Shown here: positions 1-64,000 of the stretch, in pieces | Numbering within the stretch: position 1 is the first letter of the stretch | Layout of the letters: each line of letters begins with the position of its first letter | Origin: an uncultured Pelagibacteraceae bacterium | GTDB taxonomy: Bacteria; Pseudomonadota; Alphaproteobacteria; Pelagibacterales; Pelagibacteraceae | Assembly (NCBI GenBank): GCA_902578115.1 | Contig: CACHBR010000001.1 | Location: forward strand, 62,001 to 126,000 | Reading direction: 5' to 3' | DNA: 64,000 nucleotides | Notes under the pieces: generated by a model | Told to the model about the DNA's origin: nothing | What the model saw: only the letters and a program-made list of their open reading frames with translations | Database searches by the model: none | Made by a program: the position numbers and the translations under genes

Positions 1-64
1 AGATTTGGCCTCATATGTTACTGGAGAAACAATACATGTTAATGGTGGAATGTATATGTCTTGA
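1..64 (+). CDS. fabG: 3-oxoacyl-ACP reductase FabG, 3' end only
   Basis: Only the last 20 codons are in the window, read from base 2 to a TGA at 62-64. The visible tail contains TGETIHVNGGMYMS, which is the usual C-terminus of FabG, the NADPH-dependent SDR that reduces 3-oxoacyl-ACP in fatty acid elongation. The position just upstream of acpP matches the common fabG-acpP order. The catalytic region lies outside the window, so the identity rests on this tail and the context. Confidence 0.85.
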   Translation, partial: DLASYVTGETIHVNGGMYMS

Positions 65-123
65 CAAAAAATAAGAAAAAACTTAATAACAAATTAATTT
101 AATATTCAAAAAGGAATTAAAAA

Positions 124-363
124 ATGACAAAAGATGTAGGAGCAACAGTTAAAAAGATCGTAGCAGATCATTTAGGTGTCGATGAAGCAAAAGTTACAGA
201 TGAAGCAAGTTTCATAGATGATCTAGGTGCAGATAGTTTAGATACAGTAGAACTAGTTATGGCTTTTGAAGAAGAATTTGGTTCTGAAATTTCTGACAGC
301 GAGGCGGAAAAAATTTTAACAGTTGGAGATGCTATAAAGTTTATTGAAAGTCACTCCAATTAA
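124..363 (+). CDS. acpP: acyl carrier protein AcpP
   Basis: A 79-residue acidic protein that carries fatty acyl intermediates as thioesters in the cytoplasm. The phosphopantetheine attachment motif is visible as [10 protein letters not shown], with the modified serine in DSL near residue 38. Length and charge are normal for AcpP. A purine-rich AAGGAA lies a few bases before the ATG. It follows fabG by about 60 bases. It is normally followed by fabF, but here gmk follows within 25 bases, so the usual downstream fatty-acid gene is absent from this place. Confidence 0.97.
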
Positions 364-388
364 GTTAATTTTTTCTTTCATTCATTAA

Positions 389-967
389 ATGACCAAATCA
401 ACAAAGCCTTTGATGCTTGTGCTATCATCACCTTCCGGGGCTGGAAAAACGACGCTTTCAAAAAAAATTCAACAATCGGATAATTCTTTTGAAATTTCTG
501 TATCACATACAACGAGAAACCCAAGACCAAATGAAGTAGATGGTGTTGATTATCATTTTGTAACCAAAGAGAATTTTTTAAAATTATTAGACGAAGGATT
601 GTTCTATGAGCATGCCAAGATTTTTGGCAATTTCTATGGCACTTCAAAATCATCAATCAAAAAAATTACTGATAATAAACACAATGTGTTATTTGATATT
701 GATTGGCAAGGTAGTGAGCAACTAAGCAAATTCAAAGAGCTTAATTTAGTAAAAGTATTTATACTTCCACCAAGCAAAGAAGAATTAGAAAAAAGACTTA
801 TAGCAAGAAATCAAGATGATAAAGAAGCAATAAAAAGAAGAATGCTTGCATATTCAAAAGATATTGCTCACAAAAAAGATTATGATTACGTATTGATTAA
901 CGATAATGTTGAAAATTGTTTCAATGAACTAAAAAAAATTGTTTCAAAGCACCTTAAAAATAATTAA
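389..967 (+). CDS. gmk: guanylate kinase
   Basis: A 192-residue protein that phosphorylates GMP to GDP with ATP. The P-loop is SSPSGAGKTTLSKK near residues 13-22, followed by SVSHTTRNPRPNEVDGVDYHF, the conserved GMP-binding segment, and a lid region with RLIARNQDD. Length is standard. It sits 25 bases after acpP on the same strand and abuts the minus-strand ksgA, leaving no room for a terminator of ordinary size. In many alphaproteobacteria fabF, mltG and yicC lie between acpP and gmk; none is here. No strong Shine-Dalgarno sequence is visible before the ATG. Confidence 0.96.
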   Translation: MTKSTKPLMLVLSSPSGAGKTTLSKKIQQSDNSFEISVSHTTRNPRPNEVDGVDYHFVTKENFLKLLDEGLFYEHAKIFGNFYGTSKSSIKKITDNKHNVLFDIDWQGSEQLSKFKELNLVKVFILPPSKEELEKRLIARNQDDKEAIKRRMLAYSKDIAHKKDYDYVLINDNVENCFNELKKIVSKHLKNN

Positions 968-970
968 AAT

Positions 971-1765
971 TTACTTACTATTCATTTCTTCATATTTCTC
1001 AGTTATTTTATAAAAATTTTCACAGGACAAATCAGACGGTCTTTTGTTAAGACTTATATTCAATAACTTAGCAACTTCTTTATAGTTTTTAAAAATTTTA
1101 GAAAATGGCTTATTAATCATTTTTCTTTTTCCCGAAAAAAATATTTGAGTTATTTTTTCGAGATTTTCAATATTTTTAATATTATATTTGACTTTTGTTT
1201 TTGGTTTGAATGCTATTACTTTTGAATCAATTTTGGGAGATGGAAAAAAACAATCTTTTGATACTTTAAAATCATGAATAACATCTAGCTTTAAATTAGC
1301 TAATATTGTTATTCTACTATAACTTTTATTACTAGGTTTAGCTAAAATTCTGTCTGCTACTTCTTTTTGAAACATAAAAATTACCATTTCTATTTGTGGG
1401 TATAATTTTTCAAATTTAATTAATTTTGCTAAAATTTGTGTTGAAATATTATATGGCAAATTACCGAAAACTATTTCACTTCTAAAATTAGAATTTAAAT
1501 GAAATTCTAGAATATCTTCATTGTAAATTTTGTAGTTTTTAAAAGTATCAAATTTTAAATTAAGAATTTTACAAAGCTGTTTATCTTTTTCTATTAGAAG
1601 AAGTTCTTTTGGCTTTTTCTCCAAGAGATGTTTAGTTAAATTGCCCGTACCCGGTCCTATCTCTAAAACATTTTTGTTTGTAATATTTGTTAAACTCAAA
1701 ATCTTGTTAATAATATTTTTATCGATTAATAAGTTTTGTCCAAGAGACTTTTTAAGCTTTAACAT
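971..1765 (-). CDS. rsmA: 16S rRNA dimethyladenosine transferase (RsmA/KsgA)
   Basis: A 264-residue SAM-dependent methyltransferase that dimethylates two adjacent adenines near the 3' end of 16S rRNA during small-subunit maturation. The SAM site EIGPGTGNLTKHLL appears near residue 36 and the catalytic motif NLPYNIST near residue 103. The N-terminal KKSLGQNLLIDKN segment is typical of KsgA. Its start overlaps the end of pdxA by 14 bases, so it is translated as the last gene of the lptF-lptG-lptD-surA-pdxA-ksgA operon. Confidence 0.95.
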   Translation of the reverse strand: MLKLKKSLGQNLLIDKNIINKILSLTNITNKNVLEIGPGTGNLTKHLLEKKPKELLLIEKDKQLCKILNLKFDTFKNYKIYNEDILEFHLNSNFRSEIVFGNLPYNISTQILAKLIKFEKLYPQIEMVIFMFQKEVADRILAKPSNKSYSRITILANLKLDVIHDFKVSKDCFFPSPKIDSKVIAFKPKTKVKYNIKNIENLEKITQIFFSGKRKMINKPFSKIFKNYKEVAKLLNISLNKRPSDLSCENFYKITEKYEEMNSK

Positions 1766-2726
1766 TAATTTTATTAAAAAATTTAATAGATTCTATTAAG
1801 CTTTCGGGATTAGCTTTATTTTTTTTTATAATATCTTGACCAGTTCCATGATCAGGTGAAATTCTTATGTAAGGTAAACCTAAAGTTATATTTATAGCAT
1901 TGAATTTAAATATAGTTTTAAAAGGTGATAAAACTTGGTCATGGTACATTCCAACTAAAATATTAAACTTTTTCTTTTTAAAATTTGTGAATGCTGTATC
2001 ACCTGAAAGTGGGCCACTAACCTTTATTCTTAGTTTTTTAAGCTTTTTTAACGCAGGTATTAGAATCGTTTTTTCTTCTGATTTATTTCTTAATTCATAG
2101 TTATGTGGATTTAATCCCAACAATCCGATATTAGGTTTTACATTAAATATTTTTTTATAAAATTTATCAATGGTTACTAATTTTTTAATAATTAGCTTTT
2201 TATTTAAAACTCTAGAAATGTTTCTTACTTGTATATGAGTAGTAATTGGAGATACAGCTAATTTTTTATTATAGATCAACATAGCTTCTTTGCCTAAAAT
2301 TTTTTCTTTTTTAGCTAAAAATTCAGTAATCCCAATTGTTTTATTTCCGAAAGTTTCCAATTTATTTATTGGACAATTAATAAAGCCTTTAATTTTTTTA
2401 TTTTTTGCCAAATCTATTGCAATTTTAAAAGATTCAATTAAGTAATTTCTCTTATTTTTAATAGGCACTTTAAAAGGATCTCTAAAATTTAAGGGCACAT
2501 CAAGAATTAATAATTTTCTTTTAAAGTTTTCTTTTTCAATATTTAAAATTTTTTTTATTTTTATATTTATATTTATTTTTTTAAGTTGTTTCTTAATTAG
2601 TTGATAATTTCCTAAAATGAAAAAATTAGATTTTTTAAATAAATATTTTTTCATCCAGATCTTACCTATTAATTCAGAGTTAATACTATTAGGTTCTCCA
2701 GCAAGAATACAAATTAAATTTTTCAT
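1752..2726 (-). CDS. pdxA: 4-hydroxythreonine-4-phosphate dehydrogenase PdxA
   Basis: A 324-residue NAD-dependent enzyme of the DXP-dependent pyridoxal phosphate pathway, oxidising 4-phosphohydroxy-L-threonine. Conserved metal and substrate segments are visible: GMYHDQVLSPFK near residue 255 and PDHGTGQDI near residue 293, plus GLNPHN near residue 204. Length matches the family. It overlaps the surA-like gene by 4 bases and ksgA by 14 bases. The surA-pdxA-ksgA order is one of the most conserved proteobacterial clusters, which supports the call. Confidence 0.94.
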   Translation of the reverse strand: MKNLICILAGEPNSINSELIGKIWMKKYLFKKSNFFILGNYQLIKKQLKKININIKIKKILNIEKENFKRKLLILDVPLNFRDPFKVPIKNKRNYLIESFKIAIDLAKNKKIKGFINCPINKLETFGNKTIGITEFLAKKEKILGKEAMLIYNKKLAVSPITTHIQVRNISRVLNKKLIIKKLVTIDKFYKKIFNVKPNIGLLGLNPHNYELRNKSEEKTILIPALKKLKKLRIKVSGPLSGDTAFTNFKKKKFNILVGMYHDQVLSPFKTIFKFNAINITLGLPYIRISPDHGTGQDIIKKNKANPESLIESIKFFNKINVKA

Positions 2727-3367
2727 AAAAAGTTTATTTGGATTAATCTTTCAAGATTTGAAAAATGCATATTTGAAAACATATTTAATTTTTTTTCCTT
2801 TTCAGAATTGATAATTTGCTCTTTAATAAGATTTATTTTTTTATCATTTGGACTTTCTAAATTTTCCAATCTTAATTGAAGTTTATTTTCAATTTCTGCC
2901 GCATTCAGTGATATTTTATTTTTATAAATTTGAAAAATCATATAATTCCATTTCAAATCAGTCTCAAACCTTTTTATTAATTCTTCATAACTTAAATTGT
3001 TATTTTCAAGTATCATTTTTAATCCGTTTTTATCTAAGCCAATTTTTTGGGAAGTACTTGATATTAAAGTTTCTAACTGTTTTTTGTTATATTTAAAAAT
3101 ATTTCTTCTTTTAATTTCATTTTCTTTAATATTTCTTTTTATGAGAGATTTAACAGCCAATCCTTTAATTTGTTCTTTGTTATTTTGATTAATTTCTGTA
3201 TTTGATAAAATTGCAATTAACTTAATTTCCTTCAATAGGTCTAATCGTGTAATGGGATAATCACCAACTGATATAATTACTGAGTTCTCTATTTGTGAAA
3301 AAACAAGTTTATTTTGAAATAAAAAAAAAATAATTACAAAAAAAAATAAATAAATTATCTTTTTCAT
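2723..3367 (-). CDS. SurA-like periplasmic chaperone, short form without PPIase domain
   Basis: A 214-residue exported protein with an N-terminal signal peptide (KK followed by a long run of hydrophobic residues, likely cleaved after FSQ). The mature part begins with the SurA N-domain pattern ISVGDYPITRLDL and continues as charged helices. No parvulin rotamase segment is visible; the chain goes directly to a C-terminal helix containing NMHFSNLERL. Full SurA is about 400-450 residues with one or two parvulin domains. The position between lptD and pdxA supports the SurA assignment. By inference it chaperones outer-membrane proteins such as LptD without isomerase activity. Confidence 0.8.
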   Translation of the reverse strand: MKKIIYLFFFVIIFFLFQNKLVFSQIENSVIISVGDYPITRLDLLKEIKLIAILSNTEINQNNKEQIKGLAVKSLIKRNIKENEIKRRNIFKYNKKQLETLISSTSQKIGLDKNGLKMILENNNLSYEELIKRFETDLKWNYMIFQIYKNKISLNAAEIENKLQLRLENLESPNDKKINLIKEQIINSEKEKKLNMFSNMHFSNLERLIQINFL

Positions 3368-5718
3368 CTGTCAATTAGTGGCGATTTAGCTTCACCAAAT
3401 GGGAAAAGTGTAATTCTAAACATTAACGAATCTGATGGTTCTACATCTCTATCAGTATAAAATTCTCTTCTGAATATTAATCCTGCTTTTAAACAATCGT
3501 TTATATAATCATAAGCAAGATCATAAAACTCAGTAGAATCTGTTTCTAGATTTTTTTTGATATTAAAATTTATTTGTCCAGAATTATTAAAATCTACATT
3601 TATACCTGATTTAATATAATTACTAGTTCCTATATGATTACTTTCTTCTAAATAGTTTAAATTGAAACTTGTATTTCCTAAAATTAAATTTGCTTCAAGA
3701 TCATTATAATTAATATCATTAAAATTATGATCAATTGAAAATTCATTCTTTAAATTAAAATTCTCATTTAACTTAATGTATGCCTCACCTACTAAATCCG
3801 ATGCTTTTTGATCAAGAGAACTTTTTGATGACATTGATGTATTTTCTTTAAAACTTTGAATTTGAGCCAATGAAAGTGAATAATTTTTTTCTCCAGGTAC
3901 TCCGTCATTAAGCTCATTTCCTGATATTTCAAAACCTGTTGCTATACTTTCCCCTTCTTCAATTACATCTCGATCTGCATTTTTATTTAATGAAAAAGCA
4001 TTTGAATAAGATAATTTCAAGTCATCATCTTGCATATTTCTCATATGTCCCGGAGCATATCTCAATGAAACTTTTGGAGTGAAAAAACTAATCTTATTTG
4101 CTGAATTATTTATTTTAGACATTGGTAATTTAGCATCGTAAGCAATTACTCCTGCAACTTCACTATTTAAGCCTTCTGTTTTTAAATCTTTTGCTCCTTC
4201 AGCCTCGTAATTTACTACCTTAAACAATCCCTTAAATTTATTTTGAATACCGTTAAAGCTCATAAATGGACTTGATTGCCAATTAATATCATTTACCCAA
4301 AACTTCGTAGTTTGATTTACTTTATAATTTTCAACAAATGCATTACTTCTAATATCAAAAACTCCTAATTTGTCTCCTGTAAACAAATTACGCTCAAATA
4401 AAATATTTGGAACTGAGTATTCAAACCTTGTTTTATCTGAGTCATTAGACGATAAATTTTCATACATTGCTGCGCTAATTCCTAAATAGTTTTTATTATC
4501 CTGAAATTCATAATTTAGATCTTTAGTAATAATATTTTTATCCTTATCAGCGAGCTCAGTTTTTATGTCGTGTACTTTTAAGTATGTATCATTAGATACG
4601 TGCTGATAATTTATTTCTAAATTACTTGAAAAGTCATCTTTAGATAAATCTCGATTAAATTTTGCAAAAAAGTGTGATCTAGATCCATCAGATTTTTTTA
4701 ATTTATTAGTTTTTTTATAGCCCGAGGTATAACTTGAATCTACCAGTAAAAATGAATCTTTAAATGCATGGCGGTATTCATGTAACACTAATAAATTTTC
4801 TTTTGAATAAATTTTGGGAGTGATGGTCATGTCCTTGTTTTCTGAAATAGCCCAAAAATAAGGTGTAGATGCACTAAAGCCTACCGTGTTGTTATCTTGA
4901 AGCGTTGGAAACAAAAAACCAGATTGTCTTTTTACAGTTGGTCCTGGATGGAAAAATTTTGGAAAATAAAAAATTGGGAAATCATATATTTTTAACACTG
5001 CATTATCGTAGTACACTGTTTTTTTAGCTTTATTGTGATTAATTTTTTTAGCCTGTATTGACCAAGGAGGACACTTTTCTCCTTCTCTATTTTTACAAGT
5101 TGTAAAAATCCCCCTTTGAAAAGTAGCTCCTTTTTCATCTATAAATGCAGAATTTGAAAAAAATCTTGGTTCATTTCTTTCATCTTTCTTAAAACTGTTG
5201 TCATTTAAAAATGATTTAACGTCACTTCCTACAATTTTTCTGTTTTTTTCGTCTATATAAATTTCTGAAAATAAATACTTATTATTTTTATTATCTAATA
5301 CCTCAATATTTCCTTGTGAAAAAAACATTTTTTTTTCAATCGAATAATCGAACATATTCAAGTATATTTGATTACCGTTTATATCGGTAACTATTGTATT
5401 CGTTTCAGAATAAATAACTCCTTTTTTATTGTCATAAAATATATCTTCACCTTGTATTCTAAATTTTTCTGAAGTTATGATGTCAGTAGGACCAAAAGAT
5501 CTCACTAGCTCTTTACTTTTGTCATATTCAGCTTTTTCGGCAAAAATAACATTTTTTTTTAAGTCAGAAATTTGAACATTACCCTCTGCTAAAATTATTT
5601 TTGTTTCTTTGTTTAAATTTAATTGATTTGCTTTTATATCCAATTCATCTGCAAATAAATTCGAATTGAAAAGAAAAATCAGAGCAATTGATAATATTTT
5701 AATAAGATTATTTTTCAT
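3364..5718 (-). CDS. lptD: LPS-assembly outer-membrane protein LptD
   Basis: A 784-residue protein that inserts lipopolysaccharide into the outer leaflet of the outer membrane. It has a signal peptide ending near FADELD, an N-terminal OstA-like beta-jellyroll with repeats such as LAEGNVQISDL and SQGNIEVLDN (residues 25-160), then a long C-terminal beta-barrel region beginning near FPKFFHPGPTVKRQSGFLFP. Cysteines are few: a CKNREGEKC pair near residues 208-216 and one near the C-terminus, so a full set of long-range disulfides as in E. coli is not evident. It overlaps surA by 4 bases and lptG by 11 bases. Confidence 0.93.
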   Translation of the reverse strand: MKNNLIKILSIALIFLFNSNLFADELDIKANQLNLNKETKIILAEGNVQISDLKKNVIFAEKAEYDKSKELVRSFGPTDIITSEKFRIQGEDIFYDNKKGVIYSETNTIVTDINGNQIYLNMFDYSIEKKMFFSQGNIEVLDNKNNKYLFSEIYIDEKNRKIVGSDVKSFLNDNSFKKDERNEPRFFSNSAFIDEKGATFQRGIFTTCKNREGEKCPPWSIQAKKINHNKAKKTVYYDNAVLKIYDFPIFYFPKFFHPGPTVKRQSGFLFPTLQDNNTVGFSASTPYFWAISENKDMTITPKIYSKENLLVLHEYRHAFKDSFLLVDSSYTSGYKKTNKLKKSDGSRSHFFAKFNRDLSKDDFSSNLEINYQHVSNDTYLKVHDIKTELADKDKNIITKDLNYEFQDNKNYLGISAAMYENLSSNDSDKTRFEYSVPNILFERNLFTGDKLGVFDIRSNAFVENYKVNQTTKFWVNDINWQSSPFMSFNGIQNKFKGLFKVVNYEAEGAKDLKTEGLNSEVAGVIAYDAKLPMSKINNSANKISFFTPKVSLRYAPGHMRNMQDDDLKLSYSNAFSLNKNADRDVIEEGESIATGFEISGNELNDGVPGEKNYSLSLAQIQSFKENTSMSSKSSLDQKASDLVGEAYIKLNENFNLKNEFSIDHNFNDINYNDLEANLILGNTSFNLNYLEESNHIGTSNYIKSGINVDFNNSGQINFNIKKNLETDSTEFYDLAYDYINDCLKAGLIFRREFYTDRDVEPSDSLMFRITLFPFGEAKSPLIDR

Positions 5719-6796
5719 TTATTTGAATTATCCCAACTGAACAAAAAAGTGTTAATATAATAATAGGTGACCAAACTGAAATTTCTAATGGTATCCTTTC
5801 AGTAGTTCCTAATGCCATAGAAAAGTTTTTAAAATAAAAAATTACCACGCACGTTATTATTGATAAAATAATATAGTATATGTTCTGTTTCTTTTCGCTA
5901 GAATTTAAAGTAAATATACTTGCCAGACACACCATCAAAACTAAAAAAAATGGCAGTGAAAGGTAATAATGTTTTTTTTCATTCAGAAGACGCTCATTAT
6001 AGCCTTTTTCCTTTAATTTTTTGATATCCGTCATAATTTTATAAAAGGATATTGTATCTAAATTCGAGTAAATCGAATTGAATTTTGCTTTATTAAAAGT
6101 AGTATCAAAAGTTAATTTTTTGAAATCACTTTTTAGTTCATCATTATTTATAGTTACTTTAAATCCATCTTTAATTATCCAGGGTAAATCTATTATTTCA
6201 GCACTTTTGGCCTCAATTCTTTCCGTAAGAAGATTCTGATCAAAACTGTAAATACTAACATCTAAAAGTGTGTCACCCTCAATTTTTTTTGATCTGATAA
6301 AGTTTGTTTTTGTTCCTATATTTTCCTTTATCCAAACCCCATTATTTGTAATTGATGCTAAGTGGGATTTATCAATATCATAACTTCCTTTTATGTCCTC
6401 GTAATATTTTACCATTACTGAAGTAATTGGGTTTAAAGCCAGAAGAATAACTACCCCAATAAAAAATGAGCTGATGCTTAGCAAGTATACAAACTTTGCA
6501 TTAGAGAAACCAAAAGTTTTTAAAGATAATATTTCACCATTATTTTTCAACTTTAATAATACCCACATCGAAGATATGAAAATTATAAATGGAAATATAC
6601 TAATCAAAATACTTGGTACAATCATAAATGATAATGCAATTGGTAACACTATGCCAACATCGTAGTCTGAAAAATAAGTAACTTCCTCTCTTAGGTTCAT
6701 TATTAATCCGCCCGCAGAAATAATTAGTGTCGTGTTAAGTGCTGAAATTAAAAATTCTTTTACTATATATGTATTTAAAACAGAATTTTTTATCAT
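5708..6796 (-). CDS. lptG: LPS export ABC transporter permease LptG
   Basis: A 362-residue inner-membrane permease of the LptB2FG complex that extracts LPS from the inner membrane. Three hydrophobic segments precede a large periplasmic region (about residues 125-270), followed by three more near the C-terminus; this is the YjgP/YjgQ architecture. The segment NNGEILSLKTFGFS near residue 87 is the coupling-helix region. It overlaps lptF by 4 bases and lptD by 11 bases. LptB is not in the window. The F versus G assignment rests on gene order. Confidence 0.9.
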   Translation of the reverse strand: MIKNSVLNTYIVKEFLISALNTTLIISAGGLIMNLREEVTYFSDYDVGIVLPIALSFMIVPSILISIFPFIIFISSMWVLLKLKNNGEILSLKTFGFSNAKFVYLLSISSFFIGVVILLALNPITSVMVKYYEDIKGSYDIDKSHLASITNNGVWIKENIGTKTNFIRSKKIEGDTLLDVSIYSFDQNLLTERIEAKSAEIIDLPWIIKDGFKVTINNDELKSDFKKLTFDTTFNKAKFNSIYSNLDTISFYKIMTDIKKLKEKGYNERLLNEKKHYYLSLPFFLVLMVCLASIFTLNSSEKKQNIYYIILSIITCVVIFYFKNFSMALGTTERIPLEISVWSPIIILTLFCSVGIIQINEK

Positions 6797-7941
6797 TTTT
6801 TCCTCAAATTCTCATATAAGAAATTTCTTATAATTTCTAAATAAATCAATGGTAAAAGAAAAAAAGGCGTTAAATAATATATCAAAGAATTATAAAAAGA
6901 CTTTCCAGAATATTTTACTAAAATTTCAGCGATTACTAAAATTGAAAAAGCAATAATTGTATAAATATATTTAAAATAATTTTTATATTTACTTTCTCCT
7001 CTTTGATTTAATAAAAAACAAATAATTAAGGTTATAATGGGTATATAAAGTGGTATACCAAATCGTCTATTAATTTCTGACAAAACATCATTTTTTTTAT
7101 GATCTTTCGGACAATTTATTATTTCAATTTCCTTTTTATTAAAATAACATTTAATCAAAAGTATTGAAGGGGTCTCTTGTATTTTAGTTTGTACTATAGA
7201 CCTTGTTTGTAAATTATTTAATTTTAAGACTGTTTTTTTAAATTTGATTGTTTGAATATCTTTATTAATCTTTTGCGACTGTATTATACCATCAGATAAA
7301 ACTAATGCAGGTGAGCTAGGATTTACAACTCTACCTTTTTTTGCAATTATCGTAATATTTTCTGTATTAGCTACATTGTCTATACTTTTTAAAGTTTTAC
7401 TTTCGTCACGAATTAAAATATTTTTCATATCACCATTTGAATTTTTTTCTTCAACAAAAATTGTTAAACCAGGGACAGTATCATTAAATTGATTTGTCTT
7501 AATCATACTAGAGATATAATCAAGGTTTGATGATTTGATCAGAGTTCTTGAGTGGTTCAATATATTTGGGTTTATAATCGACGCAAAGACTATTTGTAAA
7601 ACCATTACAATTAATGAAATTTTTACAAAAAAGTTAACTAATTTAATTTTGTTAAGTCCAGCAGTCCATAAAATTATTAATTCATTCTCATTTTCAAATT
7701 TTAAAATTGCTAACACTAATGATATTAAAAATGAAAGAGGTATGAATTTAGTTAAAATTTTTGGAATGTTTAGTAAAGAGTAACCTAAGTAGACTGACAA
7801 TGCATGACCATCCTCAACAACTAAATCTAGGAAATTTACTGCCTGAACGGTCCAAACTATCGCAGTAAAAGTGAATAAAGTTATGATAAAATACTTACTT
7901 AATTCTAAAAAAAAGTGCTTATAAATTTTATTACTCAACAT
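6793..7941 (-). CDS. lptF: LPS export ABC transporter permease LptF
   Basis: A 382-residue YjgP/YjgQ-family permease, first gene of the minus-strand LPS operon. It has N-terminal membrane segments around residues 12-35, 55-75 and 100-125, a periplasmic domain of about 150 residues, and C-terminal membrane segments. The motif NENELIILWTAGLN near residue 80 corresponds to the conserved coupling helix. The ATG is preceded by an AT-rich divergent region shared with pepA. Confidence 0.9.
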   Translation of the reverse strand: MLSNKIYKHFFLELSKYFIITLFTFTAIVWTVQAVNFLDLVVEDGHALSVYLGYSLLNIPKILTKFIPLSFLISLVLAILKFENENELIILWTAGLNKIKLVNFFVKISLIVMVLQIVFASIINPNILNHSRTLIKSSNLDYISSMIKTNQFNDTVPGLTIFVEEKNSNGDMKNILIRDESKTLKSIDNVANTENITIIAKKGRVVNPSSPALVLSDGIIQSQKINKDIQTIKFKKTVLKLNNLQTRSIVQTKIQETPSILLIKCYFNKKEIEIINCPKDHKKNDVLSEINRRFGIPLYIPIITLIICFLLNQRGESKYKNYFKYIYTIIAFSILVIAEILVKYSGKSFYNSLIYYLTPFFLLPLIYLEIIRNFLYENLRKK

Positions 7942-8003
7942 TGTTATTATTTTTGTATATAATTAAAGCAAGTTTAAACAAATTTCAATCTTGAGTTGAC
8001 TAA

Positions 8004-8105
8004 ATGATAAATTTTGTAAAAAAATTAGATGATAAAGGCAAGAATTTAGGTTCTTTTAGAGCTGAAGCGAGATTTGGCAAATATTTTTTAAAGTTATGTC
8101 TATAA
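8004..8105 (+). CDS. possible 33-residue small ORF overlapping the pepA start
   Basis: An ATG at 8004 opens a 33-codon frame ending in TAA at 8103-8105, so it overlaps the first ten bases of pepA in another frame. The product is basic (FVKKLDDKGKNLGSFRAEAR) and matches no family I know. It lies in the lptF-pepA divergent spacer. The overlap would permit translational coupling, as a leader peptide would, but no good ribosome-binding site is visible. It may be chance. Confidence 0.2.
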   Translation: MINFVKKLDDKGKNLGSFRAEARFGKYFLKLCL

Positions 8106-9553
8106 AATTAAATTATTTAAAAAAAACAAGTAATAAAATATCTTCTAATCTAGTTTTATTTTGTGACGAAAAATATAGTGCAAACGGATTTAAAAAATAT
8201 CTTTCTAATGACGAGTTCTCTTACATAAGTGATTTATCAAAAACAATTGACTTCAAAAAAAATCTATTCGTTTTCGACGTAAATTCCAAAAAAAAAATAA
8301 CATTAATATCAATTAAAAAAAATATTAAAATTTCCGACGTAGAAAATTTAGGTGCAGAATTTTATAAAAAAATAAATTACGGAAAAAATAGTGAGTACTT
8401 CATAATTTCTGATAGTGCTGTAAATAAAGTTGATAATTTTCTAGGCCATTTTCTTCATGGTTTAAAACTTAAATCTTATGAATTTAAAAAATATAAAACC
8501 AAAAAAGACACAAGATCTATTTCAATTAATATAATAGGTAATAAAAATATACCTTCAAATCAAAATAAATTAAGATTTAAAGCTTTAGAAGAGGGAACTT
8601 TTTACGCAAGAGATTTAGTTTCAGAACCTGGAAATATTTTACATCCCGATGAATATGCAAAAAGATTAAGTTTACTTAAAAAAGATGGATTAAAAATAAA
8701 CATATATGATGAAAAAAAATTAAAAAAACTTGGTATGTTTTCTTTACTTGGTGTAGGTCAAGGAAGTGTTAGAGGATCATATCTTGTTACAATGGAATGG
8801 AATGGGGCAAAAAATAGTTCTAAGCCATTAGCATTTGTTGGAAAAGGAGTTTGTTTTGATACCGGGGGTTATTCATTAAAACCTGCAAAATTTATGGAAG
8901 ACATGACCTATGATATGGCAGGATCAGCCACAGTTGTCGGTTTAATGAAAAACTTTGCTTTAAGAAAAGCAAAAATCAATGCTGTTGGTGTTGTAGGACT
9001 TGTTGAAAATATGGTTAGCGGAAATGCACAAAGACCAGGTGATATTGTTAAGTCTTATAGTGGAAAAACTATTGAAATCTTAAATACAGATGCAGAGGGA
9101 CGATTGGTTCTTGCAGACGCATTAACATTTACTGAAAAAAAATTTAAACCAAAATTTATTGTTGATTTAGCTACCTTGACTGGAGCAATTATAGTGAGTT
9201 TAGGATCAGAATATGCAGGTCTATTTTCAAATGATGACAAGTTATCCCAACAAATTTTTAACGCTGGAGAAAAAGTTCAAGAGAAAGTATGGAGAATGCC
9301 TCTTCATAAAAATTATGATAAACTAATGAATTCAAAAAACGCTGATGTACAAAATATAAATTACGTTGGCGGTGCGGGATCTACTACTGCAGCTCAGTTC
9401 TTACAAAGATTTATTTTAAATAATACTCCATGGGCTCATTTAGATATTGCTGGTATGGCTTTTTCTAAGTACGGTGGTGCTTTAAACTCAGGCGGAGCAA
9501 CAGGATTTGGAGTAAGACTATTAAATCAGCTCGTTGAAGAAAATTATGAGTAG
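8096..9553 (+). CDS. pepA: leucyl aminopeptidase, M17 family
   Basis: A 485-residue cytosolic metallo-aminopeptidase that removes N-terminal residues from peptides. The two-metal catalytic signature NTDAEGRL is present near residue 330, with the upstream metal segment GKGVCFDTGGYSLKP near residue 251 and MTYDMAGSATVVG near residue 270. The N-terminal 165 residues are the variable M17 regulatory domain. Length is normal. It overlaps ndk by 8 bases. In many alphaproteobacteria holC (DNA polymerase III chi) lies between pepA and ndk; it is absent here. Confidence 0.95.
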   Translation: MSIKLNYLKKTSNKISSNLVLFCDEKYSANGFKKYLSNDEFSYISDLSKTIDFKKNLFVFDVNSKKKITLISIKKNIKISDVENLGAEFYKKINYGKNSEYFIISDSAVNKVDNFLGHFLHGLKLKSYEFKKYKTKKDTRSISINIIGNKNIPSNQNKLRFKALEEGTFYARDLVSEPGNILHPDEYAKRLSLLKKDGLKINIYDEKKLKKLGMFSLLGVGQGSVRGSYLVTMEWNGAKNSSKPLAFVGKGVCFDTGGYSLKPAKFMEDMTYDMAGSATVVGLMKNFALRKAKINAVGVVGLVENMVSGNAQRPGDIVKSYSGKTIEILNTDAEGRLVLADALTFTEKKFKPKFIVDLATLTGAIIVSLGSEYAGLFSNDDKLSQQIFNAGEKVQEKVWRMPLHKNYDKLMNSKNADVQNINYVGGAGSTTAAQFLQRFILNNTPWAHLDIAGMAFSKYGGALNSGGATGFGVRLLNQLVEENYE

Positions 9554-9956
9554 TGTAGAGCAAACTCTATCTATAATAAAACCTGATGCAGTAGAAAGAA
9601 ATTTAACTGAAAAAATTAAACAATATTTTGTGAACAACAAGTTAAAAATAGTTAAAGAAAAAAAAATTCAAGTCACAAAAGAAGAAGCTGCTGAGTTTTA
9701 TAAAGTTCACCAAACTAAACCATTTTATGACAGATTATGCAATTATTTGTCATCAGGTCCAATTACAGTAATTATCTTGGAGGGAGATAACGCAATTAAA
9801 GAATATAGAAAAATAATGGGTGCGACAGATCCCATAAAAGCTGAAGATGGTACAATTAGAAAAAAATACGGTATTTCTATTGATAAAAATTCAGTACACG
9901 GATCAGATTCAATAGAAAATGCGAAAAAGGAAATAGAATTTTTTTTTAAAAACTAA
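9546..9956 (+). CDS. ndk: nucleoside diphosphate kinase
   Basis: A 136-residue enzyme that equilibrates the phosphate of NTPs and NDPs through a phosphohistidine. The catalytic histidine is in KNSVHGSDSIENAKKEI near the C-terminus; the N-terminal EQTLSIIKPDAVERN is the family hallmark. The longer frame from 9534 would begin with TTG; the ATG at 9546 gives the standard N-terminus. It overlaps the end of pepA by 8 bases and meets purN tail to tail with no gap. Confidence 0.96.
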   Translation: MSSVEQTLSIIKPDAVERNLTEKIKQYFVNNKLKIVKEKKIQVTKEEAAEFYKVHQTKPFYDRLCNYLSSGPITVIILEGDNAIKEYRKIMGATDPIKAEDGTIRKKYGISIDKNSVHGSDSIENAKKEIEFFFKN

Positions 9957-10517
9957 TTAATTCTGAAAAATTTTACGTATTGCACTTGAATAAGCTTTAT
10001 ATTCTTCAAACTGAACCTTTTTTTTTAAAGTATAGGTATTGTCTTTATTATTTATGGGTATTTTTCTTTTAATTATTATCTTTCCACTGTCTAATTTTTC
10101 ATTAACGTAATGAACTGTACAACCTGTAAATTTTTCATTAAATTTTAAGACGCGTTGAAATGTATTTAATCCTTTATATTTTGGTAGAAGTGAAGGGTGA
10201 ATATTGATTATGTTTCCTTTAAAATTTCTTACAAATTTTTTTGATAAAATTTTCATAAATCCAGCTAAGCAAATAATATCGATTTTTTTCTCAATTAACT
10301 TTTGGAATATAATTTTTTCAAATTTTTGTCTATTTGTATTCAAATAAATATATGGAATTGAAAATTTTTTAGCAAACAAAATTCCCTTAGCTTTTTTATT
10401 ATTTGAAACAACTAAGCAAACTTTAATTGGAAAATTATAATCTCTAGAGCTTTTAATTATTGATTGAAGATTGGTACCTGATCCAGATATAAAAACACAA
10501 GCTTTTTTTTTTACCAT
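9957..10517 (-). CDS. purN: phosphoribosylglycinamide formyltransferase 1
   Basis: A 186-residue enzyme that formylates GAR with 10-formyltetrahydrofolate in de novo purine synthesis. The substrate loop ISGSGTNLQSII is at residues 10-21, the catalytic segment GNIINIHPSLLPKYKG holds the essential Asn and His, and LDSGKIIIKRK holds the catalytic Asp. It overlaps purM by 7 bases, giving a purMN operon on the minus strand. It depends on the folate pool, which may connect it to the CADD-like gene at 19327. Confidence 0.95.
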   Translation of the reverse strand: MVKKKACVFISGSGTNLQSIIKSSRDYNFPIKVCLVVSNNKKAKGILFAKKFSIPYIYLNTNRQKFEKIIFQKLIEKKIDIICLAGFMKILSKKFVRNFKGNIINIHPSLLPKYKGLNTFQRVLKFNEKFTGCTVHYVNEKLDSGKIIIKRKIPINNKDNTYTLKKKVQFEEYKAYSSAIRKIFQN

Positions 10518-11539
10518 TTTAAACTATTAACTAAACTCAATTTCTTTTTTGATTTTGAAATATAACCAATTTCATAGGGCTTAAACTTTTTATTAAAGTA
10601 ACTCTTGATTTTAATTATGTTTTTTTTATTTGTAATTAAACAAAATCCAACACCACAATTAAATGTTTTAAGCATTTCTATATCAGTTAAATTTTTATTT
10701 TTAAGCCATTTAAATATGAAAGGAATTTTTATTTTTGATAAATCTATGTTTGCAGTTAAATTATTTGGTACTGATCTAACTATGTTTTCGGTTATCCCTC
10801 CTCCTGTTATGTTAGCAGCTGAATTAATTAAATTATTTTTAACTAATTTTAAAATTTCTTTAGTATAAATCTTAGTAGGTAAAAGTAGTTCTTTTTTAAT
10901 TTGTTTATTAAGCCTTTCTTTTTTAATAATTGTTCTTACAAGCGAGAAGCCATTAGAGTGTAATCCTGATGACGGTATTGCTAAAATAATATCATTTTTT
11001 TTTACTTTATCTTGATTAATAATTTTATTTTTCGATACGACCCCTACAGTAAAACCGGCTAAATCAAATTTATTTTTAGAATATACTCCTGGCATTTCCG
11101 CTGTTTCTCCACCTACAAGAGCACAATCAGAAATTTTACAACCATGTACTATACCTTTAATAATTTTTTTCATTTTCTTTAAGTTAATTTTTCCTACAGC
11201 GATGTAGTCTAAAAAAAATAATGGCTTTGCACCTTGAACAATTAAATCATTAACACACATAGCAACTAGATCTATACCAATTGTATCAAATTTATTAAAA
11301 TAATTTGCTATCTCAATTTTTGTACCTACTCCATCAGTGCTTGCTACCAGCAAGGGATTTTTAATTTTAAGTTTACTTAAGTCAAAGACTGAAGCAAAAT
11401 TTCCTATATTATTTTTGTTAAATTTATTAACTTTTTTTTTAAAGACCTGTTTTGAGTATTTTCCAATATATTTTGCAAATTTGTCAGCAGTCTTAATATC
11501 TACGCCACTTTTTTTATAACTATTTTTTGTTTTTTTCAT
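10511..11539 (-). CDS. purM: phosphoribosylformylglycinamidine cyclo-ligase
   Basis: A 342-residue ATP-dependent cyclase that closes the imidazole ring of AIR. The N-terminal SYKKSGVDIKTADKF and the segments LLVASTDGVGTKIEIA (near residue 63) and LVGGETAEMPGVY (near residue 142) are diagnostic. IPSSGLHSNGFSLVR and NITGGGITENIVR follow in order. Length is standard. It heads the purMN pair and is divergent from the DUF2066 gene, with only 25 bases between the starts. Confidence 0.96.
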   Translation of the reverse strand: MKKTKNSYKKSGVDIKTADKFAKYIGKYSKQVFKKKVNKFNKNNIGNFASVFDLSKLKIKNPLLVASTDGVGTKIEIANYFNKFDTIGIDLVAMCVNDLIVQGAKPLFFLDYIAVGKINLKKMKKIIKGIVHGCKISDCALVGGETAEMPGVYSKNKFDLAGFTVGVVSKNKIINQDKVKKNDIILAIPSSGLHSNGFSLVRTIIKKERLNKQIKKELLLPTKIYTKEILKLVKNNLINSAANITGGGITENIVRSVPNNLTANIDLSKIKIPFIFKWLKNKNLTDIEMLKTFNCGVGFCLITNKKNIIKIKSYFNKKFKPYEIGYISKSKKKLSLVNSLKW

Positions 11540-11564
11540 TTATAAGGTAGTATTTAGATATTCT

Positions 11565-12617
11565 ATGAATAAATTAATTTTTTTCTGTTTAATAATATTG
11601 TTATTTTTAAGTAAAACACAAAATATTTTTGCTTATCAAGAGACTTTTACTGTTGATAATATAATAATTGAAGGAAATATTAACCAAAGTAATTACAAGA
11701 ATAAATATATTAATATTGGGTTTAGAAAATCGTTTCAGAAATTAGTCGCCAATATACTAAAATCAGAAGATCAAAAAAAAATATTAAGCACAGATATTGA
11801 AACAATAAAATCCTTAGTACAAAATTACAGAATTATTGAGGAAAAAGTAGAACAAGAAAAGTATAAAATGAAAATTTCAGTATCATTCAAAGAGGAGGCG
11901 ATAAATGAATTTTTTAATAATAAAGGCATTTCTTACTCGGCTGTTTCAAAGCTTGAAACTATAGTTTATCCAATTTTTATCTTAAATTCAGAATTACAAG
12001 CATTTTCTGAAAATAAGTTTTTCGATGAATGGAATGATATTCAAGAATTTCAAGATGTTAATTTCATTTTACCTGTAAAAAATCTTGATGATTTAAATTT
12101 TATAAAAAAATATAAAGACAATCTAGAAGAGATAGATCTAGGAGAACTTGTTGATAATTACGAAATTAATAATAGTGCTATATTAATACTAAGATATGAT
12201 AAAAATATTTTAAATATTTTTGTAAAGACTAATTTTAAAAGCACCAAAAAATTTAAAAAAATTAAAATTACTGTGAAAAATTTAGATGATAAAAAAGTTA
12301 GAGAGGAAACAATATCAAAATTAAAATTTGTTATTCATGATATATGGAAAGAGCAAAACCTTGTTGATGCATCAGCACCCACTTATCTTACTTTAAATAT
12401 TATTACTAATGATGTGAAAAATTTAGCTCAGATAATAAAAAAAATAGAAAGTATAAATTTCATCAAAGACTTTAATGTTAAGGAGCTTGATAAAAATAAT
12501 GTAAAAATACAAATTAAATATTTAGGTAAAATTAAAAGTTTAAAAAATATTTTTTTAGATAATGGTTTTATTTTAAAAATTGAGGATAATGAATGGAATT
12601 TAGTTTTAAAAGGATAA
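11565..12617 (+). CDS. DUF2066-like exported protein
   Basis: A 350-residue protein of unknown function with a clear signal peptide (hydrophobic residues 4-22, likely cleaved after IFA). The mature protein begins YQETFTVDNIIIEGN, consistent with the DUF2066 pattern of a small exported protein with two alternating alpha/beta repeats. It lies between purM (divergent) and hdaA, whose ATG follows its TAA immediately; purM-DUF2066-hdaA is a common proteobacterial neighbourhood. No catalytic motif is visible. It is probably periplasmic or envelope-associated. Confidence 0.65.
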   Translation: MNKLIFFCLIILLFLSKTQNIFAYQETFTVDNIIIEGNINQSNYKNKYINIGFRKSFQKLVANILKSEDQKKILSTDIETIKSLVQNYRIIEEKVEQEKYKMKISVSFKEEAINEFFNNKGISYSAVSKLETIVYPIFILNSELQAFSENKFFDEWNDIQEFQDVNFILPVKNLDDLNFIKKYKDNLEEIDLGELVDNYEINNSAILILRYDKNILNIFVKTNFKSTKKFKKIKITVKNLDDKKVREETISKLKFVIHDIWKEQNLVDASAPTYLTLNIITNDVKNLAQIIKKIESINFIKDFNVKELDKNNVKIQIKYLGKIKSLKNIFLDNGFILKIEDNEWNLVLKG

Positions 12618-13286
12618 ATGTCCGAACAATTAATTTTTAATTTTCCATTCAAAAAAAACTATTTGAAACAAGATTTTTATGTTTCTAAAAATAATTTTAA
12701 TGCATATAAACTAATTGAGAGTTGGCCAAAGTGGCCAAGCAGACTAATTAATATATTTGGACCTTCCGGGTGTGGAAAAACACATTTGGTGAATATTTTA
12801 AAATCTAAAATTCAGTCAGTAATTATATCTTCTGATAATGTTTCTGATGAAATTTTAAATACATATAAGACAAAAGAATGTCTAATTATCGATAACTACA
12901 ATAATAATATTAGTGAAAAAATTTTATATTCGATTATAAATCAAGCTTATCAAGATAATAAATATCTTATTATAAGCTCAAACATTTCTATAAAGAAGTT
13001 TGAAATTAAACTTTTAGATTTAAAATCAAGATTAAGTAGTTTTATTGATATAGGTATAGAATTACCGACTGATGATTTGATAAGAGTAATATTAACAAAA
13101 AACTTCTCAGATAAACAAATTCAAGTAAGTCAAAAAAATATTGAATATATATTAAAAAATATTGAAAGATCCTACGAAAAAATAAATACTTTTTCAAATT
13201 CTATTGACAGTCTATCCCTTACTAAGGCACAACCTATAAAACTAAATTTAATTAAAAAAGTATTAAATGAAATAAGAGTACAATAA
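12618..13286 (+). CDS. hdaA: HdaA/DnaA-related AAA+ regulator
   Basis: A 222-residue DnaA-like AAA+ protein without the DnaA DNA-binding domain. The N-terminus carries a clamp-binding-like peptide EQLIFNFPF, as in Hda; Walker A is GPSGCGKTHL near residue 50 and Walker B is CLIIDNYNN near residue 91. A conserved R-K-rich C-terminus follows. Known Hda/HdaA proteins promote hydrolysis of DnaA-bound ATP together with the sliding clamp after initiation. The ATG directly follows the DUF2066 stop. Sequence conservation outside the ATPase motifs is low, so the regulatory role is inferred. Confidence 0.82.
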   Translation: MSEQLIFNFPFKKNYLKQDFYVSKNNFNAYKLIESWPKWPSRLINIFGPSGCGKTHLVNILKSKIQSVIISSDNVSDEILNTYKTKECLIIDNYNNNISEKILYSIINQAYQDNKYLIISSNISIKKFEIKLLDLKSRLSSFIDIGIELPTDDLIRVILTKNFSDKQIQVSQKNIEYILKNIERSYEKINTFSNSIDSLSLTKAQPIKLNLIKKVLNEIRVQ

Positions 13287-13292
13287 ATATTT

Positions 13293-15083
13293 ATGAATAA
13301 ATATAGATCACATAATTGTTCAGAATTGAGTTCAAAAAACATTGGAAAAAAAATTAGACTTTCTGGATGGATACACAGAAAAAGAGACCATGGAAATTTG
13401 CTATTTATAGATATAAGAGATCATTTTGGAGTCACTCAATGTGTCATCGAAAATAAAGATAAAAATTTTAAAGTTTTAGAAAAATTAAAACCAGAGTCAG
13501 TTATTTTAATTGAAGGATCGGTAGTTAGAAGATCAAAAGAAACAGAAAACAAAGAATTAAAAACTGGAATGATAGAAGTTAAAATTGAAAATATTGAAGT
13601 ATTGTCGGAAGCAAAGGAATTGCCATTGCCAGTTTTTGGTGAACAAAACTACCCAGAGGAAATTAGATTAAAGTATAGATTTATTGATCTTCGAAGAAAT
13701 GAGATGCATAAAAACATAAATTTAAGATCTAAAATTTTGATATATATACGATCAAAGATGTCTGAGAATAACTTTTTAGAATTTCAAACTCCTATTCTTA
13801 CAGCGTCAAGCCCCGAAGGAGCTAGAGATTTTTTAGTCCCAAGCCGCGTTCATCCTGGTAAATTTTATGCCTTACCACAAGCACCACAACAATTTAAACA
13901 AATGATAATGATATCTGGTTTTGATAGATATTTTCAGATTGCACCATGTTTCAGAGACGAAGATGGTAGGGCCGATAGAAGTCCTGGAGAGCACTACCAG
14001 TTAGATATGGAGATGTCTTTTGTAGAACAAGATGACGTATTAAAAACAGTAGAACCTATTTTTTATGACTTATTTAAAGAATTTGGAAAAGGGAAAAAAG
14101 TAAACAGTGTGCCATTTCCAAGAATTAAATATAGAGACTCTCTAAATAAATATGGAACAGACAAGCCAGATTTAAGAAATCCTATTGAATTAGTTGATGT
14201 TACCGAAATTTTTAAATCAAAAGAGGTAAATTTAAAAATTTTTAAAGATATAATCTCTAAAGGAGGTATCGTAAAAGCCATCCCTGCTCCCAATACTCTT
14301 TCAAAACCAAGAAGTTTTTTTGACTCATTAAATAATTGGGCAATTAAAGAAGGGGCAAGTGGATTAGCTTACATTACTTTTGAAAAATCAGGAGAAAAAA
14401 TTAACGGAAAGGGACCTATAGCAAAGTTTTTTGCTGAAAAATCCATCTCAAAATTATTTAAAAAGTGTAAAATTTCAGAAAAAGACTCAGTATTTTTTGT
14501 GTGTAACAAAGAAAATGAAGCTAACAATTTTGCAGGTATTGCCAGACAAAAGATTGCAGAAGAATTAAAAATAATAGACACAAATAGTTTTAAATTTTGT
14601 TGGATTACTGATTACCCTATGTATGAGTACGATGAAAAAGAGAAAAAAATAGATTTTAGTCACAATCCTTTCTCAATGCCACAATTAGATATGAAAGACT
14701 TTGATAAAACTGACCCATTGAAGATTTTAGCTTATCAATATGATCTAGTATGTAACGGTTATGAACTTTCATCAGGTGCCATAAGAAACCATATTCCTGA
14801 ATATTTATTTAAAGTTTTTTCTAAAGTAGGATATTCTAAAGAAGCTGTTGAAAAAAACTTTTCAGGCATGATAAAGGCATTATCTTACGGTGCTCCACCC
14901 CATGGAGGCATGGCACCTGGAATTGATAGAATTGTAATGCTTTTAGCAAACCAAAAAAATATTAGAGAAGTAACCTTATTCCCTCTAAATCAGAATGCTG
15001 AAGATCTTTTAATGGAGGCACCATCGGAGGCAACTGATAAACAACTTAAAGAATTAAACATTAAAATTGTTAAAAAGATTTAA
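13293..15083 (+). CDS. aspS: aspartyl-tRNA synthetase
   Basis: A 596-residue class II synthetase, bacterial long form with a GAD insertion. The anticodon-binding OB fold is at residues 15-105 ([20 protein letters not shown]), motif 2 is [25 protein letters not shown] near residue 215 (cited as its core [10 protein letters not shown]), and motif 3 is [14 protein letters not shown] near residue 535. Organisms lacking AsnRS use non-discriminating forms plus GatCAB; which type this is cannot be told here. It follows hdaA by six bases and overlaps the end of the minus-strand NrdJ-like gene by 4 bases. Confidence 0.96.
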
Positions 15084-15907
15084 TTTTTACTTTTTAAATT
15101 AATTCTGACATCACTTAAATCAACAAGCTTTTCCTCGTAATTACTTCGTACAAACCCTTTACTTGTTATGTTCTTAACAATTTTTAAGAATTGATCATCT
15201 TTTTCGTTCTTATCTTCAACAGATCTGTTTAATCCTGGGGTATGAGCTAAATCCTCTTTTCCTAGGTATGAAATTGCAAGTTCTCTAAAAATATAATCTA
15301 GAATTGAGGTAGCACTTAGTATCCTGTCATTACCATAAACCTTGCCAGATGGTTCAAATTTTGTATCTAAAAAAGCATCCACAAACTCTTCTAGAGGTAC
15401 GCCGTATTGAAGACCTAAAGATATAGCTATAGCAAAATTATTTGTTAAGGCTTTGACTAATTCTCCCTCTTTATTAGTATCAATAAAAATTTCACCAATT
15501 TTCCCGTCATCATACTCTCCAGTATGCAAATAAATTTTATGATCACCTATAGTAGCTTTTTGAATATAACCTTTTCGCCTATCTGGCATCTGAAATCTCT
15601 TCTCGTTTTTATCAGATTTGAATTTACCAGTTTTATTTTGATCCTTATTTAACAACTCATTCTTTAATTTTTCAGTGTTTAGACTTTCTTTTTTGTGCGA
15701 AATTTCAATATTCTCTAAATCAGATTTGACTGTTTTTTTACCATCAGATCTTTTAGTTTTTCTATTATTAACAGTGACATTTACAATTTCTACTTTCCCG
15801 TCTTTTCTGTTGTCAATCTCTGACAATGCTTTTTCGTTAAGCTGATCTAATTCATGAACTATCTTAAAAGTACAAGTATAATGTGTTTCTACTAAAAACT
15901 TTGACAT
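15080..15907 (-). CDS. orphan TSCPD-type C-terminal domain of B12-dependent ribonucleotide reductase (NrdJ)
   Basis: A 275-residue protein whose residues about 105-245 match the C-terminal extension of vitamin B12-dependent class II ribonucleotide reductases: [29 protein letters not shown], then [21 protein letters not shown] and [19 protein letters not shown] (each cited in short pieces). No catalytic barrel, finger loop or B12 site is present. The N-terminal about 100 residues are charged and lysine-rich with no motif. The gene is freestanding, convergent with aspS, and divergent from NDUFA12. The TSCPD cysteine motif itself is not obvious. The working reductase in this genome is probably the class I pair nrdAB at the end of the window. 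Function unknown. Confidence 0.72.
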
Positions 15908-15926
15908 AATTTTTCCTTAATGTTTG

Positions 15927-15954
15927 TTGAAAGTAACAATGTTTTAGATATATA
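15927..15954 (+). promoter_or_regulatory. possible sigma-70-like promoter for the NDUFA12 gene
   Basis: TTGAAA at 15927-15932 and TATATA at 15949-15954 are separated by 16 bases in the divergent spacer between the NrdJ-like gene and NDUFA12. The start codon lies about 64 bases downstream. In DNA this AT-rich such pairs can arise by chance. Confidence 0.3.
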
Positions 15955-16017
15955 CGATAATGAAATTGTGTCTATTAATATTTATGCAATTTTTAAGTGT
16001 GTGGATTTAATTAAAAA

Positions 16018-16374
16018 ATGATTAAACAAATTTTTACTTGGTGGAACTATCAAACAGTTGGTACTTTTTTTTACACCCTTTTTTTTGGGAAATTAATTGG
16101 CAAGGATTCTTTTGGAAATAAATATTATATTAGTAAAAAAGGTAAAAGATGGGTGATTTATAACGGTGAAATTAATGCATCCAAAATAGACTCGGATTGG
16201 TATTCATGGATTCATTATCAAACAGATACTAACCCAGCAAAAAATAAACCAAACAAATACTCGTGGCAAAAACCTCATTTGGAAAATAAGACTGGAACTA
16301 ATGAGGCATATCGTCCAAATAAAATAACAAATAAAGGGAAAGATTTTAAAAAGTATGAAAGCTGGAAGCCTTAA
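16018..16374 (+). CDS. NDUFA12-family NADH:ubiquinone oxidoreductase accessory subunit
   Basis: A 118-residue homologue of the mitochondrial complex I accessory subunit NDUFA12 (B17.2). Diagnostic segments are FGKLIGKDSFGNKYYISK near residue 25, RWVIYNGEINASKID near residue 44, and WYSWIHYQTDTNP near residue 60. Alphaproteobacteria encode it away from the nuo operon, usually beside a DUF2155 gene, as here. It would act at the membrane face of complex I or in its assembly. The next gene starts 20 bases before its stop. Confidence 0.92.
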   Translation: MIKQIFTWWNYQTVGTFFYTLFFGKLIGKDSFGNKYYISKKGKRWVIYNGEINASKIDSDWYSWIHYQTDTNPAKNKPNKYSWQKPHLENKTGTNEAYRPNKITNKGKDFKKYESWKP

Positions 16375-16852
16375 ATTTTTTTTTATATTAATTATTTTTT
16401 TTTTGTTTTCTTTAAACATTTATTCGCAAGAAAAATTGAAATTAGAAAATATTCAACCAACTTTTGAGGAAGATAATGAAATCAAAAATGAGCCCAATTA
16501 TAGCGGTGAACTTAAATTAAAATCAAAATCTATAAAAAAAAATAAATCAGGAAATATAATTGTGAAATTAAAAGCTTTAGATAAAATTACTGCTAAAACA
16601 TCTAATATAAATATCCCTTTAGGAAAAAAGAAAAAATTTGGTTATTTGGAAATACATCCTCGAAAATGTGCTCTTTCTAATACAGAAGATAAAAAAGGTG
16701 TAGTTGCTTATATTCAGGTTAAAGATTTATCTAATAAAACAGATGATAAGGTTTTCGTGTTTAATGGCTGGACATTTTCATCAAGTGTAACTTTGAGAAC
16801 CTTCGATCATCCAGTATACGATTTGTGGGTAACAGGTTGTGAAAATATTTAA
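16355..16852 (+). CDS. DUF2155 domain-containing exported protein
   Basis: A 165-residue protein with a signal peptide (hydrophobic residues 7-22, likely cut near YSQ) and a C-terminal DUF2155 domain at about residues 80-165. That domain shows LGKKKKFGYLEIHPRKC, FNGWTFSSSVTLRTFDHPVYD and a final C, so two conserved cysteines (in HPRKC and TGC) could pair in the periplasm. The ATG lies inside the last 20 bases of the NDUFA12 gene. NDUFA12-DUF2155 pairing is typical of alphaproteobacteria. The molecular role of DUF2155 is not known to me. Confidence 0.85.
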   Translation: MKAGSLKFFFILIIFFLFSLNIYSQEKLKLENIQPTFEEDNEIKNEPNYSGELKLKSKSIKKNKSGNIIVKLKALDKITAKTSNINIPLGKKKKFGYLEIHPRKCALSNTEDKKGVVAYIQVKDLSNKTDDKVFVFNGWTFSSSVTLRTFDHPVYDLWVTGCENI

Positions 16853-18028
16853 ATGAAATATTCTGATATAACAAAACTAAAACATTTAGCACAAGACAAA
16901 ATCTCGAGATCTGCTAATCCTGCTGTAGTAAGAAATTCAACCGTTTTTTTTAAAAATATGCAGGAACTAATTAAACAAGAGAATTTGGTAAAAAAAGGAT
17001 CGAAAGTAGATTTTTATGAATATGGAAGAGCAGGAAGCCAAACAACTATTGCGCTTCAAAATTTTATTTCAGATCTAGAGGGTGCCCACAGAACTTTTTT
17101 AACATCAACAGGTTTTGGTGCTGTTGCACTTGCAATTTTGAGTATGTGCAGACCAAAGGATGAAATTATAGTTACAGACGCTGTATATGCTCCAACAAGG
17201 ATGATCACATCCAAATTACTTAAAGAATTTAATGTGAAAACTCATTTTTATAATCCAGAAAGTTTAGAAAGTCTTCAAAGTAAAATTAATAAAAAAACAA
17301 AAATGATATTTGTTGAAAATCCTGGAAGTAATACATTTGAATTTCAAGACTTATCTAAAATTATTAAAATTGCAAAAAAAAGAAATATCATAACAGCAAT
17401 TGACAACACTTGGGGAACTCCATTTTTTATAAAGCCTTTAAAAATAGGTTTTGACATGTCAATTTCTTCAGGAACAAAATATCTTTCTGGACATTCAGAT
17501 GTGATGCTTGGAAGTTTGGCTGTAAACAAAAAAGTCTTTGAAAAAGTTAAGTTTTGTAACAAACTTCTTGGATATAGGGCATCACCAGATGATGCCTATT
17601 TAGTTCTCAGGGGTTTGAGAACTTTAGATGTAAGATTAAAAAAACATGAAGAAAATACCAAAAAAATTATTAATTTTTTAAAAACACAAAAGAAAATAAA
17701 TGAAATTCTATATCCATATAAAAAAGGGACTGAAAATTATGAAAATTGGAAAAAATATTATTCTGGGAGCACTGGTTTATTTTCAGTTATTATTAGGAGC
17801 AAGAATAGGAATTCAATATACAAGTTCATAAATTCACTCAAACTTTTTGGAATAGGGCAAAGTTGGGGTGGTTTTGAAAGCTTAGTATTATACCAATCGC
17901 ACGTTATTCAAAGAGTTTATAAAAAGTATATTAAACCAAATCATCATATTGTAAGGTTTCATATAGGTTTAGAAGATCCAAAAGACTTAATTGAAGATCT
18001 AGGAAGAGCTATTAAAAAGATTAAATGA
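16853..18028 (+). CDS. metC: cystathionine beta-lyase / Cys-Met metabolism PLP enzyme
   Basis: A 391-residue fold-type I PLP enzyme of the Cys/Met metabolism family. The PLP lysine is in SISSGTKYLSGHSDVMLG near residue 208, with SRSANPAVVRNSTVFF at the N-terminus and DNTWGTPFFIKPL near residue 183. The overall pattern YEYGRAGSQTTIALQ resembles MetC, which cleaves cystathionine to homocysteine, pyruvate and ammonia. Gamma-synthase or methionine gamma-lyase activity cannot be excluded from the sequence. The gene directly follows DUF2155 and overlaps the MFS gene by 4 bases (ATGA), so the two are probably coupled. Confidence 0.82.
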   Translation: MKYSDITKLKHLAQDKISRSANPAVVRNSTVFFKNMQELIKQENLVKKGSKVDFYEYGRAGSQTTIALQNFISDLEGAHRTFLTSTGFGAVALAILSMCRPKDEIIVTDAVYAPTRMITSKLLKEFNVKTHFYNPESLESLQSKINKKTKMIFVENPGSNTFEFQDLSKIIKIAKKRNIITAIDNTWGTPFFIKPLKIGFDMSISSGTKYLSGHSDVMLGSLAVNKKVFEKVKFCNKLLGYRASPDDAYLVLRGLRTLDVRLKKHEENTKKIINFLKTQKKINEILYPYKKGTENYENWKKYYSGSTGLFSVIIRSKNRNSIYKFINSLKLFGIGQSWGGFESLVLYQSHVIQRVYKKYIKPNHHIVRFHIGLEDPKDLIEDLGRAIKKIK

Positions 18029-19257
18029 AATCAAAATTTTTCCCAAATAAAACGGCGTTAATTACTTTAGTTGCGGCTTGCTTTGTTGTTAATGTAACTA
18101 TGGGTGTTAGACAAACCTTCGGATTATTTTCTGGCGATTTTGAAATTGATTGTGGAATTTCTAATACGGAGTTTGGTCTTGCTATTGCTTTACACGCATT
18201 AGTATGGGGAATAGTTACTCCAATTTTTGGAAGGTTTGCAGATAAACATGGCGGTAGTAAAATGGTTATACTCACTTTAATCATTTATGGTGTTGGAGTT
18301 TTAGCTTTAGGAAATAACTTTAACACAGGGACTTGGTTTCAAATTAATCTTGGTCTTTTAGTTGGAATAGGATTGGGCGGCGCTGCAGGAACTATTTTAG
18401 CACCAGTTGTAACAAAACATTTTCCTAATCAAAGCAGAGGTAAAGCAGCTGGTTACGTTACAGCTTTTGGAGGATTAGGAATGTTTATTTTTCCTATTCT
18501 TACGAAGTATTTAATGGTTGAAGTTGGCTGGCAAAGTACCTTTACAGTATTTGCAATAATTTTATTTGTAATGTGCATACCTGGATTATTTTTAAAGAAA
18601 CCTGAAAGCGAAAAAGTAGATACTAATTTAGTGAAAGAACCAGAAAAAAGTGACAATGTTATAAAGGTTCTAAAAGAATCTTTTGCGCACAAAGGTTTTA
18701 GGTTGTTAGTTTTAGGTTTTTTTGTTTGTGGATTTCAAATTACTCTCGTAGCTACTCATGTGCCAAGATATGTTCAAGACAGAGGGCTTGATGATTGGAC
18801 TGGTTTTGCAATTTTATCATTAATAGGCCTATTTAATATTATCGGGGTTTTGATAATGGGCTACTTGAGCGATAAGTATAGTAAAAAAATGCTTTTAGCT
18901 GGACTATATTTTTTTAGAGCTATATCTATAATGTTATTTATTTTTTTACCACCTTCCAACATATCAGCTATCGCTTTTGGTATTACCTTTGGACTCTTAT
19001 GGTTAGCTACTGTGCCTGCAACAAACGGTATTGTCGCTCAAGTGTTTGGTGCAAAAAACCTTTCGATGCTTTTTGGTATCGTATTTTTAAATCATCAAAT
19101 TGGATCTTTCTTAGGCGCCTATTTAGGTGGAGTATTCTACGATATTTTTGGAAATTACGATTATGCATGGTACTTAGCAATAGTTTTATCTTTCGTAGCC
19201 ACATTGCTTCACCTTCCAATTGACGAAAAACCAATACGTAAAGAAGTAACAATCTAA
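18025..19257 (+). CDS. MFS transporter
   Basis: A 410-residue major facilitator protein with about 12 membrane segments. Loop 2-3 carries FGRFADKHGGSKMV, a variant of the MFS GxxxDRxGxR motif, and the equivalent loop in the second half is MGYLSDKYSKKMLLAG. Its N-terminus resembles the oxalate/formate antiporter-like or monocarboxylate-type MFS proteins. It overlaps metC by 4 bases, so a substrate linked to that reaction (an oxo acid or a sulfur amino acid) is possible, but this is inference only. Confidence 0.85.
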   Translation: MKSKFFPNKTALITLVAACFVVNVTMGVRQTFGLFSGDFEIDCGISNTEFGLAIALHALVWGIVTPIFGRFADKHGGSKMVILTLIIYGVGVLALGNNFNTGTWFQINLGLLVGIGLGGAAGTILAPVVTKHFPNQSRGKAAGYVTAFGGLGMFIFPILTKYLMVEVGWQSTFTVFAIILFVMCIPGLFLKKPESEKVDTNLVKEPEKSDNVIKVLKESFAHKGFRLLVLGFFVCGFQITLVATHVPRYVQDRGLDDWTGFAILSLIGLFNIIGVLIMGYLSDKYSKKMLLAGLYFFRAISIMLFIFLPPSNISAIAFGITFGLLWLATVPATNGIVAQVFGAKNLSMLFGIVFLNHQIGSFLGAYLGGVFYDIFGNYDYAWYLAIVLSFVATLLHLPIDEKPIRKEVTI

Positions 19258-19316
19258 AGTTGTGTTCATTTATTTTAATTGTTTAATTTTTTAAATTTAT
19301 TTAAAGTAACCCTAAC

Positions 19317-19321
19317 GGAGG
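19317..19321 (+). promoter_or_regulatory. strong Shine-Dalgarno site deciding the CADD-like start
   Basis: GGAGG ends five bases before the ATG at 19327. Such a consensus site is rare in this window and favours the ATG at 19327 over the upstream in-frame TTG at 19279. Confidence 0.75.
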
Positions 19322-19326
19322 AAAAT

Positions 19327-19992
19327 ATGTTTTCAAAACAATTAAACGAAAAATTAGACAAATACCATTTGCTTAAACACCCTTTTTACAAAGCATGGAA
19401 TGAGGGCAAATTAACTAGAGAAGTAATTAAAGATTACGCCGAACAATATTATCAACACGTGAAGGCTTTTCCGAGATACATTAGCGCGACCCATTCACTT
19501 TGCGAAGATATTCAAAAAAGAAAAATTCTTTTAGAGAATCTTCAAGACGAGGAAAATAAAGACGCAGATCACCCTAAACTTTGGAAAAACTTTGCTTTAG
19601 CAATGGGATCTGACTCTGAAAAAATCGAAAAAGTTAAACAGGATTGGTTTACTAAAGAAATGATTGATAATTTCTTTAAACAAGCGAGACTGTCGTACGC
19701 AGAGGGACTAGCATCACTATATACTTATGAAAGACAAATTCCTGAAATAGCTGAGACTAAAATTCAAGGTCTTAAAAAATTTTATGGTGTTAATTCAAAA
19801 GAAGGTTTAGAGTTTTTTGAAGCGCATAAAGCAGCTGATGTCATTCACAGAGTGGAATGTGAAAAATTATTAGATAGTTTATCTAAAGAAGAACAGGAAA
19901 AAGCTGAGCAAGCTTCTATGTATACAGCAAGATATCTTTGGAATTTTTTAAGTGGAATGGTTTCAAAACATAAATTGCAAGTAGCTGCTTAA
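19327..19992 (+). CDS. CADD/PqqC-like diiron protein, candidate self-sacrificing p-aminobenzoate synthase
   Basis: A 221-residue helical haem-oxygenase-like-fold protein. Compared from memory with Chlamydia CADD, which makes p-aminobenzoate from its own tyrosine using a metal centre, every key residue has a counterpart: Tyr21 (in HPFYKAW), metal ligands Glu75, His82, Glu135, His167, Asp171 and His174, and Lys145 in AETKIQG. The pattern EAHKAADVIHR holds the last three ligands. Such genes are often annotated as PqqC, but no other pqq gene is in the window. If it works like CADD, it feeds folate synthesis. The start at 19327 is fixed by the GGAGG site. It follows the MFS gene by 69 bases and is convergent with the M23 gene. 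Confidence 0.82.
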   Translation: MFSKQLNEKLDKYHLLKHPFYKAWNEGKLTREVIKDYAEQYYQHVKAFPRYISATHSLCEDIQKRKILLENLQDEENKDADHPKLWKNFALAMGSDSEKIEKVKQDWFTKEMIDNFFKQARLSYAEGLASLYTYERQIPEIAETKIQGLKKFYGVNSKEGLEFFEAHKAADVIHRVECEKLLDSLSKEEQEKAEQASMYTARYLWNFLSGMVSKHKLQVAA

Positions 19993-19993
19993 A

Positions 19994-20797
19994 TTATTTA
20001 AAATTTAAAACCGTCATTGGATCTAAACGGGTACCGAACCAATTTAATCTAACATCAAGGTGGGCACCCGTTGATCTTCCAGTTGAACCAACTGTACCAA
20101 TTATTTCTCCTTGTTTTACTTTTTGTCCTTTTTTGACATAAATTTTTTGCATGTGCATGTATAAAGTAGATATTCCATGTCCATGATCGAAAATTAATGT
20201 TCCTCCTGTGTAAAAAAGATCTGCCTGAACCATTGTTGCAGTACCATCAAGCATAGCTTTAATTTTCGTGCCTTCTTTAGCAGCAAAATCTATACCGTAG
20301 TGGGGCCACTTTGGTTTTCCGTTCAAAATTCTCTGACTACCGTAGACGCCAGTAATAATTGCTTTATCTAATGGTGGTATAAATTTATTTTTAAAAAAAG
20401 TTAAATTACTATCTATTGATCTTGCATCTGATATGATTTTATTTTCTCTTTTTATTCTGTCATAAAACTCTTTTGGTGGAGTTACTTTCTTTTCAGGAAG
20501 CCCGTCAATTCTTTGAATTTTGTATTCTCTTTTTTTAATTTTTTTTACAATTTTCTCTTTTTTTCCACCTTTCACCTTGGTTATTATAACGTCATATTTT
20601 CTATCTCTATCAATACCAAAGACAAAAAAACCCTCTGAAGATACTTTTACAGGTTTTTTGTCTATCCAAATTTTTGATTTTGGTTCAGTTTTACCAATAA
20701 TAAAGTGCCCCTGTATAAATTTTCCATCAAAATCTATTGCAAAAGCACTTGAAGAAATAGAAATTATTAACAGTAACAATATGGTGTTTCTTATCAT
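19994..20797 (-). CDS. M23-family (LytM-like) metallopeptidase domain protein
   Basis: A 267-residue exported protein with a signal peptide (residues 1-20) and a C-terminal M23 domain at about residues 150-265. The metal-binding positions are kept: H in WPHYGIDFAA with its D, and GRSTGAHLDVRL, where the family usually has HLHFE; the last His is replaced by Asp in HLD. A further FDHGHGISTLYMHM segment supplies the catalytic histidines. It probably trims peptidoglycan or acts as an envelope scaffold. It is convergent with the CADD-like gene and divergent from the FkbM gene. Confidence 0.85.
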   Translation of the reverse strand: MIRNTILLLLIISISSSAFAIDFDGKFIQGHFIIGKTEPKSKIWIDKKPVKVSSEGFFVFGIDRDRKYDVIITKVKGGKKEKIVKKIKKREYKIQRIDGLPEKKVTPPKEFYDRIKRENKIISDARSIDSNLTFFKNKFIPPLDKAIITGVYGSQRILNGKPKWPHYGIDFAAKEGTKIKAMLDGTATMVQADLFYTGGTLIFDHGHGISTLYMHMQKIYVKKGQKVKQGEIIGTVGSTGRSTGAHLDVRLNWFGTRLDPMTVLNFK

Positions 20798-20831
20798 TTA
20801 ATAATGTAAATTATATTGCATAATATTACGA

Positions 20832-21545
20832 ATGGGTATTGGAAAATTTCTTAAAGATCATAAGTCTTCTCACAGAGCATGGATGTACTATGAGCTTTAT
20901 ATTAAAAATTTTAGAAAAAGGATTACTAAATATCATTCTCAATATGGGGAAGATAGGGAGATAGGTAAGTTTTTTGAAAAAAAAAGTAAAGGTTATTATT
21001 TTGATATAGGCTGTTTTCACCCCATTAGATATAGTAATACTTTTTATTTATTCAAAAAAGGTTGGCAAGGTACGAATATAGACGTTAACAAAACATCTAT
21101 TGATCTTTTTGATATAGCTCGACCTAACGACAAAAATATATGTGCTGCAATATCAGACGATACATATGAAGTTGATTTCTTTGAGGATGATATTTTGGGG
21201 CCAATAAACACTATTGACGATAAGATGCATGAGAAATCAAAAGGTATATTTTTTAAAAAAGGAATAGTAAAGAAAATAAAGACATCAAAAATTTTTGATT
21301 TAATTTCCGAAAATATTCTTTATGAAAAAACAGATTTCTTAAATATAGATGCTGAGGGATCTGATTATAAAATAATTAAACAAATAGATCTAAAAAATTC
21401 AAATATAAATCTTGTTGCTATTGAAACTCATAGTCCAAACGGAGATACACTTGATGATTTTAACAATATTTCTAAATATTTTGATAATAATCAATACTTT
21501 GTTCACAAAAAAATAGGACCAACTACTCTTTATACAAAAAAATAA
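20832..21545 (+). CDS. FkbM-family methyltransferase
   Basis: A 237-residue SAM-dependent methyltransferase. The SAM region is KGYYFDIGCFHPIRYSNTF near residue 54, and the FkbM motif DFLNIDAEGSDYKIIK is near residue 170. FkbM proteins O-methylate sugars or polyketides; the closeness to envelope genes suggests a glycan substrate. It is divergent from the M23 gene with 34 bases between starts and is followed at 37 bases by the aminotransferase. A second, unrelated-looking FkbM gene is at 56915. Confidence 0.85.
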   Translation: MGIGKFLKDHKSSHRAWMYYELYIKNFRKRITKYHSQYGEDREIGKFFEKKSKGYYFDIGCFHPIRYSNTFYLFKKGWQGTNIDVNKTSIDLFDIARPNDKNICAAISDDTYEVDFFEDDILGPINTIDDKMHEKSKGIFFKKGIVKKIKTSKIFDLISENILYEKTDFLNIDAEGSDYKIIKQIDLKNSNINLVAIETHSPNGDTLDDFNNISKYFDNNQYFVHKKIGPTTLYTKK

Positions 21546-21581
21546 TTGATTGTTTTCAAATTAAGAGATTAAATACCTAAT

Positions 21582-22925
21582 ATGGGTGGCGCAAATAGAA
21601 CTGGTGTTCCAAATTCATTAAACGAACATTGGATGCCTTTTTCTTCAAATAAAGATTTTAAAAGAAATCCTAGATTAATAACAAATGCAAAAGGAATTTA
21701 TCTTAAAACACACGAAGGAAACACTTTAATTGATGGTAGTTCAGGTCTTTACTGTAACCCTTTAGGACATGGCAGAAAAGAAATAATAGAAGCAATTAAA
21801 AATCAGCTTGAGAAACTAGATTATACTATGCCTTTTCAACAAGGTTATGGCGGATCATTTGAACTAGCAACAAAGATTGCACAGAAAACACCTGAGGATT
21901 TAAATAGAATTTTCTACACAATATGTGGTTCAACAGCAGTAGAAACTGCAATTAAAATTGCTGTTGCCTATTTCAGAGCCAAGGGAGAACCGAAAAGATT
22001 TAGATTTATTGGAAGAGAAAGAGGTTATCACGGTATGAATATAGGCTCTCTTACAGTAGGCGGAATAGTTAATAATGTGAAAGTTTTCACTGATATCTTA
22101 ATGCCAGGAGTGAAACACATGAGGCATACATTTCTTCCAGACCACAAGTTTGTTAAAGGCCAACCAGAAACAGGCGCTGATTTAGCTGAAGATTTAGAGA
22201 ATATTGCAAAAAAAATTGGCGGTGAAAATATTGCAGCTTGTGTAGTTGAACCAATAGCAGGATCAACTGGAGTATTAATTCCACCAAAAGGATATTTACA
22301 ACGATTGAGAAAAATTTGTGATAAGCATGGTATACTTTTAATTTTTGATGAAGTTGTAACTGGGTGGGGAAGAACTGGTTCTGCTTTCGCTGCACAAGAG
22401 TTTGGTGTAACTCCAGATATTATTACAATGGCTAAAGCAACTACTAATGGAATTGTTCCAATGGGTGTAGTTGCTGTCAGAGAAAATATTTATGATCAAG
22501 TCATGGATGCCTCCCCCGAAGGAGCTGTTGAATTATTTCACGGATATACTTATTCAGGTATTCCTGTGGCAGTATCAGCGGCATTAGCAGTTCAAGAAAT
22601 TTTCGAAAAAGAAGATATTTTTAATAGAGTAAAAAATATATCAAATTATTTTCAAGAGGGATTACACTCATTGAGAGATATTGAATGTATTGAAAGTATA
22701 AGAAATTATGGATTACTAGGAGGTATAGATATACAGATGATGGACAAACCGGGAAAAGCTGGTTTTCAAGTTTATAAAGAGTGCTATAAAGCTGGGATAA
22801 ATATTAAGCCAACCGGTGATGCTTTAATCATTGCACCACCATTTATTTGTGACAAAAAAAATATCGATGAAATAATTGAAAAACTTAGAAAAGGCATTAA
22901 AAATTACATTAAAATATCAAAATAA
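21582..22925 (+). CDS. class III aminotransferase, omega-amino acid:pyruvate type
   Basis: A 447-residue fold-type I PLP enzyme. Diagnostic segments are DGSSGLYCNPLGHGRKEI near residue 48, CGSTAVETAIKIA near residue 114, LIFDEVVTGWGRTG near residue 254, and the PLP lysine in ITMAKATTNGIVPMG near residue 285. The pattern resembles beta-alanine or taurine:pyruvate aminotransferases, which in marine bacteria deaminate omega-amino acids to semialdehydes. Substrate choice cannot be read from the sequence. An AT-stem terminator-like structure follows its stop. Confidence 0.85.
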   Translation: MGGANRTGVPNSLNEHWMPFSSNKDFKRNPRLITNAKGIYLKTHEGNTLIDGSSGLYCNPLGHGRKEIIEAIKNQLEKLDYTMPFQQGYGGSFELATKIAQKTPEDLNRIFYTICGSTAVETAIKIAVAYFRAKGEPKRFRFIGRERGYHGMNIGSLTVGGIVNNVKVFTDILMPGVKHMRHTFLPDHKFVKGQPETGADLAEDLENIAKKIGGENIAACVVEPIAGSTGVLIPPKGYLQRLRKICDKHGILLIFDEVVTGWGRTGSAFAAQEFGVTPDIITMAKATTNGIVPMGVVAVRENIYDQVMDASPEGAVELFHGYTYSGIPVAVSAALAVQEIFEKEDIFNRVKNISNYFQEGLHSLRDIECIESIRNYGLLGGIDIQMMDKPGKAGFQVYKECYKAGINIKPTGDALIIAPPFICDKKNIDEIIEKLRKGIKNYIKISK

Positions 22926-22954
22926 CAATTTTCTATCCTAAATTGTTTTTTGTT
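22924..22954 (+). terminator. terminator-like AT hairpin after the aminotransferase gene
   Basis: AACAATTT (22924-22931) and AAATTGTT (22940-22947) form a perfect eight-pair stem with an eight-base loop, followed by a run of Ts (22946-22951). The stem has only one G-C pair, so it is weak, but its position just after the stop (22923-22925) fits Rho-independent termination. Confidence 0.45.
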
Positions 22955-23051
22955 CCCCAAGGCCCATTTTGAACATTCCAAAACCTCTTAAGTTAAAAAA
23001 ATATTTTTTAATTTATATATTTTATGGTTCAATTAAATATTGAGGAAGTAA

Positions 23052-23249
23052 ATGGAATATAAAAAAACAGATTTAGATAAGCACTCTTTGTCAGATCAAG
23101 GTTTAAGAAACTCTGGATCTAAAGTTGATCTCAATAACTTAATTAGAAAAGTTAAAGATGAAGAAAAGAGATCAAAAAGGCAAAACATTGTAATTTCAGC
23201 AGCGGCTCTTTCTGCAGTAGCAGTTTTTGGAATTATACTTACTTTGTAA
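23052..23249 (+). CDS. small tail-anchored membrane protein of unknown function
   Basis: A 65-residue protein. The first 42 residues are charged and hydrophilic (DKHSLSDQGLRNSGSK, then a lysine/glutamate-rich helix), and residues 45-64 form one hydrophobic membrane segment rich in Ala, Val and Ile. A good ribosome-binding site, GAGGAAG, precedes the ATG. No family is recognised. The organisation suggests a C-tail-anchored inner-membrane protein facing the cytoplasm. It is convergent, almost end to end, with the regulator-like gene on the other strand. Confidence 0.65.
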   Translation: MEYKKTDLDKHSLSDQGLRNSGSKVDLNNLIRKVKDEEKRSKRQNIVISAAALSAVAVFGIILTL

Positions 23250-23250
23250 A

Positions 23251-24198
23251 TTAACTCAGTACTGTTCTATAAACAATTGAGGAAAATTCAGCAAATCTTG
23301 CTACGGTTCCCTTTGCATTTGTTAGCGGGTGATCCATTAAATTATCTTGATCGAATTCAGAGTTTACTAAGTTATACCTTTTGCTTCGAGGATCTTTTTT
23401 AACAAGTTTAGCTCTACTCAACCATTCAAGTTTTCGTATACATGTAGCTCTTGGTATTCCAGTAACTTCAGAAACAGAGGTAGCACTAATGTCTGAATTA
23501 TTTAGAGATGTACTATTATCCAATTTCTTTCTTTTAAAATAATTCAATGATTGAATAAGACTTTGTAAGCCAATCAATAGTATCTCAAGATCTTTTGTTT
23601 TTTTTTGCCAATATTTCATAAAATCAAGTTGAGTACTTAGATAGTGATACCAATAAAAACAATAATTCTTTTCAATTTCTTTACTAAATTTTGAAAATGG
23701 AATATTTATATCTAACAATTTAGATTGTTCATATAGAAATTTAGAAAGCGATTTAATTTGCTCTTGAATAATTTTCATGTAGGTTTCTTTTTCTTGTGAA
23801 GAAGGTTCCCAATAGAGATTATTTTTACTTGTTTTTTTTAAATGTTTTTGCTTTGTAAGATACATTATTTTTCTCCTAGCAGTTTCCTTTGGAAGACCAG
23901 TAAAGCGTGATACTGAAATTATTTTTTGTTTATCTTGTAAAGTATTTTGATGATTAAACCAGAATTTTTCTAAGGATAAATCAAAACTTAAATCTTCTTC
24001 CCTTTTTCGCATGACATTCAAATGTAAATTACGTGCAAAATAAATTACAATTTGACCACCCTCTAAATCACCATAACGTTTGTATATTCCTGACAAAAAC
24101 GTACTTTGCATTTCAAAAAAAATAGGAAGTATCTTATTTGAATTATTTTCGAAAATTTCTTCAATAGATTTCTTATTAATTTTATTTTCTAAATCCAT
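23251..24198 (-). CDS. protein with two winged-helix-like segments, possible regulator
   Basis: A 315-residue protein I do not recognise as a named family. Two segments look like repeats of one helix-turn-helix unit: ISVSRFTGLPKETARRK near residues 94-112 and SATSVSEVTGIPRATCIRK near residues 238-256; each is followed by a basic stretch (KHLKKTSKNNLYW and KLVKKDPRSKRYN) that resembles a wing. Each is preceded by a helical stretch. A longer frame from 24243 would start with TTG; the first ATG is at 24198, and a promoter-like sequence lies between 24262 and 24233, so I take the shorter form. DNA binding is an inference. Confidence 0.6.
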   Translation of the reverse strand: MDLENKINKKSIEEIFENNSNKILPIFFEMQSTFLSGIYKRYGDLEGGQIVIYFARNLHLNVMRKREEDLSFDLSLEKFWFNHQNTLQDKQKIISVSRFTGLPKETARRKIMYLTKQKHLKKTSKNNLYWEPSSQEKETYMKIIQEQIKSLSKFLYEQSKLLDINIPFSKFSKEIEKNYCFYWYHYLSTQLDFMKYWQKKTKDLEILLIGLQSLIQSLNYFKRKKLDNSTSLNNSDISATSVSEVTGIPRATCIRKLEWLSRAKLVKKDPRSKRYNLVNSEFDQDNLMDHPLTNAKGTVARFAEFSSIVYRTVLS

Positions 24199-24232
24199 AT
24201 TTGCACAAAAGTCCAAATGTTCATTTTGGGTT

Positions 24233-24262
24233 AATATGAACAATTTTACAATTTGAAGTCAA
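24233..24262 (-). promoter_or_regulatory. possible promoter of the two-wing regulator gene
   Basis: On the minus strand TTGACT (24262-24257) and CATATT (24238-24233) are separated by 18 bases. Transcription would begin near 24226, downstream of the alternative TTG start at 24243, which supports the ATG at 24198. Confidence 0.35.
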
Positions 24263-24287
24263 TAGAAATTTAAAACTTATTCAAGTT

Positions 24288-25145
24288 TTATTTTTTAGCA
24301 ATGTTTGGTCTAAACCATGACTTATTACCAATAACAGAGTTTAATATTCCACTAAATCTTGCAGAATAAACTTTTCTTTTTTTTTTATTATTTGTAATTA
24401 TAAAAAAAAGAATATTTAAAAATGCAGAAAAAAATTTGGGTAAAACTTTTTTGTAGGCAGTGATTTTACCAAAATGTTTCTTGTAAAAATAAAAAGTCGA
24501 CCACATTAAATGCCAATTTCGGTTAATTTCTATTTCCTCTTTAAATGCATCTTTTACTGATGAATTTCCTTTATGATTAATTTTAGAGTTTTGAATAAGA
24601 AAAATTGATTTTTCTTTCTTCAAACATCTCTCGTAAAAATCGTTTTCCTCAAAATATAAAAAAATATTTTCATCAAAAAATCCTATTTCATTAAAAAGCT
24701 CTTTCTCAAAAAAAAGTGCACACCCCGTCACAAACCTCATTGAAGAGTACTTCCCATTTTTATTTGACTTTAAATAACAATCATTTTTGTAATCAAAATT
24801 GTTAATTTTTGGAGCAAGTATTGAAAAACTTTTTATCTCTTTTGCTGCATTCATTAAGTTTTTAATTGTATCAGGAAAAAGTTCAGTATCTACATCAAGG
24901 TAAAATACATATTTTGTATTAATATTTTTTATTCCACGATTTATTCCAGCTCCATTTCCTAGATTTTTATCTGGTATAATTACTTTTATATTTGAATATT
25001 TTTTTTCCAGTTTTTCTTTAAAAGTAAAATTTCTTGAATTTTCAATTACTATGATTGGAATATTATGATTAATTGTCGCAATAGATTTTTCAATTATATC
25101 CTCTGAGTGAAAACTTACAAATATTACTGTAATATCATTTTCCAT
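24288..25145 (-). CDS. family 2 glycosyltransferase (rhamnosyltransferase-like)
   Basis: A 285-residue GT2 enzyme. The nucleotide-sugar site begins ITVIFVSFHSEDIIEKS, the DXD-like metal motif is YFLDVDTELFP (LDVDTE) near residue 83, and FEENDFYERCLKKEK near residue 165 is the catalytic-base region. The pattern matches the dTDP-rhamnosyl-type GT2 subgroup. It is cytoplasmic and has no membrane segment. It marks the left edge of the surface-polysaccharide island and is divergent from the DegT gene. Confidence 0.88.
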   Translation of the reverse strand: MENDITVIFVSFHSEDIIEKSIATINHNIPIIVIENSRNFTFKEKLEKKYSNIKVIIPDKNLGNGAGINRGIKNINTKYVFYLDVDTELFPDTIKNLMNAAKEIKSFSILAPKINNFDYKNDCYLKSNKNGKYSSMRFVTGCALFFEKELFNEIGFFDENIFLYFEENDFYERCLKKEKSIFLIQNSKINHKGNSSVKDAFKEEIEINRNWHLMWSTFYFYKKHFGKITAYKKVLPKFFSAFLNILFFIITNNKKKRKVYSARFSGILNSVIGNKSWFRPNIAKK

Positions 25146-25151
25146 TTAGGA

Positions 25152-25173
25152 ACTAATTTCTTTAACAATTAGT
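25152..25173. repeat. inverted repeat in the GT2-DegT divergent spacer
   Basis: ACTAATT at 25152-25158 and AATTAGT at 25167-25173 are perfect inverted arms with an eight-base centre; beyond a mismatch, GG and CC extend the symmetry. It lies a few bases before the GT2 start. It could be an operator or a hairpin in the GT2 leader. Confidence 0.35.
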
Positions 25174-25245
25174 ACCAAATTTTCAAATTAAGGAAAATTA
25201 AAAATTATTTGTATTTTTTTACCCTGCGTGTTAATCAACATAATA

Positions 25246-26388
25246 ATGTCATTTAAAGAGCTACCATTAATGGAACCTAAAGACGGAACAGTGCTCTTTT
25301 ATCCATATATTTCAAAATCGTCCTTTGCTGAGGTTAAAAAGGTCCTTTCTGGAAGGTGGATTGGACAAGGACCTTTAGTTAACAAATTTGAGAAAAAATT
25401 TAAAAATATGTTTGCTGGTAAAAATCACTGTATAGCTACTGGATCAGGTACAGACGCACTTCATCTGGCATATATTCTCGCAGGACTCAAAAAGGGTGAT
25501 GAAGTTATAGCACCAGTTTATACATGCACTGCTACTAACATTCCTTTTTTATATATGGGTGTAAATATTAAATTTGCAGACATTGATATAGAAACGATGA
25601 ACATTAGTGTAGACAGTGTCAAAAAACTTTTAACAAAAAAAACTAAAGCTATAATTTGTATGCACTATGGTGGCCTACCTTGTGATTTAAATGAGTTACA
25701 AGTATTAGCAAATAAATATAAAATTCCACTTATTGAGGATGCAGCCCATGCTATTGGAGCTACCTATAAAAAAAAATCAATTGGAAGCATAAGTGATTTT
25801 ACAATGTTTAGCTTTCAAGCAATTAAGCATATTACTACTGGGGATGGTGGAATGCTCTGTTTTAAAAATAAAAAGTTAATTGAAAAGGCAAAAAGAATTC
25901 GTTGGTTTGGAATAAGTAGAGAAGATAAACAAAAGGGAATTTGGGAAAATGATATTTCGGAAGTAGGCTATAAATATCAGATGACAGATCTTGGTGCATC
26001 CCTTGGTTATACAGCCTTAAAAGAATTTCAAAAATTATTAAGTCATAGACAAAAAATTTTTAAAATTTATAAAGATATTCTCTCAAGAAACCCTAATATT
26101 TTTTGTGTAGACAAAAATGATGGTAATAGAACTCATGCGTCATGGCTATTCACTTTAATATCTGAAGAAAAGGATAAAATACAAAAAAGACTAAGAGAAA
26201 AAAAAATAGAGTCTAATCAAGTACATTTCAGAAACGATAAGTACTCAATATTTAAAAAGTTTGTAAGAGGTAAATCTTTTCCAAACATGGATTACGTCGA
26301 AGACAAATATCTAGTTTTACCTAATCACCACAAAATAAGTGAAAATAAAGCAAAGTATATTGCTCAAACAATTGATAATTTATTATAA
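25246..26388 (+). CDS. DegT/DnrJ/EryC1-family sugar aminotransferase
   Basis: A 380-residue PLP enzyme that would transaminate a keto-sugar nucleotide. The PLP lysine is present: MFSFQAIKHITTGDGG, Lys about residue 194. Other family segments are ATGSGTDALHLAYIL near residue 65, ICMHYGGLPCDL near residue 138 and IEDAAHAIGA near residue 163. The retained lysine contrasts with the related gene at 34787. A GTG at 25228 and an ATG at 25270 are alternative starts; I chose the ATG at 25246. The gene ends 27 bases before the tRNA-Met. Confidence 0.86.
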   Translation: MSFKELPLMEPKDGTVLFYPYISKSSFAEVKKVLSGRWIGQGPLVNKFEKKFKNMFAGKNHCIATGSGTDALHLAYILAGLKKGDEVIAPVYTCTATNIPFLYMGVNIKFADIDIETMNISVDSVKKLLTKKTKAIICMHYGGLPCDLNELQVLANKYKIPLIEDAAHAIGATYKKKSIGSISDFTMFSFQAIKHITTGDGGMLCFKNKKLIEKAKRIRWFGISREDKQKGIWENDISEVGYKYQMTDLGASLGYTALKEFQKLLSHRQKIFKIYKDILSRNPNIFCVDKNDGNRTHASWLFTLISEEKDKIQKRLREKKIESNQVHFRNDKYSIFKKFVRGKSFPNMDYVEDKYLVLPNHHKISENKAKYIAQTIDNLL

Positions 26389-26415
26389 AGTATTATAAAC
26401 TGTATCATGCTAAAT

Positions 26416-26492
26416 GGCGGGGTAGCTCAGTTGGTTAGAGCGTTGGACTCATAAGCCAAAGGTCGGTGGTTCGACTCCACTCCCCGCTACCA
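26416..26492 (+). tRNA. tRNA-Met (CAT anticodon, elongator type)
   Basis: 77 bases with the CCA encoded. The acceptor stem GGCGGGG pairs with CCCCGCT (a G-U at the first pair), the D-arm is GCTCAGTTGGTTAGAGC, the anticodon loop is CTCATAA (CAT), and the T-arm is GGTGGTTCGACTCCACT. Position 31-39 in the anticodon stem is an A-G mismatch. The start with G1-U72 and the overall sequence match alphaproteobacterial elongator tRNA-Met rather than the initiator, which has an unpaired first position. A glycosyltransferase gene starts four bases after the CCA. Confidence 0.96.
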
Positions 26493-26495
26493 AAA

Positions 26496-27704
26496 ATGAA
26501 AAAAAAAATATTAATAATATTTAAAGCCCCTTGGCATTGGAATGATTTTGTCATAAACAAGTTTAAAAAATCTTACGAAGTAAAACATATTTTTCTCAAC
26601 ACTATAAAAAAAAATTTTTTACAAACTATAAATGAAATAAACAATTTAATTGATAAAGACAAAATCGAAATAGTTATCTTCGATGTTGACTATCAAAAGT
26701 TTATCAATCACTACTTTATAAAAAAAATAAAAAGTACATATAAAATTATGATGACCTGGGATGATTATGAACGACATAACTTTAATATAATTACAGCAAA
26801 CTCTTGCAACTTTGTTATTACAGGATGTCCACTTTCAACATTCAAATATAAAGAGGTAGGTAAAGACTCTTCATTTATGGTTTTAGAGTCTGATGGAAAT
26901 TTTTATAAGGATTTAAAAGTAAAAAAAAATATTGATGTTCTTTTCTTTGGTAAAGTTAATGAAGACAGGAAAGGTTTTTTAGATTATTTAAGGGAAAATA
27001 ACATTAATTTAAAAGTGGTTGGAAATAATTCGGAGAATAGGGTTTCTGATAAAGAACTTGTAAATTTAATTTGTAGATCAAAAATAGTAGTAAATTTCTC
27101 TAAAACAACATGGGGAAAAATAATGAATATTCCTGAAAAAAATGTCTTTTCATATCAATACATGTTTAAGGGAAGAATTGTTCAGGCGGGTCTATGTGGA
27201 ACTGCTTGTATTTCTGAGTATGCCCCTCATCATGATTTACTTTATAATAGTGACGAGTTAATTCAATTTTCAACAAAAGAGGAGTGTTTTAATAAAATAA
27301 GAGATTTATTAGAAAATCCAAATAAACTTGAACATTATCAAAAAAAATTTTCAGAGAAAACAATAGATAGTTATGAGGACGAAAAGACTCTTCTTAATGT
27401 GAAGAATTTTATCCAAAATTTTAATTTGGTAAGAAAAAATGAAGATAAACATAAATTAAACAGATTACCGTACTGGTATATAAGAATTTGTGCAAAGCAA
27501 ATTATTCTTAGAGACTTTAAAATTTATAAAATTTTAAATTCATTAGTTCATTTGAAAGAAATATTTCAATTAATAAAAGGATCTAATATTCTAGTAAAAT
27601 TTTCTGTAATTCTAGAGACTTTAATTAATATTCTATGGTTTTCAACAATTAGACTTTTTAGTAAAAAGGGTGTAGGAAAAAACAGGTATGCAGGAAAATA
27701 TTAG
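26496..27704 (+). CDS. glycosyltransferase (CgeB/DUF3880-like)
   Basis: A 402-residue cytoplasmic protein with a GT-B-like layout. The N-terminus is KKKILIIFKAPWHWNDF, a central segment MMTWDDYERHNF fits the interdomain region, and the C-terminal half has VLFFGKVNEDRKGFLDY and KNVFSYQYMFKGRIVQAGLCGTACISE, followed by DELIQFSTKEECFNKI, which resembles the CgeB-type acceptor pattern. The ATG is only three bases after the tRNA-Met CCA, so its mRNA must be cut out of a tRNA transcript or start leaderless. It overlaps the next gene by 17 bases. Confidence 0.75.
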   Translation: MKKKILIIFKAPWHWNDFVINKFKKSYEVKHIFLNTIKKNFLQTINEINNLIDKDKIEIVIFDVDYQKFINHYFIKKIKSTYKIMMTWDDYERHNFNIITANSCNFVITGCPLSTFKYKEVGKDSSFMVLESDGNFYKDLKVKKNIDVLFFGKVNEDRKGFLDYLRENNINLKVVGNNSENRVSDKELVNLICRSKIVVNFSKTTWGKIMNIPEKNVFSYQYMFKGRIVQAGLCGTACISEYAPHHDLLYNSDELIQFSTKEECFNKIRDLLENPNKLEHYQKKFSEKTIDSYEDEKTLLNVKNFIQNFNLVRKNEDKHKLNRLPYWYIRICAKQIILRDFKIYKILNSLVHLKEIFQLIKGSNILVKFSVILETLINILWFSTIRLFSKKGVGKNRYAGKY

Positions 27705-29388
27705 AGTCGCAGATTTTATTGCTTCTTTTTTAAAAAAAAAGGGAATCAAAAATATATTTATGTTAACAGGATATGGGGCAATGTATTTAAATGATGCAAT
27801 AAAATTATCGGGAATTAAATATTATGCTACAAGAAATGAGGCAACAGCCCCAATAATGGCAGAATCTTATGCAAGATTAAAAAATAAAGTTGGAGTTGCT
27901 TGCGTTACAGCAGGACCAGGAGCAACCAATGCTTTACCTGGCCTCGCCGAAGCATATGTTGACTCTGCACCGATCATGGTCATATCTGGACAAGTTGATT
28001 ATAAACAAACAACGCACAGCACTAAATTAAAAAATATAAGAACATTTGGAACTGCAGAAATCAACATCATTCCAATTGTAAGGCCGCTCACTAAATATGC
28101 TGAAATTATTAAAAATCCAAATGATGTAAAATATGTACTTGAAAAAGCATTTTTCCTTGCAAAAAATGGAAGGCCAGGACCTGTTTGGATTGATGTTCCT
28201 TTAGATGTTCAAAAAAAAGAAATTAATGTAAAAAATTTAAAATCTTTTAAACCAGAGAAAAAAAAAATATTTTTACCAAATATAAGTAGAGATGTTAAAA
28301 AAATTATAAACCTTCTGAAAAAGGCAAAAAAACCAATTTTTGTGGCTGGGAATGGGGTAAAACAAAGTGGAACAATTAAGATACTAAAAAAAATAATTAC
28401 TAAATGTAAAACTCCTTTATTACTTTCTAGATTTGCAAACGATCTTTTGCCTCACACTGACAAATTTGTTATGGGTCAAGCGGGTGTAAAAGGATCTAGA
28501 TATTGCAAAAGCATAATGCGCAATGCAGACTTAGTCATATCATTAGGATGTAGATTTGCTCCTCAATTTGTTGGTCATGATTTTTCAGCTTTTAAAAATG
28601 CAAAGATAGTCTCGGTTGATGTTGAAAAAGACGAATTAAATAAAAAAGGCGTAAAAGTAAATTATAAATTCAATTATGATTTAGAAAACTTTTTACCGAT
28701 TTTAAATAAAATGACAAAAGTTTCTAAATTTCCTAATTACAATAGTTGGATTAATTTTTGCATAAACAACAAAAAGAATAAACCAATTATTCCTGCAAAA
28801 TTAAAACAAAAAAATCCAATTGACTTATATTTTTTTATGCAAAAACTTGGAAATATTGCAAAAAAAAATGATATTTTAGTAACAGACGCTGGGTCAAATT
28901 ATTATATCGGCGGACAAGTCTGGTCTTTTGAAAAAGGAACAATGGAAATCACTTCAGTATCTAATGCAGCTATGGGTCTTTCTGTTCCTCTAGCGATTGG
29001 AGCAGCAGTTGCAGCTCCAAGATCTCGAATTTTAGCAGTGACAGGTGATGGATCACTAGAATTAAATATTCAGGAACTCAAAACAATTTCTCACAACAAG
29101 TTTAATATTAAATTATTTGTTATAAACAATGGTGGTTACGTATCTATGCATAATTGGGCCGATACCTTTTTTAAAGGCAGAAGACTAGATAATCCAGAAG
29201 ATACTGGAACAGGCACACTTAATTTCAAAAATATCGCAAAAGCATTTGATTTAGACCATTATTTAATACATAACTTTAAAGAAATAGATAACGACTTAAG
29301 AAAAATAATGAAAAACAACAAACCTCTTTTTATTGAAGTTGTTACAGATCCTAGACAAAAGATATATGATGCTTTTAAAGATTATTAA
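27688..29388 (+). CDS. acetolactate-synthase-like thiamine-diphosphate enzyme
   Basis: A 566-residue full-length ThDP enzyme of the acetolactate synthase/pyruvate decarboxylase superfamily. The catalytic glutamate is in ATRNEATAPIMAESYARL near residue 52, a central domain follows at about 190-330, and the metal/ThDP motif is VTGDGSLELN near residue 450 ending at NNGGY. In surface-sugar clusters such enzymes (YerE for yersiniose) attach a two-carbon unit from pyruvate to a 4-keto sugar; housekeeping IlvB normally has IlvH next to it, absent here. The start overlaps the upstream glycosyltransferase by 17 bases. Confidence 0.85.
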   Translation: MQENIRVADFIASFLKKKGIKNIFMLTGYGAMYLNDAIKLSGIKYYATRNEATAPIMAESYARLKNKVGVACVTAGPGATNALPGLAEAYVDSAPIMVISGQVDYKQTTHSTKLKNIRTFGTAEINIIPIVRPLTKYAEIIKNPNDVKYVLEKAFFLAKNGRPGPVWIDVPLDVQKKEINVKNLKSFKPEKKKIFLPNISRDVKKIINLLKKAKKPIFVAGNGVKQSGTIKILKKIITKCKTPLLLSRFANDLLPHTDKFVMGQAGVKGSRYCKSIMRNADLVISLGCRFAPQFVGHDFSAFKNAKIVSVDVEKDELNKKGVKVNYKFNYDLENFLPILNKMTKVSKFPNYNSWINFCINNKKNKPIIPAKLKQKNPIDLYFFMQKLGNIAKKNDILVTDAGSNYYIGGQVWSFEKGTMEITSVSNAAMGLSVPLAIGAAVAAPRSRILAVTGDGSLELNIQELKTISHNKFNIKLFVINNGGYVSMHNWADTFFKGRRLDNPEDTGTGTLNFKNIAKAFDLDHYLIHNFKEIDNDLRKIMKNNKPLFIEVVTDPRQKIYDAFKDY

Positions 29389-29393
29389 TTTTC

Positions 29394-30914
29394 ATGAGCC
29401 TAGATATTTTATTTATTCACCCAAACGCATCTAAAAAAATTTACCAAGAACTTAGCAAAGATCATTCAGCATATGAACCACCTATATGGGCAGGAATGTT
29501 AGCGAACCACTGTAGGTCTAAAAATTTTAAAACAGCAATTTTGGATTGTGAAGTTAGTAAACTAGATTATGAAAAAAGTGCCAAAGAAATAAATAATCTT
29601 AAACCGAAAATAGCCTGTTTCGTAGTCTATGGGCAACAACCCTCAGCTTCATCTCAAAATATGGAAGGAGCTACAAAAACTTCTATTGAATTAAAAAAAT
29701 TAAATAATGAAATTAAAACTTTATTTGTTGGAGGCCATGTTGCTGCCTTACCTAAAGAAACTTTACTAAAAGAATCTAGCATTGATTTCGTTGCATTGAA
29801 TGAAGGCGTATACTCAATATCTAATTTATTAAGTGCTGATAATTTAAATGAAGAAAGTTATCTAAAAAAAATAAAAGGAATAGGTTTTAGAAATAATGAA
29901 AACCAAATTATTTTAAATGAACCAGAAACAGTTGTTCCAAAAAAACTTTTAGAAGATGATTTACCTGGTATAGCTTGGGATTTGTTACCTAACTTATCCG
30001 AATATAGAACTGCAGGATGGCATTCTTGGTCAAATAATTCCGACAAACAACCATTCGCAGCCTTATATACAAGTCTGGGGTGTCCATATAAATGTTCATT
30101 TTGTATGATTAATATAATTAATAGAACTAATAATGATGAGAACGTTTCATCTCAAAACTCAAATATTTTTAGATGGTGGTCACCAGAATTTATAATTAAA
30201 CAGTTCGATTACATTGCAAAGCAAGGCGTCAAAAATGTTAAAATTGCAGATGAACTTTTTGTGCTAAATCCTAATCATTTTATGAAGATATGTGATTTAT
30301 TAATTGAACGAAATTATGGTTTTAATATTTGGGCCTATTCAAGAATTGATACTTGTAAGCCGCAATATTTAGAAAAATTAAAAAAAGCCGGAGTTAATTG
30401 GCTAGGTCTTGGAATAGAAAATCCAGACACCGTTTTAAGAAAAGAGGTTCATAAAGATTCATATAAAGAAGTTAAAATCATAGATGTTATAAATGGAATT
30501 AGAGAATCTGGAATAAATGTCGCTGCTAACTATATCTTTGGCTTACCAGAGGATACAGAGAAAAGTTTAAAATTTACATATGACTTTGCTGAAGAAACAA
30601 ATTCAGAGATGGTAAACTTTTATTCTGCAATGGCATATCCTGGTAGCCCTCTTTTTTTAGAGGCTCGGAAAAATGGAATTGAACTTCCATCAACCTATTC
30701 AGGATACAGCCAACACTCGTACGATACACTAAATTTGTCAACCACAAAACTTTCTGCTGGTCAGATACTAAAATTTAGAGACGAAGCTTGGATGAAATAT
30801 CATACTAATGAGAAATACTTAAATTTAATAAAAGAAAAATTTGGTCACAATGCAGTAGATAATATTAAAAGCACTACTAGAATTAAACTAAAAAGAAAAC
30901 TACTGGGAGACTAA
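29394..30914 (+). CDS. B12-binding-domain radical SAM protein
   Basis: A 506-residue protein with an N-terminal B12-binding-like fold (residues about 1-140: DILFIHPNA, FVGGHVAALPKE) and a central radical SAM domain with the CX3CX2C cluster at Cys230, Cys234 and Cys237 in LGCPYKCSFC. The segment YIFGLPEDTEKS near residue 380 belongs to this family. Related enzymes methylate or rearrange carbon skeletons in sugars, lipids and antibiotics. The reaction is unknown. It stands five bases after the ALS-like gene and one base before the alpha-1 gene, so it is surely cotranscribed with the ThDP genes. Confidence 0.85.
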   Translation: MSLDILFIHPNASKKIYQELSKDHSAYEPPIWAGMLANHCRSKNFKTAILDCEVSKLDYEKSAKEINNLKPKIACFVVYGQQPSASSQNMEGATKTSIELKKLNNEIKTLFVGGHVAALPKETLLKESSIDFVALNEGVYSISNLLSADNLNEESYLKKIKGIGFRNNENQIILNEPETVVPKKLLEDDLPGIAWDLLPNLSEYRTAGWHSWSNNSDKQPFAALYTSLGCPYKCSFCMINIINRTNNDENVSSQNSNIFRWWSPEFIIKQFDYIAKQGVKNVKIADELFVLNPNHFMKICDLLIERNYGFNIWAYSRIDTCKPQYLEKLKKAGVNWLGLGIENPDTVLRKEVHKDSYKEVKIIDVINGIRESGINVAANYIFGLPEDTEKSLKFTYDFAEETNSEMVNFYSAMAYPGSPLFLEARKNGIELPSTYSGYSQHSYDTLNLSTTKLSAGQILKFRDEAWMKYHTNEKYLNLIKEKFGHNAVDNIKSTTRIKLKRKLLGD

Positions 30915-30918
30915 ATTG
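30904..30918 (+). promoter_or_regulatory. Shine-Dalgarno site and TTG start of alpha-1
   Basis: GGGAG at 30904-30908 lies seven bases upstream of TTG at 30916-30918. There is no other in-frame start for about 95 codons, so TTG is the real start of the alpha-1 gene. Confidence 0.75.
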
Positions 30919-31755
30919 TCATACAAAAATTATCGTTTAAAAACATTTGAAAAGGCTTCTTTGTGCAGAAATTTTGAAAATGAGGTCTTTAAAAGAGTTA
31001 ATGAAAAAATTATCAATTTTCCAGTTTATCTATCAGCTGGACAAGAATATGTTCCATCATCAATAGCGCAGATAGTAAAAGATAAAAAACAAAAACCTCT
31101 TATCTTTGGCCAGCATAGAGGTCATTCAATATACCTTTCTTTTGGAGGAAATATTATAGAACTAATTGACGAACTTTTAGGAAAAAAAACTGGATGCACG
31201 AGAGGTATGGGCGGATCATTATCAATAAATTCAAACAAAATTAACATGTTTGGTCACGAGGGATTAATGGGAAGTAATGCATGTATGGGTGTTGGAGCAT
31301 GTTTTTCATCGGCAAAACCTACTATCGTCTTTTTAGGCGATGCATCTGTTGAGGAAGACTATGTTTTAGCCTCTTTAAGTTGGGCAGCTAAAAAGGAATT
31401 ACCAATACTTTTTGTAGTTGAGGATAATAATTATGCTGTATTAACCAAAAAGAAGGACAGAAGAGATTGGAAAGCAAAAGATGTAGCAAAAGCATTTAAA
31501 TTAGAGTCTTATGATATTGATGACCAACCCAAAAATATTTTTTCAGTACTAAAAAAAAACTTATTTAAAAAACCAATTTTTATAAATGTAAACACAAAGA
31601 GACTTTTCTGGCATTCAGGTGCAGGTGTAGATGAAGAAGTAAAAGGAGATAGATTAACAGTAGAAAAAAAATTTTTAGGAAAAAAAGCAGAAAAAATTCA
31701 CAGAAATATAAAAAAAAAGATTGAAAATTTATGGAAACAACGCTTAGAGAAGTAA
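30916..31755 (+). CDS. split ThDP dehydrogenase/transketolase-like alpha subunit 1
   Basis: A 279-residue E1-alpha-like protein. It shows FGQHRGHSIYLSFGG near residue 56, GCTRGMGGSLSI near residue 93, the metal/ThDP motif FLGDASVEED near residue 135 (GDG class) and EDNNYAVL near residue 162. Pyruvate dehydrogenase E1 alpha is about 350 residues and ends with phosphorylation loops not seen here. It starts with TTG behind a GGGAG site. The beta-1 gene overlaps its last 25 bases. No lipoyl E2 or E3 gene follows, so a simple oxo-acid dehydrogenase is unlikely; a carboligase role is inferred. Confidence 0.83.
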   Translation: MSYKNYRLKTFEKASLCRNFENEVFKRVNEKIINFPVYLSAGQEYVPSSIAQIVKDKKQKPLIFGQHRGHSIYLSFGGNIIELIDELLGKKTGCTRGMGGSLSINSNKINMFGHEGLMGSNACMGVGACFSSAKPTIVFLGDASVEEDYVLASLSWAAKKELPILFVVEDNNYAVLTKKKDRRDWKAKDVAKAFKLESYDIDDQPKNIFSVLKKNLFKKPIFINVNTKRLFWHSGAGVDEEVKGDRLTVEKKFLGKKAEKIHRNIKKKIENLWKQRLEK

Positions 31756-32648
31756 TAAAACAAATAACTTTTAAACACTTAAAAAAATTTAAAGGTCAGG
31801 TTTTCGGGCAAAACCTAACAGGTGTTGGTTGGGTAGCTGGAACCTTACCAAAACTTTATGAGAAAGATGGTGTGATAGAGTTACCAATGGCTGACGTTGC
31901 TAACGGAGGAATGGTTACAGGTGCAGCATTAGTTGGGAGGAGACCATTCTATATAATAAGATATCAAGGATACAACTGGTTAAATTGTATTTTTATTGTT
32001 AATTACGCATGTAAGTCTAAAGAAATTTGGAACAAACCCGCACCAATGTTTATAAGAGGCCTCTCAAGTGAAGGTGGCTTAGGCCCGGTTTCTACATCAA
32101 GCCATATATCAATCTTCTACAAAATGCCAGGGATCAAAATTTATTCTCCGATGACCAAAAATGAATACACTAAAACTTATAAAAAATTTATGAAGTCAGA
32201 TGATGTTTTTTATGTATCAGAACATAGAAAAAGTTATGAAAATAAAATAGAGTTGAAAAATTCTTTAAAAAAGAATCTTGATATAATTTTAATGCCAATA
32301 TCAGTAACTCGTTTCGAGGCAGAAAAAGCAAAAAATTATTTAAATAAAAACGGTTATAAGGTAGGGATAATTCATTTATATGAATTAAAACCCTTTGTTT
32401 TAAAAAAAAAATGGATAAGCATGATCAAAAGCTCTAAATATGGAGTTCTTATGACCGATAATGATTATGTTGATGGTATAATTAGAACTTTAGCTCATAA
32501 AATAAATGAGCAGACCAATAAAAAAGTTTATGTTTTGGGATTAAAAGATAAGTCCGCCGGGTATACACGTGAGACAAGTAATTTTCCACCATCAGCTTTA
32601 GAAATAATAACTAAAATTAAAAAAATAAAAGCAAAAAAAAGATTATAA
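31731..32648 (+). CDS. split ThDP enzyme beta subunit 1
   Basis: A 305-residue E1-beta/transketolase pyrimidine-domain protein. It contains VIELPMADVANGGMVTGAALVG near residue 45 (cited by its core LPMADVANGG), where E1 beta proteins have a glutamate that activates ThDP; here the place is Asp. It continues with RGLSSEGGLGPVSTSSH near residue 105, and a C-terminal transketolase-type domain from about residue 180 (ISVTRFEAEKAKNYL, VYVLGLKDKSAGY). It overlaps alpha-1 by 25 bases and is followed by alpha-2 after one base. Confidence 0.8.
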   Translation: METTLREVIKQITFKHLKKFKGQVFGQNLTGVGWVAGTLPKLYEKDGVIELPMADVANGGMVTGAALVGRRPFYIIRYQGYNWLNCIFIVNYACKSKEIWNKPAPMFIRGLSSEGGLGPVSTSSHISIFYKMPGIKIYSPMTKNEYTKTYKKFMKSDDVFYVSEHRKSYENKIELKNSLKKNLDIILMPISVTRFEAEKAKNYLNKNGYKVGIIHLYELKPFVLKKKWISMIKSSKYGVLMTDNDYVDGIIRTLAHKINEQTNKKVYVLGLKDKSAGYTRETSNFPPSALEIITKIKKIKAKKRL

Positions 32649-32649
32649 A

Positions 32650-33252
32650 ATGAATAAAAAGGATTTAATAAACTTTGAGGAGGAAATTGCATCTTTATTT
32701 AATCAAGGTAAAATAAGAGCTCCAGTCCATCTTTATCATGGTAATGAAGATAAAATAATAGAAATTTTTAAAAAAATTAACAAGCAAGATTGGGTTTTTT
32801 GTAGTTGGAGATCACATTATCAATGTCTTCTAAAAGGGGTTCCAAAAGAGAAAGTTAAAGATGAAATTTTATCAGGCAGATCTATATCTTTGTGTTTTCC
32901 TGAGTACAAAATATATTCATCAGCATTAGTTGGAGGTTCTATTCCTATAGCAGTAGGTACAGCAATGTCTTTGAAGCTTAAAAAAGAAAAAAGTACAATG
33001 GTTTATTGTTTTATGGGAGAGATGACATCTGAAACAGGTATAGCCCATGAGTGTATAAAATACAGTAGAAATTTTGATTTACCAATTCATTTTGTTATAG
33101 AGGATAATTCATTGTCTGTTTGCACAGACACTAGAAAAACATGGCAGCAAAAAAAATTAAGTTTTGAGGGTCCTAATGATAAATTTGTCACTTTTTACAG
33201 CTATAAGTCTAAGTGGCCACATGCTGGTGCAGGGAAAAGGATAGAATTTTAA
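32650..33252 (+). CDS. split ThDP enzyme alpha subunit 2 (short)
   Basis: A 200-residue E1-alpha-like protein, shorter than alpha-1 and than usual. Family signs are WVFCSWRSHYQCLLKGVP near residue 43, ALVGGSIPIAVGTAMSL near residue 95, and the metal/ThDP region FMGEMTSETG near residue 119, where the usual GDG is GEM, ending at EDNSLSV. It ends soon after that motif, so the C-terminal portion of alpha-1 is missing. It is followed by beta-2 after three bases. Confidence 0.75.
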   Translation: MNKKDLINFEEEIASLFNQGKIRAPVHLYHGNEDKIIEIFKKINKQDWVFCSWRSHYQCLLKGVPKEKVKDEILSGRSISLCFPEYKIYSSALVGGSIPIAVGTAMSLKLKKEKSTMVYCFMGEMTSETGIAHECIKYSRNFDLPIHFVIEDNSLSVCTDTRKTWQQKKLSFEGPNDKFVTFYSYKSKWPHAGAGKRIEF

Positions 33253-33255
33253 TTT

Positions 33256-33792
33256 ATGAAATACGCCGATGAATTAACTAAATCAATGATTTATCTAAGT
33301 AAAGACCCAAGAACTATATTCCTTGGACAAGCAGTTGCATACCCAGGCACTGCAATGACAAACACTTTGAAAAGTATACCAAGAAACAAACTCTATGAAT
33401 TACCTGTTGCAGAAGAAATGCAATTAGGAATAAGTAATGGATTAGCTTTAAATGGACATATTCCTGTAAGTATATTTCCAAGATGGAATTTTCTTTTACT
33501 TGCTACTAATCAATTAGTAAGCCATTTAGATAAATTTAGTATAATGTCACAAGGCAAATTTAAAACCAAAGTAATTATAAGAACATCAATTGGTTCACAA
33601 AGGCCTTTACATCCTCAACATCAACACATTGGAGACTTTACAGAAGCATTTAAAAAAGTTTTAAGTACAGTAGAAATCATTAGACTTGAGAAACCATCAG
33701 ATATATTTCCATCATACAAAAAAGCAATTGAGAGAAAAGATGGGAAAAGTACAATTCTAGTTGAGTATGGAGATTATTATAGCGAAAAGTAA
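33256..33792 (+). CDS. split ThDP enzyme beta subunit 2, pyrimidine domain only
   Basis: A 178-residue E1-beta-like protein. The segment LYELPVAEEMQLGISNGLAL near residue 48 has the glutamate that beta-1 lacks, and IIRTSIGSQRPLHPQHQH near residue 115 follows the E1-beta pattern. The C-terminal transketolase domain found in beta-1 is absent. Its stop is followed three bases later by the heptose kinase gene. It could pair with alpha-2, or share domains with the first pair. Confidence 0.75.
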   Translation: MKYADELTKSMIYLSKDPRTIFLGQAVAYPGTAMTNTLKSIPRNKLYELPVAEEMQLGISNGLALNGHIPVSIFPRWNFLLLATNQLVSHLDKFSIMSQGKFKTKVIIRTSIGSQRPLHPQHQHIGDFTEAFKKVLSTVEIIRLEKPSDIFPSYKKAIERKDGKSTILVEYGDYYSEK

Positions 33793-33795
33793 AAT

Positions 33796-34797
33796 ATGAT
33801 TATTACAAAAACACCGTATCGAATATCATTTTTCGGAGGTGGTAGTGACTATCCCTCATGGTATAAAAAAAATGGAGGTGCTGTATTATCTTCTACAATT
33901 GATAAGCATATTTATATTACTTGTCGTTTCTCACCAGGTTATTTTAAACAAAAATATAGAATAGTATGGAGAAAAATTGAGAACGTAAAAAAAGTTAACG
34001 AAATAAATCACAAAGCTGTAAGATATTTACTTAAACATCTAAATATTAAAGATGGATTAGAAATTCATTATTATGGTGATTTACCTGCAAGAAGTGGAAT
34101 GGGTTCTAGCTCATCTTTTACTGTTGGATTGATGCAGGCTTTATGCAAAATTAAAAATATTAAATTAACTAAAGCTGAGTTAGCAAAAAATAGTATTAAT
34201 TTTGAACAAAATATAATGGGAGAAGTGGTGGGCTCACAAGATCAGACCTCAGCTTCTTATGGTGGTTTTAATAAGATTCTATTTAATAAAAATAATTCTA
34301 TTAATGTTAAAAGAGTTTCTTCAAAAAAAAATATTAAAAAATTAAATGATAATCTTATTTTAATTTACACAGGTATTAATAGAACTGCTCATAAAATAGC
34401 AAATCAATACGTAAGTAAACTTACAACAGTTAAGAAAGAACACATTAGTAAAATATTAAATTATGTTAAAGAAGGTGAACATATTTTAAAACATGGCAAT
34501 ATCGATGATTTTGGAAGACTTTTAAATGATGCTTGGATGGAAAAAAAGGCTCTTAGTAGTTTAATTACAAATACAAAAATAAATGATATTTATGATGATG
34601 CAATTAGATGTGGAGCTTTAGGAGGTAAATTGTTAGGTGCTGGTGGAGGTGGTTTTTTACTAATGTATATGAGAAAAGCTGAAAGAAAAAAATTTTTAAA
34701 AAAAAATTACAAACTAATTAATATTCCATTTAAATTCACATCAACAGGAAGTGAAATAATTTTTGATAAATTAAAAAGGATAAAAAATGAAGATTAA
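33796..34797 (+). CDS. hddA: GHMP kinase, D-glycero-D-manno-heptose 7-phosphate kinase-like
   Basis: A 333-residue GHMP kinase. The N-terminus ITKTPYRISFFGGGSDYPSWY and AVLSSTIDKHIYITC are typical of HddA-type kinases, and the ATP loop is LPARSGMGSSSSFTVG near residue 99; GGKLLGAGGGGFLLMY near residue 280 is motif 3. By family it phosphorylates heptose 7-phosphate at C1, one step of the GDP-heptose route. It would work with the nucleotidyltransferase-phosphatase fusion at 37399. GmhA (isomerase) is not in the window. Fucose or other sugar kinase activity is an alternative. Confidence 0.8.
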   Translation: MIITKTPYRISFFGGGSDYPSWYKKNGGAVLSSTIDKHIYITCRFSPGYFKQKYRIVWRKIENVKKVNEINHKAVRYLLKHLNIKDGLEIHYYGDLPARSGMGSSSSFTVGLMQALCKIKNIKLTKAELAKNSINFEQNIMGEVVGSQDQTSASYGGFNKILFNKNNSINVKRVSSKKNIKKLNDNLILIYTGINRTAHKIANQYVSKLTTVKKEHISKILNYVKEGEHILKHGNIDDFGRLLNDAWMEKKALSSLITNTKINDIYDDAIRCGALGGKLLGAGGGGFLLMYMRKAERKKFLKKNYKLINIPFKFTSTGSEIIFDKLKRIKNED

Positions 34798-35971
34798 TCA
34801 TCCACTAATGCACAATAATTTTATTAAATCCGATATGGATTCTGTTAGAAAATTAATTAAAAATAAGAATTTAATTCTTACACAATCAAAAAATGTTATT
34901 GAGTTTGAAAAAAAATGGTCAAAATGGCTTGGTGTAAAATTTAGTGTTTTTGTTAATTCTGGATCTTCAGCTAACTTATTAAGTATGTTAATATTAAAAA
35001 GTTTATCTCTTAAAAAGAAAGAGATTATTGTTCCTACACTAACTTGGGTTTCAGATATAAATTCTGTAATAATGGCAGGTTTTAAACCAGTATTTGTCGA
35101 TATTGATCCAAGAACACTTTCTATGAATCAAGACCAGGTTTTAAATAAAATAAACAAAAATACACTTGCTGTTTTTGTAACACACGTACAAGGATTTAAT
35201 AGTTTATCAGAAAAACTTTTAACAAAAATTAAAAGAAAAAAGATTATTCTTGTTGAAGATGTGTGTGAGTCACATGGGGCTAAATATAAAAACAAAAATT
35301 TGGGAACATTTGGCTTAATATCCAACTTTTCTTTTTATTATGCACATCATATGTCTACTATTGAAGGCGGGATGATCTGCACAAATAATAAAAAAATTTA
35401 TGAATTAGCAAGAATTTTTAGGTCTCACGGTATGGCACGAGAGGCAAAAAATAAGAAATTTGAAAAGCAAATGATAAAAAAATATCCGAAATTATCTCCC
35501 CAATTTATTTTTTTACATCCAACTTTTAATTTTAGAAATAATGAAATTGGAGCTGTAATTGGTATAAACCAGCTCAAAAGACTCGATAAAAATAATAGGG
35601 CAAGAACAAAAAATTTAAAACTTTTCTTAAATTTATTAGACCCATCTAAGTATAGAGTTGATTATGAAGTCGATGGTAGTTCGAATTACGCATTTCCAGT
35701 TGTTTTTAAAAACAAAAGTTTTAAGTTTAGAGATCGTTTTGAGTTGACATTAAAAAGATATAATATTGAATTTAGAAGAGGAAATGCTGGTGGTGGCAAT
35801 CAGCTTAGACAACCATATTTAAAAACTTACTTGAAAAAAATTAATTTAAAGAAATTTCCAGAAGTTGATCATGTTCATTTCTTTGGGTATTATATTGGGA
35901 ACTATCCAAGTCTAAAGGCATCTAGAATAAAAAAAATTTGTTCAATATTAAATAATATAAGTATTAAATAA
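34787..35971 (+). CDS. DegT-family sugar 3-dehydratase (ColD-like)
   Basis: A 394-residue DegT-fold PLP enzyme in which the usual PLP lysine is replaced by histidine: FSFYYAHHMSTIEGGM, with His about residue 188. This change is the hallmark of ColD (GDP-4-keto-6-deoxy-D-mannose 3-dehydratase, where the residue is His188) and of the E1 dehydrase of 3,6-dideoxyhexose synthesis, which remove the C3 hydroxyl rather than transaminate. Other segments are VNSGSSANLLSMLIL and VEDVCESHGAKYKN. It overlaps hddA by 11 bases. No E3-type ferredoxin reductase is nearby, which favours the ColD mechanism. Confidence 0.85.
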   Translation: MKINHPLMHNNFIKSDMDSVRKLIKNKNLILTQSKNVIEFEKKWSKWLGVKFSVFVNSGSSANLLSMLILKSLSLKKKEIIVPTLTWVSDINSVIMAGFKPVFVDIDPRTLSMNQDQVLNKINKNTLAVFVTHVQGFNSLSEKLLTKIKRKKIILVEDVCESHGAKYKNKNLGTFGLISNFSFYYAHHMSTIEGGMICTNNKKIYELARIFRSHGMAREAKNKKFEKQMIKKYPKLSPQFIFLHPTFNFRNNEIGAVIGINQLKRLDKNNRARTKNLKLFLNLLDPSKYRVDYEVDGSSNYAFPVVFKNKSFKFRDRFELTLKRYNIEFRRGNAGGGNQLRQPYLKTYLKKINLKKFPEVDHVHFFGYYIGNYPSLKASRIKKICSILNNISIK

Positions 35972-35976
35972 AACAA

Positions 35977-36465
35977 ATGGAGAAATTAAAAGTAATAAAA
36001 AATTCAACCTTTAAAGATAATAGAGGTTTTTATTGGACTACATGGAAAAAAGGAACACTTAAAAATTTTAAATTTAACCATGATAAATTCTCCATATCAA
36101 AAAAAAAAGTTCTTAGAGGATTTCATTGTGATTTTAAATCATGGAAATTAGTAACATGTATATTTGGTAAAGTTTTTTTAGTTGTTGTAAATATGAAAAA
36201 AAATTCAAAAAATTATTTAAAACATAAAACTTGGATTTTATCTCATGAAAAACCCAAGCTAATTTTAATCCCACCCCATTTTGCTAACGCACATTTATGT
36301 TTATCTAATAAATGCGTTTTTCACTATAAATGGTCTTACAAGGGGAAATATGTGGACTCAAATAAACAAAATAGTTACAGATGGGACGACCCAAAATTAA
36401 AAATTAAATGGCCTATAAAAAAACCAATATTAAGTAAAAGGGATAGAACTTCAAAGTATTTATAA
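35977..36465 (+). CDS. RmlC-like sugar nucleotide 3,5-epimerase (cupin)
   Basis: A 162-residue cupin related to dTDP-4-keto-6-deoxyglucose 3,5-epimerase. The catalytic histidine region is VLRGFHCDF (RmlC has LRGLHYQ), followed by FANAHLCLSNKCVFHY, which corresponds to the FAHGF and catalytic-tyrosine region. It is about 20 residues shorter than RmlC. In GDP-heptose pathways of Campylobacter a similar cupin epimerises the 4-keto heptose. It stands five bases after the ColD-like gene. Confidence 0.78.
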   Translation: MEKLKVIKNSTFKDNRGFYWTTWKKGTLKNFKFNHDKFSISKKKVLRGFHCDFKSWKLVTCIFGKVFLVVVNMKKNSKNYLKHKTWILSHEKPKLILIPPHFANAHLCLSNKCVFHYKWSYKGKYVDSNKQNSYRWDDPKLKIKWPIKKPILSKRDRTSKYL

Positions 36466-36466
36466 A

Positions 36467-37402
36467 ATGAGTAAAATTTTAATAACTGGTGGAGGAGGAT
36501 ATGTTGGATCAATGCTATCTACAGCTCTTGTTAATTTAGGCCATGAAGTAACGGTTTTAGATTTGATGAAATATGATAGAGGATCATTAAATCATCTTTA
36601 TTATTTTAAAAATTTTAAATTAATAAAAAAAGATGTTCGAGATAAAAAATTATTAAAATCTTTACTAAAAAAAAATGAATTTATAATACCATTAGCTGCG
36701 TTAGTAGGCGCTCCTTTATGTGATAAATACAAGAAAGATGCCGTATCAGTAAATCACCATTCAATTAAAAATCTTGTATCATTGAGTTCAAAAAAAAATA
36801 AAATAATATTTTTAACTACTAATTCCGGATATGGAGTTGGAGAAAAAAATAAGTTTTGTGATGAAAACAGTCCTTTAAACCCAATATCACTTTACGGTAG
36901 AACAAAATGCGACGCAGAGGAAGAGGTAAAAAAATCTAAAAATTTTATTTGCTTCAGATTAGCTACAGTTTTTGGATACAGTTATAGAATGAGAACAGAT
37001 TTATTAGTAAATAACTTTGTTTATAAATCAGTAAAAACAAAAAAACTAAAAATATTTGAACCTCATTTTAGAAGAAATTTTATCCATATTAAGGATGTAG
37101 TTTTAGGAATAATTTACGCTATAAAAAATTTTAATAAATTAAAATCAAATATTTATAATTTGGGACTTTCATCTGCAAACATAAGTAAACTAATGTTAGC
37201 AAAAAAAATAAAGAAAAAAATGAATAAACTTCAAATTAAAATTATTACAAACAGAAAGGATCCAGATAAAAGAGATTATTTTGTAAGTAATAAGAAAATA
37301 GAAAAAAAAGGTTTCAAAGCAAAAGTGTCTTTAGATCAAGGTGTCGAAGAATTGATAGATTTATTCAATACAGATAATAAAAAAATAATAAATAATTATT
37401 AA
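36467..37402 (+). CDS. NAD-dependent epimerase/dehydratase (extended SDR)
   Basis: A 311-residue extended SDR. The Rossmann motif is ILITGGGGYVGSMLS (residues 4-18), NSGYGVGEKN gives the Ser region, and the catalytic pair is SLYGRTK (Tyr-x3-Lys) near residue 143. RRNFIHIKDVVLGI near residue 203 is the usual substrate-binding segment. It is likely to oxidise or reduce C4 (or epimerise) of the activated sugar. It begins one base after the RmlC-like stop; its stop overlaps the opposing gene by 4 bases. Confidence 0.83.
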   Translation: MSKILITGGGGYVGSMLSTALVNLGHEVTVLDLMKYDRGSLNHLYYFKNFKLIKKDVRDKKLLKSLLKKNEFIIPLAALVGAPLCDKYKKDAVSVNHHSIKNLVSLSSKKNKIIFLTTNSGYGVGEKNKFCDENSPLNPISLYGRTKCDAEEEVKKSKNFICFRLATVFGYSYRMRTDLLVNNFVYKSVKTKKLKIFEPHFRRNFIHIKDVVLGIIYAIKNFNKLKSNIYNLGLSSANISKLMLAKKIKKKMNKLQIKIITNRKDPDKRDYFVSNKKIEKKGFKAKVSLDQGVEELIDLFNTDNKKIINNY

Positions 37403-38586
37403 TTTTTATTGGTAATTCTTTTTATTTGACTATAAAAATTTTTTTCTGCAAATTCAAAATATAATTTACTTTTATTAGCACAAATTTTATCAGAAACTTT
37501 ATCTCCGATCATAAAACTTTTATTATGTTTTATATGCCATTTTTTTTTAATTTGCTGTATCATCAGATTTCCTGGTTTTCTTAATTCAGTAACTTTTCTA
37601 TATTTTCTTAACTTAGCTTTGGGATGATATGGACAATAATTTATATCATCAAAATATATATCTTTTTTTTGAAGTTTTTCTTTAATCTGATTTTGTAATT
37701 TATAAAACTCATTTATAGAAAAAATACCTTTTCCAATTCCAGCTTGGTTAGTGATAATAAAAATATAATATTTTTTTTTAATTAATAATTTTAATCCCTT
37801 GATAACACCAGGTCTAAATTTAAAGTCCTTAAATTTATGAACATATCCAGTGTCATAATTTATAACACCATCTCTATCTAAGAATGCTGCTGGTTTTGAA
37901 CAACTGTTAATTAACAATTTTTCTGCTCTTTTAAAGTTTTTTGGTGTTCCAATATCTAAAAAAAAATTATTAGTTATTAGTCCCGAAATTTTTTTTTCAC
38001 TGATTAAATTAGGTAAAATTTCATCCTCTAAAGAAATATTTTTATTTTGGATAAACTTAAAGAACTCTTTTTTAAAAAAATATACTCCACCATTCATATA
38101 TTTGCTAAATTTTTGAAAAACGATTTTATTATGCTTAAGACTCATAGCTGATAATTTTTTGTTAGACTTATATGATTTATTTTTTACCAAAGCTAAAGAT
38201 CCCAAGCTATCTTTGCTACATGATTTAATTAATTTATTTAAATCAACATCAAGAAAAGTGTCTCCATTTATCAAAATAAAATCGTTTAAATTTCTTTTCT
38301 TTAAGCTATTTAAGGCGCCTGCCGTACCCATCGGTTTTTTTTCATTAAGACAATTTATAGATATGCAATTATAATAACTTTTGTGAAATTTGCTAATTAT
38401 CTCCTGCGATTTATATCCTGTTAGTATAAAAATATTTTTAAAGTGATATTTACAGTAATTTTGTATTATATATTCTAAGAATGGTTTTTTGTTAAAAATA
38501 GCCATTGGCTTAGCTTTCTTATTCAAAAGAGATTTAATCCTAGATCCTTTACCTCCAGCTAAAACAACTAAATCTAATGAGTACAT
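37399..38586 (-). CDS. fused heptose-1-phosphate nucleotidyltransferase and heptose bisphosphate phosphatase (HddC-GmhB)
   Basis: A 395-residue two-domain protein. Residues 1-225 are a sugar-1-phosphate nucleotidyltransferase with VVLAGGKGSRIKSL at 7-20 and DFILINGDTFLDVD near residue 102. Residues 232-395 are a HAD phosphatase with AAFLDRDGVINYDTGYVH (Asp237 and Asp239) and a Lys-containing TNQAGIGKG. GmhB normally binds zinc through CPxH and a later CxC; here CPYH (318-321) is present but the second pair is replaced by charged residues. The fusion links the phosphatase and nucleotidyl-transfer steps of the activated heptose route. Confidence 0.82.
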   Translation of the reverse strand: MYSLDLVVLAGGKGSRIKSLLNKKAKPMAIFNKKPFLEYIIQNYCKYHFKNIFILTGYKSQEIISKFHKSYYNCISINCLNEKKPMGTAGALNSLKKRNLNDFILINGDTFLDVDLNKLIKSCSKDSLGSLALVKNKSYKSNKKLSAMSLKHNKIVFQKFSKYMNGGVYFFKKEFFKFIQNKNISLEDEILPNLISEKKISGLITNNFFLDIGTPKNFKRAEKLLINSCSKPAAFLDRDGVINYDTGYVHKFKDFKFRPGVIKGLKLLIKKKYYIFIITNQAGIGKGIFSINEFYKLQNQIKEKLQKKDIYFDDINYCPYHPKAKLRKYRKVTELRKPGNLMIQQIKKKWHIKHNKSFMIGDKVSDKICANKSKLYFEFAEKNFYSQIKRITNKN

Positions 38587-38654
38587 TTTGATATTCTTTG
38601 GTTACTTTTTTTACCATTTTAAGATATTATTAAATAGTCTTTTATTCAAATATT

Positions 38655-39590
38655 ATGAAATTAATTTCTTTTGTTTTTTCATTTAGAAACGAAGAGAAAA
38701 ATTTAAAGAATCTTGTTGATAGAGTTGATAAAGCAGTTAAAAAAACTGAAAATTGGAATTATGAGTTAATATTTGTAAATGATGACTCAACTGATAATTC
38801 TGAAAAAATATTGTTAGATTTACAAAAAAAATTGCCTATAAAAATTATTAATATGTCGAGAAGATTTGGAACTAATCCATGTGTTCTTGCTGGTTTTGAA
38901 AATTGCTCTGGTGATTGTATCATCTATATGGACTCTGATCTTCAAGATCCACCAGAATTAATTACTGAATTAATCAAACAACATGAAAAAGGTTTTGATA
39001 TTGTTCACACAAAGAGAACAAAAAGGTTAGGAGAGCCAAGATCTAAATTATTTTTTACAAATTTAGCTTATTCAATAATTGATAAGTTATCAGATATAAA
39101 TTTAGAAAAAGATGTAGGAGACTTTAAATTAATATCTAAAAGAGCTTTAAATAAAATTTTAGAACAAAAGGAATATAATCCATATATTCGAGGTCTATCC
39201 GTATGGGTTGGTTTCAAGCAAACATATGTTGACTACGTAAGAGAAGCAAGAGAAGCTGGTGAGTCAAAGTTTTCACTTTTTGCAGAAGGACCGGTATCTC
39301 AGTTTATTAGGGGTGTAACTAGCTACTCACTCAAGCCACTTTACCTAGGCGTGTTATTAGGTTTTTTTGCTTTTATATTTTCAATAATTTTAATTCTCTA
39401 TGCTCTTTACGCCAAAGTAACTGGAATTGCTGTACCTGGAACAACAGGGATATTAATTGTAATATCTTTTTTTTCTGGAGCCTTATTATCTACTATAGGA
39501 ATTATGGGAATTTACTTAGCAAGAATTTTTGAGCAAACAAAAGGAAGAACAAGATACGTTATAAAAGATATTAAAGACTATAAAAAATAA
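38655..39590 (+). CDS. family 2 glycosyltransferase with two C-terminal membrane segments (GtrB/ArnC-like)
   Basis: A 311-residue GT2 enzyme. The catalytic DXD region is IIYMDSDLQDPPELI near residue 92, VDDSTDNS appears as FVNDDSTDNS near residue 42, and two membrane helices lie near residues 225-250 and 262-290. This is the layout of enzymes that transfer a sugar from a nucleotide to polyprenyl phosphate (GtrB, ArnC, DPM1). The lipid-linked sugar would then be used by the GT-C protein encoded at 39598. It is divergent from the HddC-GmhB gene. Confidence 0.88.
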   Translation: MKLISFVFSFRNEEKNLKNLVDRVDKAVKKTENWNYELIFVNDDSTDNSEKILLDLQKKLPIKIINMSRRFGTNPCVLAGFENCSGDCIIYMDSDLQDPPELITELIKQHEKGFDIVHTKRTKRLGEPRSKLFFTNLAYSIIDKLSDINLEKDVGDFKLISKRALNKILEQKEYNPYIRGLSVWVGFKQTYVDYVREAREAGESKFSLFAEGPVSQFIRGVTSYSLKPLYLGVLLGFFAFIFSIILILYALYAKVTGIAVPGTTGILIVISFFSGALLSTIGIMGIYLARIFEQTKGRTRYVIKDIKDYKK

Positions 39591-39597
39591 CTTTAAA

Positions 39598-41145
39598 TTA
39601 GTTAATTTTATAAATAGAGTAAAAACTATTATTTTTAAATAAACTCAAGTTAATTTTCCAACTACTGGGAACCACTATATAATTTGCATTATATTTTTTT
39701 TCAATATATTCCCAATCAGATTTTTGTTTTGCTTCAAAAGTTTTTTTAATAAACTCTTCTGGAAGACGAGGGTCATTTTTATTTGGTGGATTATTTATTT
39801 CAACACCATAAATATCTTTAAGTATATTAAATGTATTTTTTAAAAGATATGGATGATAAGGAAGAAAATCAAATGATTGTGTATCTAATAAAATAGGCTT
39901 CATAGAATATTGATTTATGTAATTAACCGTATCTGATGTGGTAATAAAATATCCTTTATAATTTAAATTAGATATATCTTTAAAAATATTAAAACGAGCA
40001 TGTTTTAATTCATTAGAAATATTTAGTACAAAATTATCTTTTAAAGAAATAAAATTTTTATAGTGTTGAATTGAATAAACTATTAAAATTGTAAATACAA
40101 AAATTTGAACAAATTTTTTTCTAAAATTAAATCTTAAAAAAATAAAATAAATTATTGAAATAATAATAGGCCAACCAATAAATGAGTGTAATATTAAAAA
40201 TCTTGTTGGCATCACTCTTACAAAAATATCTGGAAAATATTGAGGAAAAAATTTGTAAGTTATATAGGACATTGTAGAGAGAACAATCGACAAATTTAAA
40301 AAAACTATAAATAATTTATTTTGTTTATTTTTTTTAAAAAAATAATATGTGTTTATTATAATAAATAGAAACAGTGTCTTTATTAAATATTCATAATGGA
40401 GAATACTTAATCGATTCCTATGACCATCCCAAAATTCCATGTAAACCTTTAATAAACTACTGTCGAAGACTGATTTTTCAATACTGTTATTATAAAATAT
40501 CAAAAGGCTTATTAAAGTTACTGCTAGGCCAACAACGCCTCCTTTACAAAAATCTAAATTTATTATTTTATTATTATTAATTATTAAACTTATTATTAAT
40601 ATTGATAGTATCCACAAACCAATTACAGGATGGACAGAAATTAATATAAGTGAAAAAAAACCAGAGTATTTAAAATTTTCATTTAAAATTAAACTAAAAA
40701 CTAAAGATGAAAGAGCCAAACCAAACATACCATAACTTTGATTAGAAAAAATAAGAGAAGGGTAATCAGTATCTCCAAAATTTTTTTGTAATATCAACAT
40801 CAATATACTTACTAAAAGAGCTAAATATTTATTAAGCGTTAAACGATTGACAATCAGGAATGAACTTATTCCAAAACACAATGTAGATAAGAAAAGAATT
40901 ATTCTCGAACTATTATCTACTGAAAATCCAAAAGTTAATAAAATTTGCGCAAATTGATGTAACAAGGTCCAACTATTATAATAATAATATTTCATTGGAG
41001 ACAAAGGCTCAGGATATTTAACTATTTCAGAAATTGTGAGGCCGCCATTCATAGCAACCTGATACAATGAATGTGAGAAGCTTAAAAATACGCAAGTTAA
41101 AATAATTATGAAATATATTGCTTTATTGTCTTCTTTAAGGTTCAA
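39598..41145 (-). CDS. polytopic membrane protein, GT-C glycosyltransferase-like
   Basis: A 515-residue protein with about ten hydrophobic segments and a soluble C-terminal portion of about 130 residues (from FISLKDNF onward). No motif is certain, but the early periplasmic loop with YPEPLSPMKYYYYNSW and the general layout suit a GT-C glycosyltransferase that uses a polyprenyl-linked donor, such as that made by the upstream GtrB-like enzyme. O-antigen polymerase is an alternative. The start is TTG at 41145, whose TTGA overlaps the stop of rmlB. Confidence 0.6.
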   Translation of the reverse strand: MNLKEDNKAIYFIIILTCVFLSFSHSLYQVAMNGGLTISEIVKYPEPLSPMKYYYYNSWTLLHQFAQILLTFGFSVDNSSRIILFLSTLCFGISSFLIVNRLTLNKYLALLVSILMLILQKNFGDTDYPSLIFSNQSYGMFGLALSSLVFSLILNENFKYSGFFSLILISVHPVIGLWILSILIISLIINNNKIINLDFCKGGVVGLAVTLISLLIFYNNSIEKSVFDSSLLKVYMEFWDGHRNRLSILHYEYLIKTLFLFIIINTYYFFKKNKQNKLFIVFLNLSIVLSTMSYITYKFFPQYFPDIFVRVMPTRFLILHSFIGWPIIISIIYFIFLRFNFRKKFVQIFVFTILIVYSIQHYKNFISLKDNFVLNISNELKHARFNIFKDISNLNYKGYFITTSDTVNYINQYSMKPILLDTQSFDFLPYHPYLLKNTFNILKDIYGVEINNPPNKNDPRLPEEFIKKTFEAKQKSDWEYIEKKYNANYIVVPSSWKINLSLFKNNSFYSIYKIN

Positions 41146-42173
41146 ATTTTTAGTCCAAATCTTTTATTAATATTTTTTTTAGATACCAGTTTAAAAAATT
41201 TTTTGTTGGTCACGTACCATTTAAAAGTTTTATTTAGACCTTCCGTAAGTGAAGTTTTCTGTCTCCATTTCAATTCTTTTCTAATTCTACTCGAATTTAC
41301 CGCATATCTCTCATCATGACCGGGCCTATCTTTTACATATTTAAACTTATTTTTGTTTGAAAATTTAATTTTATTTTTTTTGGCAATATTAAAAATATTT
41401 TTTACTATTTCTAAGTTTTTTACTCTTTTTCCTGTTCCAATATTATAATTTTTTCCAATCTTTCCTTTTAAAAAAATTTTTAGTAAGGCCTCACAGTTAT
41501 CTCTAACATAAATCCACTCACGAACATTTGTTCCTTTTCCATATAAAGGTATTGATTTATTTTTTAATATATTAAAAATAATTTTTGGAATAAATTTCTC
41601 TGGTAGCTGTCTTGGGCCGTAATTATTACAGGCATTTGCTATCACTATCTTAGATGAGTAGGTTCTAAAATATGCTTTTAACAATTGATCTGCGGCAGCT
41701 TTCGAGGCAGAGTAAGGAGAGCTAGGGTTATAATTATAATTTTCATTTACATTTTGATGTTTTGGTATGTCGCCATAAACTTCATCTGTCGATAAATGAA
41801 CTAGTTTTATAACCTTTTTATTTATTTTACTAAAAGATCTTAGTGACTCCAAAATGTTAAATACTCCCATGATATTTGTTTTTAAAAATGCGTAAGGACT
41901 ATCTATTGATCTATCAACATGCGTTTCAGCTGCTAGATTAAAAATGCCATCAGGTTTATGTTTTTTAATAATTTTTAAAAATTTATTTTTATTATTTATA
42001 TCTAATTTATAAAAAATATATTTCTTATCTTTTTTAAAATCCTTAACATTATAAGGATTTGCTGAATAACTTGATTTATCAATATTTATAACAAAGTAGT
42101 TTTTTTCCAATAAAAACTCTACCAAATTACTTCCGATGAAACCTTGACCACCCGTTACAATGATTTTTTTCAT
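41142..42173 (-). CDS. rmlB: dTDP-glucose 4,6-dehydratase-like extended SDR
   Basis: A 343-residue extended SDR. It has the Rossmann motif VTGGQGFIGSNL, the catalytic triad region LSTDEVYGDIP (Thr, Asp, Glu) and SPYSASKAAADQLL (Tyr-x3-Lys), and NNYGPRQLPEKFIPK, all typical of RmlB. Neither RmlA nor RmlD is in the window, so the nucleotide may not be dTDP. The start at 42173 is ATG; a frame from 42179 would start with TTG. The next gene on this strand starts with TTG overlapping its stop. Confidence 0.86.
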   Translation of the reverse strand: MKKIIVTGGQGFIGSNLVEFLLEKNYFVINIDKSSYSANPYNVKDFKKDKKYIFYKLDINNKNKFLKIIKKHKPDGIFNLAAETHVDRSIDSPYAFLKTNIMGVFNILESLRSFSKINKKVIKLVHLSTDEVYGDIPKHQNVNENYNYNPSSPYSASKAAADQLLKAYFRTYSSKIVIANACNNYGPRQLPEKFIPKIIFNILKNKSIPLYGKGTNVREWIYVRDNCEALLKIFLKGKIGKNYNIGTGKRVKNLEIVKNIFNIAKKNKIKFSNKNKFKYVKDRPGHDERYAVNSSRIRKELKWRQKTSLTEGLNKTFKWYVTNKKFFKLVSKKNINKRFGLKI

Positions 42174-42232
42174 ATACAAATTTTTAAAAGAAATGATCTA
42201 ATATATTTAATTTGTAAAAGAATTACTTACTA

Positions 42233-42249
42233 AAATCAATTGTTGATTT
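42233..42249. repeat. short hairpin in the rmlB-epimerase divergent spacer
   Basis: AAATCAA (42233-42239) and TTGATTT (42243-42249) are perfect seven-base arms around a three-base loop. It lies in the 103-base spacer between two divergent sugar genes. It may be an operator or a chance AT palindrome. Nothing else is visible in the spacer. Confidence 0.25.
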
Positions 42250-42276
42250 AATCAATTTTTAAAATATAAATCTTGA

Positions 42277-43164
42277 ATGTCAAAAATAAAGAAAATTTTA
42301 GTTACTGGTGGTGCTGGATTTGTAGGCACTAATTTAATTAACCTTCTTTTGAAAAAAACTAAATATAAAATTATTAGTTTAGATGATTATTCATCTGGAA
42401 CAAAAAAAAATCACTTAAGAAGTAATAGAGTAAAATATTATAAAGGTAACACAAAGAATATTTCTGAAATAATAAAAAATCCTAGAAAAATTATTGCAGT
42501 TTTTCACTTTGGAGAATTTGCAAGAATATATCAAAGCTTTATTAAAATGAATAAATGTATAAATTCTAATTCCGTGGGTACTAATGCTGTTTTTAATTTT
42601 TGTTTAAAAAACAAAATTAAACTTATTTACTCAGCTACATCTGCTTCTTTAGGCAATAAAGGAAGTGATAAAAATTTATCTCCTTATGCATTTACTAAGG
42701 CAAAAAATTTAGAATTACTAGAAAATTTAAAAAAATGGTTCAATTTTAAATACGAGGTAATTTACTTTTATAATGTTTATGGTCCAAATCAGATTTGTGT
42801 TGGGGATATGGCTACAGTCATTGGAATTTTCGAGAACAATTATAAAAAAAGAAAATCTCTTCCAGTTGTAAAACCTGGAACACAAACTAGAAGATTTACA
42901 CACATATTTGATACTGTTGAAGTTTGTTATATGGCATGGAAAAAAAATTTATGTAGACATTATAGTATTGCGAATAAAAAAACATATTCAATTAATGCGG
43001 TTGCAAAAATGTTCAAAACAAAAATAAGATATTTGCCTAAACGTAAAGGAGAGCGATATGCTTCTGCTCTTACTAACAAAAATCTTTCAAATAAAGTATA
43101 TAAGTATTTTGGTAAAATAGAACTTAAAAATTATATTCAAAATTTTTTACTAAAACTAAATTAA
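42277..43164 (+). CDS. NAD-dependent epimerase (UDP-glucose 4-epimerase-like SDR)
   Basis: A 295-residue extended SDR. The Rossmann motif is ILVTGGAGFVGTNLI, LSPYAFTKAKNLELL contains the Tyr-x3-Lys pair near residue 138, YNVYGPNQ near residue 170 and RRFTHIFDTVEV near residue 207 follow. It is shorter than GalE (about 340), with fewer conserved C-terminal residues. The serine region is YSATSASLGN. It is the last gene of the island and is convergent with apt. Substrate is unknown. Confidence 0.8.
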   Translation: MSKIKKILVTGGAGFVGTNLINLLLKKTKYKIISLDDYSSGTKKNHLRSNRVKYYKGNTKNISEIIKNPRKIIAVFHFGEFARIYQSFIKMNKCINSNSVGTNAVFNFCLKNKIKLIYSATSASLGNKGSDKNLSPYAFTKAKNLELLENLKKWFNFKYEVIYFYNVYGPNQICVGDMATVIGIFENNYKKRKSLPVVKPGTQTRRFTHIFDTVEVCYMAWKKNLCRHYSIANKKTYSINAVAKMFKTKIRYLPKRKGERYASALTNKNLSNKVYKYFGKIELKNYIQNFLLKLN

Positions 43165-43167
43165 TAT

Positions 43168-43695
43168 TTAGTGACCTGGAAACTCTATTAAACTTTTTGT
43201 AAAATAAGATTTCTCAATCAGTTTTTTATTTCCGCCTAAATCAAATAAATTTATAATAAAAATAAATCCTGCAACCTTCCCCTTTGACATCTCTACTAAT
43301 TTTGCTCCAGCTTCAGCAGTTCCTCCAGTAGCAATTAGGTCATCAATTATTAATATTTTTTCTCCGTTGTTAATGGAATCTTTGTGAATTTCTAATGTTG
43401 CTTTTCCATATTCTAATTGAAAATCAACCGAAACCTTTTCTGCAGGTAACTTATTTTTTTTTCTCATCAGTATGAAAGGTTTTTTCAACTTGTAGGAGAC
43501 CGCAGATGCAAAAACAAAGCCTCTTGACTCTATAGCAGCAATTTTATCAAATTCTAATTTCTTTGAAATATCAACAATTCGATCAATTGAGTAATTAAAT
43601 GCGTTAGAGTCTTTTATTAATGTGGTTATATCTCTAAACAATATACCCTTTTTTGGATAATCTGGAATTGATCTTATATATTCTTTTAAATCCAT
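43168..43695 (-). CDS. apt: adenine phosphoribosyltransferase
   Basis: A 175-residue type I phosphoribosyltransferase that converts adenine and PRPP to AMP. The PRPP motif is ILIIDDLIATGGTAEAGAK near residue 120; the N-terminus IPDYPKKGILFRDITTLI is typical. Divergent from mtnP with 43 bases between starts. Since MtnP releases adenine from methylthioadenosine, the pair recycles both halves of that by-product. Confidence 0.95.
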   Translation of the reverse strand: MDLKEYIRSIPDYPKKGILFRDITTLIKDSNAFNYSIDRIVDISKKLEFDKIAAIESRGFVFASAVSYKLKKPFILMRKKNKLPAEKVSVDFQLEYGKATLEIHKDSINNGEKILIIDDLIATGGTAEAGAKLVEMSKGKVAGFIFIINLFDLGGNKKLIEKSYFTKSLIEFPGH

Positions 43696-43738
43696 ATTTT
43701 ACTTCATTATCTAACAAAAAAAGATTAATAATTAAATC

Positions 43739-44614
43739 ATGAAAAATAGAAAGCTTGGGATAATTGGTGGAAGCGGTTTATATAAAATGGAGGGTTTTGA
43801 AAAACCGAAGTGGAAAAAAGTAGATACTCCTTGGGGAAGCCCCTCTGACTCTGTGATGATAGCAAAATTTTATGGAAATGAGATATGTTTTATACCTCGA
43901 CACTCAAGAGGTCACAAAATAAGCCCCACAAATATAAACTTTAGAGCAAACATTGATGCTATGAAACAACTAGGGGTAACCGATCTAATATCTGTATCCG
44001 CTGTAGGTTCATTAAAAGGAAATTTAGACCCTGGAACATTTGTCATTGTTGATCAATTCATAGATAGAACTTTTTCAAGAGTAAAAACCTTCTTTGATAA
44101 CGAAATCGTTGCTCATGTATCAATGGCGCAGCCAACTAGCAAAATTTTAAGAGAATGTTGTGAAGAGGTACTAAAAAAACTTGATATAAAACATCAGATG
44201 GGAGGAACCTATGTAGTTATGGAAGGTCCCCAGTTCTCAACTTTTGCTGAGTCTAATTTGTATAGATCTTGGAAAGCTGACGTAATTGGTATGACAAACA
44301 TGCCTGAAGCAAAATTAGCAAGAGAAGCTGAAATTAGGTATTGCACGGTAGCAATGGTTACGGATTATGATTGTTGGCACTCTGAGCATGAAGAAGTAGA
44401 TGTAGCTATGGTTGTTAAAACTTTACAAAATAATGCATCTAATGCACAAAACATGATTAAAGAATTGATTAAAACCTACAAACAGTTCTATGATGAAAAA
44501 GATCCTGCAAACAATTGTTTGGATACAGCTATTATTACAGATCCAAAATTAATGACAAAACAAACTAAAGAAAAATTAAAACATATAGCTGGAAGAGTTT
44601 TTAAAAAGAAATGA
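43739..44614 (+). CDS. mtnP: S-methyl-5'-thioadenosine phosphorylase
   Basis: A 291-residue MTAP-family phosphorylase. Key segments are IGGSGLYKMEGFE near residue 9, PRHSRGHKISPTNINFRANI near residue 59, EGPQFSTFAESNLYR near residue 168 and GMTNMPEAKLAREAEI near residue 190. It splits methylthioadenosine to methylthioribose-1-phosphate and adenine. It overlaps mtnA by 4 bases (ATGA), so the two are coupled. Confidence 0.94.
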   Translation: MKNRKLGIIGGSGLYKMEGFEKPKWKKVDTPWGSPSDSVMIAKFYGNEICFIPRHSRGHKISPTNINFRANIDAMKQLGVTDLISVSAVGSLKGNLDPGTFVIVDQFIDRTFSRVKTFFDNEIVAHVSMAQPTSKILRECCEEVLKKLDIKHQMGGTYVVMEGPQFSTFAESNLYRSWKADVIGMTNMPEAKLAREAEIRYCTVAMVTDYDCWHSEHEEVDVAMVVKTLQNNASNAQNMIKELIKTYKQFYDEKDPANNCLDTAIITDPKLMTKQTKEKLKHIAGRVFKKK

Positions 44615-45681
44615 ATATAAACGGAAAAGCATTTAGAACTATATGGTTTGATAAAAATATTGTTAAAATAATTGACCAAACAAAACTTCCACATCAATTT
44701 ATTGTAAAAGAATTAAAAAGTGTTAAAGACGCAATTCTTGCGATTAAAAATATGGAAGTGAGAGGAGCGCCATTAATTGGAGCAACAGCAGCATACGGAA
44801 TGGTTTTATCAATAATTGAAAAGAATGATCAGTCTTTTTTAAAAAAATCGAGTGAAGATCTGATCAAATCAAGACCAACTGCAATAAATCTAAAATGGGC
44901 AGTTGATAGAATGATGAAAAAATTATCTGGAGTTAATAGTGAGGAAATTTTAAATATCGCTATAAAAGAAGCAAAAAATATTTGTGAAGAAGATGTTGGT
45001 TTTTGTAAGAATATTGGGGTTAATGGCTTAAAGATAATTGAGGAAATATCTAAAAAAAAGAAAGATACAATAAATATCTTAACTCATTGTAACGCTGGTT
45101 GGTTGGCAACTATTGATTGGGGAACTGCAACTTCTCCAATATATCATGCTCATAAAAAAGGTATTAAAGTTCATGTTTGGGTAGACGAAACAAGACCTAG
45201 AAACCAAGGGGCCAATCTTACATCATATGAACTAAATGAGGAGGGAATATCAAATACAATAATTACTGATAATGCAGGTGGTATTTTAATGCAAAGGGGA
45301 CAAGTAGACATTTGTATAGTTGGAACTGACAGAACTTTATCTAACGGGGATGTTTGTAATAAAATTGGAACTTATCTAAAAGCTCTTGCTGCACATGATA
45401 ACAAGGTCCCTTTTTATGTGGCATTACCTAGTTCAACAATAGACTGGAATATAAAAAATTCTAAAGATATTCCAATCGAAGAGAGAAATTCCGAAGAACT
45501 CTCCCATGTAGAGGGGTTAGATAAAAATAATAAATTAACAAAAGTTCTAATTTATCCAAAAAAAAGTCAATCAATGAATTTAGCATTTGATATTACCCCG
45601 GCCAAGTATGTAACGGGCCTAATCACAGAAAAAGGTGTTTGTAATGCATCAAAGGAGGGATTAGAAAGTTTATTTAAATGA
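44611..45681 (+). CDS. mtnA: methylthioribose-1-phosphate isomerase
   Basis: A 356-residue isomerase of the eIF2B-related family that converts methylthioribose-1-phosphate to methylthioribulose-1-phosphate. The catalytic Cys is in ILTHCNAGWLATIDWG near residue 158 and the catalytic Asp in IVGTDRTLSNGDVCNKIGT near residue 240. RGAPLIGATAAYGM near residue 52 is conserved. It lies between mtnP and an ECHDC3-like gene, each overlapped by 4 bases. The classical next enzymes MtnBCD are not visible, so its product may go elsewhere. Confidence 0.94.
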   Translation: MNINGKAFRTIWFDKNIVKIIDQTKLPHQFIVKELKSVKDAILAIKNMEVRGAPLIGATAAYGMVLSIIEKNDQSFLKKSSEDLIKSRPTAINLKWAVDRMMKKLSGVNSEEILNIAIKEAKNICEEDVGFCKNIGVNGLKIIEEISKKKKDTINILTHCNAGWLATIDWGTATSPIYHAHKKGIKVHVWVDETRPRNQGANLTSYELNEEGISNTIITDNAGGILMQRGQVDICIVGTDRTLSNGDVCNKIGTYLKALAAHDNKVPFYVALPSSTIDWNIKNSKDIPIEERNSEELSHVEGLDKNNKLTKVLIYPKKSQSMNLAFDITPAKYVTGLITEKGVCNASKEGLESLFK

Positions 45682-46463
45682 AAAACAATTCTTATACACT
45701 TTTACAAGGATCAAATAGCGGTATAACTAGACTAAAATTAAACGATCCAGGGACATATAATTCTTTATCAACTAGTATGTTGAAATCATTAATAAGTAGA
45801 TTTAAAGAGCTCGATAAAGATCAAAAAACTAGAGTCATCATTATTGAAGGTTCAGGAAAGGGCTTTAGTGCTGGCCATAATTTGAAAGAGGTAAAATCTT
45901 TAAAAGGGAAACCAAATTATAAAAAACTATTTGAATTATGCTCAGAACTTATGATGGATATAATAAATTGCAATAAACCAGTTATTGCAAAAGTACATGG
46001 CGCAGCATTTGCAGCAGGGTGTCAATTAGTTGCTACCTGCGATTTAGCATTGAGTACTGATGATGCAATTTTTTCAACACCTGGTGTTAACATAGGTCTT
46101 TTCTGCAGCACCCCAATGGTTGCTTTAAGCAGAAATGTTGCAAGAAAGAAAGCAATGCGAATGCTTTTAACAGGTGAACCAGTCAGTGCTAATCATGCTA
46201 AAGATATCGGTTTAATAAATGATTACTTTAGAAATGATAATTTAGAAGAGGAAGTTGTAAAGTTAGCAGAAAATATTTCTTCAAAGTCTAAAAAAATTAT
46301 AAAAATTGGAAAAAAAGCTTTCTATAAGCAATTAGAAATGCCTTTAGATAAAGCCTATAAATATACAAGCCAAGTTATGAGTGAAAATATGATGGCTCTT
46401 GATGCAAAGGAGGGAATATCTGCTTTCATTGAGAAAAGAAAACCAAATTGGAAAGATAAATGA
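45678..46463 (+). CDS. ECHDC3-like crotonase-fold protein
   Basis: A 261-residue enoyl-CoA hydratase/isomerase-family protein. The oxyanion-hole region is FSAGHNLKEVKSL near residue 61 and AAFAAGCQLVATCDLAL near residue 114, and GVNIGLFCSTPMVALSRNV near residue 138 is the signature of the ECHDC3 subgroup. The two catalytic glutamates of true hydratases (in the GCEL and QPEI contexts) are Gln and Gly-like here, so water addition is unlikely. It sits in the mtnP-mtnA operon, overlapped by 4 bases on each side. Reaction unknown. Confidence 0.85.
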   Translation: MKNNSYTLLQGSNSGITRLKLNDPGTYNSLSTSMLKSLISRFKELDKDQKTRVIIIEGSGKGFSAGHNLKEVKSLKGKPNYKKLFELCSELMMDIINCNKPVIAKVHGAAFAAGCQLVATCDLALSTDDAIFSTPGVNIGLFCSTPMVALSRNVARKKAMRMLLTGEPVSANHAKDIGLINDYFRNDNLEEEVVKLAENISSKSKKIIKIGKKAFYKQLEMPLDKAYKYTSQVMSENMMALDAKEGISAFIEKRKPNWKDK

Positions 46464-46933
46464 CATCAGATAATTTAATTAAAGAAACACTTCAGACTTC
46501 TAAAATCATAGCAATGGTTGGAGCAAGTGTTCCTAAGGAAAATGAAGCAGTTGCCAAAATGAGACTAAAGCCCTCGATCATTGTTATGAAATATCTTTTG
46601 GAATTTGGATACAAAGTTATACCTGTAAACCCATTTTCAGTTGGAAAAAAAGTTAATGGAGAAACAATAGTTGAAAAATTAGAGGATATTTCTTCACAAA
46701 TAGATATTGTAAATGTTTTTAGACCATCCAAAGAAACTCCTGATATAGCAAAAAACGCAATTAAAGTTGGAGCCAAGACACTGTGGTTACAGTTTGGAAT
46801 TCAAAACAATGAGGCTGAGGAGATCTCCAAATCCGCTGGACTGACTTGCATTATGAATAAATGTATAAAACAAGAATATCAAAGATTGTTTTTAAAAATG
46901 AAACCAGTTTTCCCAGTTCTCTTGAACGATTAA
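46460..46933 (+). CDS. CoA-binding protein (YccU/CoA_binding_2 type)
   Basis: A 157-residue Rossmann-fold protein. IAMVGASVPKENEAVAK near residue 16 and the segment YKVIPVNPFSVGKKVNGETIV near residue 47 (core VIPVNP) mark the CoA-binding domain found in acyl-CoA synthetases and in YccU. VFRPSKETPDIAKNAI follows, then LWLQFGIQNNEAEEI. The stand-alone domain has no known enzymatic role. It overlaps the ECHDC3-like gene by 4 bases. Confidence 0.82.
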   Translation: MTSDNLIKETLQTSKIIAMVGASVPKENEAVAKMRLKPSIIVMKYLLEFGYKVIPVNPFSVGKKVNGETIVEKLEDISSQIDIVNVFRPSKETPDIAKNAIKVGAKTLWLQFGIQNNEAEEISKSAGLTCIMNKCIKQEYQRLFLKMKPVFPVLLND

Positions 46934-46939
46934 TAAAAT

Positions 46940-48973
46940 TTACCTTAAAGAAGCAGCAATGTTACCGCCATCAACTGTAAGCACAGCTCCAGTTGTTTTT
47001 TTCGAAACTGCAAGATGAAAAAATGCTTTTGCAACATCTTCAGCCTTTACCTCATTAGACAATAAATTTCCTCTCATGTAAGTGTCAGCACTTACAGATC
47101 TAGCTTTTGCTCTTGTCTTAATCATTTTACCAGTCATAAGACCACTTTTTATTCTATCAGCATTCACTCCATTAGATCTTATACCTATAGATCCATAATC
47201 AACGGCGTATTGTTTACACAAGCTTAATAAAGCTGATTTAGGTAAACCGTATGGTCCAAAATTTTTTCCAGGATTGACAGATTGTTTTGAAATATTGAAT
47301 AATAAACAACCATTAATATTTTGTTTTTTCATAATTTTGATCGCTTCAGAAGCACAGTTTTGATGGGAGAAAAAATTAATTTCAAAACTTTTTCTTAATA
47401 TCTCATCACTTACTTCACCTATAGCTCCTCCTGGTGCAGCTCCTGCATTTGATATTAAAATATCAAATCCACCAAACTTTTCACAAATTATTTTAAAGGC
47501 TTTTTTTACACTTTTTTTATTTGTAACATCACAATGTATACAAAGGTCTTTAATTTTTAATTGAACTTCTTTTAGACGATTAAGATCGTTATCTAGCAAA
47601 ACAACTTCTGCTCCGTAACTTTTAAATATTTTATAGGTTTCAAAACCAATTGTTCCTGTGGCTCCAGTTATAACAACGATATTTCCCTCTAAAAGTTTTT
47701 TCTTTTTTTTAATCTTAGCTTGCTCCAACGACCAATATTCAACATCAAAAAGATCTTTCTCTGGTATAAATTTATACGAAGACGTTTCTTCAACGGAACT
47801 AATTACTTTTGCATTAGTTTCTGTCAAGTCACCCGCTATTTCGGCTGAACCAAGATCTTTACCAACGCTAAACATCCCAACATTTTGTACAAGAACTACT
47901 CTTGGTGACGTATCTAACATAACTTTTTTACCTTTAACTTTTTTACTATTTACTTTGAAATAATTTACATATTTTTTTCTATAATTTTCAAAAGCTTTTT
48001 CTGCAGTCTTTTTAAAATCATCTATAGATGAATTTTTTTTAGGTGTAATAATAAGAGGGAATGGTTTTACCCTTATAACATGATCAGGTGTTGCTGTACC
48101 TTTTGATGTATAAGTTCTGACGTTTTTACCATTTATGAAATATTTAAGATGTTTATTTAATCTGTAATTAATCACAAATTTTTGATCTTTATTTTCTGAC
48201 AAAAGACCCCTTACTATCGGCGCAATATCATGCGGGTTAAATTTAATATTATTTTTTTTAATTTGTTTTATTTTTTTTGATTTTAATTTTTTAACAGCTC
48301 TTTCTGCCTTAGAAACGTATTGAATCATTAAGTCGTAAGCTTTTTTACAATCATTAGAGAAAGTAAAAATTCCGTGATTCATAAGTATTAGACATTCGAT
48401 ATCTGGATTTTCAGAATAAATCTCATTCACTTTTTTCGCTAACATAAAACCAGGCATTACATAAGGAACTATGCTAGCCTTTTTTCCAAATATTTTTTTA
48501 CTTAAATTTAGTCCTCCTGGTCTATTAGTTACATTCATTACGGCATCAGCATGTGTGTGGTCCACATATTTATAAGGCAAGAAGGCATGTAGAAATGTTT
48601 CTACAGAAGGATTTGGTGATTTAATATCTATTAAATTTCTTTTTTGAAAAGCAACCATATCCTCGTCTGACAAATATTTTTTCTTTCTAAGACTTAAAAG
48701 GGGATCTAATTTTACTGCCGGAAGACCAGGTGGTTCAATGTCTGCCATATCCCATCCACTACCTTTGACACATAAAACATTATATTTTTTCCCGTCTATA
48801 TCGTTAATCGTAGTTTTTACAGATGTATTACCCCCGCCATGAAGAACAAGTTCAGGATTTCTTCCAAGAAGACGAGTTGTATAAACTCTTAAGGCCAAAT
48901 CCTTAGAAAAACCAAGTTTTTTGTACTTTTTTACATAACGATTTGCAATTTTGTTTGACCAACTATTTTTCAA
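46940..48973 (-). CDS. class II aldolase / short-chain dehydrogenase fusion (RhaD-like)
   Basis: A 678-residue bifunctional protein. Residues 1-400 form a class II aldolase/adducin domain with LHGGGNTSVKTTI near residue 43 and the zinc-binding DHTHADAVMNVTNRP near residue 137. Residues about 425-678 are an SDR with VVITGATGTIGFETYKI and the YGLPKSALL Tyr-x3-Lys pair. The family includes rhamnulose-1-phosphate aldolase/lactaldehyde dehydrogenase fusions. The start is TTG at 48973, six bases after GGAG; the in-frame TTG at 48979 is only one base from it. No rhamnose kinase or isomerase is nearby, so another ketose-1-phosphate may be the substrate. Confidence 0.85.
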   Translation of the reverse strand: MKNSWSNKIANRYVKKYKKLGFSKDLALRVYTTRLLGRNPELVLHGGGNTSVKTTINDIDGKKYNVLCVKGSGWDMADIEPPGLPAVKLDPLLSLRKKKYLSDEDMVAFQKRNLIDIKSPNPSVETFLHAFLPYKYVDHTHADAVMNVTNRPGGLNLSKKIFGKKASIVPYVMPGFMLAKKVNEIYSENPDIECLILMNHGIFTFSNDCKKAYDLMIQYVSKAERAVKKLKSKKIKQIKKNNIKFNPHDIAPIVRGLLSENKDQKFVINYRLNKHLKYFINGKNVRTYTSKGTATPDHVIRVKPFPLIITPKKNSSIDDFKKTAEKAFENYRKKYVNYFKVNSKKVKGKKVMLDTSPRVVLVQNVGMFSVGKDLGSAEIAGDLTETNAKVISSVEETSSYKFIPEKDLFDVEYWSLEQAKIKKKKKLLEGNIVVITGATGTIGFETYKIFKSYGAEVVLLDNDLNRLKEVQLKIKDLCIHCDVTNKKSVKKAFKIICEKFGGFDILISNAGAAPGGAIGEVSDEILRKSFEINFFSHQNCASEAIKIMKKQNINGCLLFNISKQSVNPGKNFGPYGLPKSALLSLCKQYAVDYGSIGIRSNGVNADRIKSGLMTGKMIKTRAKARSVSADTYMRGNLLSNEVKAEDVAKAFFHLAVSKKTTGAVLTVDGGNIAASLR

Positions 48974-49010
48974 AATCAATCTCCTTTTTTATTAACAAGA
49001 ATATTTTTAG

Positions 49011-49060
49011 TTGTAAAAAATTAAATAACAAGTATAAAAAAAATAATAAGTATAAAAAAG
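49011..49060 (+). promoter_or_regulatory. possible promoter of the SpeD-SpeE gene with duplicated -10
   Basis: TTGTAA at 49011-49016 and TATAAA at 49033-49038 are 16 bases apart; a second TATAAA at 49051-49056 arises from the tandem 18-base repeat. The gene starts at 49083. Support is by motif only. Confidence 0.35.
49025..49060 (+). repeat. tandem 18-base direct repeat upstream of the SpeD-SpeE gene
   Basis: The units 49025-49042 and 49043-49060 are identical except for two bases (C to T in the fifth position and the last base A to G). Each contains AAGTATAAAAAA. It duplicates the -10-like element. Confidence 0.7.
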
Positions 49061-49082
49061 AGTTGTTAAAAAGGTTAATACA

Positions 49083-50132
49083 ATGAAGAAAGTTGGAGAA
49101 CACGTAACGATAGATTTTTTAGGCGTAAAAAGAGATTACGCCCCCGACTTTTATAATAAAGTTATACATAAAATAGCAAAAAAAGCCAAAATTGAAGTCC
49201 TAAACATCGCAGAAAAAATATTTAAACCTCAAGGATATACTTGTTTAGCACTTCTAGCAGAGAGTCATATGAGTTTTCATACTTTTCCTGAAAAAGGTAT
49301 AATTAGTTTTGATTTCTTTACATGTGGAAAGATCTCACCTACTGCAGCATTGGATATACTTAAAGAAGAGATCAAGCATGAAAGAGCTGTGGTAAGAAGT
49401 TTTGATAGAAGCAACAAAGGAATTTACGAAGACATATATAGTACACCTGGACATAAAAAATACTATGTTGTGAGTGATGTATTAGAAAACTTTGTATCTA
49501 AAGCAGGACAACATATTGAAATTCTAAAATTAGAAGAGTTTGGACCAGCTTTATTTATCGATAGTGAATTACAGGTTGCAGAAAAAGACGAAAAAAAATA
49601 TAGCGGTCAATTTGTTGGATCTGCTATGAATTTATCTAAAAATAATTCCAGTGCTGCAATAATAGGTGGTGGTGATGGCGGAGTTGCTAGAGAATTATCT
49701 TCAAAAGGATTTGATTTAATTGATTGGTACGAGTTAGATCCTGAAGTAGTAAAAGTTTGTCAAAAACATCTCGTAAAAGTTTGTGGAGACGTTAAAGCTA
49801 ATAACAAGGTTAAAACTTATTGGGGAGATGCTTTTGAAAGTATTAAAAAAGTAAAAGACTCAAAGTATGACAAAATTTTCGTAGATTTAAACGATGATCA
49901 GTTTTGTATCGACTTAGCTGCAAAAAATATGAAGGGGTTAAAAAGAATACTTAAGCCAGGTGGAATAATCACAGCTCAAGTTGGATGTATGTCAAAAAAA
50001 CCTAAACAAGTCAAAAATTGGCTAGAGTTATTAAAAAATAACTTTGGTAACGTAACTCTTGATGAGATTTTTATTCCAAGTTTTGATTGTAGATGGAATT
50101 TTGCTTCTTCCTCAAATAAGAATCAGTCTTAG
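49083..50132 (+). CDS. AdoMet decarboxylase-aminopropyltransferase fusion (SpeD-SpeE)
   Basis: A 349-residue fusion. Residues 1-115 are a class 1b SpeD: the self-cleaving site is LLAESHMSFHTFPE (Glu60-Ser61, with His66) and FDFFTCG carries Cys81; these match the Ser63, His68 and Cys83 of the Thermotoga enzyme with an offset of two. Residues about 120-349 are a SpeE-like aminopropyltransferase with IIGGGDGGVAREL, WYELDPEVV and FVDLNDDQ, the last holding the catalytic Asp. The usual YHE and GP elements are changed (KYSGQF, DDQFC), so the amine acceptor could differ from putrescine. The pyruvoyl cleavage would release the N-terminal beta chain. It yields methylthioadenosine, which mtnP recycles. 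Confidence 0.86.
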   Translation: MKKVGEHVTIDFLGVKRDYAPDFYNKVIHKIAKKAKIEVLNIAEKIFKPQGYTCLALLAESHMSFHTFPEKGIISFDFFTCGKISPTAALDILKEEIKHERAVVRSFDRSNKGIYEDIYSTPGHKKYYVVSDVLENFVSKAGQHIEILKLEEFGPALFIDSELQVAEKDEKKYSGQFVGSAMNLSKNNSSAAIIGGGDGGVARELSSKGFDLIDWYELDPEVVKVCQKHLVKVCGDVKANNKVKTYWGDAFESIKKVKDSKYDKIFVDLNDDQFCIDLAAKNMKGLKRILKPGGIITAQVGCMSKKPKQVKNWLELLKNNFGNVTLDEIFIPSFDCRWNFASSSNKNQS

Positions 50133-50515
50133 TATTTAGTATACTCTTTAACTTCTTCAATATTAGACCCAAATGATCTATTTATCTCTTTTTTAACCTT
50201 CGCTCTTTTGTCATTCATAAAATGAACATCTCTTGATACTTGAATAAATTTATCTCCAAAATCAGAATTTTTTTCCAACAATCTTTTTTCATTTTCTATA
50301 TTCCAAAGCTTTTCGTTTATTAATTTAAGATCATTAAAAAGCTGTTTATATTTCTCCAAATTAATATTCTCTATATTTATAGATTTTAGACTTTGATATT
50401 CTTTTTTAATAGTATTAAGCGATTCTTTATTAATTATTTTTTCCATTTTAATCTCTAAAATAGTTATTTTATCCGCTAATTCACCTAGAGAAATTTCAGC
50501 TAAAATTTTTTTCAT
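50129..50515 (-). CDS. DUF6165-like protein
   Basis: A 128-residue, highly charged, mostly helical protein. The N-terminus LAEISLGELADKITILEIKMEKI matches the start of the DUF6165 family (GELxDKITILEIK). No signal peptide or membrane segment. Proteins of this family often accompany LPS glycosyltransferases, and here a GT9 gene is divergent with 34 bases between starts. Function unknown. It is convergent with the SpeD-SpeE gene, overlapping by 4 bases. Confidence 0.75.
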   Translation of the reverse strand: MKKILAEISLGELADKITILEIKMEKIINKESLNTIKKEYQSLKSINIENINLEKYKQLFNDLKLINEKLWNIENEKRLLEKNSDFGDKFIQVSRDVHFMNDKRAKVKKEINRSFGSNIEEVKEYTKY

Positions 50516-50549
50516 TGAATTTTTATAAATTATGTTATTTTAACTTTTA

Positions 50550-51488
50550 ATGTCAAATATATTGATTATCAAGCATGGTTCTTTAGGTGATTTAATTCAA
50601 GCAAATGGAGCTATGAAAGACATCAAAGAGTCTTTCCCAGATGATACTGTTCTTTTACTTACGACACCTCCGTATGTAAATTTTATGTCAAACTGTCCAT
50701 ACCTAAATGGTGTTCTAATAGATAAAAGACTTCCGAGATGGAATATATTTTATTTGTTGAAATTAAAAAAAATGTTATCGAGATTTTCTTTTAAAAAAGT
50801 ATTTGATTTACAAAATTCCTCAAGAACCAATTTCTATAGAAATTTTTTTTTTAAAGGAGTTGATTGGTCAAGTACTGAGACATCATTGGAACAAGGGCAA
50901 AAAAAATTAGACTTCGATAAAGAGCCGGTTTTAAAAAGAATGAAAATTCAATTACAAAAAAGCGATGTTAAAATTAATTATACAGAAAATTTAGATTTAA
51001 AATGGGCATTAAAAAACATTAAACCTTTAATTAATCAACATATAGATAAGAATTACATTGCATTATTTCCTTTTAGTTCACAAAAACATAGAAATAAAGT
51101 ATGGCCTTATTTTTATGAACTCATACAAGAAATGAAAACTATCTTTGGTCAAAGATATAATATCGTGCTTGCCCCAGGACCAAATGAAATAGAAAAAGCA
51201 AAAAAATTAAATACAAATATTATTTTAAATAATGGTAAAGCTTTAAATTTAATTGAGCTTGTAAGTTTTATCAATGAAGCAAGTTATGTAATATCAAATG
51301 ATACTGGACCAGCTCATATATCATCGCACTTGAACAAAAAAGGATTAGCTTTATTTGGTGGTCATACATCTTCAAAAAAAGTTAGTATTGGTGAAAACAA
51401 CATGCAGGTCTTAGAAGTAAATAATTTTAAAGATTTAAAAGTTAGAATGGTTATTGATAAAATTAAATCAGATTTAAATCAAATTTAA
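50550..51488 (+). CDS. LPS heptosyltransferase (GT9)
   Basis: A 312-residue GT-B enzyme of the ADP-heptose:LPS heptosyltransferase family. The N-terminus ILIIKHGSLGDLIQANGAMKDIK contains the acceptor-base region, and the C-terminal donor region is VISNDTGPAHISSHLNKKGLALFGGHTSS (core SNDTGPAHI). It is the standard WaaC/WaaF layout, though shorter. It adds a heptose to the inner LPS core on the cytoplasmic face. It is convergent with the GT4 gene by 15 bases. Whether it uses ADP- or GDP-heptose is not evident. Confidence 0.88.
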   Translation: MSNILIIKHGSLGDLIQANGAMKDIKESFPDDTVLLLTTPPYVNFMSNCPYLNGVLIDKRLPRWNIFYLLKLKKMLSRFSFKKVFDLQNSSRTNFYRNFFFKGVDWSSTETSLEQGQKKLDFDKEPVLKRMKIQLQKSDVKINYTENLDLKWALKNIKPLINQHIDKNYIALFPFSSQKHRNKVWPYFYELIQEMKTIFGQRYNIVLAPGPNEIEKAKKLNTNIILNNGKALNLIELVSFINEASYVISNDTGPAHISSHLNKKGLALFGGHTSSKKVSIGENNMQVLEVNNFKDLKVRMVIDKIKSDLNQI

Positions 51489-52568
51489 ATACTGTCTAAT
51501 TATTTTTTTCCAGGTAAAATTTTCTGAAAATTTAATAGCATTTGATCCAAATTTTTTATAATTATCGTTATTAAAAAATTCTATAATACTGTTATATATT
51601 TCACTTATATCTTGGCCGTTACATAATAAGCCAGTTTCATTATTTTTAATAGCGTCTTCAGCTCCACCATCTTTTCCTCCAATTGACCCTACTCCGTAAC
51701 TAGCAGCTTCAATGAAAGATATTCCAAAACCTTCCACAGACTTTTTATCTACTATTGATGGCATTAAAAACAAATTAGATTTTTGCATGAGAGATACTTT
51801 TAATTTTTGGTCAATATTATTTAGAAACACTACCTGGTTTTCTAATTTAAGTTCTTTGACTAGTGAGTGTAATCGTTTTTTTTCATCACCATCGCCAATT
51901 ATAATATATTTAATTTTTGGAAATCTTTCTTTTAAATTTCTTATACACATTAAAATATTTTGATGATTCTTTCTTTTTTCTAGCCTTGCCACAGTTAAAA
52001 TTTTTGGGAAGCTATTACCAAAAAACTTCTCGGATTCCTTACTAAATTTATCCTCAATATTTAAAGGCTCATCATGCCCAGGGTGAATAATATGAATTTT
52101 TTTTTCAGGTAACCCAATATTTATAGCCAACTTCTTTGTGAAATTAGAATTTGCAATAATAAATTTTACTTTCTCAAGTGAAGTTAAAACTCTTTTATTT
52201 AAACCAGAATTCTTTTCATGATTTATCTCTTTTGAGTGAACAAGACAGAAATTAGGAATATTTTTTAAAATATCTGAATTTATTTTTTCAGTGCTTTTCC
52301 AATGATCAAAAAAAATTGATCTTATATTTTTATTTTCTCTTACAAATTCTGAAATTCTATTAGCTTTTCTGTACTTTCTAAAAAGTTTAAATCCTCCAAA
52401 CCTCTCAATTGTAGCTTTTGAAGATTTGTCATATTCTTCATATTTATCAGTCTTATCCGCAAAAACTTTTACAGGACCGTGATTAATCAATGCTGTGGCT
52501 AAACCACCGATTAAATTTTGCATACCCCCAACTTCTGGTGGAAAGTTTCTCGTAGAAATAAGAAACAT
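51474..52568 (-). CDS. family 4 glycosyltransferase
   Basis: A 364-residue GT-B enzyme. The C-terminal domain has KILTVARLEKRKNHQNIL near residue 189, GDGDEKKRLHSLVKEL near residue 225, and the donor-site pattern VEGFGISFIEAASYGVGSIGGKDGGAEDAI near residue 275 (core EGFGISFIEAA, the EX7E motif). The N-terminus is STRNFPPEVGGMQNLIGGLA. Cytoplasmic. It belongs to the LPS/surface-glycan group with the adjacent GT9 gene. It ends one base after the redoxin gene start region. Confidence 0.9.
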   Translation of the reverse strand: MFLISTRNFPPEVGGMQNLIGGLATALINHGPVKVFADKTDKYEEYDKSSKATIERFGGFKLFRKYRKANRISEFVRENKNIRSIFFDHWKSTEKINSDILKNIPNFCLVHSKEINHEKNSGLNKRVLTSLEKVKFIIANSNFTKKLAINIGLPEKKIHIIHPGHDEPLNIEDKFSKESEKFFGNSFPKILTVARLEKRKNHQNILMCIRNLKERFPKIKYIIIGDGDEKKRLHSLVKELKLENQVVFLNNIDQKLKVSLMQKSNLFLMPSIVDKKSVEGFGISFIEAASYGVGSIGGKDGGAEDAIKNNETGLLCNGQDISEIYNSIIEFFNNDNYKKFGSNAIKFSENFTWKKIIRQYLNLI

Positions 52569-53122
52569 TACTTAACCCACTTAATATTACAGCCCATACT
52601 TGGAATTTGTTCTTTAGGCCCATCTCCAGTTTTAATAATTAATCGCATAGCTTTCATTAAATCGCTTTCACCTGTGTCTACTGGTTTTAAATCTCTTAAC
52701 TCTCGTATTCTACCTCTGTACTGTAATTCAAGTTTATTATTATAACCAAAGAAATCTGGCGTACACACAGCACCATATTTTTTTGCGATTTCTTGCGTCT
52801 CATCAATTAAATATGGAAAAGTAAAATTAAATTTTTTGCTAAAAATCTGCATATTTTCAAAAGAGTCATCAGGAAATTCTTTTGTATCATTCGACATTAT
52901 TGCAATTGAATTTATCCCGTCATTTTTTAGTATCTTACAGTCTTCAACAATATTTCTTATTACAGCTTTTACATATGGACAGTGGTTACAAATAAACATT
53001 ATTACTAATCCATTTTTACCAATATGATCATCAAGACTGTGAAACTTACCATCAACACCTTTTAGTTTGAAAGATTTAGCTTTTTCGCCAAAATTACATA
53101 TAGGTGTTTTAGTTAAAGCCAT
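52568..53122 (-). CDS. thioredoxin-fold redoxin (AhpC/TSA-like)
   Basis: A 184-residue protein of the thioredoxin-fold redoxin family. It has GKNGLVIMFICNHCPYVKAV near residue 36, with the CNHC redox pair, and a TPDFFGYNNKLELQYRGRI segment with the cis-Pro. It lacks a signal peptide, so it is cytosolic. It is related to the redoxin proteins of marine bacteria annotated as peroxiredoxin-like; the target is unknown. It shares one base with the end of the GT4 start region and is divergent from the gamma-CA gene with 20 bases. Confidence 0.82.
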   Translation of the reverse strand: MALTKTPICNFGEKAKSFKLKGVDGKFHSLDDHIGKNGLVIMFICNHCPYVKAVIRNIVEDCKILKNDGINSIAIMSNDTKEFPDDSFENMQIFSKKFNFTFPYLIDETQEIAKKYGAVCTPDFFGYNNKLELQYRGRIRELRDLKPVDTGESDLMKAMRLIIKTGDGPKEQIPSMGCNIKWVK

Positions 53123-53142
53123 AATGTATTATACATAAAAAT

Positions 53143-53646
53143 ATGATTTATGACTTCAAAAAAAACGTACCTGAAGTCCATCCAAATGCTTGGATTGCAT
53201 CAAATGCCACTATAATAGGAAAGGTAAAATTAGAGAAAAATTCAAGTATATGGTTTAATGCTGTTCTTCGAGGAGATATAGAATTAATAACTATTGGGGA
53301 AAATTCTAATATTCAAGATGGAAGTGTTCTTCATACTGATCCGGGATATAAATTAAATGTTGGCAAAGGTGTAACCGTTGGACATATGGTCATGTTACAT
53401 GGATGCCAAATTGGCGATGATACTTTAATAGGAATTGGAAGCATTATATTAAATAATGCAAAGATTGGAAAGAACTGCATAATAGGCGCAAATAGTTTAA
53501 TCACTGAAAATAAAATTATTCCTGATAATTCTTTAGTTGTAGGAAGCCCAGGTAGAGTTCTTAGGAAAGTTACTGAGGAAGAGATTAGAGCTATCCATGA
53601 AAATGCAAAGCACTATGTTGATGGATCTAAGATGTATAAAAAATAA
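53143..53646 (+). CDS. gamma-carbonic-anhydrase-family hexapeptide protein
   Basis: A 167-residue left-handed beta-helix protein. Hexapeptide repeats run through residues 15-140. The three metal-binding histidines are visible in [11 protein letters not shown] and [16 protein letters not shown]. PaaY/YrdA-type proteins share this pattern; some hydrate CO2, others act as thioesterases. It ends directly beside the PNPOx-like gene on the other strand. Confidence 0.9.
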
Positions 53647-54255
53647 TTAAGGCACCAGCCAAGTAAAATTTTCTGGATTATTTATATTAATCAATGCTCT
53701 TCGGTGTCCTTTAGCAGCTAGGTAAAGCCATTCAATACTTTTTATTTTACATCTAATTACACAAAAGTTTTTATATCCAGCTTCACTTTCTTCTTTCGTA
53801 AAATTAAAATTATCCAATTTATTATTTAAACCTGAAGTTGGTTTATCAGAAAGAGTCCCTGGACCATTAGTAACTAAATAACATTTTCTACTTATGTGAC
53901 CTGTATTTTTCCAAGACTCTCTACTAACTTCATTATTATAATTTACTTCACAAGTGGCTTTAATTCTCAATTGTATTTTTTCTTCTTTTCCATAAAAAAG
54001 CATTGAGCAACTTGGATTTTTTTTAATCTTTTTAATTTTTGATGACCTTATATCACTATGGTACTGAATAATATTGTTCTTCTGATCTGCCTTTCTCAAA
54101 ACAACTACTCGTCCATCAAGATCTTTATCATTACCACATATAAAAACAGGAGTTCTGAAATCAGAAGATCTATCCTTCACAGCATTCGTTAATAGGCTCC
54201 AAATTTTTTTTTTGATTTCAAAAGGATTTTCGTAATAGCTTACTTCTCCAGACAC
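53647..54255 (-). CDS. pyridoxamine 5'-phosphate oxidase-like flavoprotein
   Basis: A 202-residue split-barrel protein. RVVVLRKADQKNNIIQYHSDIRSSKIKKIKKNPSCSMLFYGKEEKIQLRIKATCEV, cited by its core HSDIRSSKI and KNPSCSMLF, follows the PNPOx FMN-binding pattern. WLYLAAKGHRRALI near the C-terminus matches the Alr4036-type subgroup. Its start is GTG at 54253-54255. It is unlikely to be true PdxH, as the C-terminal dimerisation domain sequence differs. It follows the dehydrogenase gene by three bases. Confidence 0.78.
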   Translation of the reverse strand: MSGEVSYYENPFEIKKKIWSLLTNAVKDRSSDFRTPVFICGNDKDLDGRVVVLRKADQKNNIIQYHSDIRSSKIKKIKKNPSCSMLFYGKEEKIQLRIKATCEVNYNNEVSRESWKNTGHISRKCYLVTNGPGTLSDKPTSGLNNKLDNFNFTKEESEAGYKNFCVIRCKIKSIEWLYLAAKGHRRALININNPENFTWLVP

Positions 54256-54258
54256 AAT

Positions 54259-55125
54259 CTATTTTCTAAACCTTTTAATTAAGCTTGAAGTATCCCATCT
54301 TTGTCCACCCATTTTTTGAACTTCAGCGTAATATTCATCAATTATTTTCGTAATTGGTAAGGGTGAATTATTTTTTTTAGCTTCATCCATAGCTATTTTT
54401 AAGTCTTTTCTCATCCAGTCAACGGCAAAACCATAGTCGAATTTATCTTCAATCATAGTTTTATGTCTATTTTCCATCTGCCATGACTGAGCTGCTCCTT
54501 TTGAAATAACTTCAATTACATCAATCATATTCAAACCAGCGTTCGTGCCAAAATTAATAGCTTCAGATAAACCCTGAACCACACCGGCAATACATATCTG
54601 ATTTACCATTTTAGTTAATTGACCACTGCCCGATGGACCTAATAATTTTATTTTTTTACTATAACAATCAATAATTGGTTCAGCTTTTTTATATGGAGCT
54701 TCTTCTCCACCTACCATTACTGTTAAAGTTCCACCCTCAGCACCTGCTTGCCCTCCAGAAATTGGAGCATCTAAAAAATCAAAACCTTTTGATTTTGCCT
54801 CTTTATAAAGTTCTCTAGCAATATTTGCAGACGCTGTTGTATTATCAATATAAATCGAACCCTTTTTCGCAGAAGTAAATAGCCCTTTATCTCCAAGAGT
54901 TACCTCTCTTAAGTCATTATCATTTCCTACACATGTAAAAATAAAATCACTATCTTTTGCAGCCTCCATAGGAGTATCAGCTATTTTACCTTTGTACTCT
55001 TTAACCCATTTATCAGCCTTTGTTTTTGTTCTATTATAAACAGTTACATCGTGACCAGCTTTTGATATATAACCAGCCATGGGAAAACCCATTACACCCA
55101 AACCTATGAAAGAAATCTTACTCAT
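54259..55125 (-). CDS. 3-hydroxyisobutyrate dehydrogenase-family oxidoreductase
   Basis: A 288-residue beta-hydroxyacid dehydrogenase. It shows ISFIGLGVMGFPMAGYISKAG at the N-terminus, DAPISGGQAGAEGGTLTVMVGG near residue 120 and the catalytic lysine in GSGQLTKMVNQICIAG near residue 170. It may act on 3-hydroxyisobutyrate, tartronate semialdehyde or a similar compound; substrate choice is not fixed by the sequence. Its start codon is only two bases from the divergent MFS start. Confidence 0.9.
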   Translation of the reverse strand: MSKISFIGLGVMGFPMAGYISKAGHDVTVYNRTKTKADKWVKEYKGKIADTPMEAAKDSDFIFTCVGNDNDLREVTLGDKGLFTSAKKGSIYIDNTTASANIARELYKEAKSKGFDFLDAPISGGQAGAEGGTLTVMVGGEEAPYKKAEPIIDCYSKKIKLLGPSGSGQLTKMVNQICIAGVVQGLSEAINFGTNAGLNMIDVIEVISKGAAQSWQMENRHKTMIEDKFDYGFAVDWMRKDLKIAMDEAKKNNSPLPITKIIDEYYAEVQKMGGQRWDTSSLIKRFRK

Positions 55126-55127
55126 AA

Positions 55128-56354
55128 ATGATTAGCCTTAGTTTAAATAAAAAAGTTTTACTATTTGGATTTATATTTACATTTTTTTCAAGTTTTGGAC
55201 AGAGTTTTTTTCTTGGCCTGTTTAATCCAAGTATTAGAAACGAGCTTGATATATCACATGGACAATTTGGTACAATTTATGCTTTTGCCACCATTTGTTC
55301 TAGCATTGTTTTAGTTTGGTTTGGAAAAAAAATTGATGAATATAAATTATTAAATTATTCGATAGTTGTTATAGGTATTTTATTCTTTTCATCCATATTT
55401 TTCTCATTAATAAACAATATTTACTTATTAGTCATTGCAATTTTTTTAATGAGATTTTCTGGTCAAGGTTTAATGTCACATACTTCATCAACGACTATAT
55501 CAAGATATTTTAATAAGAGAAGAGGCAGGGCACTAAGTGGTATTTGGTTTGGACTTTCATCAGCTGAATTTATAATGCCTATACTAATTGTTTTTTTATT
55601 AACCTTATATTCATGGAGAACTATATGGCATTTCATTTCATTTATAATAATAATAGTTTTACCTTTGGTCGTTTTATACACGATTAAAAATATTACAATA
55701 GACTCAAGAGAGGGCACTAATTTAAAAAAAAATATAAATATTACAGATATAAAAAGTTGGCGAAGATCTGAAGTAATAAAAGATTTTAAATTTTATATTA
55801 TAGCTTTAAATATGCTTGCTTTACCTTGGATTGCAACAGGCGTATTTATCTACCAATCTTTTATAGCAGAGTCTAAATTATGGAATGTTTATGTAATACC
55901 AAAGTCATTTATGATTTATTCAATAATTTCAATTTTGACTTTAATATTTTCAGGTTTTTTAGTTGATAAATTTACAAGTAGAAGATTGATCCCTTTTGTT
56001 AACCTTCCTCTTTTTATTGGACTAATTATCTTATATTTATTTAATAATTCTATTTATGCTTATATTTTTTTTGGATTAATGGGTGTTTCAAATGGTTTCG
56101 CAAATGTTTTAGGTTCTTCTTTGTGGGCTGAAATTTACGGCGTTAGATTTCTCGGAGCAATAAGAGCACTTACAACCGCCTTGATGGTTTTTTCAACTGC
56201 TTTTGGCACAGCACTATTTGGTTTTCTAATTGATAGCGGGTACTCTATAGAAAATATCGCTATGATTAGTGCTTTATATGTGGGTGTAACACTAATTATG
56301 CTGATTTTAATAAAAGGTTCGATTAGACCAAAAAATATTCAACAAAAAACTTGA
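55128..56354 (+). CDS. MFS transporter
   Basis: A 408-residue major facilitator protein with about 12 membrane segments. The loop 2-3 motif is VWFGKKIDEYKLL, weakly conserved, and the second-half loop is FSGFLVDKFTSRRLIPF. SGQGLMSHTSSTTISRYFNKRRGRALSG near residue 105 (core FNKRRGRALSG) resembles the monocarboxylate/oxalate-formate subgroup. Its start is divergent from the dehydrogenase gene with two bases between, so a product or substrate of that enzyme is a plausible cargo. Confidence 0.85.
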   Translation: MISLSLNKKVLLFGFIFTFFSSFGQSFFLGLFNPSIRNELDISHGQFGTIYAFATICSSIVLVWFGKKIDEYKLLNYSIVVIGILFFSSIFFSLINNIYLLVIAIFLMRFSGQGLMSHTSSTTISRYFNKRRGRALSGIWFGLSSAEFIMPILIVFLLTLYSWRTIWHFISFIIIIVLPLVVLYTIKNITIDSREGTNLKKNINITDIKSWRRSEVIKDFKFYIIALNMLALPWIATGVFIYQSFIAESKLWNVYVIPKSFMIYSIISILTLIFSGFLVDKFTSRRLIPFVNLPLFIGLIILYLFNNSIYAYIFFGLMGVSNGFANVLGSSLWAEIYGVRFLGAIRALTTALMVFSTAFGTALFGFLIDSGYSIENIAMISALYVGVTLIMLILIKGSIRPKNIQQKT

Positions 56355-56391
56355 TTTTGTGTATTGTTTTTAATACTTATTGCACAGCATT

Positions 56392-56865
56392 ATGGCGCGT
56401 ATCACTGTAGAAGACTGTTTAGAAAAAGTTGATAATCAATACGATTTAGTTCTTTTAGCAAAAGAGAGGACTTCCCAATTAAATTCTGGAGCAGAAATGC
56501 TTGTTGAGAAAGATAATGACAAAAATACAGTTGTAGCATTAAGAGAAATAGGTGAAGGCAAAGTTAATCCAGAAGAATTAAAAAAGAATGCTGTTTTAAG
56601 ATTAAGAAAAGAACCTAACGAAAGTGATGAAGAGGTAGTCGAAGAAGAAATTTCAAACGACGACTTTGAAAAAGAATATAAGGGAGAGGTTTCAAAAAGT
56701 GGAGTAGCAATATTACCTTCAAAAAGAATGAGAAAAGTTCCCATTCAAAATACTTCTTCACCTGAAGAGAATAAAGAAGAAGTAGAAACAGCGCTTAAGT
56801 TAACAGAAGAAGTAAAAACGGAAACAGAAGACAAACCTATACCTACCGAAGAAGAAAAAAAATAA
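56392..56865 (+). CDS. rpoZ: RNA polymerase omega subunit with long acidic tail
   Basis: A 157-residue protein. Residues 1-65 are omega: MARITVEDCLEKVDNQYDLVLLAKERTSQL (core VDNQYDLVLLA), NTVVALREIGEGKV. The rest is an acidic, glutamate-rich, repeat-free tail with DEEVVEEEISNDDFEKEY and a second run of EENKEEVETAL, much longer than the E. coli protein (91 residues). Omega helps assemble RNA polymerase and mediates ppGpp effects. The ATG at 56392 gives the family start; the in-frame TTG at 56380 does not. Confidence 0.93.
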   Translation: MARITVEDCLEKVDNQYDLVLLAKERTSQLNSGAEMLVEKDNDKNTVVALREIGEGKVNPEELKKNAVLRLRKEPNESDEEVVEEEISNDDFEKEYKGEVSKSGVAILPSKRMRKVPIQNTSSPEENKEEVETALKLTEEVKTETEDKPIPTEEEKK

Positions 56866-56877
56866 TTTATTTGATAA

Positions 56878-56900
56878 AATTTTAAAAAATTTTTAAAATT
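56878..56900. repeat. AT-only palindrome after rpoZ
   Basis: AATTTTAAAAA and TTTTTAAAATT form perfect 11-base arms around one A. It lies in the 49-base rpoZ-FkbM spacer. An all-AT palindrome is easily formed by chance here; it could be a weak terminator. Confidence 0.25.
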
Positions 56901-56914
56901 ATTTTGGACTTGTA

Positions 56915-57655
56915 ATGAAAAACTCTTATAAGACTGTAAATATTAATGAAATCAAATATGTTATTAAAAATGACAATGATCTCATTCAAAAATTTCTTCT
57001 GAATAATAGACAGTGGAATAATAATATTCTTCATATAATCGGACAATTAATTAAAAGATTTAATTTAAAACATTTTCTAAATATTGGATGTCATATTGGA
57101 ACAGTAGCTCTTCCACTCTCTAAATATATTGAAAAAGTCACAGCGATTGAAGCATATCCAATGACATTTAAACATTTAGAAGAACATATAAAAATTAATA
57201 ATATAAAAAATATTCAAGTTTTTAATTTGGCAATTGGTGATGAAAATAAAAAAATATATTTTTTAGATGATGAAAATATAAGGGTTAAAAATAATACAGG
57301 CGGTATGCATGTAATTACAGAAGAAGATATTGTTAACAAAAGACTTTCTTCTGATATTCATAGTAAAAAATATTCTAATGAGATGAAAAAGCTAGATGAT
57401 TTAAATATTTCAGATTTTGATATTTTGTTGGCTGATGTTGAAGGTAAAGAGTATGAGCTTTTAAAAGGTGGGAAAAATAAAATAACAAAGTATAAACCAA
57501 TTATTATTGTGGAAATATGGAATAATAATAAGAGAAATCTAGAAAGAATGCAGACCACGAATGATGAAATAATTAACTATATCATAAATTTAGGATATAA
57601 ATTAGTTAAACAACTTGGAGATAATTATATTTTTTTACCTAAAGATAAAACTTAA
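56915..57655 (+). CDS. FkbM-family methyltransferase
   Basis: A 246-residue SAM-dependent methyltransferase. It has FLNIGCHIGTVALPLSKYI near residue 53 and the FkbM motif FDILLADVEGKEYELLKGG near residue 170. VTAIEAYPMTFKHLEEH near residue 74 is the ribose-binding acidic region. It follows rpoZ by 49 bases. The dusA gene begins ten bases after its stop. It shares only the family pattern with the gene at 20832. The substrate is unknown, probably a glycan. Confidence 0.85.
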   Translation: MKNSYKTVNINEIKYVIKNDNDLIQKFLLNNRQWNNNILHIIGQLIKRFNLKHFLNIGCHIGTVALPLSKYIEKVTAIEAYPMTFKHLEEHIKINNIKNIQVFNLAIGDENKKIYFLDDENIRVKNNTGGMHVITEEDIVNKRLSSDIHSKKYSNEMKKLDDLNISDFDILLADVEGKEYELLKGGKNKITKYKPIIIVEIWNNNKRNLERMQTTNDEIINYIINLGYKLVKQLGDNYIFLPKDKT

Positions 57656-57665
57656 AAAATTTACT

Positions 57666-58658
57666 ATGAAAATAAATAGAACCGTAAGTGTAGCTCCAAT
57701 GATGGATTGTACAGATCGTCACGAAAGATTTTTTTTACGTTTGATAAGCAAAAATGTAATGCTTTATACAGAAATGGTTGCAACTAAATCTGCAATTCAT
57801 GGAGATAGAAAAAAAATTTTAGGTTTCAATAAGATTGAAAAACCTTTAGCACTTCAAGTTGGAGGTTCTAATCAAAAAGAATTAATCGAGGTATGTAAAA
57901 TAGCAGAAGACATGGGCTACGATGAAATAAATATAAATTTGGGTTGTCCTAGTAAAAAAGTTCAAAAAAATAAGTTCGGAGCATGTTTAATTAAAGAGCC
58001 AGAATTAGTTGCAGATTGTATTAACAATATGGTTCACAACTGTAAAATACCTGTAACAGCTAAAACAAGAATAGGCTTTGATAACACTGAAACATTTGAG
58101 TACCTAAACTCTTTTGTAAATAAAATTTCAGAGGCTGGATGTAAAACAATAATACTACATGCTAGAAGGGCAATTTTAAAAGGTCTCACACCAAAAGAAA
58201 ATTTGAAAATACCAAAATTAAATTATCCAATGGTATACAAAATAAAAGATAGCAACAAAGATCTAGAAATAATTTTAAATGGAGGAATTACTAACACAGA
58301 TCAAATTATTGAACATTTAAATAAGTGCGATGGTGTAATGATAGGAAGGGCTATTTATCAAAATCCTTATTTTTTAGCAGAGATTGAAAAGAGAATATTT
58401 GAAAATAACAACGTTCCAACAAGATCTGAAATAGCAGAAAATTTAGTTGAATATGTTAAAGATGAATTAAAAAAAGGAACTAGAGTAAATCAAATTATGA
58501 GACATACAGTTGGTTTATATCACGGTCAAAGTGGAGCGAATAAATGGAAGAGGTATTTAAGTGATAACATGATGGCGAGAGATTCGGATTTTCAAAAAGT
58601 TTTTCACATTATGACAATTGCTCAGAATAATGAAAAAGCTAATCAAGTATCTCAATGA
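57666..58658 (+). CDS. dusA: tRNA-dihydrouridine synthase A
   Basis: A 330-residue FMN-dependent enzyme that reduces uridines in the D-loop. RTVSVAPMMDCTDRHERFF at the N-terminus, INLGCPSKKVQKNKFGACLIKEP near residue 95 (core NLGCPSKKV and FGACLI, whose Cys is catalytic), and the RHTVGLYHGQSGANKWKRYLSD segment specific to DusA are present. The ATG at 57666 gives the usual N-terminus; a longer frame from 57615 overlaps the FkbM gene and is unlikely. The TauE/SafE gene overlaps its end by 4 bases. Confidence 0.94.
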   Translation: MKINRTVSVAPMMDCTDRHERFFLRLISKNVMLYTEMVATKSAIHGDRKKILGFNKIEKPLALQVGGSNQKELIEVCKIAEDMGYDEININLGCPSKKVQKNKFGACLIKEPELVADCINNMVHNCKIPVTAKTRIGFDNTETFEYLNSFVNKISEAGCKTIILHARRAILKGLTPKENLKIPKLNYPMVYKIKDSNKDLEIILNGGITNTDQIIEHLNKCDGVMIGRAIYQNPYFLAEIEKRIFENNNVPTRSEIAENLVEYVKDELKKGTRVNQIMRHTVGLYHGQSGANKWKRYLSDNMMARDSDFQKVFHIMTIAQNNEKANQVSQ

Positions 58659-59485
58659 TTGAAACATTTGTATCTGATCAAATACTATTTTTATTAATTG
58701 TAATGGCAGTAACCGCAACAGTAGCTGGTTTCTTCGCAGGTTTTTTTGGAATTGGCGGAGGCATTATAACTGTACCTTGTCTTTTTTATATTTTTAGTTC
58801 AATAGGTATTGATAAATCACTAGTAATGCATTTATCAGTAGGAACGTCCTTTGCGATAATTGTTCCAACAGCCATGATGTCGGTTTACACTCACTATAAA
58901 CATAAAGCAGTTGATATAAATATTTTAAAAACTTACGGAATATTCGTGGTAATTGGCGTAATAATTGGCGCATTCTCTGCTGCCTTAATGGAAACAAAAT
59001 CATTGGTACTCTTTTTTAGCTTAATTATTTATCTACTCGCCTTAAATTTAATTTTTTTAAAGGATAAAACGAAAATTAAAATTAAGTTTAATTTATTTCA
59101 AAGAACTGTTTTTGGCTTCGTTGTTGGATTTATATCTTCCTTAATGGGTATTGGAGGGGCTATTATGAACGTTCCTATATTAAAATTCGTTGGATATACT
59201 ATAAATAAGGCAATAGGAACTGCAGCATCAATTGGGTTTTTAATATCAATATTTGGTACAATTGGATTTTTAAGCACAGGCATAATGATGCAAAAAAATA
59301 TACCTTTTAGCTCTGGTTTTATAAATATACCTGCCTTTTTAATATTTATTCCAATTACAATTATAATGGCAAAAATTGGTGCTACCGCAGTTCATAAAAT
59401 AAGAAGAGAAATAATCGCAAAACTATTCGGTTTTTTCTTAATCATTATAGCCAGTAGATTTTTGTATGAATATTTTAATTTTTAA
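58655..59485 (+). CDS. TauE/SafE-family sulfite/organic-acid exporter-like permease
   Basis: A 276-residue inner-membrane protein with eight predicted membrane segments. The two family repeats are visible as FFAGFFGIGGGIITVPCLF (near residue 25) and GFISSLMGIGGAIMNVPIL (near residue 165), each with the GIGGG-type loop. Members export sulfite, sulfoacetate or other anions. It overlaps dusA by 4 bases and is convergent with the phosphomannomutase gene by 4 bases. No regulator or metabolic partner indicates its substrate. Confidence 0.9.
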   Translation: MIETFVSDQILFLLIVMAVTATVAGFFAGFFGIGGGIITVPCLFYIFSSIGIDKSLVMHLSVGTSFAIIVPTAMMSVYTHYKHKAVDINILKTYGIFVVIGVIIGAFSAALMETKSLVLFFSLIIYLLALNLIFLKDKTKIKIKFNLFQRTVFGFVVGFISSLMGIGGAIMNVPILKFVGYTINKAIGTAASIGFLISIFGTIGFLSTGIMMQKNIPFSSGFINIPAFLIFIPITIIMAKIGATAVHKIRREIIAKLFGFFLIIIASRFLYEYFNF

Positions 59486-60924
59486 ATTTTTTGATCGTAA
59501 ACACCAATTTTATTTGTCTTTTTGAGAAGATTATCGATAAAATTAAAAATATTTTTTTTTCTTTTTTCTGATGAAGTACTTTCGACTACAACGACTAATG
59601 ATGGTTTATTAGAAGATGCTCGTACTAAGCCCCATGACCCATCCTCTAAAGTAAATCTAATACCATTAATAGTTAGAATTTCAGATATATTAAGGTTGTC
59701 TATTTTGATATTTTTACTTTTAATTTCTTCAATCTTTTTAACTATTTGATTAACAACTTGATATTTATCTTCATCTTTACAAAAAGGGGCCATCGTCGGT
59801 GATTGATAAGTTTTTGGCAATTCTTCTATGATTTTACTAATTTTTTTGTTTTTAGCATCAATTAAATGACAAATTTGAATTGCTGAATTGATACCATCAT
59901 CGTAACCGTAACCCAAAGGTTTATTAAAAAAGAAATGACCACTTTTCTCAAAGCCAGCTAATGCATTTTCTGAATGTACTTTTCTTTTAATATGAGAGTG
60001 ACCAGTTTTCCAATAAATCGTTTTACACTTGTTATCTCGTAGCACTTTATCTTTAGAGTAAAGACCTGTTGATTTAACATCCACAATAAATTTTGAATTT
60101 TTATATTTATTCGATAAATTTCTTGCAATTAGCAAACCTATTTTGTCTGAAAAAATTTCGTTACCTTCATTATCAATTACCCCACATCTATCTCCATCTC
60201 CATCGAAACCAAACCCAATATCTGCATTATTTTCTTTTACTACTTTTGATATCGCGTTAAGCATATCTAAATCCTCCGGGTTTGGGTTATATTTTGGGAA
60301 AGTCCAATCTAAATTACAATCCAATTCAACTACTTCACATCCAATACCTTTTAAAATCTGTGGAGCAAAAACACCTGCTGTTCCATTACCGCATGCAACA
60401 ACTGCTTTAATTTTTTTTGAAATCTTATTTTTTTTTGTTAAATCTTCTATGTAAATTTCTTTAAAATTTTCTATTTTCTTTATTTTTCCATTACCCTCGA
60501 TGAACTGTTTATTTAAAGTTAAGTTTTTTAATTCCAACATTTCTTCTGGGGCATGAGTTAATCCTTTTTTTATTCCCATTTTTACTCCAGTCCACCCATT
60601 TTCATTATGGCTTGCTGTAACCATTGCTATTGCATCTGATTTTAAGTTAAATTGTGCGTAGTAAACCATAGGAGACAAAGATAGTCCCACATCCTCAACA
60701 TAACATCCTGTTGAAATTAACCCTTTAATTAGAGCTTGTTTAATTCTTTCGCTATAAGATCTATAGTCGTTTCCAACTATTACCCTTGGATTTGTTTTTT
60801 TTGTATGTTTAATTATTTGAGATCCTAACCCTTTTCCTAAATCGTTGATTCCATCAATATCGATATCTTTTTCAAATAGCCACCTGGCATCGTATTCTCT
60901 AAAACCGTTGGGACTAATTTTCAT
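59482..60924 (-). CDS. phosphomannomutase/phosphoglucomutase
   Basis: A 480-residue alpha-D-phosphohexomutase. The phosphoserine loop is MVTASHNENGWTGVK near residue 100, the metal loop is GFDGDGDRCGVID near residue 230 and the sugar-binding loop GFEKSGHFFFNK near residue 310; the C-terminal phosphate-binding loop shows SWGLVRASSNKPSL. It interconverts hexose-1- and 6-phosphates, so it can supply GDP-mannose or UDP-glucose precursors for the polysaccharide genes. Divergent from nrdA with about 184 bases between. Confidence 0.92.
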   Translation of the reverse strand: MKISPNGFREYDARWLFEKDIDIDGINDLGKGLGSQIIKHTKKTNPRVIVGNDYRSYSERIKQALIKGLISTGCYVEDVGLSLSPMVYYAQFNLKSDAIAMVTASHNENGWTGVKMGIKKGLTHAPEEMLELKNLTLNKQFIEGNGKIKKIENFKEIYIEDLTKKNKISKKIKAVVACGNGTAGVFAPQILKGIGCEVVELDCNLDWTFPKYNPNPEDLDMLNAISKVVKENNADIGFGFDGDGDRCGVIDNEGNEIFSDKIGLLIARNLSNKYKNSKFIVDVKSTGLYSKDKVLRDNKCKTIYWKTGHSHIKRKVHSENALAGFEKSGHFFFNKPLGYGYDDGINSAIQICHLIDAKNKKISKIIEELPKTYQSPTMAPFCKDEDKYQVVNQIVKKIEEIKSKNIKIDNLNISEILTINGIRFTLEDGSWGLVRASSNKPSLVVVVESTSSEKRKKNIFNFIDNLLKKTNKIGVYDQKI

Positions 60925-60985
60925 TAATTATAAATACTATTGAATTAGGGCTTTTTTTATAAATTTTTATTAACAAATTTTAAAC

Positions 60986-61014
60986 TTGCAAAATAAATTG
61001 AATGTTCTTATAAT
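60986..61014 (+). promoter_or_regulatory. sigma-70-like promoter of nrdAB
   Basis: TTGCAA at 60986-60991 and a perfect TATAAT at 61009-61014 are separated by exactly 17 bases. A start of transcription would fall near 61021, giving a leader of about 90 bases before nrdA. This is the clearest promoter in the window. Confidence 0.72.
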
Positions 61015-61027
61015 GTTCTATTGATTT

Positions 61028-61074
61028 TACTCCTATATGGTGTATTAACATATTAGCAACACAACATGTAGTTG
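61028..61074 (+). promoter_or_regulatory. pair of NrdR-box-like sites upstream of nrdA
   Basis: The 16-base sites at 61028-61043 and 61059-61074 start 31 bases apart, the three-turn spacing typical of paired NrdR boxes. Compared with the known consensus ACACWATATATWGTGT, the first matches 9 of 16 (strong right half TATATGGTGT) and the second 12 of 16 (strong left half ACACAACAT). They lie just downstream of the TATAAT, where bound NrdR would block transcription. nrdR itself is not in the window. Confidence 0.65.
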
Positions 61075-61108
61075 TTTTGCTCATAAAGTCAATTAAATAG
61101 GGTTTTAT

Positions 61109-63058
61109 ATGAATAAAAACGTATCCTTGGCAATAAAAAAAGCTGTCTCAAGCCTAAATAGAATAGAGGAAAGCAATTTAAGGGAATTAAATAACAAAAA
61201 ACCAGATTTATTCTCATTAAACGATCAAACAGAATTATTTCAAAATGACAAAGGTATAACCATAAAAATAGATAGATCCAGAGATAAAAATTTAACAGAT
61301 TTTGGTAGAGCAACTTTAAGCGACAGGTATTTAGGACAAGACGAGTCTTACCAAGACCTATTTGCGAGAGTTGCTAGTACTTACGCTGACAATAATCTTC
61401 ATGCTCAAAGACTTTATAATTACATAAGCAATCTGTGGTTTATGCCAGCTACACCTGTACTATCCAATGGAGGCACTGAAAGAGGATTACCAATTTCTTG
61501 TTTTTTAAACGAAGCCGGTGATAGCTTAGAAGGTATACTAGGACTTTGGAGTGAAAATGTTTGGTTAGCGGCAAGAGGCGGTGGAATAGGAAGTTACTGG
61601 GGTAATTTAAGATCAATAGGTGAAAAAATTGGAAAAGTTGGAAAGACTTCCGGGATTATACCTTTTATAAAAGTAATGGACTCTCTCACATTAGCCATAA
61701 GCCAGGGTTCTTTGAGAAGAGGTTCTGCAGCTTGTTATCTACCAATTGACCATCCTGAAATTGAAGAATTTATTGAGATGAGAAGACCGACAGGTGGAGA
61801 TACTAACAGACGGTCTTTAAATTTACATCACGGTGTTTTAGTTTCTGATGCTTTTATGAGGGCTGTAGAAACTGATGGCCAGTGGGCGCTACGAAGTCCT
61901 AAAGACGGCTCTGTCCAAACATCGCTTTCTGCAAGAAATTTATGGATAAGATTACTCACAGCTAGAGTAGAAACAGGCGAGCCATACATTATTTACATTG
62001 ACACCGTCAATCGTCAAATCCCTCAGCATCATAAATTGGCTGGTCTAACAGTAAAAACATCAAACCTTTGTAGTGAAATTACACTTCCAACCGGCAAAGA
62101 CAGAGACGGAAAAGAGAGAACAGCTGTTTGTTGTTTATCGTCTTTGAATGTAGAAAAATATGATGAATGGAAGGACGATAAAAATTTTGTTGAGGACGTT
62201 ATGAGATTTTTAGACAATGTTCTTGAAGATTTTATTAATAAAGCTCCAGACAGTTTTGCGAATGCGAAATACGCAGCCGCAAGGGAGAGAAGTGTGGGTT
62301 TAGGTGTTATGGGTTTACACTCATTTTTTCAGAAGAAAGCAATTCCTTTTGGATCTGTTATGAGCAAGGTTTGGAATAAAAAAATATTTAAAAATATAGA
62401 TGAGAAGGTTAATAAAGCATCAAAAGATTTAGCGGAGGAAAGAGGGGCATGTCCTGATGCTGAAGAGTTTGGAATTAAAGAAAGATTTTCAAACAAAACT
62501 GCAATTGCACCAACGGCATCTATATCTATAATTTGTGGTGGAGCTTCACCAGGCATAGAACCTATTGCTGCAAATAGCTACACCCACAAAACATTGTCAG
62601 GTTCATATAATGTTAGAAACAAATATTTAACTGAGGTTTTAGAAAAATATAATAAAAATACTGATGAAATTTGGTCAAGTATTACCACTAACCAAGGTTC
62701 TGTATCCCATTTAGACTTTTTAACCAAAGAGGAAAAGGAAACTTTTAAGACAGCTTTTGAAATTGATCAAAGATGGATTGTAGAACTAGGTGCAGATAGA
62801 ACACCACATGTTTCGCAAGCACAATCCGTTAATGTTTTTGTACCAGCAGATGTACACAAAAAAGACCTACACCAACTTCATTTTCAAGCATGGAAAAAAG
62901 GACTTAAAAGCCTTTATTATTGTAGATCTAAGTCAATACAAAGAGCAGAAAATATTAACTCAGGTTCATCAACAGATGTGACAAAGAATGTTTATTCAAA
63001 CAAAAAAGAATCAGATAATGGAGAAAACAAATATGAGGAGTGTTTATCATGTCAGTAA
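61109..63058 (+). CDS. nrdA: class I ribonucleoside-diphosphate reductase alpha subunit
   Basis: A 649-residue large subunit. The catalytic barrel shows MPATPVLSNGGTERGLPISCFL (core GLPISCF, one of the redox cysteines), AARGGGIGSYWGNLRS, SNLCSEITLP (thiyl-radical cysteine region) and VMGLHSFFQ. APTASISIICGGASPGIEP near residue 470 is conserved, and the protein ends CLSCQ, the C-terminal thiol pair. There is no long N-terminal ATP-cone: residues 1-60 do not show its usual motif. It overlaps nrdB by 10 bases. Regulated, by inference, by NrdR. Confidence 0.95.
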   Translation: MNKNVSLAIKKAVSSLNRIEESNLRELNNKKPDLFSLNDQTELFQNDKGITIKIDRSRDKNLTDFGRATLSDRYLGQDESYQDLFARVASTYADNNLHAQRLYNYISNLWFMPATPVLSNGGTERGLPISCFLNEAGDSLEGILGLWSENVWLAARGGGIGSYWGNLRSIGEKIGKVGKTSGIIPFIKVMDSLTLAISQGSLRRGSAACYLPIDHPEIEEFIEMRRPTGGDTNRRSLNLHHGVLVSDAFMRAVETDGQWALRSPKDGSVQTSLSARNLWIRLLTARVETGEPYIIYIDTVNRQIPQHHKLAGLTVKTSNLCSEITLPTGKDRDGKERTAVCCLSSLNVEKYDEWKDDKNFVEDVMRFLDNVLEDFINKAPDSFANAKYAAARERSVGLGVMGLHSFFQKKAIPFGSVMSKVWNKKIFKNIDEKVNKASKDLAEERGACPDAEEFGIKERFSNKTAIAPTASISIICGGASPGIEPIAANSYTHKTLSGSYNVRNKYLTEVLEKYNKNTDEIWSSITTNQGSVSHLDFLTKEEKETFKTAFEIDQRWIVELGADRTPHVSQAQSVNVFVPADVHKKDLHQLHFQAWKKGLKSLYYCRSKSIQRAENINSGSSTDVTKNVYSNKKESDNGENKYEECLSCQ

Positions 63059-64000
63059 TTAAATTAAAAAAAGATCAAGAAGTTTTCAAAGGCGGTTTAT
63101 TAGTCGAAAATCCAGTTTATAAACCATTTAGATATCCATGGTGTTATGATGCGTGGCTTACACAACAAAGAATACACTGGTTACCGGAAGAGGTACCACT
63201 AGGTGATGATGTTAGAGATTGGCAAAAAAATTTATCACAAGAAGAAAAAAATCTATTAACCCAAATTTTTAGATTTTTTACTCAAGCTGACGTTGAGGTT
63301 AATAATTGTTATTTAAGGCATTACACGACTGTTTTTAAACCAACAGAAGTTCTCATGATGATGACAGCTTTTGCAGCAATGGAGACAGTTCATATTGCAG
63401 CCTACTCTCATTTATTGGATACAATAGGAATGCCAGAGTCAGAGTACTCAGCTTTCATGAAATATAAAGAGATGAAAGATAAATATGATTACATGCAAGG
63501 TTTTAATGTTAAATCAAAAGCTGACATAGCTAAAACAGTTGCTGTATTTAGTGCGTTCACTGAAGGACTACAACTTTTTGCTAGTTTTGCAATACTCTTA
63601 AATTTTCCAAGGCATAATAAAATGAAAGGGATGGGTCAAATAGTTACCTGGTCAGTAAGAGACGAAACGCTTCACTGCAACTCTATGATTAGATTATTCA
63701 GAGCTTTCATTAAGGAAAATCCTGAGATATGGAACGAAAAATTACAAAATGAGCTTTATGATGCTTGTAAAACTATTATTGCTCACGAGGATGCTTTTAT
63801 AGATCTAGCTTTCAAGATGGGGCCAATACAAGGTTTAACACCCGATCAAGTAAAAAAATATATTAGATGGATAGGGGATAGAAGACTTATACAGCTTGGT
63901 TTACAACCAATCTATAAAGTTAAAGAGAACCCACTTACTTGGTTGGATACAATGCTTAATGCTGTTGAACACATGAACTTCTTTGAAGGTAGAGCAACAG
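63049..64000 (+). CDS. nrdB: class I ribonucleoside-diphosphate reductase beta subunit, 5' part
   Basis: The window ends after about 317 codons of an open frame. The diiron and radical residues are visible: FTQADVEVNNCYLRHY, ETVHIAAYSHLLD (Glu, His and the radical-bearing Tyr seven residues after Glu), SAFTEGLQLFASF and SVRDETLHCNSM. The tyrosine indicates a class I tyrosyl-radical enzyme. The start at 63049 has GAGGAG just upstream and overlaps nrdA by 10 bases. The C-terminus lies outside the window. Confidence 0.95.
   Translation, partial: MSVIKLKKDQEVFKGGLLVENPVYKPFRYPWCYDAWLTQQRIHWLPEEVPLGDDVRDWQKNLSQEEKNLLTQIFRFFTQADVEVNNCYLRHYTTVFKPTEVLMMMTAFAAMETVHIAAYSHLLDTIGMPESEYSAFMKYKEMKDKYDYMQGFNVKSKADIAKTVAVFSAFTEGLQLFASFAILLNFPRHNKMKGMGQIVTWSVRDETLHCNSMIRLFRAFIKENPEIWNEKLQNELYDACKTIIAHEDAFIDLAFKMGPIQGLTPDQVKKYIRWIGDRRLIQLGLQPIYKVKENPLTWLDTMLNAVEHMNFFEGRAT

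Follow-up and report, generated by a model that had tools for sequence, protein, structure and literature searches.

The window, i.e. the whole 64-kb stretch of DNA that was analysed, contains a compact block of genes that starts at a tRNA-Met(CAT) gene (Table 1). Eleven genes follow on the plus strand, and according to the ORF coordinates all ten junctions between them are overlaps or gaps of at most 5 bases. At the end of the block, the genes for the SDR and for the HddC-GmhB fusion are convergent and overlap by 4 bases. An earlier note on this DNA had placed a set of ThDP, radical SAM and sugar nucleotide enzymes in one 12-kb block with next to no space between the genes. Our ORF, Pfam and NCBIfam analyses located each of these protein types, and the measured junctions are as tight as had been proposed. 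The first gene of the block, directly after the tRNA gene, encodes a glycosyltransferase-like protein that was absent from the list in the earlier note; this gene also adjoins the block in related SAR11 loci, e.g. L034, L036 to L038, and L040. Among the equivalog models listed, none reaches its cut-off for ten block proteins or the SDR (considering the top 25 of 54 ALS matches and the top 25 of 35 HddC-GmhB matches), and the protein names are therefore given by kinship.

Table 1. Features of the block (positions in the window) and the basis of their assignment.
Feature	Position	Strand	Basis
tRNA-Met(CAT), left edge of the block	26416..26492	+	ARAGORN, Rfam
Glycosyltransferase-like protein, Glyco_trans_1_2	26496..27704	+	Pfam
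ALS, ThDP carboligase of YerE/JanthE type	27688..29388	+	best PDB match 8rph, tree, motifs
rSAM, radical SAM protein with B12-binding domain	29394..30914	+	Pfam, fold comparison
alpha1, ThDP subunit of E1-alpha type	30916..31755	+	Pfam E1_dh, alignment
beta1, ThDP subunit of E1-beta type, Asp55 at catalytic Glu position	31731..32648	+	Pfam, 3duf alignment
alpha2, minimal E1-alpha, 200 aa	32650..33252	+	Pfam, fold of AF2 model
beta2, minimal E1-beta, 178 aa, PYR domain only, Glu53 kept	33256..33792	+	Pfam Transket_pyr
HddA-like heptose-7-phosphate kinase (GHMP)	33796..34797	+	NCBIfam NF049969 best, below cut-off
PLP C3-dehydratase, ColD/RfbH-like, DegT family	34787..35971	+	best PDB match 2gms
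C3/C5 epimerase, RmlC-like	35977..36465	+	Pfam dTDP_sugar_isom
SDR, predicted GDP-heptose C4-dehydrogenase of Cj1427 type	36467..37402	+	best PDB match 6vo6
HddC-GmhB fusion, guanylyltransferase and 7-phosphatase	37399..38586	-	NCBIfam

By kinship, the block encodes HddA, GmhB and HddC of the GDP-heptose pathway, with scores under the equivalog cut-offs (142 bits against a cut-off of 600 for the HddA-like kinase and NF049969). No match to gmhA over the cut-off was found in the genome's own assembly, which is 82% complete; gmhA lies nearby in 19 of the 80 alpha2 loci described below, two of them from SAR11. The best PDB match of the SDR is 6vo6 (2e-87; second-best match 1e-16), which we take to be the GDP-heptose C4-dehydrogenase Cj1427. 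For the C3-dehydratase, the best PDB match is the ColD-type enzyme 2gms (6e-49), and the PLP lysine is replaced by His (HH) in all 23 aligned rows including two RfbH proteins. Judging from these relationships, HddA, HddC-GmhB, the SDR and the ColD-type dehydratase should together form GDP-3-deoxy-4-keto-heptose. The GDP-heptose route and the deoxygenation at C3 that the earlier note had assumed are both backed by our data as predicted functions; of its "heptose or hexose" nucleotide the heptose stands and the hexose can be dropped. An L-2-hydroxyglutarate oxidase family is present in or near 11 of 73 alpha2 clusters (one member was checked and is over the cut-off), and no such protein over the cut-off was found among 12 SAR11 genomes that carry the rSAM. 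This oxidase would recycle the by-product that Cj1427 makes from 2-oxoglutarate.

The ALS protein has its best PDB match in 8rph (5e-83, versus 1e-67 for AHAS I), an enzyme named JanthE (PMC12188165). In a maximum likelihood tree that came with long-branch warnings, 26 rows including ALS are set apart from 11 rows on the AHAS side with a support of 100/100; five of these 11 rows were checked, and all are over the TIGR00118 cut-off. For this model the block protein scores 334, below the cut-off of 538, whereas a separate acetolactate synthase of the same genome exceeds it with 754 bits. Both Glu51, by its position presumably the ThDP-activating Glu, and the GDG/NN motif are invariant in the seven aligned ALS rows. 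The 19 best relatives of ALS outside its own genome yielded 18 loci. In ten of these loci, a DegT-family protein that matches ColD with 25-31% identity lies within reach. Two of these DegT-family neighbours were checked and both are RfbH, in the order ddhA-ddhB-RfbH followed by the ALS relative. The PDB match, the tree and the YerE-like gene neighbourhoods agree with the kinship to YerE that had been suggested before: ALS sides with the YerE/JanthE-type enzymes and not with the acetolactate synthases, and the transfer to a sugar nucleotide itself is predicted from this kinship.

Both split pairs are related to E1-alpha and E1-beta, as judged from Pfam and, for the beta subunits, from alignments. 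For alpha2, an E1 fold was modelled (AF2, pLDDT 91.5), with the E1p alpha subunit 1ni4 as the top fold match (Z 19.7, versus Z 15.2 for the split transketolase 6yak), and alpha1 stands on one side of a tree branch with a support of 100/99. In beta1, Transket_pyr is over and Transketolase_C under the Pfam cut-off, and Asp55 aligns with the catalytic Glu of E1-beta (3duf); Asp is found in all 13 rows. The catalytic Glu53 of beta2 is invariant in 26 of 26 rows. With its 178 amino acids, which is also the median length of the family (70 members), beta2 matches Transket_pyr alone and lacks the C-terminal transketolase domain of E1-beta. Since this domain is missing and since Pfam and NCBIfam detect no E2 or E3 gene among the block genes, the block is unlikely to encode a dehydrogenase complex.

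From 170 relatives of alpha2, 80 loci were kept; they contain beta2 (79), hddA (72), ColD (69), rSAM (62), SDR (60) and hddC (59). The alpha2/beta2 pair occurs in Nitrospira, Betaproteobacteria, Verrucomicrobia, Planctomycetes, cyanobacteria, SAR86 and SAR116, as a rule together with hddA, ColD, rSAM, SDR and hddC. In 51 of the 80 loci the pair is followed by ColD as the next core gene, and in 16 by hddA. ThDP homologues outside sugar clusters would have spoken against the earlier proposal; for alpha2, one or more of hddA, ColD, rSAM, SDR and hddC is found in 78 of the 80 loci, the exceptions being L135 (with Wzt-type export genes) and L145 (with no recognised neighbour). The complete gene order is identical in the related SAR11 genome L034 and, as far as the contig reaches, in L035. 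Since this order is kept in related SAR11 genomes and the core recurs across phyla, the arrangement of the block is not due to chance. The earlier proposal has to be modified: the block is not a single inseparable pathway. A core (hddA, alpha2, beta2, ColD, rSAM, SDR and hddC) is found across phyla, ALS and alpha1/beta1 are confined to SAR11 within this set, and a split transketolase may replace the E1-type pair. A GDP-fucose-synthase-like protein, SDRx, is encoded in 40 of the 80 loci, all non-SAR11; none of the 16 SAR11 loci in the set contains it, and the window encodes no ortholog.

The ThDP partner is exchanged within the SAR11 family, where 32 of 397 genomes carry this rSAM. Its ThDP partner is alpha2/beta2 in 15 of the 32 genomes (seven of which also have alpha1/beta1), alpha1/beta1 alone in five (in one case a single 40% match to beta1 at a contig start), and a split transketolase in eight. 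In the other four, no ThDP partner is in reach of the rSAM, which lies at a contig end in three of them. The exchanged partners do not occupy one position: in SAR11 the alpha pairs precede hddA, and the split transketolase is found next to the rSAM. The rSAM is missing from the assembly in nine of the 25 alpha2-bearing SAR11 genomes, and seven of these nine have a divergent type of alpha2 (about 50% identity). As the same rSAM has varying ThDP partners in SAR11, our data suggest that the ThDP cassette determines which carbon unit a shared keto-heptose receives. The core of the block is shared by numerous unrelated groups of bacteria, and this suggests that a route to unusual surface sugars, probably branched ones, has yet to be described.

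On balance, we think it somewhat more likely than not that the enzymes of the block convert D-glycero-manno-heptose 7-phosphate into a branched GDP-3-deoxy-heptose, which would then be used for a surface polysaccharide. Starting from what can be read directly, i.e. presence, kinship, key residues, synteny and the exchange of the ThDP partner, we infer the reactions, the acceptor position, the donors and the rSAM step as follows: (i) The Cj1427-type SDR would oxidise C4, and the ColD-type enzyme would strip the C3 oxygen to give GDP-3-deoxy-4-keto-heptose, in which the RmlC-like protein might invert C5 (or C3). (ii) The keto group that the ThDP enzymes use as acceptor, probably the one at C4, would receive a carbon unit and become a tertiary alcohol. 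The added carbon may be an acyl unit derived from a 2-oxo acid in the case of the YerE-type ALS or the E1-type pairs, and a ketol unit in the case of the split transketolase in sister clusters, although a transketolase close to heptose genes could alternatively supply sedoheptulose 7-phosphate. (iii) The rSAM would further alter the sugar or the branch, by C-methylation or by a dehydration as with AprD4. Several observations speak against this proposal: the Asp at the usual catalytic Glu site of beta1, the lack of a gmhA match over the cut-off in the 82% complete assembly, the presence of three ThDP enzymes in one block, the differing positions of the exchanged partners, the SAR11 genomes with alpha2 but no rSAM, and the two alpha2 loci that have none of the five core sugar genes. 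The C4-reductases of the Campylobacter jejuni heptose pathways belong to the GDP-fucose-synthase family, and the occurrence of SDRx in many non-SAR11 loci partly argues against C4 branching there, as a reduction at C4 leaves no C4 ketone.

Several known systems are close to the proposed pathway. Among these are the pathways for yersiniose A (DdhA-DdhB-DdhC-YerE-YerF, in Yersinia pseudotuberculosis O:6) and erwiniose (ErwE). As in the block, a PLP C3-dehydratase produces a 3-deoxy-4-keto sugar nucleotide to which an ALS-fold ThDP enzyme adds a unit derived from a 2-oxo acid, but the sugar is a CDP-hexose rather than a GDP-heptose, and neither an E1-type pair nor a radical SAM enzyme is mentioned for these pathways in the cited sections (PMC12247030). 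The C4-dehydrogenase and C3-dehydratase types are those of the C. jejuni GDP-heptose pathways (Cj1427 and the HS:5 C3-dehydratase); there, however, the pairing was a mixture of the two enzymes in vitro, which gave GDP-3-deoxy-4-keto-heptose according to the cited parts of PMC10680097 and PMC10440746. Neither "thiamine" nor "branched" appears in the main text of PMC10680097. Split alphaKADH2 proteins of the E1-alpha/beta type (AviB1/AviB2, Pau11/Pau12, KbDH-alpha/beta) have been proposed or shown to add C2 units to keto sugars in the octose branching of antibiotics (sections of PMC4425429 and PMC12247030). Pau11 and Pau12 have 325 and 345 amino acids and act in a TDP-hexose pathway (PMC4425429, same sections), whereas alpha2 and beta2 are much shorter, have no beta C-terminal domain and lie beside GDP-heptose genes. 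The split-gene transketolases of miharamycin and amipurimycin are described, in the part of PMC12247030 devoted to them, as 13 candidate sequences from streptomycetes only, uncharacterised in vitro; those of SAR11, in contrast, lie beside the GDP-heptose core. Ketone branching of sugars is described or proposed for each of the YerE-type, E1-type and split transketolase enzymes (PMC12247030, same sections).

The rSAM allows two readings, both compatible with the branched product. Its best match both by fold (6fd2; Z 30.3 over 416 residues, 3.0 Å; second match MgmA, Z 27.5) and by PDB sequence is AprD4, a radical SAM diol dehydratase (PMC5461906, cited in part), to which it is only 19% identical. 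It could thus be a cobalamin-independent sugar diol dehydratase that performs a second deoxygenation, and this would fit with the 12 rSAM-carrying SAR11 genomes, none of which has metH over the cut-off (weak partial matches in two) or a PduO-type adenosyltransferase. On the other hand, the B12-binding domain is over the Pfam gathering cut-off, CysS, OxsB and TsrM, all of which use cobalamin, come close to the AprD4 score in the fold comparison, and BtuB-like receptors show a weak association with the rSAM, being commoner in the genomes that carry it (13 of 32) than in the others (58 of 365; Fisher p 0.0014, with no control for relatedness). We regard a cobalamin-independent enzyme as possible, though less likely than not. 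C230, C234 and C237 of the CxxxCxxC motif are invariant in 38 rows, and the same rSAM subfamily adjoins split ThDP pairs in other genomes.

Other readings concern the sugar itself. The product might be a linear GDP-3-deoxy-heptose or its L-epimer, formed as in Campylobacter by C4 oxidation, C3 deoxygenation, epimerisation and C4 reduction, with the ThDP enzymes and the rSAM making a separate acyl or keto-acid substituent that is added elsewhere. The wide occurrence of SDRx and the completion of GDP-3-deoxy-heptoses by C4-reductases in vitro (PMC10680097, cited in part) would suit this idea, but SDRx is missing from SAR11, alpha2/beta2 is embedded among the sugar genes, one sugar core is accompanied by differing ThDP types, and the annotated neighbour families (5 of 19 families lack an annotation) include none that resembles acyl- or amide-forming enzymes; we consider a linear product unlikely. 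A role of the ThDP pairs before GDP activation, making or lengthening a sugar phosphate (sedoheptulose 7-phosphate or an octulose phosphate) and leading to a higher or linear deoxy sugar that is not C4-branched, could account for the split transketolase as a partner, for hddA next to alpha2 in many loci and for gmhA nearby in 19 of the 80. It is less probable still, given that both pairs are kin to E1, that alpha2 has an E1 fold and that ALS is of the YerE type, which acts on keto sugar nucleotides (PMC12247030, cited in part). Finally, the family names come from general HMMs, and the ALS-like and E1-like proteins might be an ordinary acetolactate synthase and 2-oxoacid dehydrogenase that lie in a hypervariable island by chance; with the genome's own acetolactate synthase, the tree split and the sugar genes around alpha2 it is hardly credible.

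Overall, we regard the block as a ThDP-branched sugar pathway in a new form, built on GDP-heptose. It is tempting to speculate, though we would not yet call it probable, that a constant GDP-3-deoxy-4-keto-heptose core, an exchangeable ThDP cassette that chooses the carbon unit (minimal E1-type, E1-type with Asp, YerE-type or split transketolase) and finishing by the rSAM form a so far unrecognised, horizontally spread platform for branched 3-deoxy-heptoses, from SAR11 to Nitrospira and Verrucomicrobia, and thus for an undescribed family of surface sugars. If the proposal is true, it would provide a natural setting for GDP-3-deoxy-4-keto-heptose, which to our knowledge has so far been an in vitro product only. 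With ThDP enzymes from three known ketone-branching classes next to a single sugar core, the choice of donor could readily be tested, and alpha2/beta2 would be a compact two-subunit ThDP enzyme of 200 and 178 amino acids, far below the size of E1. Contact with phages and grazers is governed by surface glycans, and our work predicts unusual sugars on abundant bacteria of the ocean and of freshwater.

The 12 kb block is directly preceded by a tRNA-Met gene and consists of 11 genes on the plus strand and, convergent with them, one on the minus strand; neighbouring genes overlap or are spaced by at most 5 bases. Profile searches found every protein type named in the earlier note, which had read the block as a candidate pathway for a deoxygenated heptose with carbon branches added by ThDP enzymes. 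Since the block proteins score under all NCBIfam equivalog cut-offs listed for them, their names stand for kinship and do not imply function. At the far end of the surrounding sugar island lie two genes that, by their look, we take to be apt and mtnP; the sugar genes near this same end differ among related genomes. A passage of PMC11898729 places the canonical SAR11 O-chain island between the 23S and 5S genes; the window contains no rRNA genes and is therefore not assigned to that island. The words thiamine, acetolactate, radical SAM and heptose are all missing from the main text of that paper, and, judged by title, no paper describing this gene set was found among the open-licence papers listed.

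Features of the block, its sugar island and two related loci
Feature	Sequence	Position	Strand
Sugar island, bounded by PseC-like aminotransferase/tRNA-Met and by apt-/mtnP-like pair	window	25228-43695	
Block	window	26496-38586	
ALS, YerE/JanthE-type ThDP enzyme	window	27688-29388	+
B12-binding-domain radical SAM protein	window	29394-30914	+
alpha1, split E1-type	window	30916-31755	+
beta1, split E1-type	window	31731-32648	+
alpha2, split E1-type	window	32650-33252	+
beta2, split E1-type	window	33256-33792	+
hddA	window	33796-34797	+
ColD-like, DegT family	window	34787-35971	+
rmlC	window	35977-36465	+
SDR, Cj1427-type	window	36467-37402	+
HddC-GmhB fusion	window	37399-38586	-
RmlB, over cut-off, inside sugar island	window	41142-42179	
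DJ-1/PfpI-family protein and mannose-6-phosphate-isomerase-like cupin, between radical SAM and alpha1 genes; cluster without ALS (similar gap in L040)	L038	6896-8105	
BtuB-like TonB receptor near alpha2/beta2	L041 (G008)	2917-4782	

The core of this block is not confined to SAR11. Alpha2 was matched at E 1e-3 or better in 64 of 397 SAR11-family genomes, in just 25 of them at 45% identity or more; none of the other matches, E1 proteins that include alpha1, exceeds 39%. When 18 SAR11 alpha2 sequences were run against the genome collection, 170 relatives came up; the top 80 were examined. By the organism names in the records, which are often MAGs or single-cell genomes, these 80 span SAR11, SAR116, SAR86, Betaproteobacteria, Nitrospira, Verrucomicrobia, Planctomycetes and cyanobacteria, with further acidobacterial and bacteroidetes records and one actinobacterial record; L098 and L100 come from Piscinibacter isolates. 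Among these best 80 of the 170 loci, identity thresholds were passed by beta2 in 79, hddA in 72, ColD in 69, the radical SAM protein in 62, the Cj1427-like SDR in 60 and hddC in 59; all seven genes occur at once in 46 (32 of the 43 full-length loci). Of the five core sugar genes, hddA, ColD, radical SAM, SDR and hddC, 78 loci have one or more; in L135 and L145 none is over threshold. ColD follows alpha2/beta2 as the next core gene in 51 of the 80 loci, hddA in 16. ALS (3/80) and alpha1/beta1 (7/80) were found in SAR11 only. The proposed search for the block in other SAR11 and marine genomes thus revealed, in these 80 loci, a core that recurs across phyla.

The sugar genes themselves fit a deoxyheptose. 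Compared with solved structures, the SDR matched 6vo6, which we take to be Cj1427, at 2e-87, the runner-up reaching only 1e-16. ColD is the nearest match of the DegT-family protein (6e-49), and a His occupies the PLP-lysine site of aminotransferases in this protein and in 23 of 23 aligned rows, two RfbH included. By sequence kinship, then, the block pairs the Cj1427-type C4-dehydrogenase and C3-dehydratase types in nature. HddA-like, HddC and GmhB domains complete the GDP-heptose route by NCBIfam kinship; the absence of a gmhA over the cut-off from the source assembly (82% complete) counts against it. The L-2-hydroxyglutarate oxidase family is represented inside or near 11 of 73 related alpha2 clusters (L091, L104, L120, L124, L130, L132, L134, L147, L148, L149, L152), and the one member tested (L091) scored over the NCBIfam cut-off. 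Such an oxidase would recycle the by-product of a Cj1427-type dehydrogenase and would lend context support to the role of the SDR, but none was over the cut-off in 12 SAR11 carriers, which counts against this.

The ThDP enzymes might at first sight pass for ordinary enzymes of central metabolism, an acetolactate synthase and the E1 components of a dehydrogenase. For ALS, the closest solved relative is 8rph, the YerE-like ketone carboligase that a passage of PMC12188165 names JanthE. Across 299 phylum genomes, the 19 top-scoring ALS relatives outside the source genome (30-36% identity) rank above the acetolactate synthases, and a DegT-family match to ColD (25-31%) was in reach at 10 of 18 fetched loci. 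At the two loci tested, glucose-1-phosphate cytidylyltransferase, CDP-glucose 4,6-dehydratase and RfbH, all over cut-off, are followed by the ALS relative, a gene order that, by this annotation, is of the yersiniose type. A maximum-likelihood tree of 37 rows, which carries long-branch warnings, places the ALS group, SAR11 proteins included (26 rows), apart from the 11 rows on the AHAS side with 100/100 support; all five tested of these 11, the source genome's own among them, pass the TIGR00118 cut-off, and the window's ALS falls under it. As to the pairs, the model of alpha2 (200 aa; pLDDT 91.5) has an E1-alpha fold (1ni4, Z 19.7, 2.5 A over 193 residues). Beta2 (178 aa) consists of the pyrimidine domain only, with the catalytic Glu kept in 26/26 rows, beta1 has Asp at this site in 13/13 rows, and no E2 or E3 genes are among the block's genes; a dehydrogenase-complex role of the pairs is therefore unlikely on sequence grounds. 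The tree split, the TIGR00118 scores and the sugar-gene context of the alpha2 loci together led us to reject the reading as ordinary acetolactate synthase or dehydrogenase.

An H[AS]G[AS]G motif is frequent in alpha1 and alpha2 and missing in 15 other E1-alphas. Since the branch joining alpha1 and alpha2 is weak (86/72, long branches) and the motif is missing in 3 of 14 alpha2 and 1 of 9 alpha1 rows, a single sugar-specific E1-alpha group is not claimed. Alpha1-type proteins are found beyond SAR11 as well: the alpha1 profile A4 was matched at E 1e-30 or better in 10 of 299 phylum genomes. These include the source genome and two others with strong matches, G687 and G557; the close neighbours in G687 include SDR genes, a DegT-family gene and one that resembles beta1. 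The matches to alpha1 (best 25 of 327 records) and alpha2 (best 25 of 286) on plasmids, and all four to alpha1 in phages, are without exception E1-type proteins with no more than about 32% identity; all plasmid and phage records are below 60% identity. RenH of a renieramycin symbiont makes up the top four alpha1 rows from plasmids.

The radical SAM protein accompanies changing ThDP partners. Its subfamily (profile A7) occurs in 32 of 397 SAR11 genomes: nearby are alpha2/beta2 in 15, seven of them also with alpha1/beta1, alpha1/beta1 alone in five (in one of these, just a single beta1 match of 40% where the contig starts) and a split transketolase in eight (three pairs confirmed by Pfam). In the four genomes with no ThDP partner in reach, the gene is at a contig end in three, and in G008, the remaining one, alpha2/beta2 are on a different contig. 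Alpha2 and the radical SAM protein occur together in 16 genomes, the latter only in 16, alpha2 only in nine and neither in 356 (Fisher p 6e-14, kinship ignored). The position of the partner varies: SAR11 E1-type pairs precede hddA; the transketolase pair adjoins the radical SAM gene, mostly with rmlC or the SDR gene on its other side. Both E1-type modules are in tandem in the window and L034-L036; L064, L066 and L067 have ALS, radical SAM, alpha1 and beta1, in this order, without alpha2/beta2, and L044-L046 and L048 have alpha2/beta2 without ALS or alpha1/beta1. In the SAR11 loci L049 and L051, whose clusters show no ColD match, divergent alpha2/beta2 (about 50%) stand together with an ALS relative (53-54%); split transketolase genes occur in the SAR11 loci L065 and L068-L071, where the fetched stretch has no radical SAM gene.

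The model of the radical SAM protein (pLDDT 90.8) is closest to AprD4 (Z 30.3), followed by MgmA, CysS, OxsB and TsrM (Z 26.1-27.5); its reaction may be either a methylation or an AprD4-like dehydration. Among 12 SAR11 carriers, none has MetH over the cut-off (two with weak partial matches) or a PduO-type adenosyltransferase, and six have a BtuB-like receptor below the cut-off. BtuB-like receptors are commoner with the radical SAM protein (13/32 versus 58/365 SAR11 genomes); as this association is weak and ignores kinship, we dropped it as a sign of B12 use. The protein had no match in phages.

PMC12247030 distinguishes three classes of ketone-branching ThDP enzymes: YerE-like decarboxylases, split E1-type enzymes (alphaKADH2) and split transketolases. 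It describes the transketolases as lacking characterisation in vitro and reports them from streptomycetes only. Here all three types occur with one GDP-heptose core. In the simplest reading, GDP-3-deoxy-4-keto-heptose would receive a carbon unit particular to each ThDP type, C4 being the most likely site, and the SAR11 blocks would thus do without a C4-reductase. What weakens branching at C4 is a GDP-fucose-synthase-like protein outside SAR11, present (at least 40% identity to cluster members) in 40 of 64 non-SAR11 and 0 of 16 SAR11 loci; the RmlC-like epimerase, at 55% identity or more, occurs in 8 of 16 SAR11 and 0 of 64 other loci (2/64 at 30-31%). Possible roles of the GDP-fucose-synthase-like protein are to stand in for the epimerase, to reduce the branch, or to reduce C4; in the last case the branch would be elsewhere than C4. 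Its identification with YerF was rejected: one YerF-position protein has no real similarity to it, the other general SDR similarity only.

Gene kinship and synteny thus support, in outline, a ThDP-branched deoxyheptose pathway, whose reactions, the branching among them, are predictions. New beyond the original claim are the pan-phylum core, the minimal E1-type pair, the radical SAM protein as a regular partner and the ThDP cassette that can be exchanged.
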